NCBI RefSeq assembly: GCF_026309355.1
Contig: NZ_JAPJZK010000001.1
Coordinates: 620,001-684,000 of the forward strand
Reading direction: 5' to 3'
DNA: 64,000 nucleotides
From: Spartinivicinus marinus
GTDB taxonomy: Bacteria; Pseudomonadota; Gammaproteobacteria; Pseudomonadales; Zooshikellaceae
A program made the translations under genes and the position numbers. Under the pieces are notes generated by a model. That model was given only the letters and a program-made list of their open reading frames with translations. It did not search any database and was not told where the DNA came from. Of this stretch, positions 1 to 64,000 are shown one piece after another. How positions within the stretch are numbered: position 1 is the stretch's first letter; each line of letters starts with the position of its first letter.

Positions 1-513
1 ATAGGGATTACAGAGCCGTTCACTATCAATAAGTTTGATTGCGGTTTGGGCGTTATTTCTGGCCAATTTCCGCCATTCCACACTGGCCAATACTTCGCCT
101 TGATGAGCATGGTGACGAACGCTTTCTCTGGCGAGCATGGTTAAGGTGCGCTTTTCTTCCGCATCAATCCAAGCGTCAGGGTCTTCCGCCCAATCGGTAA
201 AGCGCGCCTCTACGTCTTTAGCCCATTCGTTAGCCACCTTATGATCAATGCCCAACACTTTATAGTTAGGCTTAGCCGATAACCGAAACTGGTGACCAAC
301 GATATTATCCACATAGGTTTGTTCAGCCCCGGCGGCATAACCATGGCTGCGCTTAATATCCCGAGCACGGCTGTTACGCAGCTGCCGTTCGGGCAAGTGC
401 TCCATGTCCACTGACAAGGTAGGCGGCTGCCAGTCTTGCAACGTTTCCTGCAACTGTCGGCTATAGGTGTGCGCTTGAATGGGGTTTCCCCATTGATCGA
501 TTAATTGTGGCAT
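1..513 (-). CDS. Phage portal protein, lambda family (partial, C-terminus beyond left edge)
   Basis: This is the first 171 residues of a portal protein; the frame stays open to base 1. The portal forms the dodecameric ring at the capsid vertex through which DNA is packaged. Recognition rests on the N-terminal lambda-portal pattern: an Arg-rich segment followed by a YAAGAEQTYVDN stretch and a VGHQFRLSAKP stretch near residues 65-90. The ATG overlaps the stop codon of the upstream gpW gene by one base (TAATG), implying translational coupling. Terminase, gpW and portal in this order is the usual head-gene start of lambda-like phages. Confidence 0.88.
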   Translation of the reverse strand, partial: MPQLIDQWGNPIQAHTYSRQLQETLQDWQPPTLSVDMEHLPERQLRNSRARDIKRSHGYAAGAEQTYVDNIVGHQFRLSAKPNYKVLGIDHKVANEWAKDVEARFTDWAEDPDAWIDAEEKRTLTMLARESVRHHAHQGEVLASVEWRKLARNNAQTAIKLIDSERLCNPY

Positions 514-713
514 TAAAAGGTGACCCAAAAGGCTTGCCGTGGTGCTTTTCCATTTAATTCCGCTTCCAAGGACTTAATATAATGCTCCAACTGTTGAGGG
601 GCATGAAAGGTAACGCTATTGCCTTCGCTGTCGCGGACAGTAGCACGGAGTGAACCCGTTTGTAGCTTATGTAAAGCAGCTTTGGCTTCTTCTAAACGTT
701 GCTGGTGGGTCAT
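513..713 (-). CDS. gpW-like head-tail joining (head completion) protein
   Basis: A 66-residue protein resembling lambda gpW, which plugs the portal after packaging and forms the platform for tail attachment. The family pattern is visible: an N-terminal helix (LEEAKAALHKLQTGS), a short beta pair (ATVRDSEGNSVTF) and a C-terminal helix (LEHYIKSLEAEL). The length matches lambda gpW (68 residues). It overlaps the terminase gene by 4 bases on one side and the portal gene by 1 base on the other, so the three are translated as a coupled set. Family assignment is from length, pattern and position. Confidence 0.85.
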   Translation of the reverse strand: MTHQQRLEEAKAALHKLQTGSLRATVRDSEGNSVTFHAPQQLEHYIKSLEAELNGKAPRQAFWVTF

Positions 714-2800
714 CCTAATAAATCCGCTAAGTCTGAGAGTTGTAAGGCAGGTGTCGTTGATTGGTTGGGTTGGTTTGAGTGGGTGACTAAACGGTTATCA
801 TCCCAGTGAGCGGCCCAACCCGGTGGTTGTTGCCAATTAAGCTTGTGGGCATTGAGTTTTAATAAACAGCCCATGTTGTACACCAATAAATCCCACGCTT
901 CGTTAGGGGCTTTATCGACGACTTTGCACCAACGGCCTTTCGCATCGCGGGCTTCATTGGTGAGCTCTTCAAAAAAGTCTTTCGTGAGCCAATCCGGAAA
1001 GTGAATATAATCCGCGCCGGGTTCATCCCGTTCTAATGCATTACTCACCGTATCTTTAATTAAATTGGTATTGAGTAAATAGAGTGGGATATCCCCTTGA
1101 ATAAAGGCTTTACGTTGTTGCCGGTTGCGATTATCAGGAAAGGTTTCTTGAATGCGTGGCGCACCTTCGCGGCCTGTGCCTTTAATTAAGATTAAACGGT
1201 GAGTTAATTGCCGATTTTTTAAATACCGATAAAATTCATAGGCCTTATCGGTCACCCCATCTTCACCACCACTGTCACAGGCGACTAATTTAATTTGCAT
1301 TAAACGACCGGAATTGTCCGCTAAGGGATAGGTTTTATGGATGACCTGATCAACCAGGCAATGCCAGTCTTCTTTAAAAGCGGCGGGATTTAATGGGTAG
1401 GGTTTACCTTTATGGTCTAGCCGCTGGGATTTATCTATCATGAATCGATCAATGACCCAACCTTCAAATTCTTTTCCCCAGCCAATAACCTGCACAACAA
1501 AACGCTTTTGTTTACCGCCCTGCACATCAATCGCAGCGGTTAAAAAGCGGACGCCTTCAGGAACGACTTGTTCACCTAAGTTTTCCTGGCGATCCATTAA
1601 GGCTTCAGCGGTGCGAAATTCGGTATTGTGTCGATAACGATAGGGTTTACCTAAATCTAAATTGGTCCAGCTTTTTAATTTTTCTTGGCTGCCGGTATGC
1701 TCATAATCCTGTTCGGCTAACAGCCCTTGATACACCAGTTGTTGCCAGGTCTGAAAGCCTGCTGCCGGACCTTCTAACCAAAAGGTGGCCATTTTAGAAG
1801 AACGGCTTGTGCCATATTGATTGCCTTTTTTATCCAGCCATTCGCCTTCTTTCAGCCAACGCCCGGCTTGGTTCAGTTTGAATTTTTGCTCAGGGCGTAT
1901 TACCCCTTGGCAATGAGGACAACGCATGACTACCGATTCAGCCGCTTTGACTAAATCCGCTTGTTCCACCCAATGCAGGTGATCAAAGATCGGTTGAAAC
2001 CACTCTAAGCAAACCGGATTCGGGCATTGCCAATAATAACGACGCCGGTCGCCCATGTTATACAGGCTTAAAATACCTTGGGTTGGTGGGGATTCATGGG
2101 TGGTGGTGGGTTGCCATTTAGGGTCAAGCACTTCCCAGCCGGGCGAGGATTCCACCAGGGTTTTACCCGCACTCATAAAGGTTTGGGTCCGTTTTTTCGC
2201 TAAGGTATAAGGATCACCTTCTTCATCCACATTCGCGGGCAAGCGATCATAGTCCGTTAAGGCCACATAACGATAATCCGAGCTGGATAATACATTAATT
2301 GTTGGCCAACCAATTTTTAAATAATTTCCCGGCTTAAAAATAATATCGTGGACATTGTTGTCATGCCGCCGACTGGAGCATTGATCACGTAAATTGGGGC
2401 TCGCATAAATGGTGCGCCGAATCCTTTTTTTAGAATACTCTTGCGCTTTTTCTTTGGAAAGCTGCACAATCAACATGTCAGCTGGCTCAATCATAATGAC
2501 ATAGGCCATCCAACCCTCAATAAGCGCATTGGTTTTACCACAACGTGCAGGCCCAACAAATACCACTGATTCATAATCCCGTTGATTGAGGCAATTTAAT
2601 ACCTCCACTAAATAGGGAATAGCATCGGTTGTCCATGGCTGACTGCTACCAGCAGCCCCCGGTATCCATAAGCTTTCTTCAATGGCTTGAGTCACCGTTA
2701 ATCGTCGTGGTGGTTTAAATAAACAAGCCACTTCTTTGCGGATTTGTTCGGCAGAAGCAAAGTTATTTGATTCGGTCATACAGGGATTGGCGTATACCAT
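710..2800 (-). CDS. Terminase large subunit, GpA family
   Basis: A 696-residue packaging ATPase/nuclease of the lambda gpA family, which cuts concatemeric DNA at cos and drives it into the prohead. A Walker A motif GPARCGKT lies at residues 83-90. A zinc-ribbon-like CPNPVC...CPHC cluster sits around residues 270-310. The C-terminal half carries the acidic nuclease region of the family. The start at 2800 has GGTGG upstream and overlaps the small-subunit gene by 38 bases; a second ATG at 2779 has no clear ribosome site. The length suits the family (lambda gpA 641). A GpA-type terminase predicts cos rather than pac packaging. Confidence 0.95.
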   Translation of the reverse strand: MVYANPCMTESNNFASAEQIRKEVACLFKPPRRLTVTQAIEESLWIPGAAGSSQPWTTDAIPYLVEVLNCLNQRDYESVVFVGPARCGKTNALIEGWMAYVIMIEPADMLIVQLSKEKAQEYSKKRIRRTIYASPNLRDQCSSRRHDNNVHDIIFKPGNYLKIGWPTINVLSSSDYRYVALTDYDRLPANVDEEGDPYTLAKKRTQTFMSAGKTLVESSPGWEVLDPKWQPTTTHESPPTQGILSLYNMGDRRRYYWQCPNPVCLEWFQPIFDHLHWVEQADLVKAAESVVMRCPHCQGVIRPEQKFKLNQAGRWLKEGEWLDKKGNQYGTSRSSKMATFWLEGPAAGFQTWQQLVYQGLLAEQDYEHTGSQEKLKSWTNLDLGKPYRYRHNTEFRTAEALMDRQENLGEQVVPEGVRFLTAAIDVQGGKQKRFVVQVIGWGKEFEGWVIDRFMIDKSQRLDHKGKPYPLNPAAFKEDWHCLVDQVIHKTYPLADNSGRLMQIKLVACDSGGEDGVTDKAYEFYRYLKNRQLTHRLILIKGTGREGAPRIQETFPDNRNRQQRKAFIQGDIPLYLLNTNLIKDTVSNALERDEPGADYIHFPDWLTKDFFEELTNEARDAKGRWCKVVDKAPNEAWDLLVYNMGCLLKLNAHKLNWQQPPGWAAHWDDNRLVTHSNQPNQSTTPALQLSDLADLLG

Positions 2801-3215
2801 CCGTTACCACCTGTACCTGACTCAATGCCTCAGAAGATAATTGGCAATTACGTTCTAGTTGATCCGGTAAGGTTTCAAGTTGTTGATTAACGGTAGACAC
2901 CACTTGATGTAATTCGCGGCGAACATCTTCCACAGGTACTAGCTTTTTTTCACGTTCAAGTAAGGTCAGTTTTTCATTTTCGGAGCGATACCATTCGTTG
3001 CGCTCTCGGGGTGTCATCTGTTCAATGGGCTTTAGGCTATTACCATTGGCCGCATTGAATAACACAGGACCCACGACATCAGAGGGATACACATCATAAC
3101 CCCGACGTTTACCCACGGATTGCACGTTGGCCATTTCCAAACGTTTTGATACCGTTTTACGGCACATACCAAAATACGCGGCCATTTCGCTGATTGACCA
3201 GTTCTGAGGTCCCAC
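2763..3215 (-). CDS. Terminase small subunit, DUF1441/Nu1-like
   Basis: A 150-residue protein upstream of and overlapping the large terminase. Residues 5-30 form a winged-helix/HTH segment (ISEMAAYFGMCRKTVSKRL), the DNA-binding fold by which lambda Nu1 recognises cosB. Residues 68-85 contain a TPRERNEWYRSENE motif and the rest is predicted helical, for oligomerisation or contact with the large subunit. Position beside a GpA terminase and beside a cos-like GC-rich dyad supports the role. The motif around residue 70 recurs in the small early protein at 11637-11978. Confidence 0.82.
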   Translation of the reverse strand: MGPQNWSISEMAAYFGMCRKTVSKRLEMANVQSVGKRRGYDVYPSDVVGPVLFNAANGNSLKPIEQMTPRERNEWYRSENEKLTLLEREKKLVPVEDVRRELHQVVSTVNQQLETLPDQLERNCQLSSEALSQVQVVTDGIRQSLYDRIK

Positions 3216-3308
3216 ACTGAGAGTATGCCCTAGATTAAATTGCTTGAAAGGTCCGAGTTAGAGGGGCTGAACCCCTACTGGTGCTGCGGCGTAGGGAGCT
3301 GGATTTTT

Positions 3309-3340
3309 ACGCAAGAACCGCGCTGTAGCGGCGCGGCCCG
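3309..3340 (-). other. Candidate cos (cosN-like) packaging site
   Basis: Just upstream of the terminase small subunit is a GC-rich stretch in an otherwise AT-rich gap. It contains a hyphenated dyad, CCGCGC-7 bases-GCGCGG (3318-3323 / 3331-3336). Read on the minus strand it runs GGGCCGCGCCGC...GCGCGGTTCTTGCG. This resembles lambda cosN in composition, dyad and the trailing T-rich then GCG segment. Lambda places cos between the lysis and terminase genes, which is exactly this position. A small hairpin (AGGGG/CCCCT, 3262-3276) lies between it and the terminase gene. The exact nicks cannot be read from sequence alone. Confidence 0.5.
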
Positions 3341-3501
3341 AATTTAAAGGGCTGCAGAAGGACCCGTCACTAACATAGCGACAAGTGTTGTGTAATATTA
3401 AATTAGTTTTGATATTTATTTGAGTCATTTTGCGCAGTCATTGAATAATTAAATAAGGAATAAATAAACACAGCCAATAACACGCATTGCATATTAAAAC
3501 C

Positions 3502-3528
3502 CTTTAAAAAAAGCCCACCGAAGTGGGC
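3502..3528 (-). terminator. Rho-independent terminator of the antirepressor gene
   Basis: A stem GCCCAC/GTGGGC (3513-3518 / 3523-3528) closes a four-base loop. On the minus strand it is followed by a run of seven T, 17 bases beyond the antirepressor stop codon. It separates that gene from the terminase operon. Confidence 0.85.
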
Positions 3529-3544
3529 AACATTCCATTCAAAT

Positions 3545-4270
3545 TTAGGCTACTAACCGCTGACTCCATAACTCGTTTAATTCCCTAAGCCCTTTACCCG
3601 TAATTAATGCAGTGACCGATTGTTTTAGCCCTTGGCTAGGATGATCAAACTCACTTAATTTAACGTCAAGATAGCCCTTTTCAATCAATCGTTGATAAGG
3701 CTCATTAAAATAGGTTACCCATTTAATATCACGTAAAAACTTAAATAACCGATTACGTCCCGTGCCAATAATCTTAGCGGCTTCGGCTATGGTAATAGCA
3801 TCATCCGATTGAATGACTTGATCATGAAACTCAGCTTTAGGGGTTAGCACTTCAATTTGTTTAGTTTGCTCTTGCACCTTTTCTAATGACTGAACTAGCA
3901 AGCCTGCTATTTGTTGTGAATTGGACCAATCAATTTTAGCGACACCATAGCTGCCTGTTTTGCGGATATTAGGCAACACTTCTTCCATAACCCATCGTTC
4001 AAACTTTTGAGCTTCCGGAAGTTTAGATTTAACAATTAACCTAAATACATCACTTTCTGGAATAATTGTAAGTCCACGAGGTGGTGTTTCTAAAGTCGGT
4101 ATTTCACCGTATTTAAGAAGTGACGTGGCTTTGCAGTGTGCTGCCACCGCATCAGATGGTCTGGCATAACCCAGTAATTGAGCAACATCCTTAGCCACAA
4201 ACCAAGGCTCTCCATCTTTATCGATAACCCGAATTGATGAATGATTAAAAGTGAATGGTATTAAGTTCAT
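3545..4270 (-). CDS. Phage antirepressor (Bro-N plus KilA-C domains)
   Basis: A 241-residue two-domain protein. Residues 1-110 are a Bro-N domain (GEPWFVAKDVAQLLGY, then a RGLTIIPESDVFRLI pattern). Residues 130-235 match the KilAC/phage antirepressor C-terminal domain (DAITIAEAAKIIGTGRNRLFKFL, and a GYLDVK turn before LITGKGL). Members of this group bind DNA or repressor proteins and promote induction. Its place between the lysis genes and cos, behind its own terminator, is unusual for an early regulator and suggests a late or separately controlled gene. The regulatory target is not visible. Confidence 0.9.
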   Translation of the reverse strand: MNLIPFTFNHSSIRVIDKDGEPWFVAKDVAQLLGYARPSDAVAAHCKATSLLKYGEIPTLETPPRGLTIIPESDVFRLIVKSKLPEAQKFERWVMEEVLPNIRKTGSYGVAKIDWSNSQQIAGLLVQSLEKVQEQTKQIEVLTPKAEFHDQVIQSDDAITIAEAAKIIGTGRNRLFKFLRDIKWVTYFNEPYQRLIEKGYLDVKLSEFDHPSQGLKQSVTALITGKGLRELNELWSQRLVA

Positions 4271-4406
4271 AAAATTACCTGTCTCGTTTCTTTATGGTTT
4301 TGGGTAGACTGAAAAAGCAATAATTAGAGAGTATATATAACGAAAAATACTATTAACCTACGTATGCTAAACTAAGAAAACAGTTTGTTAACTAGTAAGT
4401 ATTAAA

Positions 4407-5180
4407 ATGAAGTTTCTCCTATTTATTTTGGTATGTAGTTTAAGTTCGATCATCCTTGCTCAAGATGTGAAAACAGTTAGTATCGCCTCAGGTGAATACC
4501 CTCCATGGACATCCAAAGACTATAAAGATCAAGGGTTCGTTAATCACGTCATTAGTGAAGCATTCCGTAGACAAAGCTACCAAGTTAGCTTCATCTATTT
4601 AGCATGGGCTAGAAGCATTAAAGAGGCTGAAAAAGGTAGGTTTCATGCAGCCTCATATTGGGCATGTTCGCCAGAAAGGAAACAATCTTTTTTTTGTAGT
4701 GAGCCTCTTCATACAGAGGCTTATGTTTTTTTTCACTTAAAAACAACTCAATTTTCAGGATGGAATACATTAGATGACCTTAAAGGCTACAAGATAGGCG
4801 TAACACGCGGTTATACCTATACAAAAGCATTTTGGGATTCTCATAAAAATAAAGAGCTCGACCTAATAGTTAATACAACTGATGAAATTAGTATGAAAAT
4901 GCTTCTAAAAGGTAGACTAAACTTAATGATTGTCTCTTCTATTACAGGCCTCATGATACTTAATGAAAAGTTTGATCCCGTTATTGCTCAATCTGTTACT
5001 TATAATAGTAAACCACTAGTTAATAATCCTGCTCACTTGCTATTCCCTAAAAGTCACACTGACACTAAATTATTGCTTACAATATTTAATAAAGGACTCC
5101 AGTCAATGAAAGATGATGGTACATTTGAAAAACACTTAGATATGCTTATCACTGGCTATTATAAGAAAGTTGCTAAATAA
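4407..5180 (+). CDS. Periplasmic solute-binding protein family 3, prophage cargo
   Basis: A 257-residue protein with a signal peptide (hydrophobic residues 3-18, cleavage near LAQ-D) and a type 3 amino-acid-binding fold. The N-terminus has the SIASGEYPPWTSKD motif, the middle has DDLKGYKIGVTRGYTY, and the C-terminus ends LQSMKDDGTFEKHLD. Such proteins bind amino acids in the periplasm for ABC import. Here there is no permease or ATPase, and the gene stands alone on the plus strand against the late operon, as a moron would. No canonical SD precedes the ATG. What it binds, and whether it serves a host transporter, cannot be told. Confidence 0.85.
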   Translation: MKFLLFILVCSLSSIILAQDVKTVSIASGEYPPWTSKDYKDQGFVNHVISEAFRRQSYQVSFIYLAWARSIKEAEKGRFHAASYWACSPERKQSFFCSEPLHTEAYVFFHLKTTQFSGWNTLDDLKGYKIGVTRGYTYTKAFWDSHKNKELDLIVNTTDEISMKMLLKGRLNLMIVSSITGLMILNEKFDPVIAQSVTYNSKPLVNNPAHLLFPKSHTDTKLLLTIFNKGLQSMKDDGTFEKHLDMLITGYYKKVAK

Positions 5181-5411
5181 CTATTTATTTGCTGACTGAG
5201 ACAAGTTAGTAATCTGCCTGTTGAACAATTCAGTCTCCCGCTTATCCCGCCGATGCTTGTACACCCAATTAACAACAACGGTAATCGTGGTCAAAATAAT
5301 ACCGATAATCACACCCCAGTCTTTAAGTGTTAGACCTGCAATAACAGTCCCTGCACTGGCGACATATGGGGCGTTTGATATGATTTTTTCAGTTACCATC
5401 GGGCTAACCAT
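5181..5411 (-). CDS. Small one-TM holin-like protein
   Basis: A 76-residue protein with a weakly hydrophobic N-terminal half, one clear membrane helix (GVIIGIILTTITVVVNWVY, about residues 33-51) and a strongly charged cytoplasmic tail (KHRRDKRETE). This matches small class II phage holins that follow the GLTLKDWGV pattern. The gene overlaps the preceding holin-like gene by one base. Together with the amidase and the 3TM protein it forms the lysis cassette. One of the two membrane proteins may be an antiholin; the sequence does not say which. Confidence 0.7.
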   Translation of the reverse strand: MVSPMVTEKIISNAPYVASAGTVIAGLTLKDWGVIIGIILTTITVVVNWVYKHRRDKRETELFNRQITNLSQSANK

Positions 5412-5818
5412 TATCGTTGTCGAGCAACACCTTTTAATTTTTCGGCAGTTCGTTGAGCACCAAGACCCAAGAGGGTAAAGACAAGTGTCATTAATTCACT
5501 GGTTTCAATTGTTGGTAGCATGGCTACCACATCAGGGCGATTGGCTAGGGATAAACCAATCACGATAAAATCACGCAGTATCCAAGCATAAGCCAACAAC
5601 CCAACACATAACCAACCCAATCCAGGCCGCCAACCTGAAACCCATAATGATGGATGCTTAGCTTCTTCTAAATTGGTAAATGCTTGAAGTAAATGCGGTT
5701 GGTTGAGTGTTTCTTGGAGCTTTTGCTTAGCAGCTAAGCGTTCTTCGTCTGAAGTGAATAAGCTATCCAAGCCAGACACAATAGTGTTAGCTATATTATC
5801 AATTGAGATCAATTTCAT
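5411..5818 (-). CDS. Holin of the 3TM (GTA-holin) superfamily
   Basis: A 135-residue protein of the 3TM holin type. It has an amphipathic N-terminal region (DEERLAAKQKLQE), then the family signature LWVSGWRPGLGWLCVGLLAYAW near residues 57-78, a second membrane helix (ILRDFIVIGLSLA) and a third (LMTLVFTLLGLGAQRTAEK). Family members are found in phages and gene transfer agents and are thought to form membrane lesions for lysis. It is upstream of and overlaps a second small holin-like gene. A perfect holin/antiholin assignment needs experiment. Confidence 0.78.
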   Translation of the reverse strand: MKLISIDNIANTIVSGLDSLFTSDEERLAAKQKLQETLNQPHLLQAFTNLEEAKHPSLWVSGWRPGLGWLCVGLLAYAWILRDFIVIGLSLANRPDVVAMLPTIETSELMTLVFTLLGLGAQRTAEKLKGVARQR

Positions 5819-5885
5819 GGGAATAAAAAAACCAAGACTGATTAGCCCTGGCTTAATTTGGAGTGGAATCAGATTGTAATCAGTT

Positions 5886-6305
5886 TTAAAGGCCTAGCTG
5901 CTCGCGTAGTTCTTTATTCTCTTGTTTCAACTCTTTCACTGCTTCGATTAAAACGCCAACAAGCCCAGCATAGTTAACCTGTTTAAGTGTTACTTCAGCA
6001 CCATTCTTATCTGTGACTTTGGTATCATGAACCAACTCAGGAAACACTTTTTCTACATCTTGGGCAATTACACCAATATCTTTCCCTTGGGGAAGGTGTT
6101 CGATATCAGTTTCACTAGGAATTTTCCACTCAAAAGTAACGCCTTTGAGTTGGCTAACTTTATTTAGTGAGCTTTCGACAGGAGTAATATTTTGTTTAAG
6201 GTTACGATCACTCCATACCCCTCGAGCACATTCCCAACCTTGGCAATATGCATGAGAAAAAGTTGAAACAGAAGTTAGAACAATAGTAGCAATTATTTTT
6301 TTCAC
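5886..6305 (-). CDS. Stand-alone S74 intramolecular chaperone domain with signal peptide
   Basis: A 139-residue protein consisting of a signal peptide (residues 1-19, cleavage near SHA-Y) followed almost at once by a Peptidase_S74 chaperone domain. The family motifs are all present: SDRNLKQNI with the catalytic Ser32 and Lys37, GVIAQDVEKVFPELV, and NYAGLVGVLIEAVKEL running into a C-terminal coiled coil. Normally this domain ends a trimeric tail fibre, folds it and then cuts itself off. Here there is no fibre to release, and export to the periplasm is unexpected. The start is GTG at 6305. It lies between the lysis genes. Function unknown. Confidence 0.82.
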   Translation of the reverse strand: MKKIIATIVLTSVSTFSHAYCQGWECARGVWSDRNLKQNITPVESSLNKVSQLKGVTFEWKIPSETDIEHLPQGKDIGVIAQDVEKVFPELVHDTKVTDKNGAEVTLKQVNYAGLVGVLIEAVKELKQENKELREQLGL

Positions 6306-6506
6306 AATAGTTCATCCGTACTTTATTATTTATCCCAAATGTTACAATGACGCATCATAGCAAAGAAAAATAAATGTATCGTAAATTATTGTAATCATTT
6401 GTATCAAAATATATTTTTCTTAATGCCTATAAAAGCCCATTTAATTCTTTTCTTTGGTATTATGCCCAAAGCCAGACCAGCATAAGCAATAAGCTGTCTG
6501 AAAGTT

Positions 6507-6893
6507 TTATTGATTTGCTTTTACCCATTTTGCAACGTCAAAGCTAGGACAAGCCTTACCAGAGTCCAAATCACAATGCCCAACCACTTCAGCATCAGGG
6601 TATTTAATGTGCCAGTCGATAACCACTTTTTTTAAGCTATCAAGTTGAGCATCGGTAAACTGGTCTCGTCCAATCAAACAAACACCCAAGCTATGACTAT
6701 TGTGACCTTTAACATGCGCCCCGACCCAATATTCAGGCCGACCATTTTCGATAGTACCATCTCGTTTAATTACTTTATGATACCCAATACCTGACCAGCC
6801 TCTTTCAAGGTGCCATAGGTGAATATCTTTGGCGGAGATATCTAGGTTGTTAGGAGAGTCTGAGCAGTGGACGACGAGTTTGGTTATTTTCAT
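6507..6893 (-). CDS. Endolysin, N-acetylmuramoyl-L-alanine amidase of T7 lysozyme type
   Basis: A 128-residue amidase_2 enzyme that cuts the bond between muramic acid and the peptide in peptidoglycan, releasing progeny phage. Compared with T7 lysozyme, the zinc ligands are His9, His106 and Cys115, and the catalytic pair is Tyr38 and Lys113 (SGKACPSFD). The core motifs GYHKVIKRDGTIE and HNSHSLGVCLIG are intact. There is no signal peptide, so it depends on a holin for export; two holin-like genes lie further downstream on the same strand. Confidence 0.93.
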   Translation of the reverse strand: MKITKLVVHCSDSPNNLDISAKDIHLWHLERGWSGIGYHKVIKRDGTIENGRPEYWVGAHVKGHNSHSLGVCLIGRDQFTDAQLDSLKKVVIDWHIKYPDAEVVGHCDLDSGKACPSFDVAKWVKANQ

Positions 6894-7081
6894 GGATAAC
6901 TGTATAACTATTGGATAAAAGCAGATGTACAGTAGTACGAACTACTAATTAAGATTGATATACGTCAATTTATGTGCAATGTGGTTACAAAAATACTATT
7001 TAATGTAAGTGAATTACTGAAATAGAATGCTCCTGCATCATAAATAGCAACATCTGAAATATTAAATTTAAGGAGCTTTCT

Positions 7082-7681
7082 ATGTTGAAACGAATGGGAA
7101 TCGCTTTTACTGCATGGGTAGTACTTATTATTGCGGTACACTCACAAGCTGCGACAACAAATGTGTTCTGTTCTGATCTTACTAACATGAACAACTGGTC
7201 ATGGGCTAAAGACTCAGATGGAAAGCAAATAACTATAAATGGTGAGTGGCATTCAGCAACTGTTGATGGAAATAACAAGTTAACGTTCAACTATTTGCTA
7301 GTAGCCAAGTCTGACTTTGAAAAGCTAAATAGGTCTTGCTCAGGTAATTATGTCCCTCAACCTGGTAACTATTCTGTTAGCAGCTGGTACATTTTCGTTA
7401 CGCAAAATGGAAATGGTCAACTAGAAGCACAGAAAGGAATACTAAGTGCATTTTATTACGACCCACAAACAATCCCACCAGCTTCAATTAACCATTTTAC
7501 AATTGCCCGTGCTAACAGCCAATTTGTTAGTCATATAAATACTCGTTTGAGTATTGAAGTTGCAGAACCAACCGCAAAAGAGGCCCCTCAGCCAATTAGC
7601 CAAACTGTTGATGTTAACCGTGAAGTTAGAGCAGATTGGGTACCATTTGATTCTCTAGGTGGAATGGCATTAGGTCGCTAG
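7082..7681 (+). CDS. Unknown secreted protein, prophage cargo
   Basis: A 199-residue protein with a signal peptide (hydrophobic residues 8-20, cleavage near SQA-A). The mature part is rich in Asn, Ser and aromatic residues, with two cysteines (about 29 and 80) that could form a disulfide. I recognise no family. The gene is preceded by a good ribosome site (AAGGAG) and followed by a terminator. It stands on the plus strand opposite the late operon, so it has its own promoter and could be expressed in the lysogen. Confidence 0.7.
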   Translation: MLKRMGIAFTAWVVLIIAVHSQAATTNVFCSDLTNMNNWSWAKDSDGKQITINGEWHSATVDGNNKLTFNYLLVAKSDFEKLNRSCSGNYVPQPGNYSVSSWYIFVTQNGNGQLEAQKGILSAFYYDPQTIPPASINHFTIARANSQFVSHINTRLSIEVAEPTAKEAPQPISQTVDVNREVRADWVPFDSLGGMALGR

Positions 7682-7690
7682 AACGAAAAA

Positions 7691-7716
7691 AGCCCCGTCA
7701 TCTGACAGGGCTTCTT
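7691..7716. terminator. Bidirectional intrinsic terminator
   Basis: Arms AGCCCCGTCA (7691-7700) and TGACAGGGCT (7703-7712) pair with one mismatch. On the plus strand TTCTT follows; on the minus strand TTTTTT follows. It ends the secreted-protein gene and may also stop leftward transcription coming from the early genes. Confidence 0.8.
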
Positions 7717-7727
7717 GAATTGAGTGC

Positions 7728-7787
7728 TGTTGACATAAAAATAACAGCTTACCTGAAGGGTACTTTCTGGGTAATCAATTGTCAACA
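7728..7787. repeat. 8-bp inverted repeat TGTTGACA/TGTCAACA
   Basis: Perfect 8-base arms (7728-7735 and 7780-7787) are 44 bases apart, between the converging ends of the secreted-protein gene and the possible late regulator. It could be an operator pair or part of a leftward late promoter: on the minus strand the right arm gives a TTGACA hexamer. No good -10 follows, so this is only a candidate. Confidence 0.35.
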
Positions 7788-7815
7788 CCTAAATTTAAAA
7801 AAATTCAAAAAAAGT

Positions 7816-8364
7816 TTATGCCGCTTCTTGCTCAAGTGCATTACGTTCTTTTTCGCACAAGACGGACACGGGACCTAATGCTTTACCACAGTAATCATCT
7901 AAAAAACTTTGCATTGTGGAATAAACGTCACCCCAGTCACGCGTAAAGTTTTGCTTTTTCACATCAAGCAACTCAGCCTTTTTAGCCGCAGGTATAAACT
8001 CACCTTTCCATTGCTGTTCTTTTCGATCTTCAATCGCCACATTACATAAAGAGATTAACCGAGCACACTTTATACGACTGTTAATGATCTTATCGCCATG
8101 CTTTTGTATAACCACTTTATAAAGCCGGTCAGCGATCCTTGATTTTAATTTTTCAGTTCGTAAGTGATCAGGGGCATAACAAAACATTCCCCATTCTTTT
8201 ATTGGCTGAGGTAGCTTTGCCACGATATCTTGTACCTTACCTGCTTCCACATTCTTTGCGATACGACCTAAGTTCGTTCTAAAACCAGAGGGCGTTTTAC
8301 CTACTCGACTTTCGATATCAAGAAAAGCATCATGCCAGGCGACTTTTGCACTATACCATTTCAT
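7816..8364 (-). CDS. Phage protein at the antiterminator-Q position
   Basis: A 182-residue soluble basic protein that I cannot place in a family with certainty. It is Trp- and Lys-rich, with a notable LPQPIKEWGMFCYAPD segment near residues 52-67 and no obvious HTH or zinc cluster. It is the last gene of the leftward early block and is followed by a terminator, the lysis genes and terminase. In lambdoid phages that slot belongs to the late antiterminator Q or a similar late regulator. The regulatory role is inferred from position only. Confidence 0.6.
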   Translation of the reverse strand: MKWYSAKVAWHDAFLDIESRVGKTPSGFRTNLGRIAKNVEAGKVQDIVAKLPQPIKEWGMFCYAPDHLRTEKLKSRIADRLYKVVIQKHGDKIINSRIKCARLISLCNVAIEDRKEQQWKGEFIPAAKKAELLDVKKQNFTRDWGDVYSTMQSFLDDYCGKALGPVSVLCEKERNALEQEAA

Positions 8365-8411
8365 TGATGGTTACCTCTTTTCTCTTTTTGTTGCTTCGGG
8401 TCATTAAACAC

Positions 8412-8792
8412 TTATGCTATTTTTTTATTTTCAGTTAGCATTAAGTAATCTTGAATCTGTTGCTTAGCGGCTTCTATTCCACGACACAAGACGGCCAGGT
8501 AACCTTGATCAGCTAAACGGTTTAACCATTCTTTTTGATTGGCTGACACTTGTGTCTTAGCTGGAGGGCTGGCTTTAAACTCAATGACCAAACCATGGTA
8601 ACCACCACGGGGCATCATGATAAAAATATCAGGTACCCCAGCCTTAACCCCTTGCTGTTTTAATTTGTTTGCCACGGCCACATGTCGATGGCCACCATTA
8701 GGCACATGAAAGGCATGACGATACACATCAGGGTAGTTGCCATGTAACCAACGAAATAAATCGGCTTGTTCTTTTCCTTCGATATCACGCAT
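8412..8792 (-). CDS. VRR-NUC domain nuclease
   Basis: A 126-residue single-domain nuclease of the VRR-NUC branch of the PD-(D/E)XK superfamily. The catalytic set is visible: Glu8 in the first helix, Pro54-Asp55 in GVPDIFIMM, and Glu71-Phe-Lys73 in VIEFKA, followed by the conserved VSANQKEWL segment. Phage-encoded members act on branched or structured DNA in replication and recombination. It lies 47 bases beyond the possible late regulator and 6 bases from a small upstream gene, in the leftward replication block. Confidence 0.9.
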   Translation of the reverse strand: MRDIEGKEQADLFRWLHGNYPDVYRHAFHVPNGGHRHVAVANKLKQQGVKAGVPDIFIMMPRGGYHGLVIEFKASPPAKTQVSANQKEWLNRLADQGYLAVLCRGIEAAKQQIQDYLMLTENKKIA

Positions 8793-8798
8793 TGTTAA

Positions 8799-8969
8799 TC
8801 ACTCTCCACACATACCACACTTGCCTCTCTTCAGCCCCTCAGCCGTTTTTCTCACTGCTAGGGCTAGTTCTCTACTGCCATGTTCCAAACTGTCTTCTAG
8901 CTGCTCTGCGAGCCTCTCAAAGCGTTTTGCCATGGCAATCAAGTTGGTCGTTCGTTTTTTGCTTTTCAT
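8799..8969 (-). CDS. Small hypothetical phage protein with C-terminal CxxC
   Basis: A 56-residue, very basic, helical protein ending in a Cys-Gly-Met-Cys pair. The start at 8969 is chosen because GGAG lies 10 bases upstream; an upstream in-frame TTG at 9017 has no ribosome site. It is 6 bases from the VRR-NUC gene and probably co-transcribed with it. A longer form would run into the repeat region at 9011-9017. No family recognised. Confidence 0.55.
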   Translation of the reverse strand: MKSKKRTTNLIAMAKRFERLAEQLEDSLEHGSRELALAVRKTAEGLKRGKCGMCGE

Positions 8970-9054
8970 TGTTGTTATTCTCCATTCGTTATTTCGGGTT
9001 TTACGTACTTTTGACAACCTTGTCTTTAATCTGCTTTTACTTTGTCAAAACTAA

Positions 9055-9269
9055 GAATCTATAAACTATTGATATATAATATAAAAAATAATAATAAATA
9101 TAATAATGACAATTTTGACAATAATGACAAGGGGGTACTTAAACCCTATTTATTAGATTGTTTTTAAGGCCCTGCTGCGTAATTGTCATAATTGTCAAAA
9201 CTCCATTTTCCCTTTATTTTTCAGCCACTTGTTTTGACACGTTAATTGGCATAATTGTCTTTATTGTCA
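9055..9269. repeat. Iteron-like array of 9-bp repeats beside an AT-rich tract (candidate phage origin)
   Basis: Eight copies of a 6-base core TTGTCA (or complement TGACAA, with two variants) are arranged in three clusters, each with exact 9-base spacing. The clusters are 9107/9116/9125 (TGACAA), 9183/9192 (TTGTCA) and 9246/9255/9264 (TTGGCA, TTGTCT, TTGTCA). The first cluster is opposite in orientation to the others. Bases 9055-9105 are almost purely A+T. Direct repeats next to an AT-rich tract, directly behind the primase-helicase gene, are the usual design of an iteron origin. An operator array is the alternative. Confidence 0.6.
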
Positions 9270-11531
9270 TTATTCAGCTTGCATGGCAACAAATGCATGA
9301 CGAGGGCGACCAGCAATACCTTCTACACGGCCATACTTAATTAACTCAGCCGCAATGAGTGTATCCCTGATTTCCATCCTGACTTTTTTAGACCACTTAG
9401 AGAAGACACCGCGATTAAATTCGCGTTCAGTAATGCCTTTATTACCTGCGCATCGAAAAGCTTCTAATATTTCGTTGTAGTTCTTTTGATATTCACTATC
9501 CGCCATTCGGTTTTGGGCAGCAAATCGAGTGACATTAATACTATACGACACAAAGTCCATCGCCCACTTTACATCATCTAATTGGATATAGCGAGACTTA
9601 GGGTTATTGCTGAGTGCTCTGATGGAAGCTAGCTTACTCACATGTTCAAAAGCACGCGAAAAAAGTGCACGGTCAACTTCATTGCCTTGTTTTAATGCTG
9701 AGTGAATGATATCACGGTTATAGTGGTCCACTAATTCTTTCGCGGGCTTATCAAATAACAAGCGAATCGGTTTGTCTGGTGACAGTCCCACTAAATTACC
9801 ATCGTCACCAGATAAGTTACTGACCTCTTTCCACCATTCTTTTAATTCTTCTGGTGCTTTAATGTCGATTTGTTGGAATTCATTATCGGCTGGATATTCA
9901 TCGCTGGTTTGGGTGATTAACATCCGACTCACAAATCCAGACAACACATTTTTGGATTCTAAGGCTCGCCAGAATTCTTCAGTGGCGGAAGAACCATATA
10001 AAAACACATGGGGATACTCAATATCCTGGCGTGGCTTATTTTTTTGATCCGCGTATTCTGTACCTATAAAGATAGAAGCTGCACTGGTATACAACTGCAT
10101 TAAGTTGGTAATGATCTGTGCTTCATGGTTGGAAGCATTCGTATGCATGACCGACTGAAGGAGCAGCCCCATTTCATCAATAGGAAATAATACGTTCGGA
10201 TTGTTTTTAACGCGCGATAATAAGCCTTGACCACTCGCCACCCGTTCACCACCTAAGTAATCGGTTAGCTGTAAATCATGCAGAATTTTTTTAAGGGCTT
10301 TACGGGGATGATCTTTACCTGAACCCGTTGGCCCCAGACACACAATATACTCATTCAGTCGTAAGCCTGTGGGTGTGCAAAACTTTCGATTAGTCAGTAA
10401 ACCCACCAACATAATGGCTGCACATAACGAAAAGACCGGTTGTACTTTGGTAGCCGTGCGATTGATTAAATCGGATACCAAGCCCAACATTCCCCCCACA
10501 GTTAATAAATGACTAGGAAATTGGGGCTGATGGTGTTCTTGCTTAAAAATCTTCTCATCAGGAATGGTTAATTGCTCCTGTTGCTTTTTAAGTAAGTTAT
10601 CCACCAAGTTACTTTTGACCGGTTGTTGATTACCAGGCCAGCCACTTTCTTTGGCTCTATAAAAAAGTGTTTCTAACTGAATTTCATTGGGTCGGTTGCC
10701 AAAGCTTTTCCATTTAGCCGGCATCTCCTTTATAGCCTTAGCGTCATAATTACTGGCTTGACTAGACCACTGCTGCCATAGACTGAAACCGGTTTCATCA
10801 TTATTTAAGTTATAAAGTGCCATGCCCACTTTGACCCAATCTTCATAAGGGGTGGGGTCAATGTATTGCAAGGCATCGCACACATCCCGAAGCGTTGCCA
10901 GTGGTAAAGTCGATGCTCTATTTTTAGGAATGGTTGGCGCTTCTGGCTCGGGTGCTTTAGGAATAAGACCAGAGGCTTCTATTAGTTTTTCAACACTAAT
11001 AAAAGTCCCCTCATAAAATTCGGTGAAGACTTGGTCTTTACGTTCAGGATGGCAAGCCGGTAACCAAAACGCACGGCTCATGTCTTTACAGCTGGTATCG
11101 ATATTATTTGAATCACCACCTAATGTGTAAAAAGCACCAGTCCAAACGGCTTCCCATTCAAAAGGCTTAATCGGGCGGTCTAATGGAATCACTAAACGCC
11201 ACTTCGGCCAGTCGTCTTGATGACTATAAGTGGAATAACACGCCCAGGCATAACCCTCTAATTCAAAAGCGACATCATCAGGTAATGCTGGTGAATTAGA
11301 CCTTTCTTTACCTATTTTATTGTCGTAGTCAAAAACAATAAACTGCGCGCTAATGGCATTCGCCAAACAACGGTGATTGTCTTTAAAAATAGTCGGACAA
11401 AATAACGGACCTTCTTTTAACGGTCTGACTTGGTGATTCGATAAATAGTGCTTATAAAAGTCTGGCCAGGAGTTTTCCGAGCACAGGCAGCCCTTAGCCT
11501 CATGTGAGGCGGGCAATAAGGTAAATTGCAT
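9270..11531 (-). CDS. Phage primase-helicase (primase-like N-terminus, PriCT-2, DUF3987-type ATPase)
   Basis: A 753-residue replication protein. The N-terminal part has primase/polymerase-like elements (FDYD at 67-70, TYSH at 101-104, Arg112 in KWRLVIPLD). Residues 213-295 match the PriCT-2 domain (ALQYIDPTPYEDWVKVGMALY). The C-terminal half is a P-loop ATPase with GPTGSGKD at 400-407, in which Asp replaces the usual Ser/Thr. The start at 11531 follows GGAGG at good spacing; the ATG pair at 11555 lacks a site. A repeat array and AT-rich tract follow its stop codon. It probably primes and unwinds phage DNA. Confidence 0.85.
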   Translation of the reverse strand: MQFTLLPASHEAKGCLCSENSWPDFYKHYLSNHQVRPLKEGPLFCPTIFKDNHRCLANAISAQFIVFDYDNKIGKERSNSPALPDDVAFELEGYAWACYSTYSHQDDWPKWRLVIPLDRPIKPFEWEAVWTGAFYTLGGDSNNIDTSCKDMSRAFWLPACHPERKDQVFTEFYEGTFISVEKLIEASGLIPKAPEPEAPTIPKNRASTLPLATLRDVCDALQYIDPTPYEDWVKVGMALYNLNNDETGFSLWQQWSSQASNYDAKAIKEMPAKWKSFGNRPNEIQLETLFYRAKESGWPGNQQPVKSNLVDNLLKKQQEQLTIPDEKIFKQEHHQPQFPSHLLTVGGMLGLVSDLINRTATKVQPVFSLCAAIMLVGLLTNRKFCTPTGLRLNEYIVCLGPTGSGKDHPRKALKKILHDLQLTDYLGGERVASGQGLLSRVKNNPNVLFPIDEMGLLLQSVMHTNASNHEAQIITNLMQLYTSAASIFIGTEYADQKNKPRQDIEYPHVFLYGSSATEEFWRALESKNVLSGFVSRMLITQTSDEYPADNEFQQIDIKAPEELKEWWKEVSNLSGDDGNLVGLSPDKPIRLLFDKPAKELVDHYNRDIIHSALKQGNEVDRALFSRAFEHVSKLASIRALSNNPKSRYIQLDDVKWAMDFVSYSINVTRFAAQNRMADSEYQKNYNEILEAFRCAGNKGITEREFNRGVFSKWSKKVRMEIRDTLIAAELIKYGRVEGIAGRPRHAFVAMQAE

Positions 11532-11636
11532 TACCCTACCTCCTAATATCATCATTTACTTATTACTTCGATGTAAAAAAGAATTTAGAAATTAATCAAG
11601 ACTTAGTGATAAAGCATCTATCTCTTAACGGGGTTA

Positions 11637-11978
11637 TCAACTGTTTGGCTGATTAGCCGTTCTTTTTTTGCATTCTAGATATATATCCATATGCTCACTA
11701 TTATCCATTTCAGCCATTCTTACTCTCGATAGTTTATCCATGGACTTCATGTACTTAAATTGCTCGATTTTAGATTGATACCACTCTTTACGTTCTTTAG
11801 GCGAAAATTCATCTAATTTATACCCCGTATCTGGGTGAAAGTAAGGGCCTTTATATTCTTTAATTTCTTGTAAAACTTTACTTTTTTGCCTGATATATTT
11901 TAACCGCCAGATTTCAGCACTCAATTCAGCATCCAATTCTTTTGGAGTCATGCCACTAAAATTTTTTTCTGGTACCAT
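11637..11978 (-). CDS. Early leftward protein with a terminase-small-subunit-like motif
   Basis: A 113-residue, highly charged helical protein, first gene of the leftward early block and divergent from the repressor. Residues 58-80 carry SPKERKEWYQSKIEQ, closely resembling TPRERNEWYRSENEK in the terminase small subunit at 2763-3215. No HTH is evident in its N-terminus. AAGGAAA precedes the ATG at suitable spacing. It may share an ancestral segment with DUF1441 proteins. Function unknown. Confidence 0.6.
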   Translation of the reverse strand: MVPEKNFSGMTPKELDAELSAEIWRLKYIRQKSKVLQEIKEYKGPYFHPDTGYKLDEFSPKERKEWYQSKIEQFKYMKSMDKLSRVRMAEMDNSEHMDIYLECKKRTANQPNS

Positions 11979-12196
11979 CAGTCAGTTTCCTTTTAAGTTT
12001 AGGTATCTAAATAAGTACAATTCCTGTCCTACAACACTCCAATTCGGTACTACTGACTCCGTATCTCTGACTGGGGAGTAGTGACATCCCAACCCCACTC
12101 AGATATAGTTATTGCTCAACCAAGGGATGTGAAGAGCCCAATAGCCGCGAGGCTACTCCTTATACCTCTCCCCATCTCCTTTGTTGTTTCGGGTTT

Positions 12197-12229
12197 AGCC
12201 GGACTTCCCTTGGGAGGTTCCGGCTTTTT
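12197..12229 (+). terminator. Intrinsic terminator upstream of the repressor gene
   Basis: Arms AGCCGGACTTCCC and GGGAGGTTCCGGCT pair through most of their length around a TT loop and are followed by five T. No protein gene on the plus strand ends just before it, so it would terminate a short rightward transcript from 11980-12196, possibly a small RNA opposite the leftward leader. Confidence 0.75.
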
Positions 12230-12230
12230 A

Positions 12231-12305
12231 TTATGTGACAAGTATATGTATACACAGAGTAGAATTAAGTGTCAACAGTTCTGCTATAATTTATTTTATG
12301 TGTCA
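12231..12305 (+). promoter_or_regulatory. Repressor promoter with three 10-bp operator-like repeats
   Basis: Three related 10-mers, TTATGTGACA (12231), TTAAGTGTCA (12265) and TTATGTGTCA (12296), flank a perfect -10 hexamer TATAAT at 12285-12290. The second overlaps the expected -35 position and the third overlaps the expected start of transcription, as for an autoregulated repressor. A GTATA-TG-TATAC palindrome (12242-12253) lies beside the first. No good -35 is seen. Operator function is inferred from spacing and position. Confidence 0.5.
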
Positions 12306-12316
12306 TTTAAGTTTTT

Positions 12317-12745
12317 ATGGGTAACAAAAAGTCTGAACTAAAGGATCGTATTAGGGCTGCTAGGAAGTACCGACTCCATAACCAAACGGAGTTGGGGGAG
12401 TTGCTTGGCCTTAGCAAGTCTGCTGTTGCTGCATGGGAGCATGGAAGAAATGTTCCTAGTATTCGTATAATTCAACAGCTAAGTGAAGTTCTTGATTGCC
12501 CCTTTGATTGGCTAGTCTCAGATGAAAGCGAAATAGATGCTCTGTGGTTAGAAAAAGTCACTAATGAACATCCAGACAAAGTTGATAATGAAAATCTAAC
12601 TCGTAATCGTGTCATGGAAGATGTAACTACAATTTCAGTGAAACTTACTGAATTAGCATTAGATAGCAAACTTAAGCAGTCTGATGTAAAAATGTTTAAG
12701 GCACTTCTACAGATTATCGAAGAACGCATAGAAGTAGGTGAATAA
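12317..12745 (+). CDS. XRE-family phage repressor (CI-like)
   Basis: A 142-residue protein with an N-terminal helix-turn-helix of the XRE/CI/Cro type at about residues 10-60 (QTELGELLGLSKSAVAAWEHGRNVPS). The C-terminal half is helical (residues 100-140) and presumably dimerises; there is no S24/LexA-like peptidase domain, so RecA-driven self-cleavage is not expected and induction probably needs another route, such as the antirepressor at 3545-4270. It is divergent from the leftward early gene and preceded by repeated operator-like 10-mers. It probably maintains lysogeny. Confidence 0.85.
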   Translation: MGNKKSELKDRIRAARKYRLHNQTELGELLGLSKSAVAAWEHGRNVPSIRIIQQLSEVLDCPFDWLVSDESEIDALWLEKVTNEHPDKVDNENLTRNRVMEDVTTISVKLTELALDSKLKQSDVKMFKALLQIIEERIEVGE

Positions 12746-12910
12746 TCGCTACCCTTCCTTAACCCACTAGTAAACCATCTCCTTTACCTTCCTCAATCAT
12801 CAATAAATTTTATTAATTAGCAAGAGATCTTTTATTAGTTATTTTGGGTTGATTTCATCGAAAATAATGACACTATAAATAGAAAAGATACTTAGAGTAG
12901 AGTTGTTGCT

Positions 12911-13297
12911 ATGGACGGTAACGTAATATCAGAAGGACACTGGCAAGCGCACCTGAACAATCCGCATCTTGCCCCACGGGAAACGTTGTACTGCTTCGGT
13001 CTCCTAGCGGGTAAGTCTGACAAGCAGATCGCCCGCGATTGTGAAGTCTCACCGGGCACAGTGACGCAACGTATAAAAACTGTACATTACAAGCTACAGA
13101 CCCATAACCGGGCACATTTAGTGGCTGAGTTAATTAGGCTAAAAGTGGTTACCCCACTAATGATGGTATTAGCTGCGATTACTCTACCGGAAGTACCACT
13201 CTTTGCCCAAGACGATGACCCGAATCAACCGCGCCAGGTACGCATTACTCAGCGACCTGTACGACGAGCTGATGATACAACGACATTACTAGTATAA
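12911..13297 (+). CDS. LuxR-type HTH regulator with hydrophobic C-terminal segment
   Basis: A 128-residue protein. Residues 20-80 form a LuxR/GerE HTH (LAPRETLYCFGLLAGKSDKQIARDC, then SPGTVTQRIKTVHYKLQ). This is followed by a hydrophobic stretch (PLMMVLAAITLPEVPLFA, about 82-99) and a polar, basic tail. There is no receiver or autoinducer domain. The hydrophobic part is long enough for one membrane span, so the protein could be a membrane-tethered regulator. It is the first gene after the repressor and precedes rdgC by 11 bases. The target is unknown. Confidence 0.78.
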   Translation: MDGNVISEGHWQAHLNNPHLAPRETLYCFGLLAGKSDKQIARDCEVSPGTVTQRIKTVHYKLQTHNRAHLVAELIRLKVVTPLMMVLAAITLPEVPLFAQDDDPNQPRQVRITQRPVRRADDTTTLLV

Positions 13298-13308
13298 GGA
13301 GCCACACA

Positions 13309-14229
13309 ATGGCATCAATAAAGGAAGCAACAATTTATAGACTTAAAGTCCACTCAGATATGGTAGTGGAAAAAATAATGGGTGGGTTACAACAATATGC
13401 ATTTCAGCCTTGTGGTAAAACTCAGGAATTAAGCCATGGCTTTACGCCAGTTGCTGACAATAACTTTGTTTTAATGGGTGATCACTTGGTTTTATTCCGT
13501 TACAAAATCGAAGAAAAAATATTGCCTAAAGCCGTGATTGAACATCATGCCGAAAAACGTATTGTAGAAGCCGAAGAAAAAAACGGTAAACCCTTATCTA
13601 AACAAGAAAAAGAACAAATAAAAGAGGCTGTCCGTATTGAATTACTCCCGCGTGCTTTTAGCCTTTATAAAACCATTGATGCTTATATTGATACACAAAA
13701 CGGTTGGTTAGTGGTGGGTAGCTGTAATAATACAGTGCTTGATTATGTGTTGAGCGCTATTAGGCAAGTAGTGAGTGGTTTTTCTAGTGAGCTAATGGTG
13801 ACAAGAGATGAACCTAGCGCCAAGATGACGGCTTGGATATTTCAAGAGGCTTTAGATTTTTCTGCATTTTGGTTAGGTGACAGTGCCAAAATAACCAACC
13901 ATGATGGTGGTGCTATTAACTGTCGTAAAGAAGACTTACAAAACGACGATATTATCGAGCTTTGCCAATCACGCCAAGTCAAGCAATTAACGCTTGAAAG
14001 TATGCATTACACCTTTGACATCACCGAACACATGCAAATTAAACGACTCAAAATTGATGATGCTTACACCGAATCTCATATAAATTCAGACGAGGAAGAA
14101 GACAAGCTTCATTACCTCCGGGTTAATGCTTTTGTCACTCAACAAACCATCAGTGAAATTATGAATACCTTAATTAAGGCGTTTGGTGGATTGGTTGAGG
14201 AAAAAGCGCCTGAAGAGAAAGCGGCATGA
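13309..14229 (+). CDS. rdgC: RdgC-like recombination-associated protein
   Basis: A 306-residue protein matching RdgC along its length: the N-terminal IYRLKVHSDM strand, the QELSHGFTPV segment, LLPRAFSLYKTIDAYID in the middle and a C-terminal WLGDSAKITNHDGGAI block. Host RdgC forms a ring dimer on DNA and limits RecA filament formation. A phage copy could protect phage DNA intermediates from RecA or favour the phage's own annealing pathway. It overlaps the next small gene by 4 bases (ATGA) and heads the rightward recombination block. Confidence 0.92.
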   Translation: MASIKEATIYRLKVHSDMVVEKIMGGLQQYAFQPCGKTQELSHGFTPVADNNFVLMGDHLVLFRYKIEEKILPKAVIEHHAEKRIVEAEEKNGKPLSKQEKEQIKEAVRIELLPRAFSLYKTIDAYIDTQNGWLVVGSCNNTVLDYVLSAIRQVVSGFSSELMVTRDEPSAKMTAWIFQEALDFSAFWLGDSAKITNHDGGAINCRKEDLQNDDIIELCQSRQVKQLTLESMHYTFDITEHMQIKRLKIDDAYTESHINSDEEEDKLHYLRVNAFVTQQTISEIMNTLIKAFGGLVEEKAPEEKAA

Positions 14230-14435
14230 AACCCATGGCCACCCAATTACCCGAACGAGAGCTAAAAGCAAACCAAGCATTAAGAAGGAGAAAAACTGAA
14301 GCCGAAATTATGTGGGAGAAAATCTCCAGGGAGTACCACGAATTATTAAAGATTAACAACAGCCTAAGAATACGATTACGTTATCAACTCGATAAAACGA
14401 AACATAGATTACTAAGAGAACCTGCCGGGTTCTAA
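14226..14435 (+). CDS. Small basic helical phage protein
   Basis: A 69-residue protein, strongly basic and almost all helical (many Arg, Lys, Glu, Leu). Its start overlaps the rdgC stop by 4 bases, so it is translationally coupled to it. No family recognised. The heptad-like spacing of hydrophobic residues from 25 to 60 suggests a short coiled coil. Confidence 0.6.
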   Translation: MKPMATQLPERELKANQALRRRKTEAEIMWEKISREYHELLKINNSLRIRLRYQLDKTKHRLLREPAGF

Positions 14436-14511
14436 ACCGAATAAATAGCTGAAATTAAAAATGCTCAAATTAGAGCCACGGCACCTTATTGCCTGAAAAA
14501 AGGAGAAGGAC

Positions 14512-15036
14512 ATGACATTAATGCATCAACTGATCACTAATAATATTCAACGCTATTGTGCATGCGGTGAGGAAATTAAAACCAAAAAGTCTACTCACTG
14601 TGTGAAATGCTTGAAAAAGCAAAACGAAAAAGAGCTTAAAGAGAGGTTAAAAAAGCTAGAACAAGTAAAAGCTGAGGATTGCCTGACTAAGTTATTTGTG
14701 CCAGTGCTAGCAGGATTCAGTGTGTTAGCCAAGTTCTTTGATGGTAATGCAAAACAGCTAATCGAAAAATATAAGTCAGAAGGTAAGGAACCACCGTGGT
14801 ATGCCTATCCCGCACTTGAAAAACGATGGGAAGGCTTGCCCATAGCGGAAATACTTGACTGTGAAATTGATTTTATACGACTCAAACCGGGTTCCAAGGT
14901 TATTGGTCGAGAAGAACTCATCAAGTTCGTGACTGAGTGGAACCAACAGCAAAAGATTATTTATTACGCAAAAGATAGAACGAAAATCGTCATTATCGAT
15001 CAGGCCCGCTTTGATCAGTGGATGGCAGAAGAATAA
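14512..15036 (+). CDS. Phage protein with N-terminal zinc ribbon-like cysteines
   Basis: A 174-residue protein. Residues 16-35 hold two cysteine pairs (CACG and HCVKC) that could bind zinc, followed by a Lys/Glu-rich helix and a globular C-terminal half with a REELIKFVTEWNQQQ segment. The ATG at 14512 follows AAGGAG at good spacing. The gene lies in the rightward early operon between rdgC and the recombination genes. No family recognised. Confidence 0.6.
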   Translation: MTLMHQLITNNIQRYCACGEEIKTKKSTHCVKCLKKQNEKELKERLKKLEQVKAEDCLTKLFVPVLAGFSVLAKFFDGNAKQLIEKYKSEGKEPPWYAYPALEKRWEGLPIAEILDCEIDFIRLKPGSKVIGREELIKFVTEWNQQQKIIYYAKDRTKIVIIDQARFDQWMAEE

Positions 15037-15064
15037 TTAATTGATTCCAACAAGGATGATTATC

Positions 15065-15283
15065 ATGAGCTCAGAACTAACAGACGAAAAACTATTAGAA
15101 GCACCTCTAGAGATTTTAGTTAATGCAATGAAAGAGTGCAAAACACAATTCTATACCAGGACTATTTCAGACTCTGATAATTGCCCAATACCAGGCACAA
15201 CACTTGTTTTGTATCGCGGACGATTACCCCATGCTTTTTCTGAAGGCGTCCGTAATCTATGCATACAACTAAACCAATTTTAA
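15065..15283 (+). CDS. Small hypothetical phage protein
   Basis: A 72-residue acidic protein. The ATG at 15065 is preferred because AAGGA lies 8-9 bases upstream; an in-frame TTG at 15041 would overlap that site. No recognised motif; the ending GTTLVLYRGRLPHAFSEGVRN suggests a small alpha/beta fold. It is part of the rightward early operon. Confidence 0.5.
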   Translation: MSSELTDEKLLEAPLEILVNAMKECKTQFYTRTISDSDNCPIPGTTLVLYRGRLPHAFSEGVRNLCIQLNQF

Positions 15284-15311
15284 TAACCTGAAATAACCAA
15301 GGAGTTAAACC

Positions 15312-15728
15312 ATGCATGCAATCCAACAACCACAACCCGTTAATATGATTGATGAATTGGCTAATCAATGGGAGTTTGCCAAACAACAAGAAACAGAAGC
15401 AATAAAAAGTCGTCGTGCTATTGAAGATAAACTGATTGAATTAGTTGGCCGTAAACCTGAAGGTACTTGCAGTAAATCCACTCATTACTTCAAGCTAAAA
15501 ACTAACGCTAAAGTTAATCGCAAAGTAGATGTCAATAAGTTAGCTGATGTCGCGCAGTCCATAAACCCCACCTTATTTAATAATCTGTTTCGGGTGAAAT
15601 ATGAGGTGAATACCACGGCTTTTAAAGAGTTAATGATAACCGATAGTCGGACCTACAATGTTGCAGCGCATGCAGTGATTTCCACCCCAGCCAGAACTAG
15701 CGTCAGCGTCGAACGCTTGGAGCAATAA
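15312..15728 (+). CDS. Conserved-type phage protein next to the recombinase
   Basis: A 138-residue protein with a helical N-terminus (NMIDELANQWEFAKQQETEA) and a beta-rich middle (THYFKLKTNAKVNRKVD). It ends 2 bases before the Sak4-like ATPase. Short proteins of this pattern often precede AAA_24/DUF669 pairs in phage recombination modules, so an accessory role is plausible. I cannot name the family. Confidence 0.6.
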   Translation: MHAIQQPQPVNMIDELANQWEFAKQQETEAIKSRRAIEDKLIELVGRKPEGTCSKSTHYFKLKTNAKVNRKVDVNKLADVAQSINPTLFNNLFRVKYEVNTTAFKELMITDSRTYNVAAHAVISTPARTSVSVERLEQ

Positions 15729-15730
15729 CC

Positions 15731-16483
15731 ATGGCCATTTCATTAGCCAGCATATCAAAAACCAACGGGATTAAGGCCCCACGGATATTGATTTATGGCA
15801 CCCACGGCATTGGTAAAACTACCTTTGCTGCTGGTGCGCCTAATCCTATCTTTTTATTTACCGAAGATGGAGCCGGTCAATTAGAGCTAAATTCCTTTCC
15901 ATTGCTCACAAGCTATTTTGATGTCATACAGGCGTTAGCGGCTTTATATAATGAGGAACATAATTTTCAGACTGTCATTATTGATTCACTGGACCATTTA
16001 GAGCCCTTAATTTGGGCCCATACGGCTCAGCAATGTAATAAAGACAGTATCGAAGACTTTGGCTATGGCAAAGGCTATATGGAAGCCTTACGTTATTGGC
16101 GTGAAATATTAGGTTGGCTGGATGCCTTACGTAATCAAAAAGGCATGACCTATATTTTAACGGCTCATACCCATATTAAACGCTTTGATAGTCCTGAAAC
16201 CGATTCTTATGACCGTTACCAAATTAAACTCAATGACAAGGCCAGTGGTTTGGTTCAAGAGTCAGTGGACTGTGTACTGTTCTGTAATTATCAAGTCAAT
16301 ATTAATAAAGCGGATGTTGGTTTTGGTAAAGAAAAAGCCCGAGGTATTTCCACTGGACAACGGCTGATTCATACCGTCGAAAAACCCGCTTATATCGCAA
16401 AAAACCGTTTTAATTTACCCGAAAAAATGCCCCTTTCATGGGAGGCATTTACCAATGCACTTAACCCACAACCCTCTGTATAA
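15731..16483 (+). CDS. AAA_24 phage ATPase, Sak4-like recombinase/annealase
   Basis: A 250-residue P-loop protein of the AAA_24 family, a remote RecA relative. Walker A is GTHGIGKTT (residues 25-33), Walker B is TVIIDSLDHL (about 79-88), and YILTAHTHIKRFD follows as the sensor region. The family includes Sak4 of phage HK620, which anneals single strands with its cognate SSB. The next gene is a DUF669 SSB-like protein 11 bases on, which fits that pairing, and a nuclease and a helicase follow. No other annealase is visible in the window. Confidence 0.82.
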   Translation: MAISLASISKTNGIKAPRILIYGTHGIGKTTFAAGAPNPIFLFTEDGAGQLELNSFPLLTSYFDVIQALAALYNEEHNFQTVIIDSLDHLEPLIWAHTAQQCNKDSIEDFGYGKGYMEALRYWREILGWLDALRNQKGMTYILTAHTHIKRFDSPETDSYDRYQIKLNDKASGLVQESVDCVLFCNYQVNINKADVGFGKEKARGISTGQRLIHTVEKPAYIAKNRFNLPEKMPLSWEAFTNALNPQPSV

Positions 16484-16494
16484 GGAGAGTAACC

Positions 16495-17115
16495 ATGGCA
16501 AGTTTTGGATTTAACACGGGCGAATATGATCCTAATGCCGGTTTTGATGTATTACCTGCAGGTGATTATATAGCAATGCTGGTGGAAGCTGATATTAAAA
16601 CCAACTCCAAAAATACAGGCCAATTTATTAACTGCAAATGGTTAATTACTGAAGGCGAGTTTGCTAACCGGAATATTTTTGATGTAGTGAATATTACCCA
16701 TCAAAATACCATGGCTGAGAAATTAGGTCGGCAACGACTGTCGGCTATTGCCCATGCCATCGGTATTCCTGACGCGCAAGATACCGATCAACTGCTACAA
16801 AAGCCCTGTGTGTTAACTTTGGGTATAAAAAAAGATAAAGAGTATGGCGATAAAAATATTATTAAGCATTTTGCCGCTTATCAGTTTGGTATGCAACAAC
16901 CGGCATCACCGGGCAGTTACCAACAAACAGCTGTGCCTACTATGCCGCCACAAGGTATCCAACAGCAGCCACCTGCACAACCACAAATAAACCAAGCGCC
17001 AATACAACAACCAGTAGCTCAGCCTCCACAACAACCAATGAATATTGGAGGTCCAAATGGTCAGCCGGTATTTAATACGCCATCGTCTGAGCAAGCAGCA
17101 AAAATAGCCGTTTAA
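16495..17115 (+). CDS. DUF669 protein, probable phage single-strand DNA-binding protein
   Basis: A 206-residue protein whose first 135 residues match DUF669 (LPAGDYIAMLVEADIKTNSKNTG, then a CKWLITEGEFANRNIFD block), an OB-fold-like ssDNA-binding family. The last 70 residues are a Pro/Gln-rich disordered tail (about 137-190), as in many SSBs, though it ends EQAAKIAV rather than in the acidic tip of host SSB. It is 11 bases from the Sak4-like gene. It probably coats ssDNA and loads the ATPase. Confidence 0.75.
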   Translation: MASFGFNTGEYDPNAGFDVLPAGDYIAMLVEADIKTNSKNTGQFINCKWLITEGEFANRNIFDVVNITHQNTMAEKLGRQRLSAIAHAIGIPDAQDTDQLLQKPCVLTLGIKKDKEYGDKNIIKHFAAYQFGMQQPASPGSYQQTAVPTMPPQGIQQQPPAQPQINQAPIQQPVAQPPQQPMNIGGPNGQPVFNTPSSEQAAKIAV

Positions 17116-17168
17116 TTAAGTTCCACCTGCGGGTGGGAAATTACTTAATCAATAATAAGGAAGCAAAA

Positions 17169-17390
17169 ATGGAATCATTATTAACAGCAAATATTGATAC
17201 TTATATGGAGACCCAACTACAAGACATTTTGCAACATATGATGACTCAAAAAACAAGAAAAATAGAATTGAAGTTAATGGATGGTGATGGAAACCCTGAG
17301 ATAGCTGTTGTTCTTATCACAGAAGACATTCAAACCTATCTAGATGCCATTGATAAAACAGAGAAAGAAATTAAACAAGCAGAACAATAG
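17169..17390 (+). CDS. Small acidic phage protein
   Basis: A 73-residue acidic protein with two helices flanking a short strand pair (KIELKLMDGDGNPEIAVVLITED). The ATG at 17169 follows AAGGAAG; an in-frame GTG at 17133 has no site. It follows the SSB-like gene in the rightward operon. No family recognised. Confidence 0.5.
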   Translation: MESLLTANIDTYMETQLQDILQHMMTQKTRKIELKLMDGDGNPEIAVVLITEDIQTYLDAIDKTEKEIKQAEQ

Positions 17391-17401
17391 GCACTAAAAA
17401 A

Positions 17402-17455
17402 GCATTGCTTCGTAAACGCGGGCTTGGGTCATAAAGTACAACAACGAAGCAATGC
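17402..17455 (+). repeat. Perfect 12-bp inverted repeat (stem-loop) inside the early operon
   Basis: GCATTGCTTCGT (17402-17413) and ACGAAGCAATGC (17444-17455) are exact complements around a 30-base loop. They sit in the only sizeable gap (194 bases) within the rightward operon, between the small acidic protein and the Cas4-like nuclease. No T-run follows, so it is not a simple terminator. It may be an RNA processing or attenuation element, or a protein-binding site. Confidence 0.7.
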
Positions 17456-17584
17456 CAAGGTACGCAGGGGTAACTATACACCCATTTACTAAGACTGCTA
17501 TGGACGAAAAAAGTTTACTGCAACTGCCATAACTAATTTTATTAAAAACGACACTTTCAACACTCGGTTACCGGGAGTGAATAC

Positions 17585-18625
17585 ATGCAAATTCCTGACG
17601 CCAGCAATACAACAGTTAATGCCATTTACAAACATTATGAACAAAATGCCGATAGTGGTTTTCGGGCTCACTTAGGCGCTTCCATCATTGGTAAAGAATG
17701 CCAACGGGCGCTGTGGTATGACTTCCATTGGTGCACCCCTAGTAATCATTCAGGCCAAGTACTCCGGTTATTTGAAACTGGTCAATTAGCCGAAGCACGC
17801 TTTGCTGAAAATCTTAGAGCTATTGGCGTACAAATTCATACCGTCGACCCGAAGACCGGTTTGCAATATCGAGTGGTGGCTTGTGATGGCCACTTTGGTG
17901 GCAGTATGGATGGCATTGGTCAAGGGTTTCCAGAAGCCCCAAAGACACCGCATGTGGTGGAAATGAAAACCCATAGCGAGAAATCATTTAAAGACTTACA
18001 AAAGAAACAAGTCAAAGAATCCAAGCCTCAAAATTACACCCAAATGCAAGTGTATATGCATCTTGGCGGGTTTGAACGAGCCTTTTATATTGCCGTGAAT
18101 AAAAACACTGACGAGCTTTATGGTGAACGGGTTGAGTATGATAAACCCCATGCCAGAGAAGCTATTGATAAAGCCTGTCATGTAATTTTTTCAACGGCAC
18201 CACCAAACAAGCTTACCGAAGACCCAAGCTTTTTTAAGTGCAAGTTTTGTGATCACCAAGCCGTTTGCCATCAAGGGAAATTACCACCGGTTAACTGCCG
18301 TACCTGTATGCATTCTACCCCAGTGGAAAATGGTCAATGGCTATGTGAACGTTACCAACTTAACCCCACTGATGAACAGCAGCGCTGGGGCTGCCAGAGT
18401 CATATGTTTAACCCACACCTGTTGTATCCCTGGGCAGAGGTACTGGACAGCGGGGATTACTGGTATCAGTTTGTTATCAAAGCCACTGGTGAAATCATTA
18501 CCACGGGTGAAGCACCTGAACACTACAAGAGTAGTGAATTAAGAGCCGTTTCTGATTTATCACTATTAAAAGATAAAAACGTTGAGGCTATTCGAGAATA
18601 CTTTGATGCCAAGGTGGTGGCATGA
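17585..18625 (+). CDS. Cas4-like PD-(D/E)XK exonuclease with probable Fe-S cluster
   Basis: A 346-residue nuclease. Catalytic residues are Asp109 (GGSMDG), Glu126 and Lys128 (VVEMKTH), followed by the QMQVYMHL helix. Cys39 in KECQRALWY together with Cys219, Cys222 and Cys228 (CKFCDHQAVC) gives the one-plus-three cysteine layout of Cas4 and AddB iron-sulfur nucleases. A further set (Cys238, Cys241, Cys254 and one near 271) could bind zinc. It overlaps the helicase gene by 4 bases. It probably resects ends for the Sak4-like pathway. Confidence 0.85.
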   Translation: MQIPDASNTTVNAIYKHYEQNADSGFRAHLGASIIGKECQRALWYDFHWCTPSNHSGQVLRLFETGQLAEARFAENLRAIGVQIHTVDPKTGLQYRVVACDGHFGGSMDGIGQGFPEAPKTPHVVEMKTHSEKSFKDLQKKQVKESKPQNYTQMQVYMHLGGFERAFYIAVNKNTDELYGERVEYDKPHAREAIDKACHVIFSTAPPNKLTEDPSFFKCKFCDHQAVCHQGKLPPVNCRTCMHSTPVENGQWLCERYQLNPTDEQQRWGCQSHMFNPHLLYPWAEVLDSGDYWYQFVIKATGEIITTGEAPEHYKSSELRAVSDLSLLKDKNVEAIREYFDAKVVA

Positions 18626-20247
18626 AACTCCGACCTTATCAGCAGGAAGCGATTCAGGCATTAATTGACTATTTCCATCGTGCCACAGGAAACCCATTAA
18701 TTTGTATCTCTACTGGTGGTGGTAAATCAGTCGTCATAGCGGCTTGGTGTCAGTTGGTGTTAAACCAATTTCCTAACCAGCGTATATTAATCCTTAGCCA
18801 TGTTAAGGAAATTCTGGAGCAGAATTACAGCAAACTAAAAACCCTGGCCCCTGACGTGGATATGGGGATTTATTCGGCCAGCTTAAAACGCAAAGACAAA
18901 GACGCCAGTGTGTTATTTGCTGGCATCCAATCCGTGTATTCCAAGGCGTTTGATTTAGGGCCATTCAATTTAATCATTGTAGACGAATGCCACTTAATTA
19001 ATGCCGATAAAGACACCACCATGTACAGCCAGTTTTTTACCGATGCCAAAAAGATGAATCCCAATATTAAAGTGATTGGGTTTTCAGCGACACCATATCG
19101 GATGAAATCGGGCTTACTGACTCATGGTGACAATGCCTTATTCGATGAAATTGTCTATGAAACCGATATTCAGCAATTAATTGATGATGGGTATTTATCT
19201 CCCTTGGTTACCAAAGGCGGTCGGCAGAAAATCGACCTCTCTGGCGTACGGACCCAGAACGGTGACTATGCCTCTAAGGATATGGAAAAGGCGGTTAATA
19301 AAGATGATTTAACTGATAAGGCTTTGGCTGAAATTATTGAGTTAGGCGCAGACCGAAAAAGCTGGTTGATCTTTGGAGTATCCGTTAATCACTGTTTGGA
19401 AATTGAAGAGAAATTAAAAAAATTGGGTGTCTCCGTAAGTGTTATTCATGGTAAGACACCCATTAAGTTTCGGGATGAAACTACTAAGTACTTTAAACAA
19501 GGTAGGTTACGTTGCTTAATTTCGCAAGGTGTTTTAACCACTGGCTTTGATGCACCTAGAACCGACCTGATTGCATTATTACGCTCCACTAAGTCCGCTG
19601 GGTTATATGTCCAAATACTAGGACGAGGACTGAGAATATCGCCCGAGACTGGCAAGGCTAACTGCTTAGTGTTGGATTATGGGGGTAACGTTGAACGCCA
19701 TGGGCCAATTGATCAAATCAAAGTTAGGAATGCAGGCAAGAAAAAAGAGCCGGGCGAAATGCCTGTTAAGGAATGCCCGAAGTGCCAGTTATTTATTCCA
19801 TGTTTTGCATCAGAGTGCCCAGATTGTGGTTATATTTTTCCACCTCAAGACCCTCACAAAGCGACAGCCAGCAATAAAGCAGTCTTATCTGCCATGCAGC
19901 AGGCCGAATGGTATCCAGTGGAAGCCGTGTTTTATCAACTGCATAGCAAGGCGTTTTCAAACAATTCGGTCAAAGTCACTTATCAATGTGGTACAGAGTT
20001 TTTTGATGAATGGGTTTGCTTTGAGCATACCGGTTTTCCCAAACATCGCGCATTAACCTGGTGGGTACAACGTGTCGGGTATCAACCACCCTGCCCGAAT
20101 AATTGTGATAGCGCCTTAGATTATTTAAATAATAATAAAGTCAAAACCCCTTCAGCCATTCAGGTTAAACCGGAAGGCAAATATAAAAAAATAATTAATT
20201 ATGAGTTTCTACCCGAGACAATAAAGGAGATGGCTTATGGAAATTAA
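18622..20247 (+). CDS. SF2 DEAD/DEAH-type helicase with C-terminal zinc motif
   Basis: A 541-residue superfamily 2 helicase. It has a Q-like RPYQQEAI start, motif I STGGGKS (30-36), motif II DECH (121-124), motif III FSATP, and motif VI QILGRGLRIS. Near residue 383 a CPKC...CPDCG cluster forms a zinc ribbon. The length and layout match phage and conjugative-element ResIII-type helicases. It is coupled to the Cas4-like nuclease by a 4-base overlap, so the two likely act as a nuclease-helicase pair in replication or recombination. Confidence 0.92.
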   Translation: MKLRPYQQEAIQALIDYFHRATGNPLICISTGGGKSVVIAAWCQLVLNQFPNQRILILSHVKEILEQNYSKLKTLAPDVDMGIYSASLKRKDKDASVLFAGIQSVYSKAFDLGPFNLIIVDECHLINADKDTTMYSQFFTDAKKMNPNIKVIGFSATPYRMKSGLLTHGDNALFDEIVYETDIQQLIDDGYLSPLVTKGGRQKIDLSGVRTQNGDYASKDMEKAVNKDDLTDKALAEIIELGADRKSWLIFGVSVNHCLEIEEKLKKLGVSVSVIHGKTPIKFRDETTKYFKQGRLRCLISQGVLTTGFDAPRTDLIALLRSTKSAGLYVQILGRGLRISPETGKANCLVLDYGGNVERHGPIDQIKVRNAGKKKEPGEMPVKECPKCQLFIPCFASECPDCGYIFPPQDPHKATASNKAVLSAMQQAEWYPVEAVFYQLHSKAFSNNSVKVTYQCGTEFFDEWVCFEHTGFPKHRALTWWVQRVGYQPPCPNNCDSALDYLNNNKVKTPSAIQVKPEGKYKKIINYEFLPETIKEMAYGN

Positions 20248-20470
20248 CCAGATGCATTTATCAAGAGAAAATAGAAAGGTTGTTGAGAGAATGAGGGAAT
20301 ATATTAGCTATTACAAACTAGCCAAGGCGGATGGACGAAAACCTGAGAGAATACAGTTAGAAGCTAAACAGTATGAAAAGCTGAGGAAAAATTTACTAAC
20401 AAAGACTAACGGCAAATGTAAACCACCCTACACCCTCAACAATATACCTGTTGTACCGGTTAACCATTAA
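20237..20470 (+). CDS. Small basic phage protein
   Basis: A 77-residue basic protein, helical in its first 55 residues (RENRKVVERMREYISYYKLAK). The start overlaps the helicase gene by 11 bases and follows GGAG. Nothing links it to a known family. It precedes the CsrA-like gene by 9 bases. Confidence 0.55.
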   Translation: MEINQMHLSRENRKVVERMREYISYYKLAKADGRKPERIQLEAKQYEKLRKNLLTKTNGKCKPPYTLNNIPVVPVNH

Positions 20471-20479
20471 GGAATCACT

Positions 20480-20785
20480 ATGCTAGCACTCACGCGAAAA
20501 TACGGACAGTCCATTAATATTGGTAACGATATCAGAATTTCACTGGGTGGGTTTAATCGTAAGTCGGCCCGGCTAGGAGTGGTGATGTATAAACAATTAG
20601 CTATCAAGGAGGTACCTTACGAGCTTGATCAAAAGTTAGATGATGACATTACGTTTTTTATTCGTCTTATTGGTGGTCAGGTGCGTTTCTATTTTGATGC
20701 ACCGAGAGAGATTAAAATATTACGAAGTGAGCTGGAAGCAAGGAAGAAAAAAATTAAGCCCAATAAAAAGTTAACGGCTGCTTAA
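20480..20785 (+). CDS. CsrA/RsmA-family protein, apparent tandem-repeat pseudodimer
   Basis: A 101-residue protein in which residues 1-49 align without gaps to CsrA (MLALTRKYGQSINIG, Gly24, Arg31, Gly33, Val34, Lys38). Residues 54-88 align again to CsrA strands 2-5 and the helix (QVRFYFDAPREIKILRSELE). Host CsrA is a ~61-residue homodimer that binds GGA in mRNA leaders using strand 1 (Leu4, Arg6) of one chain and Arg44 of the other. Here repeat 1 keeps Leu4 and Arg6 but has Glu44; repeat 2 lacks strand 1 but has the Arg44 equivalent, Arg82. One complete site per chain is predicted. An RsmN-like insertion is the alternative reading. Confidence 0.8.
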   Translation: MLALTRKYGQSINIGNDIRISLGGFNRKSARLGVVMYKQLAIKEVPYELDQKLDDDITFFIRLIGGQVRFYFDAPREIKILRSELEARKKKIKPNKKLTAA

Positions 20786-20794
20786 GGAGATACC

Positions 20795-21013
20795 ATGCGA
20801 CTTATTAGCTTGGAAAATTACAGAAAAACCAAGTTTCCTTTTGGTGATGGACCTTCAATGGGGTCATTGCGACGACAGTGCCGAAGTGGTGATCTTGCTG
20901 GCGCTCGAAAGGAAGGTAAATTATGGTATGTAGATATAGATGTTGCCTCATCGACGAGTGGTGATCCATTAGTGGAGCAGGTATTAAGTGAGATAGGTTT
21001 TTATGACACCTAG
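20795..21013 (+). CDS. Excisionase-like protein (Xis)
   Basis: A 72-residue protein with a winged-helix pattern of the lambda Xis/MerR-like type: LENYRKTKF, then SMGSLRRQCRSGDLAGARKEGKLWYVDID. Excisionases bend attachment DNA and direct the integrase towards excision. AAGGAG precedes its ATG. It overlaps the integrase start by 11 bases, the usual xis-int coupling. Confidence 0.75.
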   Translation: MRLISLENYRKTKFPFGDGPSMGSLRRQCRSGDLAGARKEGKLWYVDIDVASSTSGDPLVEQVLSEIGFYDT

Positions 21014-22130
21014 ACGTAGAATTAAACCGGGGCTCTGCCCCAACCTTTATGAGTCTGATGGGCTTTACCGTTATCGACACCCTTATAAGAAAACCTGGCA
21101 TAATTTAGGGCGTGATAAGGCTAAAGCCGTTAAAGCAGCTAAAGAGCTGAATGCCATATTATTGCCCAATCATGAAACGTTAATTCGTGGTGTCATGGGT
21201 TTAGACAATAAAACCGTCAAAGATTTAATCCTTAAATTTAAAGAAGAAATATTACCCAAGAAAGAATTAAAGGAGCGTTCATTATACGAGATAAATTACC
21301 GCTTAAATAGAATTGAAAAAGATATCGGCCATTGGGCATTAACGAAATTATCCACACAAAAAATTGCTTATTATTTAGATATTAATTTTAAAGGGGATGC
21401 CTATAAACAACACCGCTCTGTATTAAATCAACTCTGTCGCACTGCTGTAGTTAAAGGCTGGATGAAAGAAAATCCCGTAGAAGCCACCCTGCCTACCCTG
21501 CAAGGTGAAAAAATAAAAAAACAAAGAAGTCGATTAACCGTAGAACAATACCAAGCCATCTATCAATTTGCAGAACCCTGGTTACAAATAGCAATGGACT
21601 TGGCTCTGACCACGCTACAAAGACGCTCAGACTTATTACAACTAAAATTCACCGATATTAAAGACGGCAGATTATACCTAGTTCAAAGTAAAACCGAAAA
21701 GCATGGTGATGCAGCCCGACTATCCATTCATGTTGGCCATGATTTACAAGCCATTATACAACGAGCAAGGTCTAGTGGTGTGCTCTCCCCTTTCATCATT
21801 CACCGAAAGCCGCTACAACGCCAGAGAAAGCAACTAGAGGCTAAGGCGCATTGGACAGCCATCACCCCACGATACTTGTCGGATGCCTTTGCTCAAGCCC
21901 GAGATAAAACGGATTTATTTACCAGCGTACCACAACAACAAAGACCCACTTTTCATGAAATCAGGGCTTTAGGTGGACACCTCTATGAACAGCACGGTAG
22001 AACTAAAGCCGAAGTACGGTCATTAATGGGCCATACTACTGACAAGATGACAGAGCATTACTTACAGGGGCATGTAGAAAGGTGGACGATGGTTGATGCT
22101 GATTTTAGGTTGGATTGGCTAAAAGAATAA
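21003..22130 (+). CDS. Tyrosine-type phage integrase
   Basis: A 375-residue site-specific recombinase. The catalytic residues are Arg207 (QRRSD), Lys230, His318 and Arg321 (FHEIRALGG), His344 (LMGHTT) and the nucleophile Tyr353 (HYLQG). The N-terminal 60 residues form an arm-binding domain (GLYRYRHPYKKTWHNLG) and residues 70-160 a core-binding SAM-like domain. It is the last gene of the rightward operon. A nested palindrome begins 107 bases after its stop. Confidence 0.95.
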   Translation: MTPRRRIKPGLCPNLYESDGLYRYRHPYKKTWHNLGRDKAKAVKAAKELNAILLPNHETLIRGVMGLDNKTVKDLILKFKEEILPKKELKERSLYEINYRLNRIEKDIGHWALTKLSTQKIAYYLDINFKGDAYKQHRSVLNQLCRTAVVKGWMKENPVEATLPTLQGEKIKKQRSRLTVEQYQAIYQFAEPWLQIAMDLALTTLQRRSDLLQLKFTDIKDGRLYLVQSKTEKHGDAARLSIHVGHDLQAIIQRARSSGVLSPFIIHRKPLQRQRKQLEAKAHWTAITPRYLSDAFAQARDKTDLFTSVPQQQRPTFHEIRALGGHLYEQHGRTKAEVRSLMGHTTDKMTEHYLQGHVERWTMVDADFRLDWLKE

Positions 22131-22236
22131 TATTATTTGTGTAAAAATAGTGTGATTTGCTAGTTTTTAAAGAGTTTAACTGTAAACTTGAAATAACCAT
22201 ACCTCCTCCCTTTTTTCGGATTAAGCGCTACTCTTC

Positions 22237-22284
22237 TGTGCTAAATTTTCTTGCATCGTATTTCATGCAAGAGATTATAGCACA
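22237..22284. repeat. Nested palindrome downstream of the integrase (candidate att core)
   Basis: TGTGCTA (22237-22243) pairs with TAGCACA (22278-22284), and inside it TCTTGCAT (22249-22256) pairs with ATGCAAGA (22265-22272). Five unpaired bases separate the stems on each side and the centre is 8 bases. Two 8-base inverted core sites around an 8-base overlap are what a tyrosine integrase core site looks like. There is no T-run, so a terminator is unlikely. The matching left attachment site is outside the window. Confidence 0.45.
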
Positions 22285-22308
22285 AAAGTATTGATTATTC
22301 CCGACTGA

Positions 22309-22611
22309 TTAGTATTTTTCCTGCATCCTACAACTTCCCTTATTATAAATACTATTATCGCTTTTTAAAATTTGATAATGGTAGGCATCTCTATATTTAT
22401 CACAGGTAACTTCTTGATGATGAGATAAATCAAAAATATTCTCAAAAAACCTAGTGGAAGAACCTATGTAGTTTCCTGAATAGTCAAAAATTTTTATCGT
22501 GTAAGTATCGCTAGGGACGCCACCTACCGTATTCCTTAACTGATGAGGGCTACATCCAAATAGAAAAGCTCCCATTAAAATAACAAAACTAAGTTTTTTA
22601 AAATTCAACAT
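22309..22611 (-). CDS. Small lipoprotein of unknown function
   Basis: A 100-residue protein with a lipoprotein signal: hydrophobic residues 8-18 and lipobox LFGC with Cys20. The mature part has two cysteines near the end, possibly a disulfide, and a TYTIKIFDYSGNYIGSS beta segment. It lies between the integrase and tRNA-Pro, so it is either phage cargo or a host gene next to the insertion. No family recognised. Confidence 0.65.
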   Translation of the reverse strand: MLNFKKLSFVILMGAFLFGCSPHQLRNTVGGVPSDTYTIKIFDYSGNYIGSSTRFFENIFDLSHHQEVTCDKYRDAYHYQILKSDNSIYNKGSCRMQEKY

Positions 22612-22885
22612 AACTTATATTTACCGCTCAACAATATAGAGTTAATGTAAGTTTAAGTAGACTAGATTTAAAACCAAAAATAAATCAATACTTACAGCAG
22701 AGTCTACCTCTGAGGTATCTGATATTAATAAAATACTCTATCAGACTACTAAGACATGAAAATATAAAGCCATTAAATTATATATGGTCTATTAAGACAA
22801 ACAACAATAAAAATGTAAATTTTGTAAAGATTATTAGATTTTATTAAACTAATAGTTTGATAGATAAAATGAAGCTAGGCAATAT

Positions 22886-22916
22886 ATAATTATCCCATTT
22901 TTTATGGGATAATTAT
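22886..22916. repeat. Perfect 13-bp hairpin
   Basis: Arms ATAATTATCCCAT (22886-22898) and ATGGGATAATTAT (22904-22916) are exact complements around a TTTTT loop. The outer arms are A/T only, so it resembles a bidirectional terminator with weak ends or a protein-binding palindrome. The nearest genes are 275 bases (lipoprotein) and 360 bases (tRNA-Pro) away. Confidence 0.7.
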
Positions 22917-23191
22917 TTATAATATATTCCACAAAACTTTAACATAAAACTTCTGCTGTTTAATATCCCTTTGCTAAGCAAAACGAAGCCACGCATTACC
23001 CTGGCATGCAATGAAGTGATAATTCAAACTTGAATACCAAAAGCAAACCTAAGGCAACTTACCAGAAAGAATACCTTCTTCTGATCGTTAAACTCAGTAA
23101 TGATCAAACCATAAACAAACACCAACTTAAAACAAAACTTGCCCCATAAATAGAAGTCAGTTGTCGTTTAGTAGACTTTTGCTAAAAATTA

Positions 23192-23221
23192 TATTGCAGG
23201 TTATTGCAGAATATTGCAGGA
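23192..23221. repeat. Three tandem 10-bp repeats (TATTGCAG core)
   Basis: TATTGCAGGT, TATTGCAGAA and TATTGCAGGA follow one another exactly, with an invariant TATTGCAG core. The spacing of one helical turn puts the sites on one face of the DNA. They lie 55 bases from the 3' end of tRNA-Pro, where arm-type sites of an integrase would be expected. Confidence 0.65.
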
Positions 23222-23276
23222 CGAGAATGAGTCTCAATTTCAAAGACTTGTAAGTGATTGATCTAGAAAGAAAAAA

Positions 23277-23353
23277 TGGTCGGAGTGAGAGGATTCGAAC
23301 CTCCGACCCCCACAACCCCATTGTGGTGCGCTACCAGGCTGCGCTACACTCCG
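23277..23353 (-). tRNA. tRNA-Pro (anticodon GGG)
   Basis: A 77-base cloverleaf with the CCA end encoded. The acceptor stem is CGGAGTG/CACTCCG. The anticodon stem CCACA/TGTGG encloses the loop ATGGGGT, giving GGG. The T arm contains GGTTCGAATCC. It is the last gene of the ihfA-merR-like cluster, and its 3' end faces the prophage. Confidence 0.97.
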
Positions 23354-23355
23354 AA

Positions 23356-23377
23356 TTGCTTCAAGGCTTTGAAGCAA
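23356..23377 (-). repeat. 9-bp hairpin immediately 5' of tRNA-Pro
   Basis: TTGCTTCAA (23356-23364) and TTGAAGCAA (23369-23377) are exact complements around GGCT. On the minus strand the stem ends two bases before the mature tRNA 5' end, so it may guide processing of the precursor. Confidence 0.65.
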
Positions 23378-23387
23378 TGGTGATGAT

Positions 23388-23423
23388 ACAGGAAATCCGC
23401 TGAAGTTCAAGCGGATTTCCTGT
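23388..23423 (-). terminator. 14-bp perfect stem-loop after the MerR-like gene
   Basis: ACAGGAAATCCGCT (23388-23401) and AGCGGATTTCCTGT (23410-23423) are exact complements around an 8-base loop. It starts 7 bases beyond the MerR-like stop codon. No T-run follows on the minus strand, so it may stabilise or process the transcript rather than end it. Confidence 0.55.
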
Positions 23424-23429
23424 CGTGAT

Positions 23430-23792
23430 TTAACGAGACTTTAATACAGCAAGCACTTCTTCCAGCTCGGCGATCATCTGCCGTATAAGTTGTTTATATT
23501 GCGTGCGATCTGATTTTGAGTCTTCACCAGCAAGCTGATTTCTAGCCCCACCAATAGTAAAGCCTTTTTCATATAGCAAGCTTCTAATTTGCCGGATCAT
23601 TAATACATCTTGACGCTGGTAATAGCGACGATTACCTCGCCGCTTTACGGGTTTGAGTTGTTCAAACTCTTGTTCCCAATAACGAAGCACATGGGGCTTC
23701 ACCTGGCACAGCTCACTTACTTCACCAATAGTAAAGTAGCGTTTACCAGGTATCGCTGGTAGTTCTTCATTGATGATGCTTGGTTCCAGCAT
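23430..23792 (-). CDS. MerR-family regulator (ihfA-linked)
   Basis: A 120-residue protein with an N-terminal MerR winged helix: [25 protein letters not shown], then [18 protein letters not shown] at residues 48-66. The C-terminal helix is short and has no metal-binding cysteine motif, so the ligand is not evident. A MerR-like gene after ihfA and before tRNA-Pro is a conserved arrangement in Pseudomonas and relatives. It overlaps ihfA by 26 bases. Confidence 0.88.
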
Positions 23793-24075
23793 ATGCCTCT
23801 ACTCTTGCCTTGAGTTTTTGTCCTGGTCTGAAGGTAACCACTCTTCTTGCAGATATTGGAATCTCCTCCCCTGTTTTTGGGTTTCGACCTGGCCTTTCTC
23901 GTTTGTCTCTTAAGTCAAAGTTACCAAAGCCAGACAATTTAACTTGTTCATTAGATTCCAAGGCATGACGAATTTCTTCAAAGAACAACTCTACCATATC
24001 CTTGGCTTCTCGCTTGTTAAGGCCAAGCTCCTCAAAAAGACGCTCAGCCATTTCTGCTTTCGTCAGTGCCGCCAT
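23767..24075 (-). CDS. ihfA: Integration host factor subunit alpha
   Basis: A 102-residue DNA-bending protein of the HU/IHF family. It shows the alpha-subunit features: [29 protein letters not shown], the [14 protein letters not shown] turn, and the [12 protein letters not shown] arm with the proline that intercalates DNA. IHF helps phage integration, packaging at cos and many promoters. It begins 3 bases after pheT, as in other gammaproteobacteria. Confidence 0.97.
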
Positions 24076-24078
24076 TGG

Positions 24079-26454
24079 CTACTTCCTCAAACTTGCCTGA
24101 AATTTTTGCTCCAGTTCTGTGACTACTTGATCAATAATTGAGTTCACCTCTTCATCATTAAGAGTGCGCGATGGATGTTGCAACGTCAAGCCTAAAGCCA
24201 CACTTTTCTGACCTGGTTCAATTCCTTTCCCTTCATATAAGTCGAATAAAGTCAATGACTTAAGCCATTCACCCGCTTTTTCCGCAATTACTGACTTAAG
24301 CTCTTGGGCTAATACTGCTCTATTTACAATAAACGCCAGGTCTCGTCTAACTTCTGGGAATTTAGACAATGGGACAAAGCTTGTAACTTTGCCAACACTA
24401 ATTGCCTTTAAGTCCAGCTCAAATAAATAGGCAGCATTCGGCAAATCCAACTTCGCTTGTAGTTCTGGATGCAATGTACCTAAGTGACCTGCAAGCTTTC
24501 CATTACAATAAACAGCAGCCGTTTGACCAGGGTGCATAGCGGTATGCTTACCAGGTTTAATTTCAACTTCAGCTTCATTACCTAAGGCAAGCAGTGCTTC
24601 TACATCTCCTTTCAGGTCATAGAAGTCTACTGACTGTTTTTGAGAGTGCCAGCTCTCTGGGAAGAGACTACCGTAAACAACACCCGCTATTTTTTGTTCT
24701 TGAGTCAAACCATTACCTGCTTCGATAAACACCTGCCCAGTTTCAAATAATCTGACTCTTGGCTGCTGTCTATTTAAGTTGTATTGCACATTGCTCAATA
24801 AACTTGGCAATAAGCTGGTTCTCATGACAGCCATGTCTGCCGAAATAGGATTAGCCAATGGTTGAGGCTTTAAATCTGGACTAAACAACTGCTGCAACTC
24901 TGAAGCAATAAAGCTGTAATTAATGACTTCTTGATAGCCTAAAGTTGTCAACAACTTACGCTGCTGATTTAGTGGTGTTTTAGTCTCTGGTATTTGTGCC
25001 ATTACCTGCTGGCTTTGCGGTGTTGTTGTGGGCAGTTGGTTATAGCCAAACACACGCGCAAGCTCTTCAATCAGGTCTTCTTCCCGCTCAATATCAAAAC
25101 GATAGCTCGGTACATCTACTATCCAACTGTTTTCTTCAGCAGCTGCCACTTGCATCCCAAGCCCACTTAGTATGGTTTCAACCTTTTCCTTCGCCATACC
25201 AAAGCCCAGCAGCCTTTCAATTATTGCTTCTCTCAATTTAACTTGTCGGCGTGGAGGTAGTTTTTCTTGTGCAACCGCCTCTGTTAATGGGCCAGGCTGA
25301 CCACCACAAATTGCTAAAATTAATGCGGTAGCACGTTCTGCTGCTAGCCGTGGTAGCTCATAGTCTACCCCTCGTTCAAAGCGATGCGATGAGTCGGTAT
25401 GCATACCATAACGACGTGCCTTACCAGCAATAGTGATCGGATTAAAAAAAGCACTTTCCAAGAAAATATCTTTGGTTTTTTCTGAAACCCCAGAGTGCTC
25501 TCCCCCCATAATTCCTGCCATTGCTAATGGCCCTTTTTCATCAGCAATCAGCAAAATATCATCTTGAAGGGTTATTTCCTGGCCATCTAATAATTTAAGT
25601 TTTTCCTCTGCCTTAGCTTTTCTCACAATTATTTGACCGTGTAATTCTGCCAAGTCAAAACCGTGCATTGGCTGTCCCAATTCCAACATCACATAGTTGG
25701 TCACATCAACCACAGGATCAATACTACGAATACCACTACGACGTAATTTTTCTTTTAGCCATAAAGGGGTAGGTTGTGATAAATCCACATCTTTTATTAC
25801 TCGGCCAATATAACGAGGACAGTCATCGGGTGCCTGTATTTCTATAGCAAATTTTTCATCAATTTGTGGAGGTACAGGTTTAATTTCAACTGAATTAACA
25901 GGCTCATCAAAGCTCACACCCACTTCACGAGCAACACCAGCAATACTTAAACAGTCAGCACGGTTAGGCGTTAAATCAACATCAATGATATGATCATCTA
26001 GTTGTAAATACTGACGTATATCTTCTCCAACAGGTGCATCAGCAGGTAGTGCCATTAATCCATCATGATTTTCAGAAATCCCTAACTCAGCTTCAGAGCA
26101 CAGCATTCCAAAAGACTCCACCCCTCTAAGTTTTGCCTTTTTAATTTTAAAATTTTCAGGCAATACAGCCCCAACCAAAGCAAACGGCACTTTCATTCCT
26201 GCTGTTGCGTTGGGCGCACCGCAAACCACTTGTAGGGTTTCATTACCAGCAGCTACCTGACACACTTTTAATTTATCAGCATTAGGGTGTGGCTCAGTAC
26301 TTAAAATTTCACCGACAACAATGCCTTTAAAATCACCAGCAACAGGCTCAACTTCATCAACTTCCAGCCCAGCCATGGTGATTGTAGATACTATTTCTTC
26401 AGTTGTTGCTTTCGGGTTAACCCACTCACGTAGCCACTGTTCACTGAATTTCAT
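24079..26454 (-). CDS. pheT: Phenylalanine-tRNA ligase beta subunit
   Basis: A 791-residue subunit, typical of the bacterial beta chain (about 795). The order of domains is visible: N-terminal EMAP-like tRNA-binding domain (VVGEILSTEPHPNADKLKVCQV, residues 45-66), B3/B4 editing region (VVDVTNYVMLELGQPMHGFD near 235), B5 and a catalytic-like core, then the C-terminal ferredoxin-like anticodon-binding domain (SKFPEVRRDLAFIV). It forms an alpha2-beta2 enzyme with pheS, 67 bases upstream. Confidence 0.98.
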   Translation of the reverse strand: MKFSEQWLREWVNPKATTEEIVSTITMAGLEVDEVEPVAGDFKGIVVGEILSTEPHPNADKLKVCQVAAGNETLQVVCGAPNATAGMKVPFALVGAVLPENFKIKKAKLRGVESFGMLCSEAELGISENHDGLMALPADAPVGEDIRQYLQLDDHIIDVDLTPNRADCLSIAGVAREVGVSFDEPVNSVEIKPVPPQIDEKFAIEIQAPDDCPRYIGRVIKDVDLSQPTPLWLKEKLRRSGIRSIDPVVDVTNYVMLELGQPMHGFDLAELHGQIIVRKAKAEEKLKLLDGQEITLQDDILLIADEKGPLAMAGIMGGEHSGVSEKTKDIFLESAFFNPITIAGKARRYGMHTDSSHRFERGVDYELPRLAAERATALILAICGGQPGPLTEAVAQEKLPPRRQVKLREAIIERLLGFGMAKEKVETILSGLGMQVAAAEENSWIVDVPSYRFDIEREEDLIEELARVFGYNQLPTTTPQSQQVMAQIPETKTPLNQQRKLLTTLGYQEVINYSFIASELQQLFSPDLKPQPLANPISADMAVMRTSLLPSLLSNVQYNLNRQQPRVRLFETGQVFIEAGNGLTQEQKIAGVVYGSLFPESWHSQKQSVDFYDLKGDVEALLALGNEAEVEIKPGKHTAMHPGQTAAVYCNGKLAGHLGTLHPELQAKLDLPNAAYLFELDLKAISVGKVTSFVPLSKFPEVRRDLAFIVNRAVLAQELKSVIAEKAGEWLKSLTLFDLYEGKGIEPGQKSVALGLTLQHPSRTLNDEEVNSIIDQVVTELEQKFQASLRK

Positions 26455-26521
26455 CGTTTTACCATTTACAAATTAATTATTCTGAAAACTATACGCCTTT
26501 CGTTGCTTTTATTAAGGCCAC

Positions 26522-27520
<999 letters not shown>

Positions 27521-27677
27521 TCACTCCGGCTATTAGTAATCAGTCTTTTACAAAAACCTTCTCAAAAATATAATTGTGCTGTTTGTTCAGCGCTTCAATA
27601 TACTTAACTTGATGTACAACACTAACCATTATTTTTGGCAAGGCTTTTCTGCTTCTTAGATTTTTCATGCTCCATAT

Positions 27678-27711
27678 ACTAAGAAAGGAGGCTTTAGCCT
27701 CCTTTCTTAGT
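27678..27711 (-). promoter_or_regulatory. Perfect 15-bp hairpin in the pheST leader
   Basis: ACTAAGAAAGGAGGC (27678-27692) and GCCTCCTTTCTTAGT (27697-27711) are exact complements around a four-base loop. It is 22 bases beyond the rplT stop and 160 bases before pheS. On the minus strand no T-run follows directly. It is probably the 3' end or processing site of the infC-rpmI-rplT transcript, or an attenuator before pheST. Confidence 0.7.
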
Positions 27712-27733
27712 TTCAGTCGATGTACAAATCTGG

Positions 27734-28090
27734 TTAGGCTAATGCCAGCTTTGCCTTTTCGACTATCTGAGTAAACACTTCTTTATCATTAACAGCTAAG
27801 TCTGCTAGGACTTTACGGTCGATGGTAACAGAAGCTTTTTTCAAACCAGCAATAAAACGGCTATAGGATAAGCCGTTCATACGCGCACCTGCATTAATTC
27901 GAGCAATCCACAATGCACGGAACTGACGCTTACGCTGACGACGGTCACGGTAAGCATACTGGCCTGCTTTAGTAACAGCTTGTTTAGCTACACGAAATAC
28001 TCGGCTACGAGCACCGTAATAACCTTTAGCCTGCTTTAAAATTTTCTTATGACGGCGACGCGCCACAACACCACGTTTAACTCGAGGCAT
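27734..28090 (-). CDS. rplT: 50S ribosomal protein L20
   Basis: A 118-residue, very basic protein with the L20 pattern: [20 protein letters not shown], then [23 protein letters not shown] and the C-terminal [22 protein letters not shown]20 binds 23S rRNA early in assembly and in other bacteria represses rpmI-rplT translation. It is 44 bases beyond rpmI. Confidence 0.99.
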
Positions 28091-28134
28091 TCCTCACTCC
28101 TACTTTAAAAATATTGAACCCTAAGAAAAGTTGA

Positions 28135-28329
28135 CTAGTTCGCTCGCAGCATTCTTTTTACTGCTGGTACATCAGCAGCAGCTACTGCAGAGGTACCACG
28201 TAACTGACGCTTACGCTTAGTGGTCATTTTTGTGAGGATGTGGCTTTTAAACGCACTCTTACGCTTAAAGCCAGACGCAGTCTTTTTAAAGCGCTTCGCA
28301 GCACCTTTGTTGGTTTTCATTTTTGGCAT
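28135..28329 (-). CDS. rpmI: 50S ribosomal protein L35
   Basis: A 64-residue basic protein beginning [17 protein letters not shown], the L35 signature. The ATG at 28329 follows GGAGTGAATATT; a longer in-frame reading would need an ATT codon with no homology. It lies between infC and rplT as in most bacteria. Confidence 0.98.
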
Positions 28330-28419
28330 AATATTCACTCCGCATTCGTGAGGCTTATAGCCTTTGCCATTTAGTTAATAAAAAGTAGTGAAACTAACCC
28401 TGTGTCAGTTTGCTTAAAA

Positions 28420-28956
28420 CTACTTTTTCTTTTTCGGGGCTAACACCATGATCAACTGACGACCTTCCATTTTGGGATATTGCTCAACAGTACCGTACTC
28501 GTCCAAGTCGGCTTCAACCCGTTTTAGCAACTCTAATCCCAGCTCTTGGTGAGCCATCTCTCGACCGCGGTATCTTAACGACACCTTGGCTTTATTGCCC
28601 TCTGTAAGGAAACGTATCAGGTTGCGCAGTTTTACCTGATAATCCCCTTCTTCGGTTCCCGGGCGAAACTTAATTTCTTTCACCTGAGTTTGTTTCTGCT
28701 TTTTCTTTGCAGCCGCTTTCTGCTTTTTAAGCTCAAACAGATGCTTGCCATAATCCATTACTTTACAAACAGGTGGCTCGGCACTGCTATTGATTTCGAC
28801 TAGATCAAGCGTAGCTTCTTTTGCCTTAGCCAATGCATCGGATAAATCTACAATGCCTACCTGATCGCCATCAGCTCCAATCAAACGCACCTGTTTAGCA
28901 CGAATCTCATCGTTGATACGATTGGCACGTTTTTCTCTTCTGTTGTCGCGCTTAAT
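28420..28956 (-). CDS. infC: Translation initiation factor IF-3 (AUU start codon)
   Basis: A 178-residue factor that binds the 30S subunit and checks the start codon. N-domain motifs include [24 protein letters not shown]-domain motifs include [21 protein letters not shown] and [13 protein letters not shown]-like text. The first ATG (28890) would delete about 22 conserved residues. Reading back gives ATT-AAG-CGC with TAGGAG 8 bases upstream, matching the AUU start used by E. coli infC for autoregulation. A second in-frame ATT at 28962 is possible but too close to the site. It starts 11 bases after thrS. Confidence 0.95.
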
Positions 28957-28967
28957 TGTAATGTCTC

Positions 28968-30899
28968 CTACTTCGATTCACTCTGTAATCGGCCGCGTAA
29001 TTCTATATCTGCTGACAGATGCTTGCAGAACTCTTCGATTGAGAGGGTTCCTAGGTCTTGCCCTTTTCGAGTCCTTACAGCGACCGTCCCAGCATTCATC
29101 TCTTGATCACCAACAACCAAGAGATAAGGTACTTTTTGTAAAGTGTGCTCGCGGATTTTAAAACTGATTTTTTCGTTTCTCAAGTCTGATAAGACTCGAA
29201 AGCCTTGATTTTTTAGTTGATCAACGACTTTCGCTGCATAGTCAGCCTGATTATCGGTAATATTTAACACCACCGCTTGCACAGGTGCCAGCCAAGGTGG
29301 CATTGCACCTTCATAGTGCTCAATTAAAATACCGATAAAACGCTCAAACGAGCCAAGTATAGCACGGTGTAGCATCACTGGAACTTGACGCGAGCCATCT
29401 TCAGCCACGTATTGAGCACTCAATCGATCAGGCATTGAAAAGTCTACCTGAATTGTTCCACACTGCCATACCCGACCAATACAGTCTTTTAATGAAAACT
29501 CAATTTTAGGTCCATAAAAGGCACCTTCGCCAGGTAGCTCTTCCCAATCTAAACCAGTAGCATCAAGCGCAGAGGCAAGAGCAGCTTCTGCCTGATCCCA
29601 TACTGCATCAGAACCAACTCGTTGCTCAGGACGAGTGGATAGCTTTAGCATCACTTCATCAAAGCTAAAATCTCGGTAAACAGCAAATAGTAAGTCTATA
29701 AACGTGGCCACTTCTTGCTGGATCTGATCCTCAGTACAGAAAATATGAGCATCATCTTGGGTAAAGCCTCTTACCCGCATCAGACCATGTAAGGTACCAG
29801 ATGGTTCATCACGATGACAGGAGCCAAATTCAGCCAGACGTAATGGCAGGTCACGGTAACTCCGTAATCCTTGATTAAATACCTGCACATGGCAAGGGCA
29901 GTTCATCGGTTTTACAGCAAAATCGCGGCTTTCTGAATGGGTCGTATACATCATGTCCTGGAACTTATCCCAGTGCCCAGATTTTTCCCATAAAGTTCGA
30001 TCAACCATTTGAGGGGTTTTTATTTCCAGGTAACCATTATCACGCTGAACCTGTCGCATATACTGCTCAATCACTTGATAAATAGTCCAGCCATGATGAT
30101 GCCAAAACACCATTCCTGGCGCTTCTTCCTGAGTATGAAATAACCCTAGTCGCTTACCTAGCTTACGATGGTCCCTTTTTTCTGCTTCTTCCAAACGATG
30201 CAAATAAGCTTTTAGCTGCTTTTTATCAGCCCAAGCAGTACCATAAATACGCTGCAACATTTCATTATTAGAATCGCCCCGCCAGTAGGCACCAGCCAGT
30301 TTAGTGAGCTTGAAGGCTCTTAAAAAACGGGTATTGGGTACATGGGGGCCACGACACATATCAGTGTATTCTTCATGATGATATAAGCCGACTGCCTTAA
30401 CAGTTGCATCCATATCATCAATCAACTGTACTTTATAGTTCTCACCTCTATCGAGAAACACCTGCCGTGCTTCTTCCACAGGAGTCATCTTTTTAATGAC
30501 AGGATAATTTTTTTTAATCAACTCACCGATTCGAGTCTCGATTGCCTGCAGGTCTTCGTGAGTAAATGAGCGCTCATAAGCGATATCATAATAGAAACCA
30601 TTTTCTATTACTGGACCAATCGCCATTTTAGCCGTTGGGAACAGCTGCTTTACTGCATGGCCAACTAAGTGAGCAAATGAGTGGCGAATAATGTCGACAC
30701 CTTCTTCGTCTTTGGCGGTAATGATTTGAAGCTCAGCATCTTCTTCAATTAGGTCACAGGCATCTTTTAGCTGACCATTGACGCGACCGGCAATCGTAGC
30801 TTTAGCCAGTCCGGGGCCGATTGATTCAGCGACAGCTAACACAGATATGGGCTGATCAAACTGGCGGTTACTGCCATCAGGAAGGGTAATTACAGGCAT
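28968..30899 (-). CDS. thrS: Threonine-tRNA ligase
   Basis: A 643-residue class II synthetase of normal length. In order: N-terminal TGS domain (residues 1-61), editing domain with [13 protein letters not shown] and the metal-binding CRGPH, catalytic core with the zinc-binding [10 protein letters not shown] segment and motif 3 [19 protein letters not shown], and the C-terminal anticodon-binding domain. AAGGAA precedes the ATG. It heads the cluster that continues with infC. Confidence 0.99.
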
Positions 30900-31017
30900 T
30901 AGATTTCCTTACTTGGTTCAGTGGTGACCCACACCAAAGGCCACATGTTTAGTTTGCTTTGTAAGGTAAACTCAGTCAGGAGACTTGTTTGTTAACTCAA
31001 ACATTCAAAGCGAAACA

Positions 31018-31041
31018 GAAAAAGCCAGTCTTTAGACTGGC
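31018..31041 (-). terminator. Terminator downstream of tRNA-Val
   Basis: GCCAGTC/GACTGGC (31024-31030 / 31035-31041) with a four-base loop. On the minus strand TTTTT follows, 14 bases beyond the tRNA 3' end. On the plus strand CTCTTTT follows, so it may also work weakly in the other direction. Confidence 0.82.
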
Positions 31042-31054
31042 CTCTTTTAAAACT

Positions 31055-31131
31055 TGGTAGGCGCGATTGGAGTCGAACCAACGACCTCCACCATGTCAAG
31101 GTGGCGCTCTAACCAACTGAGCTACGCGCCT
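31055..31131 (-). tRNA. tRNA-Val (anticodon GAC)
   Basis: A 77-base cloverleaf with encoded CCA. The acceptor stem is AGGCGCG/CGCGCCT with discriminator A. The anticodon stem CCACC/GGTGG encloses TTGACAT, giving GAC. The T arm is GTTGGTTCGACTCCAAT. It stands alone with its own terminator. Confidence 0.97.
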
Positions 31132-31206
31132 GAAACGTGGGGCGTACCTTATCAATCATTTTAAAAAAAGACAACCCCTATTTTGCAATGCCATCTTAGG
31201 TAACTA

Positions 31207-32223
31207 TCACGCCTGATAGTAATCCCGATACCATTGAACAAACCGGTCAATACCTTCAGCAACTGTTGTGCTTGGTTTGTAGTCTACATCATTAACCAGG
31301 TCTTCTACATTGGCATAAGTATCGGGCACATCACCAGGTTGTAATGGTAACAAGTTCATTTCCGCTTTTTTGCCTAGTTTTTCTTCCAGAGTACTAATGT
31401 ATGTCAGCAGCTCCACTGGCTGGTTGTTACCAATATTGTATACCCGCCATGGGGCTTTGGAAGTACCGGGATCTGGGCTCATGCCAGTCCAGTCAGGATT
31501 TGCGGTGGCCGTTTTATCAAGGGTTCTGACTACACCTTCAACAATATCATCAACATAGGTAAAGTCACGGCGATGCTTACCATAGTTAAAGACGTCAATT
31601 GGCTTACCAGCCAGAATATTTTTGGTAAATAAAAACAGCGCCATATCGGGCCGCCCCCAAGGGCCATAAACGGTAAAAAAGCGCAGCCCTGTAGTAGGTA
31701 AGCCGTATAATGAAGAGTAGGTATGCGCCATCAGCTCATTAGACTTTTTAGTGGCTGCATACAATGACAGTGGGTGATCCACATTGTGATGCACTGAGAA
31801 TGGCATTTCTTCGTTGGCACCATACACAGAGCTAGAAGAGGCATACACCAAGTGTTTAACTTGCTGATGCCGGCAGCCTTCCAAAATATTCATAAAACCA
31901 ACGATATTACTATCGATATAAGCATGAGGGTTTTCTATAGAATACCGAACACCAGCTTGAGCAGCTAAGTGAACCACCTTATCAAACTGCTCTTCAGCAA
32001 ACAGCTTGGCCATTCCTTCTTTATCAGCCAAGTCCATTTTAACAAACTGAAAATTGGAAGCCTGCTCATGGCTGTCAATCAACTTCAACCGATCCAGCTT
32101 GAGGTTAACGTCATAATAATCATTAACATTATCCAAGCCTACAACCTGATCACCACGGGATAATAAATAACGAGTCACATGACAACCAATAAACCCAGCT
32201 GCTCCTGTTACTAAAATCTTCAT
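31207..32223 (-). CDS. UDP-glucuronate 4-epimerase-like NAD-dependent epimerase
   Basis: A 338-residue extended short-chain dehydrogenase. The NAD-binding GAAGFIG lies at residues 7-13, the catalytic Ser/Tyr-xxx-Lys is in the YASSSSVYG and YAATKKSNE segments, and [22 protein letters not shown] is the sugar-binding signature of UDP-glucuronate epimerases (CapI/LspL type). It would convert UDP-GlcA to UDP-GalA for capsule or LPS. A TTG 12 bases upstream (32235) has a better-spaced AGGA, so the protein may be four residues longer. UDP-glucose dehydrogenase is the adjacent gene. Confidence 0.92.
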
Positions 32224-32354
32224 ATTATTGCTCAACTTGGCTTCCTACTTAATGAGACTGCCGCAAAACGATTGCGCTAATATTTTCCACCAGTTTCACT
32301 GATAGTATACAACACTTACTTCTTACAAAAACGGCAAAACAAGGCAGCATTATT

Positions 32355-33692
32355 TTACCCATTTAATGCAGACTTGCCACGACCAATGGCGTAATAGTGA
32401 AACCCCAAACAAGCCATCGCATGAGGATCATAAATATTACGGCCATCAAAAATGACAGGTTGGCGCAACAACTGCCTCATCTGCTCAAAATCTGGGGCAC
32501 GAAACACCGCCCACTCAGTACAGATAACCAACGCATCTGCTTCAACTAAAGCATCATAAGGGTTATCAACCAAAGTCAGTTTCAGGCTCCCTTCATAGAT
32601 TAACCTGGCTTGCGCCATGGCTTCTGGGTCAAATGCCTTAACGGTTGCACCCACCTGCCATAATTGCTCCATTAACTGTCGACTGGGGGCTTCACGCATA
32701 TCATCGGTTTTAGGCTTAAATGCTAACCCCCAAACAGCAATCACTTTGCCACTTAGCTCGCCAGCAAAATACTGGTTGAGCTTATTGAATAGCGCTTGCT
32801 TCTGCTTTTGATTAACCTGATCGACTGTTTCTAATAAGGTTAGAGGACTACCAGCTTGTCTTGCTGTTTGCGTAATTGCTTTGACATCCTTTGGAAAACA
32901 GGAGCCACCATAACCACAGCCTGGATAAATAAAGTGATAACCAATTCGATGATCAGAACCAATGCCTAGTCGAACTTGCTCAATATCAACACCTAAGCGC
33001 TCAGCTAGATTAGCCATATCGTTCATAAAGCTAATTTTGGTCGCCAACATAGCATTGGCTGCATACTTGGTTAGTTCTGCCGCCTTAACCTCCATAAACA
33101 TCATTCGATTATGGTTACGATTAAATGGCGCATAAATTTCAGACATCACCTGTTTTGTGCTTTCTGATTCAACACCGACAACAATTCGGTCAGGCCGCAT
33201 AAAATCTGCAACAGCAGCCCCCTCCTTGAGAAATTCAGGATTTGCTACCACTTCAACGTTAACTGTTAAGCCACGTACTTCTAACTGTTGATCAACAACC
33301 TGCTTAACTTTTTCAGCCGTGCCTACAGGCACAGTCGATTTAGTAACAATAATTTTACTATCAGTAATATGACTGCCAATTTGCTCAGCCAAACCTAATA
33401 CATACTGTAAATCCGCAGAACCATCTCCGTTGGGTGGTGTTCCTACTGCAATAAAAATAACATCTGCATAATTAAGAGACTGCAAAAAATCGTCACTGAA
33501 AAAGAGTCGCTGACTGACATTGCGCTTTATAATTTGAGCCAGGCCAGGCTCAAAAAAAGGTACCTGACCTTGCAACAATTGTTGAATTTTTTCACGATTA
33601 ATATCAAAGCAAAAAACTTGATGCCCTACATCAGCTAGGCAGGCCCCTGTTACGAGACCTACATAGCCTGTCCCCATAATGGTTATTTTCAT
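32355..33692 (-). CDS. ugd: UDP-glucose 6-dehydrogenase
   Basis: A 445-residue enzyme that oxidises UDP-glucose to UDP-glucuronate using two NAD. The N-terminal Rossmann motif GTGYVGLVTG lies at 7-16. The catalytic cysteine is in YPGCGYGGSCFPKDVKA near residue 260, and the C-terminal domain ends with DALVICTEWAVFRAPDF and VIFDGRNIYDP. Its product is the substrate of the epimerase downstream (131 bases). Together they supply acidic sugars for surface polysaccharide. Confidence 0.95.
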   Translation of the reverse strand: MKITIMGTGYVGLVTGACLADVGHQVFCFDINREKIQQLLQGQVPFFEPGLAQIIKRNVSQRLFFSDDFLQSLNYADVIFIAVGTPPNGDGSADLQYVLGLAEQIGSHITDSKIIVTKSTVPVGTAEKVKQVVDQQLEVRGLTVNVEVVANPEFLKEGAAVADFMRPDRIVVGVESESTKQVMSEIYAPFNRNHNRMMFMEVKAAELTKYAANAMLATKISFMNDMANLAERLGVDIEQVRLGIGSDHRIGYHFIYPGCGYGGSCFPKDVKAITQTARQAGSPLTLLETVDQVNQKQKQALFNKLNQYFAGELSGKVIAVWGLAFKPKTDDMREAPSRQLMEQLWQVGATVKAFDPEAMAQARLIYEGSLKLTLVDNPYDALVEADALVICTEWAVFRAPDFEQMRQLLRQPVIFDGRNIYDPHAMACLGFHYYAIGRGKSALNG

Positions 33693-33712
33693 GAGTAGTC
33701 GCTTTAAGAAAA

Positions 33713-34993
33713 TTACAGCCTATCATCAACCCATGCTTTAGGGAGCGCACTTTTTACATCAAATAGCACACCATTCGCGGCTTTTAGTGCATTCAGCTGG
33801 TCTTCTGTTAGAGAAACAAACTGTTGATGCCCTACGGCTAAAATAATGGCTTGATATTGTTGCTTAGGTAGCTCAGTCAATACTTCAAGCTGATACTCAT
33901 GATGTGCTTCTGCAGGATCAACCCAAGGATCATGCACATCAACTTGCACTCCCCAACCTTGCAGTTCTGAGATGATATCAATGGCTTTGGTATTACGTAG
34001 ATCTGGACAGTTTTCTTTAAAGGTCAACCCAAGAATAAGGACTTTGGCTTCCGACAGGTTGAGTTTTCTACCCACCATTAGCTTTAGCACTCGGTTGGCA
34101 ACAGTGGCACCCATCCGGTCGTTAATCCGCCGGCCTGCCAAAATCACTTCAGGGCGATAGCCAATGGACTTTGCTTTATGGGTAAGGTAGTAAGGGTCTA
34201 CGCCTATACAGTGGCCACCGACTAATCCTGGTCGAAATGGTAAGAAATTCCACTTGGTTCCTGCTGCTTCTAATACTTCTAATGTATCAATGCCGATCCG
34301 CTCAAAAATCAATGCCAACTCATTAATCAAGGCAATATTCAAGTCTCGCTGGGTATTTTCAATTACCTTGGCTGCTTCAGCCACTTTAATACAAGATGCT
34401 TTGTGAGTACCTGCAGTGATAATGCTGGCATACAGTTGATCCACCAGCTCAGCGATTTCAGGAGTTGAGCCAGACGTTACCTTTTTAATAGTCGTTAAGC
34501 GGTGCTCTTTATCACCTGGGTTAATTCGCTCAGGACTGTAGCCAGCAAAAAAATCCTGGTTATAAGTCAAACCAGAGCCTTGCTCTAATATAGGAATGCA
34601 GTGTTCTTCGGTTGCTCCTGGGTAAACTGTCGACTCATAGATAACGATATCACCCTTGCTGATTACTTTAGCAAGCATTTCACTGGCTTTGGTTAAAGGG
34701 GTTAAATCAGGCTGCCGATAGTCATCAATTGGCGTAGGAACAGTCACAATATAGATAGAGCAGTCTTTCAGGTCAGCTACACTGGCTGTATAACTGATTT
34801 TATCTACCGCTTTTAACTCAGCTGAGTCCACTTCCAAGGTTTTGTCTACACCATCACAAAGCTCAGCAACTCGCGTTTGATTAATATCAAAGCCAACTGT
34901 GTTATAGTGCTTGCCAAACTCCACGGCTAATGGCAAACCCACATAACCTAAGCCAATTACTGCGATTTTCTTTTCTTTTAATCGCTGGTCCAT
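33713..34993 (-). CDS. UDP-N-acetylhexosamine 6-dehydrogenase, TviB/WbpO type
   Basis: A 426-residue nucleotide-sugar dehydrogenase related to TviB (Vi antigen) and WbpO. It has GLGYVGLPLAVEFG (13-26), VTVPTPIDDYRQPDLTPL, and the catalytic cysteine in LVGGHCIGVDPYYLTHKA. These features point to UDP-GlcNAc or UDP-GalNAc oxidation to the uronic acid, rather than UDP-glucose. The ATG at 34993 follows GGAG; a TTG at 35056 is less likely. It precedes ugd by 20 bases. Confidence 0.9.
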   Translation of the reverse strand: MDQRLKEKKIAVIGLGYVGLPLAVEFGKHYNTVGFDINQTRVAELCDGVDKTLEVDSAELKAVDKISYTASVADLKDCSIYIVTVPTPIDDYRQPDLTPLTKASEMLAKVISKGDIVIYESTVYPGATEEHCIPILEQGSGLTYNQDFFAGYSPERINPGDKEHRLTTIKKVTSGSTPEIAELVDQLYASIITAGTHKASCIKVAEAAKVIENTQRDLNIALINELALIFERIGIDTLEVLEAAGTKWNFLPFRPGLVGGHCIGVDPYYLTHKAKSIGYRPEVILAGRRINDRMGATVANRVLKLMVGRKLNLSEAKVLILGLTFKENCPDLRNTKAIDIISELQGWGVQVDVHDPWVDPAEAHHEYQLEVLTELPKQQYQAIILAVGHQQFVSLTEDQLNALKAANGVLFDVKSALPKAWVDDRL

Positions 34994-35110
34994 GTAGTCG
35001 TTTCTCCGCCTAAAATCTAACTCATTTATCAATTTAAAGGTTATAACTGCCGGCAAGTATAATCCTAGTAAGCACTAATGACTACGCAAGCAATTTCGAC
35101 TAAGCCCCAA

Positions 35111-37129
35111 CTATTGTAAGAGCGCATTTTGCTTTAGTTGATTAATGTGATCACGTACCGACGCTGCTTCCTCAAACTCAAGGTTCTTGGCATGCTCATA
35201 CATTTTCTCTTCAAGCTTACTGATTTGCGCTAACAAACTCTCTCGGCTAGCGTGCTTCACTTGATACTGTGCTTCCGGCTCTGCAACCTTCCTCTGCTGC
35301 TTGCCCTTCTTGCCTTTTTTCCCTGGAATTGTGGCACCTTCAAGAATATCCGCAACAGCTTTGGTCACTCCTTTTGGAGTAATGCCATGCTGTTGATTGT
35401 ACGCCACCTGTTTTGCTCGACGGCGATCAGTTTCATCAATGGCACGCTGCATAGAGCCGGTAATTTTATCCGCATATAAAATCGCTTTACCGTGAATATT
35501 ACGGGCAGCGCGGCCAATAGTTTGAATTAGGGAACGATCTGAGCGTAAGAAGCCTTCTTTATCTGCATCCAGAATAGCCACCAAGGCGACTTCGGGCATA
35601 TCCAGGCCTTCTCTTAGCAGGTTAATGCCCACCAATACATCAAACACCCCCAGGCGCAGGTCGCGTATAATCTCTACACGCTCAACCGTATCAATATCTG
35701 AGTGTAAATAACGGACCTTAACCCCATGCTCAAGCAGAAACTCCGTTAGATCTTCTGCCATCCGCTTAGTTAAGGTAGTTACCAACACCCGTTGCTGCTG
35801 CTCTACATACACACTGATTTCAGACAATAAGTCATCGATTTGACTAGTCGCAGGCCGAACTTCTATTTCTGGATCAATTAGCCCTGTTGGCCTTACCACC
35901 AACTCAACCTGCTGACCTTGGTGCTCCATTTCATACGGGCCTGGTGTTGCTGACACAAAAATAGTTTGCGGGCGTTTCAGCTCCCACTCTTCAAACTTCA
36001 TCGGACGGTTATCCAAGGCAGAAGGTAAGCGGAAGCCATACTCCACTAGGGTTTCCTTACGAGAGCGGTCACCACGATACATGGCCCCCACTTGCGGCAC
36101 AGTCACATGAGACTCATCAATCACTAACAAGGCATCATCGGGTAGGTAATCAAATAGGGTTGGTGGGGGTTCGCCTGGAGCCCGACCAGAAAGATAGCGG
36201 GAGTAGTTTTCAATACCTGTGCAATAGCCCAACTCCATGATCATTTCTAAATCATAACGAGTGCGTTGTTCTAGGCGCTGAGCTTCAACCAACTTATTAT
36301 TACTTCGTAACTGCTCCAGACGCTCTTTTAATTCAACTTTTATTTCTTCAACAGCATCCAGCAATTTTTGCCTTGGTGTCACATAGTGAGACTTGGGGAA
36401 AATAGTGACTCGGGGAGTCTTTTGAGTGACCGTTCCTGTCAGTGGGTCAAAGTAAGCCAGTTGGTCAATCTCTTCATCAAATAACTCAACTCGAACGGCT
36501 TCCTGTTCAGAGTCTGCTGGGAAAATATCAATGACATCACCGCGCACTCGGTAGGTTCCCCTTCGTAACTCAAGATCATTACGAGTATATTGCAGCTCAG
36601 CCAATCGCCTTAAAATAGTTCGCTGATCAACCGTATCACCTCGATCAAGGTGCATCACCATTTTCAAATAAGATTCTGGATCACCCAAGCCATAAATTGC
36701 CGAAACAGTGGCCACTATGATGGCATCAGACCTTTCAAGTAATGCCTTTGTTGCCGAAAGGCGCATCTGATCAATGTGGTCATTGATTGAAGCATCTTTT
36801 TCAATGTAGGTATCAGAGGTGGGTACATAAGCTTCTGGCTGGTAGTAGTCGTAATAAGAAACAAAGTACTCAACAGAGTTATTTGGGAAAAAACTTTTGA
36901 ATTCGCCATACAATTGAGCCGCTAGCGTCTTATTATGTGCCATCACTAATGTAGGCCGTTGTAACTGCTCAATCACTTTGGCTACTGAGTAAGTTTTACC
37001 TGACCCAGTAACGCCTAATAAAGTCTGTGATGCCAGGCCAGCATTCACACCTTGTATCACAGCCTTAATCGCTGCGCCTTGATCACCTGCTGGCTGAAAC
37101 GTTGAAACAACTTGAAATTGCTTTGTCAT
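35111..37129 (-). CDS. uvrB: UvrABC system protein B
   Basis: A 672-residue excision-repair helicase-like protein that loads onto damage with UvrA and recruits UvrC. Walker A is [12 protein letters not shown]. The beta-hairpin motif [26 protein letters not shown] is intact, and the C-terminal UVR domain ([27 protein letters not shown]) binds UvrC. The start at 37129 aligns with E. coli; an upstream ATG adds seven residues without a ribosome site. Confidence 0.98.
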
Positions 37130-37324
37130 GGTTCCTGAAGCCTGCTTCATCTAGTATGATGGATGAGCAAAAGATCTAAAAAGTCAGTTAATACCTACCC
37201 AATATATTAGGGCTATTTTTAACTGGTAATTACCCCAAACGTAATAACTATTTACGAATGGGTATACAGGCTAGCCTGAGCAAATCAAATAGTAAACACA
37301 TAAACCGATTTAAGAGGAATCAAG

Positions 37325-38503
37325 GTGGACGTGCAGCTCTCCCTTCGTGTCAGTGCCATCAAACCTTCCCCCACATTAGCCGTCACCAGCCGTGCAGCCG
37401 CACTGCGTGCTGAAGGTAAAGATATTATTGGTCTAGGTGCTGGTGAGCCTGATTTTGACACACCCAAACATATTAAAGATGCAGCCATTGCTGCCATCAA
37501 TGCAGGCCAAACAAAATATACTGCTGTAGATGGTACAACCGAACTAAAACAAGCCATCATTAATAAACTGGCTAATGATAATCAGCTCACCTATCAGCCG
37601 AACCAGATCCTGGTTTCCTCTGGTGGAAAGCAAAGCTTTTTCAACTTGGCTTTAGCCCTGTTAAACCCAGGTGATGAGGTCATTATCCCCGCTCCTTACT
37701 GGGTTTCTTATCCTGATATGGTGAAGATTGCAGAGGCTGAACCTATCATCATCCCTACCCTGGAGGAGAACCGGTTTAAGCTGACTGCTGAGCAACTATC
37801 TGCCGCTATTACAGATAAGACCCGGCTGGTTGTTTTGAATAGCCCATCAAACCCTACAGGTGTCGCCTATACTAAAGCTGACTTAGCCGCATTAGCTGAA
37901 GTACTTCAGGCCCATCCCAATATACTGGTTGCCACTGATGACATGTATGAAAAGATACTGTGGAGTGATGAGCCATTCAGCAATATTTTAAATGCAGCAC
38001 CTGATTTATATCCTCGCACCATTGTACTTAATGGTGTTTCAAAGGCTTACTCCATGACTGGCTGGCGAATTGGTTACGCAGCAGGGCCTGCAACCCTCAT
38101 TGCTGCCATGAAAAAAATCCAGTCCCAAAGCACCTCCAACGCTTGCTCCATCTCACAGGCTGCTGCAACGGCTGCATTAAGCAACTCCCAAGAGTGCGTA
38201 AAAGAAATGGTTAAAGCCTTTAAAGTACGTCATGATCTAGTCGTTGAAAGGCTCAACCAATTGCCTGGTGTTTCTTGCATTGAAGCTGATGGCGCATTTT
38301 ATGCTTTCGCTAACTTCTCAGAAGCTATGAATAATAAGGGCATGAACTCTGATGTCGATTTTGCTGAGTATTTACTCGAACAAGCAGGGGTTGCTTTAGT
38401 ACCAGGCTCCGCTTTTGGTGCACCTGGCTATATGCGGTTATCTTATGCAACAAGTGAAGTCATACTTAATGAAGCATTAGACCGTATACATCAAGCGTTG
38501 TAA
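37325..38503 (+). CDS. Aspartate/aromatic-type aminotransferase, class I
   Basis: A 392-residue PLP enzyme of fold type I. It has GLGAGEPDFDTP, the YTAVDGTTELKQA segment, NSPSNPTG, and the PLP lysine in LNGVSKAYSMTGWRIGY near residue 240. It resembles the bacterial aspartate aminotransferase of the thermophile type (AspC subgroup I-gamma). The start is GTG with AGGA seven bases upstream. Divergent pairing with uvrB is the same as in Pseudomonas. The exact substrate is not certain. Confidence 0.93.
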   Translation: MDVQLSLRVSAIKPSPTLAVTSRAAALRAEGKDIIGLGAGEPDFDTPKHIKDAAIAAINAGQTKYTAVDGTTELKQAIINKLANDNQLTYQPNQILVSSGGKQSFFNLALALLNPGDEVIIPAPYWVSYPDMVKIAEAEPIIIPTLEENRFKLTAEQLSAAITDKTRLVVLNSPSNPTGVAYTKADLAALAEVLQAHPNILVATDDMYEKILWSDEPFSNILNAAPDLYPRTIVLNGVSKAYSMTGWRIGYAAGPATLIAAMKKIQSQSTSNACSISQAAATAALSNSQECVKEMVKAFKVRHDLVVERLNQLPGVSCIEADGAFYAFANFSEAMNNKGMNSDVDFAEYLLEQAGVALVPGSAFGAPGYMRLSYATSEVILNEALDRIHQAL

Positions 38504-38510
38504 GAAGCAA

Positions 38511-38540
38511 AAAAAGAAAGCTCGCCATTTGGTGAGCTTT
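38511..38540. terminator. Intrinsic terminator after the aminotransferase gene
   Basis: AAAGCTCGCC (38517-38526) and GGTGAGCTTT (38531-38540) pair with one G-T wobble around ATTT. The T-run is on the minus strand, so it is stronger for leftward transcripts, but the stem sits 14 bases past the aminotransferase stop. Confidence 0.65.
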
Positions 38541-38664
38541 GAATATCTTAGGGTAGTACAAGGTTTAATCAAGTGTAACACTTTGTTGGAAAACCGAATT
38601 TTAACCACCAACAAAGTGTTGACCTTCCCCTCACAAATTATTAGTATACCACCCCGTTAGTGCT

Positions 38665-38740
38665 TCCCCGATAGCTCAGTTGGTAGAGCAAATGACTGTT
38701 AATCATTGGGTCACTGGTTCGAGTCCAGTTCGGGGAGCCA
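38665..38740 (+). tRNA. tRNA-Asn (anticodon GTT)
   Basis: A 76-base cloverleaf with encoded CCA. The acceptor stem is TCCCCGA/TCGGGGA. The anticodon loop reads CTGTTAA, giving GTT. The T arm is CTGGTTCGAGTCCAG. It lies between the aminotransferase and ComEA-like genes. Confidence 0.97.
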
Positions 38741-38765
38741 ATTTTAATTATTCAGTTAAAGCTAA

Positions 38766-39035
38766 TTATTTAACTACTATTTTTCCCTCATTTTTGTTCA
38801 AAGTTCCCTCTCCAATTCCTTTAACTTCAAGCAATTGTTCAATACTAGTAAAATCGCCATGCTCATCACGGTAAGCAATAATGGCTTTTGCCTTAGCTTC
38901 ACCAACACCTGTCAAAACCTCTGCAATAGTGACTGCATCGGCCGTATTAATATTCACTTCATTGGCACTTGCCCAAGAGAAGCTAGCCATTAAAACTGAA
39001 ATAGCGAGAGTTAAAGACTTGAGTAAGTTTTTCAT
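38766..39035 (-). CDS. ComEA-like helix-hairpin-helix protein
   Basis: An 89-residue exported protein. A signal peptide (residues 1-23, cleavage near SWA-S) precedes a tandem HhH DNA-binding domain: VNINTADAVTIAEVLTGVGEAKAKAI, then LLEVKGIGEGTLNKN. Such proteins bind incoming DNA in the periplasm during natural transformation or related processes. The ATG at 39035 follows GGAG. A homologous gene follows the uvrB/aminotransferase pair in Pseudomonas. Confidence 0.9.
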   Translation of the reverse strand: MKNLLKSLTLAISVLMASFSWASANEVNINTADAVTIAEVLTGVGEAKAKAIIAYRDEHGDFTSIEQLLEVKGIGEGTLNKNEGKIVVK

Positions 39036-39281
39036 AAAAACTCCTTTTAGATATTGAACAATTATCAAACAAGGCACAAAAGATACCAATCAAAATTTGA
39101 TTTTTTAACCACCCACTTTTTAAAAAAAGAACCAAGCCTCATATATTTTTTCGCACTAGAAATAGCCAACTTTTACGAGAGAAACCTTCAATTTTTTATT
39201 AATTAATTGAACAAAAATAAAACGATAAAAGCACAAAAAAATAACCTCAGGCAGTGGTGATTCAAATAATATTAACAGGCC

Positions 39282-39914
39282 CTAAATGCCACAACTCACA
39301 CCTGTGCCTTTCAACCCACAATAACCATCAGGATTTTTAGCTAAGTATTGCTGATGATATTCCTCTGCATAGTAAAAATGTTTCAGCTCAGTAATTTCAG
39401 TGGTAATTTCAGCATATCCATCCTGGGTCAAAGCATCCTGATAATGCGTTTTCGATTGCACCACGCACTGTTGCTGCTCAGAAGAGGTTACATAAATAGC
39501 AGAACGGTATTGAGTTCCCCGATCATTGCCTTGCCTCATTCCTTGGGTAGGGTTATGGGACTCCCAAAATATCTGTAACAGCTGCTGATAGCTAATTCGA
39601 TCAGGATCGAAGACCACCAGTACCACTTCTGCATGCCCTGTCATTCCAGAACAAACTTCTTGGTAAGTAGGATTAGGAGTAAAACCACCTGCATACCCCA
39701 CAGCCGTGGTATAAACACCCGCTTGCTGCCAAAATAAGCGCTCAGCTCCCCAGAAACACCCCAACCCAAACACCGCTTGCTGATACCCCGTAGGAAATGG
39801 CGGTATCAATGGATTACCCAAAACAAAGTGTTGATTGGTAATCTTCATCAATTCATCACAACCTGGTAATGCTTGTTCTGCCGATATCATTGTAGACTTA
39901 TCATGCTTTAGCAT
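39282..39914 (-). CDS. msrA: Peptide methionine sulfoxide reductase A
   Basis: A 210-residue repair enzyme that reduces methionine-S-sulfoxide. The catalytic Cys53 lies in [13 protein letters not shown], and the family blocks [21 protein letters not shown] and [13 protein letters not shown] are intact. A resolving cysteine is near the C-terminus ([12 protein letters not shown]). The long N-terminus ([12 protein letters not shown]) matches the E. coli enzyme. It is divergent from a VOC protein. Confidence 0.97.
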
Positions 39915-39970
39915 TTTACAGTTCCTTACAAAGTTAATCTCAATTTCACCATCATCAAGGAGAGATATTT

Positions 39971-40432
39971 ATGGCTACCCCATCCTACATCGCAGACGGT
40001 ATGCCACAACTGATGCCCTATATTACAGTTAAAGACATTGAAGCTTCACTGAAGTTTTATCAAACATCTTTTGGTTTTATCCCAGCAGAAAACCCTCTTG
40101 CGGATGGTAATACGCTAGTTCATGCAGAAATGTCCTTTCATGACGCCCGGATCATGCTGGGTAGACAAGGGGCTATGCAAAATAATAGCGTGACACCCAA
40201 GCACAGTCAGATTCAGCATGGTATTGGCCTTTATGTATACTGTCCCGATATCCAAGCCCACTATGAACAAGCAAAAGCAGCAGGTACTGAGATTATTATG
40301 GAGCCTACACTCATGTTCTGGGGTGATGAAATGTATTCTGCCGTTGACATTGATGGCTATCACTGGTCATTTGGGGAAAATAAAGAAGCCTTTGACCCCA
40401 AAAAAGTACCTCCTGGGTATAACGTAAAATAA
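39971..40432 (+). CDS. Glyoxalase/bleomycin-resistance (VOC) family protein
   Basis: A 153-residue vicinal-oxygen-chelate protein with two beta-alpha-beta-beta-beta units: MPYITVKDIEASLKFYQTSFGF and GLYVYCPDIQAHYEQAKAAGTEI, ending with the typical VDIDGYHWSFGE. Members include glyoxalases, dioxygenases and resistance proteins. The first-half metal positions are not convincingly complete, so no substrate is assigned. Confidence 0.85.
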   Translation: MATPSYIADGMPQLMPYITVKDIEASLKFYQTSFGFIPAENPLADGNTLVHAEMSFHDARIMLGRQGAMQNNSVTPKHSQIQHGIGLYVYCPDIQAHYEQAKAAGTEIIMEPTLMFWGDEMYSAVDIDGYHWSFGENKEAFDPKKVPPGYNVK

Positions 40433-40470
40433 ATCAACCATATTCTACCCTGCCAATTATCCAGCAACTT

Positions 40471-40497
40471 ATTAAGCCTAGCATTGCCGGGCTTAAT
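40471..40497 (+). terminator. 8-bp stem-loop after the VOC gene
   Basis: ATTAAGCC (40471-40478) and GGCTTAAT (40490-40497) are exact complements around 11 bases, 39 bases beyond the VOC stop. No T-run follows, so termination is only possible. Confidence 0.4.
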
Positions 40498-40643
40498 AGA
40501 ATCAAATCTGATAAATATATTTTTATTTAATATAAAGTGATGATCTTTTTGCTTAACTCTGACAAAAGATAGGCGTCTGTTATACTACAAATAATATGGT
40601 TGACTGGCCAAATATCAGCTCATTACAGCGGTAATGCTACATC

Positions 40644-42209
40644 ATGCCTAATTTTATCTTTGCGAACAAATCTTCCTCTAATGAGCCTACTAAAAAAGCT
40701 GATACGAACTCAGCAACTGAAGATAAATGGAAGGTAATGGTGGTTGACGATGATCTTGAAGTACACACAATCACTAAAATGGTCTTAAGTAACTTTACAT
40801 TCGAAGGCTCTAAAATCGAGTTTGTCAGTGCCTACTCAGGACAAGAAGCATGCCAGCTCCTTGAAAAGGAATCTAATATAGCGCTGATTTTATTAGATGT
40901 CGTAATGGAAAGCGACCATGCTGGTCTTGAGGTAGTTAAGTATATTCGAGAAAATTTGAAAAACCCTTTTGTGAGAATAGTACTCCGCACAGGACAACCA
41001 GGCCAAGCCCCAGAAAATGAAGTCATTGTTAATTATGATATTGATGATTACAAAGAAAAAACTGAGCTGACTTCCCAGAAGCTATTTACTTTAATGCGCT
41101 CCAACCTGCGCTCCTATCGGAATATCATATCCATTGAAAAAAACAAGCAAGGGCTCAAAGAGGTCATTCAATCTCTGGACAATATTTATCAGTTTCGATC
41201 TCTCAATCAACTACTAACAGGTGTGGCAACCCAACTTTGTGGATTACTTCATTTAACTGATAATACATTAATTATTAACAATAATCATCTTGCTACAGCC
41301 AATTTATCAGGCTCAACCGATATAAAAGTGCTTTGTGGTACAGGCTGCCACGAAACGTCAACTGGAAGCAATATTACTCAATTAGATGAAAACATCCAAA
41401 CGTGCATCAAAACAGCTTTAGAAAAACAACAGAGTATCTGCACGGAAAACGGCTATGCTTACTATACTTCACGGCATAACAATGAATTAGTCATGTACTT
41501 TTCAGGCATTAATAAAATAGATACTTTAGGTGCTATAGAAAAACATTTAATCGATATTTTTCTACATAATGTTACTACATGCTTAGAAAACTTAAAGCTG
41601 AGTGAAGAAAGCGATCAAATCCAACGTAAAATCATCAACACACTAGGCTCTGCTGTAGAAAACCGCTCCAAAGAGACGGGCGCTCATATCCAACGGGTAG
41701 CAGAATACTCAAAATTACTTGCTATAAAATTAGGGTTAAGTGCAACAGAAGCTGAAATTGTTGAAATGGCCTCCCCCCTACATGATATAGGTAAAGTTGC
41801 CATCCCCGATGCCATTCTGCATAAACCCGAAAAGTTGACTGATACCGAATGGGAGGTAATGAAAACTCATGCAGAGGCTGGCTACAATATCCTTAAAGGA
41901 GACGAATCGAAAGTATTTTATGCAGCTAGTGTTATCGCTCAACAACATCACGAAAAATGGGATGGCTCGGGTTATCCAAATCAATTATCAGGTGAAGAAA
42001 TTCATATCTATGGTCGCATTACAGCACTAGCTGACGTATTTGACGCATTAAGTAGCAAGCGCTGTTACAAAAGCCCATGGGAAATAGATGAGGTACTTGC
42101 GTACATAACAAAAGAACGAGCCAAACACTTTGACCCGACTTTGGTTGACATTCTAATGAATAACATAGATGAGTTTATCTCAATCAAAGAGCGCTACCAA
42201 GATAAATAA
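40644..42209 (+). CDS. Response regulator with REC, DUF3369 and HD-GYP domains (c-di-GMP phosphodiesterase)
   Basis: A 521-residue regulator. The receiver domain (28-150) has VVDDD at 33-37 and phospho-acceptor Asp85. Residues 165-315 form DUF3369. The HD-GYP domain (328-515) has HD at 380-381, HH at 435-436 and GSGYP at 441-445, all needed for c-di-GMP hydrolysis to GMP. Phosphorylation would tune phosphodiesterase activity. A histidine kinase 4 kb downstream at 46546-48144 is a plausible partner, with TonB receptors between them. Confidence 0.93.
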   Translation: MPNFIFANKSSSNEPTKKADTNSATEDKWKVMVVDDDLEVHTITKMVLSNFTFEGSKIEFVSAYSGQEACQLLEKESNIALILLDVVMESDHAGLEVVKYIRENLKNPFVRIVLRTGQPGQAPENEVIVNYDIDDYKEKTELTSQKLFTLMRSNLRSYRNIISIEKNKQGLKEVIQSLDNIYQFRSLNQLLTGVATQLCGLLHLTDNTLIINNNHLATANLSGSTDIKVLCGTGCHETSTGSNITQLDENIQTCIKTALEKQQSICTENGYAYYTSRHNNELVMYFSGINKIDTLGAIEKHLIDIFLHNVTTCLENLKLSEESDQIQRKIINTLGSAVENRSKETGAHIQRVAEYSKLLAIKLGLSATEAEIVEMASPLHDIGKVAIPDAILHKPEKLTDTEWEVMKTHAEAGYNILKGDESKVFYAASVIAQQHHEKWDGSGYPNQLSGEEIHIYGRITALADVFDALSSKRCYKSPWEIDEVLAYITKERAKHFDPTLVDILMNNIDEFISIKERYQDK

Positions 42210-42284
42210 AGTTGTTGTTATAAACGTTTCTAGTGATAGATAGTCCACTAAAAAATCCTAAAAATGATTCACACAGGGTATACA

Positions 42285-44276
42285 TTAAAAGTCGAATTTA
42301 AATCCTAGAGTAAAATTTATTTTGTTATCGTTACGCTGATTAGCACTTATACCCCCAGGTGAAAAATTAACTGCAATTAATTCATCAGACAACAAATTGT
42401 TAACTGTTGCAAAGAGCGTCAGCCCATTTTTTTTATATTGATAGTTAATAGCCAAATCAGCAGAGCTATCAGCAATCTGTCTCTGGCTAATATAACGTAA
42501 ACTCGCCCCAAACAAGTGACTTTGAAGCCGATAGTGCCCGCCAATATTAACAGTTAGCTCAGGTACTAACGCAGCAAAAGCATCATTATTTATGCCTGTT
42601 CGGTTACCTTCGTGATTATAAGCTAAGTTTGCATGTAAACGGGAGCTCTTCAGCTGTATCTGATAGTCAAGCTCTACCCCCTTACGGGAAAAAGGGTCTC
42701 TATTGGTAAACAACAAAAAAGGTGGTGGCGCTGGAAAGCGGGTAATGAAGTCTTCCCCTTCATAATAATATACATTAGCAACAAATAATTTTTCCGGTGT
42801 AACGTATGAATAAACCAAATCCAACATTTTAATCGTTTCGGGCTTTAAAGAACTACCACTGGCCGTTATATTTGTTTCAAAATTCGGTGAGGTAAAACCG
42901 ACGGAATAAAGTAACTTTAACGATTGTTGTTTATCAATAGAGTACACTAGTGATGTTCTTGGTGTTATTTTAAACCCTGACGCCTCATTATCTGTTGCCC
43001 TTGCTCCCACTAAAACACGCCAGTTATCCCGATGAAAATCCAACTGACCATAAACAGTATCTTCACGTACATCATCTGCTGAAAATAAAAGCGATTCTGC
43101 ACCTCCTGAATTTTTTGGTATATTTCTAAAATCATCCACTTTTCGCAATTCAGTCTCTATACCAGCTAAATAGTCAACTATTTCATTGACTGAACCTTCT
43201 GCTAAAAGTCCAGTACGAAAGCGAAAATTATCTTGCCAACTGTCATCAAAGCGGGAGATCATATCTGGTGATAAGAAAGCGGGGGCATATTGATTATAAT
43301 CAGCAAACACCGATAAAGAATGTTCTTGCCAACCCCATTGATAATCACCATGCAATAACAATCCTTCGGTTTTCACATCAGGCACTTTTGAGTCGATCAA
43401 CTCCCCAGGTATCGGAGGCGGCAAGCCAGGTGTTGGAAACGGAGGAACTTTAACAGTGGCTCCTTCAGTAAAATCATTAAAATATGATAAAAACACTTGC
43501 CCATACTCATGCTTAAACTGAATAAAAATAGATTCAAATAATTCTTTTTGTTGATACTTAGCTGGAGCAACCACCTGATTTAACTGTCTGACTTCTGCAT
43601 CATAGCCATCATCTTCATGCTGTTTTTCATAAGCAATAACAACCCCACTTCCACTCTCTTTACCATCACTTGAGTAGCGATAATACCCTGTTGAATTTAC
43701 TGTAGGGTTTGAGCCATAATCGACTTGAATAGACCCTCCCGGGGTTTCTTTAGTAATCACATTTATCACCCCCGCAATAGCATTAGATCCGTAAATAACA
43801 GCGCCAGGCCCTCGTATAATTTCTACTTTATCAATAGCAGCCCAAGGAATACCCAGAACAGGAATATTACTGTGAGAAGGAGACCAATACGGGACCCCAT
43901 TGAGCAATACTAATATTTTTGCTCCAAAATCTGAAGCAGCTCCCCTGACCATTATTTGCGGTGTTCCAGATACATTTCGATCCACAACAAATCCAGGCAC
44001 AAAACTGATCACATCTTTTAATGAGCGCAAGCCTAATTTACTCAAATCTTCTGCTGTGTAACTAGATACAACTGCAGGGGTATTAGCGATATTCTCCTGT
44101 TTTATTGAAGCAACAGATATGTCTATATTTAAAAGCTCTTCTAGTGGCAGTTCATACAAACTATCTTGATCATCATCGTTAGCCCCATTTTTAGCATATA
44201 ATTCAGCTGCTAATAGCAACAGTATTCCACCAATAAAGAAACTGCCCCTCCAGTCAATTTTTTTACTACTTATCAT
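42285..44276 (-). CDS. TonB-dependent outer-membrane receptor
   Basis: A 663-residue receptor with a signal peptide (membrane residues 12-27), a possible TonB box-like segment (LEELLNIDISVAS), a plug domain (NTPAVVSSYTAEDLSKLGLRSL to GVINVITKE, about 60-180) and a 22-strand-type barrel ending in the expected aromatic (FKFDF). The plug retains VEIIRGPGAVIYGSNA. The substrate is unknown; no iron or cobalamin genes are nearby. It is divergent from a second receptor. Confidence 0.93.
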   Translation of the reverse strand: MISSKKIDWRGSFFIGGILLLLAAELYAKNGANDDDQDSLYELPLEELLNIDISVASIKQENIANTPAVVSSYTAEDLSKLGLRSLKDVISFVPGFVVDRNVSGTPQIMVRGAASDFGAKILVLLNGVPYWSPSHSNIPVLGIPWAAIDKVEIIRGPGAVIYGSNAIAGVINVITKETPGGSIQVDYGSNPTVNSTGYYRYSSDGKESGSGVVIAYEKQHEDDGYDAEVRQLNQVVAPAKYQQKELFESIFIQFKHEYGQVFLSYFNDFTEGATVKVPPFPTPGLPPPIPGELIDSKVPDVKTEGLLLHGDYQWGWQEHSLSVFADYNQYAPAFLSPDMISRFDDSWQDNFRFRTGLLAEGSVNEIVDYLAGIETELRKVDDFRNIPKNSGGAESLLFSADDVREDTVYGQLDFHRDNWRVLVGARATDNEASGFKITPRTSLVYSIDKQQSLKLLYSVGFTSPNFETNITASGSSLKPETIKMLDLVYSYVTPEKLFVANVYYYEGEDFITRFPAPPPFLLFTNRDPFSRKGVELDYQIQLKSSRLHANLAYNHEGNRTGINNDAFAALVPELTVNIGGHYRLQSHLFGASLRYISQRQIADSSADLAINYQYKKNGLTLFATVNNLLSDELIAVNFSPGGISANQRNDNKINFTLGFKFDF

Positions 44277-44529
44277 AAAGATGCTGTTACCTATTGAGAC
44301 ATGACATACTTATAACGCCATTACCCATTTTTAATATAACCTGTCATCCCTTTACGTTTTTGTTTAACAGTCAGAAAAAAGCTTAAAGTTTTTATATGTT
44401 ATTTATTTGGTTTTTCTTTTCTTTAATTTCTTCCTATTATTATCAATACTTGCACTAACGGGTTGTTCAGTCTAAACAAACAAATACAAGCCAATTAACA
44501 ACAAATAAAACAATTAAAACAATAATCTT

Positions 44530-63075: not shown

Positions 63076-64000
63076 TTAGCTCTTTATTGCTAACCGAACA
63101 TCATAGATTAATGAACAAGCTCGCATCAGTTCACTGTACCAAACCACTACATCATCTGAATAAAAACTGTCAAAATAAACATTCTTAGACCGATCAAATA
63201 CATGCAAACCATTAATACCAATAACAATCTTATTGCCATTAAATACTAAATAAACGTTATCACCATATTTTGCCCGCAAAGACATCATCTGCATTATCAT
63301 TCGAGAACTCAATAACTGGTGAACATCTTCAGTGCAATCCGAGAAGACTTCAAAATACCGATCAAAGGCAGCATACCCAACATTAATGTTATTAAAAGGC
63401 TTATAAAACGCTTCATACTCCTGACGATCTTCTTCATCCATAAAGTTAGGCTTGGGTCGTATCACTAAGTGCCCTGGAAAGCTTTTATCATTATCAATAA
63501 TGACACAAACACCATGAAAAGCAGTTTGTAAAAAGTGGAATATTCCTTTCCTCTCTACTGCAGCATAAACATCTGACATTTCAAAGTGGACACCTTCCCA
63601 CTGACCAGTGATGTAATCCTGGCCTTGGTAGCGAACAAAAGCACCTGGTACTAGCTTACTATCCTGAAAGACGTGGCGAGTAATCCCTTGATTAGCTTCG
63701 TATTGCAAAGAGTCATCAGCAAACTGCACCACCTTGGGTAAAATGGCCGAATAGCACTCGGTATTAAAAGCTTGTTTAAGCTGTAAATAATCTTTCCGTA
63801 GATACCAACCAATCACGATAGCTGATAACAAAATGGTAACTAGAATAGTATTGCTGCTATTCAGTAATAATGCTGATGCAATAATAGCTGCCAGCCAATA
63901 GAGCAGCCCTTTCTGAATACTATGATAAAACTCCTGACCCAGCGATTTAGCCCTTGCAGAAAAGTCGCCTTTGCCTTCCACTAATGCTTCTACATAAAAG
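63076..64000 (-). CDS. DUF3137 membrane protein (partial, N-terminus beyond right edge)
   Basis: At least 308 residues; the frame is open to the right edge, reading FYVEALVEGKGDF, so the true start lies outside. Two membrane helices (QKGLLYWLAAIIASALLL and ILVTILLSAIVIGWYL) are followed by a cytoplasmic domain with the DUF3137 pattern: FEMSDVYAAVE, GVCVIIDNDKSFPGHLVIRP and the C-terminal YLVFNGNKIVIGING. Function unknown. An internal GTG at 63981 should not be taken as the start. Confidence 0.82.
   Translation of the reverse strand, partial: FYVEALVEGKGDFSARAKSLGQEFYHSIQKGLLYWLAAIIASALLLNSSNTILVTILLSAIVIGWYLRKDYLQLKQAFNTECYSAILPKVVQFADDSLQYEANQGITRHVFQDSKLVPGAFVRYQGQDYITGQWEGVHFEMSDVYAAVERKGIFHFLQTAFHGVCVIIDNDKSFPGHLVIRPKPNFMDEEDRQEYEAFYKPFNNINVGYAAFDRYFEVFSDCTEDVHQLLSSRMIMQMMSLRAKYGDNVYLVFNGNKIVIGINGLHVFDRSKNVYFDSFYSDDVVVWYSELMRACSLIYDVRLAIKS

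Follow-up and report, generated by a model that had tools for sequence, protein, structure and literature searches.

A prophage-encoded CsrA-like protein of two repeats as a candidate single-chain pseudodimer with one RNA-binding site

The prophage locus and its double CsrA gene

The window analysed here, a stretch of 64,000 nucleotides from the genome of Spartinivicinus marinus, carries prophage genes, among them the terminase large subunit on the reverse strand (710..2800, phrog_15) and a repressor-type HTH regulator on the forward strand (12317..12745). A row of phage genes, all on the forward strand, encodes in order a Sak4-like annealing protein (15731..16483, phrog_124), a single-strand DNA binding protein (16495..17115, phrog_6015), a Cas4-domain exonuclease (17585..18625, phrog_1990), a phage helicase (18622..20247, phrog_16), a small protein, orf77 (20237..20470), which had no match in Pfam, the CsrA-like protein which is the subject of this work (20480..20785), an excisionase-like protein (20795..21013, phrog_629 at 1.8e-5) and an integrase (21003..22130, phrog_7244 and phrog_1). 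The sequence AAGGA ends 6 bases 5' of the ATG of the CsrA-like gene, and the stop codon of this gene is overlapped by AAGGAG (20784..20789, forward strand), likely the ribosome site of the next gene. A tRNA-Pro gene (ggg, 23277-23353) lies 1.1 kb behind the integrase gene, and a scan of positions 9000-24000 against Rfam gave nothing above the cut-off except tRNA.

A preliminary description of the window had read the ORF at 20480-20785 as a CsrA-like protein to which CsrA aligns twice. The ORF was found at these coordinates on the forward strand and encodes 101 amino acids, and the Pfam CsrA family (PF02599) matched its product, which we call dCsrA for double CsrA, in two stretches with a score of 61.3 bits (8.3e-17), above the cut-off of 27. 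When scored alone, residues 51-101 reached 27.6 bits (2.9e-6) and residues 11-53, from which strand 1 was omitted, 16.1 bits (0.011), below the cut-off; residues 1-40 were aligned by Pfam as a single uninterrupted run. The NCBIfam csrA equivalog model TIGR00202 also matched in two stretches, but its score of 50.4 bits lies under the cut-off of 70.1 and leaves dCsrA outside the equivalog, and a custom CsrA HMM, whose scores are inflated by the presence of 26 rows from doubles among its 216, aligned residues 1-48 and 53-90. The top match among sequences with a solved structure was 2jpp_A (residues 1-44), which is listed as a translational repressor / carbon storage regulator homolog; 1vpz is another solved CsrA/RsmA relative by sequence, and RsmF and RsmN matched weakly by sequence, over residues 56-88 only.

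Based on Pfam, AlphaFold2 and alignment, repeat 1 (residues 1-49, 20480..20626) comprises strands 1-5, keeps Arg6 (codon 20495..20497) and has Glu at position 44, whereas repeat 2 (residues 53-90, 20636..20749) comprises strands 3-5 and a helix and keeps Gln67, Ala74-Pro75, Arg82 (codon 20723..20725), which is the equivalent of Arg44, and Glu84. The residues are thus as first described, with Arg6 and Glu44 in repeat 1 and Arg82 in repeat 2. Judging from the comparison with its relatives, the two-repeat layout is not due to chance, since proteins of 92, 73, 72 and 24-39% identity share the same layout, and since dN/dS values of 0.12-0.36 over the six pairs among the four closest copies indicate purifying selection.

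Relatives and the residues of one putative RNA-binding site

Members of the CsrA family are characterised, in a passage of PMC7366521, as short chains of 65-75 residues on average that form homodimers. The preliminary description had proposed a search for homologues with the same repeat, which yielded 24 distinct full-length doubles, from the prophages of one bacterial family (the home family), from three genomes elsewhere in the order, from two phages of Pseudomonas (vsMR and Psp6, the gene of the latter being annotated csrA) and from viral contigs (L048, L101, L242, L296 and L297); G004:C224, which is cut by a contig end, was excluded from this set. In all eight of the other doubles that were scanned, Pfam CsrA again matched in two stretches. 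The viral contigs gave up relatives in alignment-based scans and none in single-sequence scans with the window protein, vsMR or L041, and tblastn searches of phages with L101 and L046 returned nothing useful.

The window's genome encodes five dCsrA genes in addition to an ordinary CsrA (L001, 90.9 bits), and a relative of the same genus encodes eight. In genome counts which are lower bounds, with 12 candidates scored in genomes that had many, the search of the order (E<=1e-14) found doubles in 8 of 390 genomes, at least one in each of the five home-family genomes and one each in three genomes of other families, and the window's own genome was the only one found in the class (1 of 369, E<=1e-12, using a home-family model) and again the only one in the phylum (1 of 398, E<=1e-14). 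A separate CsrA-like protein of the window's genome (L002:1498-1971, 157 amino acids) has a long charged tail and Ile rather than Arg at position 6.

Several candidates were rejected as doubles. The annotation of H41, from a Stutzerimonas plasmid, is that of a CsrA of 62 amino acids despite an alignment over 1-85, and L084, L118, L122, L130, L160 and L175 gave long tblastn ranges or matches, yet are single units; the ends of the single-unit viral CsrAs L084 and L292 are much like repeat 2 of the doubles. The genes of Pavtok gp9, PTXU04 gp28 and DC1 gp46, which like dCsrA are phage-borne CsrA homologues, code for 63, 66 and 64 residues and are single units by length alone. Viral proteins of 122-123 amino acids (L063, L091 and others; phrog_5527) consist of one CsrA stretch followed by an unrelated tail, and the window protein is not of this type, as the doubles give two CsrA stretches.

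Since hmmalign left most of repeat 1 unaligned in the divergent doubles, the residue counts rest on a MAFFT alignment of the 24 sequences, which are kin and do not represent 24 events. All 24 doubles have Arg6 in repeat 1 together with Pro37, Arg44 and Glu46 in repeat 2 (CsrA numbering), and repeat 2 also kept Gln29 in 23 (Lys in the other) and Ala36 in 22 (Gly in two). The mirror residues in repeat 1 have nearly all been lost, with Gln29 in none of the doubles, Ala36 in one and Pro37 in two; the column of window Glu44 holds a single Arg (vsMR, where the alignment is uncertain), as does the column after it (L311). Position 4 is Leu in 15 doubles, Val in eight and Ile in one; 19 have Thr or Ser at position 5, 19 have Lys or Arg at position 31 of repeat 2, and six retain Arg at position 31 of repeat 1. 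In ordinary CsrAs, drawn with the custom HMM that included rows from doubles, Arg6, Arg44 and Glu46 were each present in 155/155 (one of 156 was dropped as out of register). Three of the 24 doubles (L308, L314 and L320) were picked by a pattern requiring Arg6 and an R-x-E motif and hence provide no independent test of these residues; the other 21 were gathered by homology without that pattern, L311 and L312 being truncated there to 90 residues, although homology searching itself favours conserved residues.

The RNA site of CsrA is described in part of PMC7652899 as formed by strands 1 and 5 of opposing subunits, and a section of PMC3791407 reports an Arg6-Glu46 bridge between the subunits of RsmA. 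Because of this arrangement, the observed asymmetry supports the conclusion that the residues kept in the doubles would be those of one composite RNA site, and that the mirror site has been lost, as the preliminary description had suggested. The complete site would combine strand 1 of repeat 1 (Leu4, Thr5 and Arg6) with Gln29, Ala36-Pro37, Arg44 and Glu46 of repeat 2, and instead of two symmetric sites, each with Arg6 and Arg44, the window protein appears to hold one such pair. The accompanying claim that strand 1 exists only in repeat 1 needs some refinement: the strand at residues 39-46 seems to stand in both roles, and repeat 2 of vsMR and of L297 keeps a recognisable strand-1 region, with Leu in the place of Arg6. 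In our view the protein quite probably binds GGA sites singly, with no bridging of two of them.

Gene neighbourhood and possible targets

The surroundings of dCsrA are steady within the home family. A relative of orf77 or of its longer cousin adjoins the 5' side of dCsrA in every one of the 18 home-family copies, which include the provirus L296, its last codon lying 2-51 bases 5' of dCsrA, in a count made with three related query proteins and E-values from a very small set; orf77 is a possible partner protein. Downstream, a frame matching an integrase starts 189-408 bases after dCsrA in 14 of the 15 home-family genome copies with at least 1.3 kb of sequence on that side, while the fifteenth is followed by N bases and the provirus L296, which has the same protein, does have an integrase. 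Six of these 14 integrases are themselves queries, named by PHROGs, and form three groups that share little or no similarity with one another; one of the matches is weak (4.6e-13). The dCsrA stop codon runs directly into GGAG, likely the ribosome site of the next gene, in 10 of the 17 copies with complete ends.

The 92% sister copy at L039 is closely alike by eye up to dCsrA and then continues with a different xis and an integrase unlike that of the window (window 20786-22130 compared with L039:6073-7443); the swap point between the two sits just behind dCsrA. In L039 and L043, from two genomes, doubles of two subgroups are separated by approximately 7 and 10 kb and point in opposite directions, each accompanied by an integrase of its own, and an excisionase-like protein at L039:12393-12779 has two similar-looking halves, of which the second is matched by the PHROGs excisionase models.

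A one-site protein would probably act by binding one GGA site, at a ribosome site for example, with no bridge to a second. Its likeliest targets within the home prophages would be messages of the element itself, around the orf77-dCsrA-xis-int junction, and we rate somewhat short of even the chance that dCsrA acts on the xis-int junction there. The folds of the RNA at the start and at the stop of four copies had no common GGA hairpin, as judged by eye. A role in cis at xis-int does not generalise to all doubles, because none of the eight from outside the home family for which 1.4-3 kb were examined precedes an integrase of the home type. Their neighbours differ: the double of L311 adjoins a CI-like repressor and has an excisionase-like ORF farther along, that of L310 adjoins a phage replication nickase and a methyltransferase, and that of Psp6 lies three genes after the DNA polymerase.

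An alternative possibility is that dCsrA is directed at the host, in that a protein with one site would occupy GGA on host messages or on Csr-type small RNAs and thereby block or displace the host CsrA. An ordinary CsrA is encoded by the same genome, and full repression of glgC is reported, in the portion of PMC7652899 that deals with it, to need a dimer with both sites, so that a one-site form could compete. Furthermore, knock-down of PTXU04_00028, a phage csrA homologue, is noted in part of PMC11879866 to shrink plaques, this gene coding for 66 residues and being a single unit by length. Nevertheless, dCsrA is followed by an integrase in nearly all home-family copies counted above, and CsrB (RF00018, the only Rfam family of this kind that was tried) was not found in the window's genome. 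We regard interference with the host as rather unlikely, although its probability is not negligible; in the home family the constant location of dCsrA, with a small ORF on one side and xis/int on the other, is at least as suggestive of a role in regulating genes of the element itself as of competition with the host CsrA.

Predicted fold, oligomeric state and origin

The fold of dCsrA was predicted with AlphaFold2, in a main run with six doubles from which ordinary CsrA rows that could bias the model were left out. The five models agreed, with pLDDT of 84.1-87.3 (best mean 87.3) and block means of 92-97 across residues 1-80, whereas a first run on four sequences had been uneven (78.4, 61.3, 43.8, 43.0 and 38.9). 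Nine strands were predicted (E2-6, E11-14, E18-25, E29-36, E39-46, E51-54, E57-64, E67-73 and E80-82), followed by a C-terminal helix (H83-91), from which we infer two CsrA units, each ordinarily of five strands and a C-terminal helix, that share one strand and one helix.

The sheets of RsmA are given in a passage of PMC3791407 as b5A-b2B-b3B-b4B-b1A and b5B-b2A-b3A-b4A-b1B. In the proposed arrangement, strand 5 of unit 1 would run straight into strand 2 of unit 2 and replace strand 1 of the latter. Because the two strands so joined are neighbours in the first of the RsmA sheets, the join could be short and strand 1 of unit 2 dispensable, and a tight b5(1)-b2(2) turn with loss of b1 from unit 2 would be a natural route to nine strands. 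The shared strand (residues 39-46, 20594..20617, forward strand) would thus be strand 5 of repeat 1 lying in the place of strand 1 of repeat 2, a mapping suggested by the predicted E39-46 and by L311, and its occupation of that place would be what removed the mirror site.

The combination of repeat homology and a predicted fold of nine strands with a C-terminal helix supports the single-chain pseudodimer of the preliminary description. That the window protein is a single-chain CsrA pseudodimer with one site is, in our view, probable but by a fair distance not assured, its monovalency, its targets and its oligomeric state being deduced. It would share with the CsrA/RsmA homodimer the family, the strands and Arg6, Gln29, Ala36-Pro37, Arg44 and Glu46, and would differ in having one chain with one complete site, by its residues, and nine predicted strands, instead of two chains with two equivalent sites. 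One working site is likewise what is left in CsrA dimers of which one chain carries R44A (Mercante et al. 2009, cited in part of PMC7652899), but these are two-chain laboratory constructs, while dCsrA is natural and covalent.

Structure searches with the predicted model gave no match in the PDB at E<=1e-3 with Foldseek, where the 50 matches listed per search were mostly unrelated beta proteins. The family to which CsrA belongs was represented in these lists by RsmN/RsmF (4kji_A, E 0.22 and 0.45, probability 0.93 and 0.92) and by no CsrA/RsmA chain, as may be expected given the swapped strands of CsrA. Against BFVD, 11 viral models were found at E<=1e-3, and ranks 1-15, whose likeness is by structure only, had a probability of 1.00, TMq of 0.58-0.75, lengths of 81-201 and identities of 12-27%. 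One of these best 15 is named carbon storage regulator (rank 2, with an RMSD of 12.9 which indicates poor superposition), one is uncharacterized and 13 are without a name in the tables used.

Two chains might also pair through an exposed edge and form a new two-site dimer, bivalent in another geometry. From the predicted strand count, one sheet would be without strand 1 and would have a free edge, and RsmN, itself rearranged, is still an RNA-binding dimer according to the relevant part of PMC3791407. However, the swap of strands 1 and 5 on which the ordinary CsrA dimer depends would already be satisfied within the dCsrA chain, and we find such pairing improbable.

It is far less plausible that dCsrA is built like RsmN, with its chain redirected by an insertion that separates strands 2 and 3 of an ordinary CsrA. 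In Pseudomonas aeruginosa, RsmN/RsmF (4kji, 4k59) is also a rearranged CsrA relative, in which the Arg6-Glu46 bridge lies within one chain; it has a helical insert of 16 residues, lacks the C-terminal helix and is a dimer, as stated in a section of PMC3791407. With MAFFT, alignment to one ordinary CsrA does yield an insertion, dCsrA being placed as strand 1 followed by repeat 2, and RsmN/RsmF are the family members that Foldseek listed from the PDB. On the other hand, Pfam aligns the first 40 residues to CsrA in one run, and an RsmN-like helix within residues 16-53, the outcome that the preliminary description had named as fatal to its own reading, was predicted in neither AlphaFold2 run, strands being predicted there instead. 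Neither the helical insert between strands 2 and 3 nor the lack of a C-terminal helix is thus seen in the predicted window fold, which has a CsrA-like sheet inserted and ends in H83-91. A degenerate fusion without function, which loss of half of the RNA-binding residues and a truncated copy in a relative (L042) could suggest, is the least credible reading of all, given the purifying selection, the site residues kept in 24/24 doubles and the five and eight copies in two genomes.

Other doubles have forms that agree with a single-chain pseudodimer. The 132-amino-acid protein of L297 is a fuller tandem: a linker is present, GES is preceded by a further stretch resembling strand 1, the place of Arg6 in repeat 2 is taken by Leu, and position 44 of repeat 1 holds Asp. 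Residues 36-87 of vsMR and a Vibrio phage CsrA give an alignment free of gaps that begins 5' of the start codon of the latter and puts Leu46 in the place of Arg6, and in L311 the stretch PTLLTQTRKVG can be read simultaneously as the end of repeat 1 (Pro37 to Arg44) and strand 1 of repeat 2 (Arg6). We tentatively propose, as a generalisation that is rather more doubtful than the reading of the window protein itself, that natural one-site single-chain CsrAs are spread in phages and prophages, have arisen more than once by fusion of two CsrA units where strand 5 meets strand 1, and are used by mobile elements on single GGA sites for which a CsrA that bridges is unsuitable, forming in several lineages an integral control of the xis-int switch.

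The need for two-site bridging by CsrA has so far been asked, in the work described in part of PMC7652899, with dimers mutated in one chain; a natural one-site chain, if confirmed, would put this question directly, and dCsrA would show how a swapped dimer could fold into a single chain. No paper on a single-chain or duplicated CsrA was among the matches listed in an open-access literature search covering titles and the starts of abstracts, which weighs little (the words 'two CsrA-like' do occur once in PMC8545117), and the 13 unnamed and one uncharacterized of the best 15 BFVD look-alikes suggest that part of the phage CsrA repertoire may be overlooked. The truncated dCsrA copy in the genome of a relative lies at L042:4378-4590. 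In another genome of the order, two ordinary csrA frames adjoin on the same strand (L035:1426-1940), a possible starting point for a fusion.
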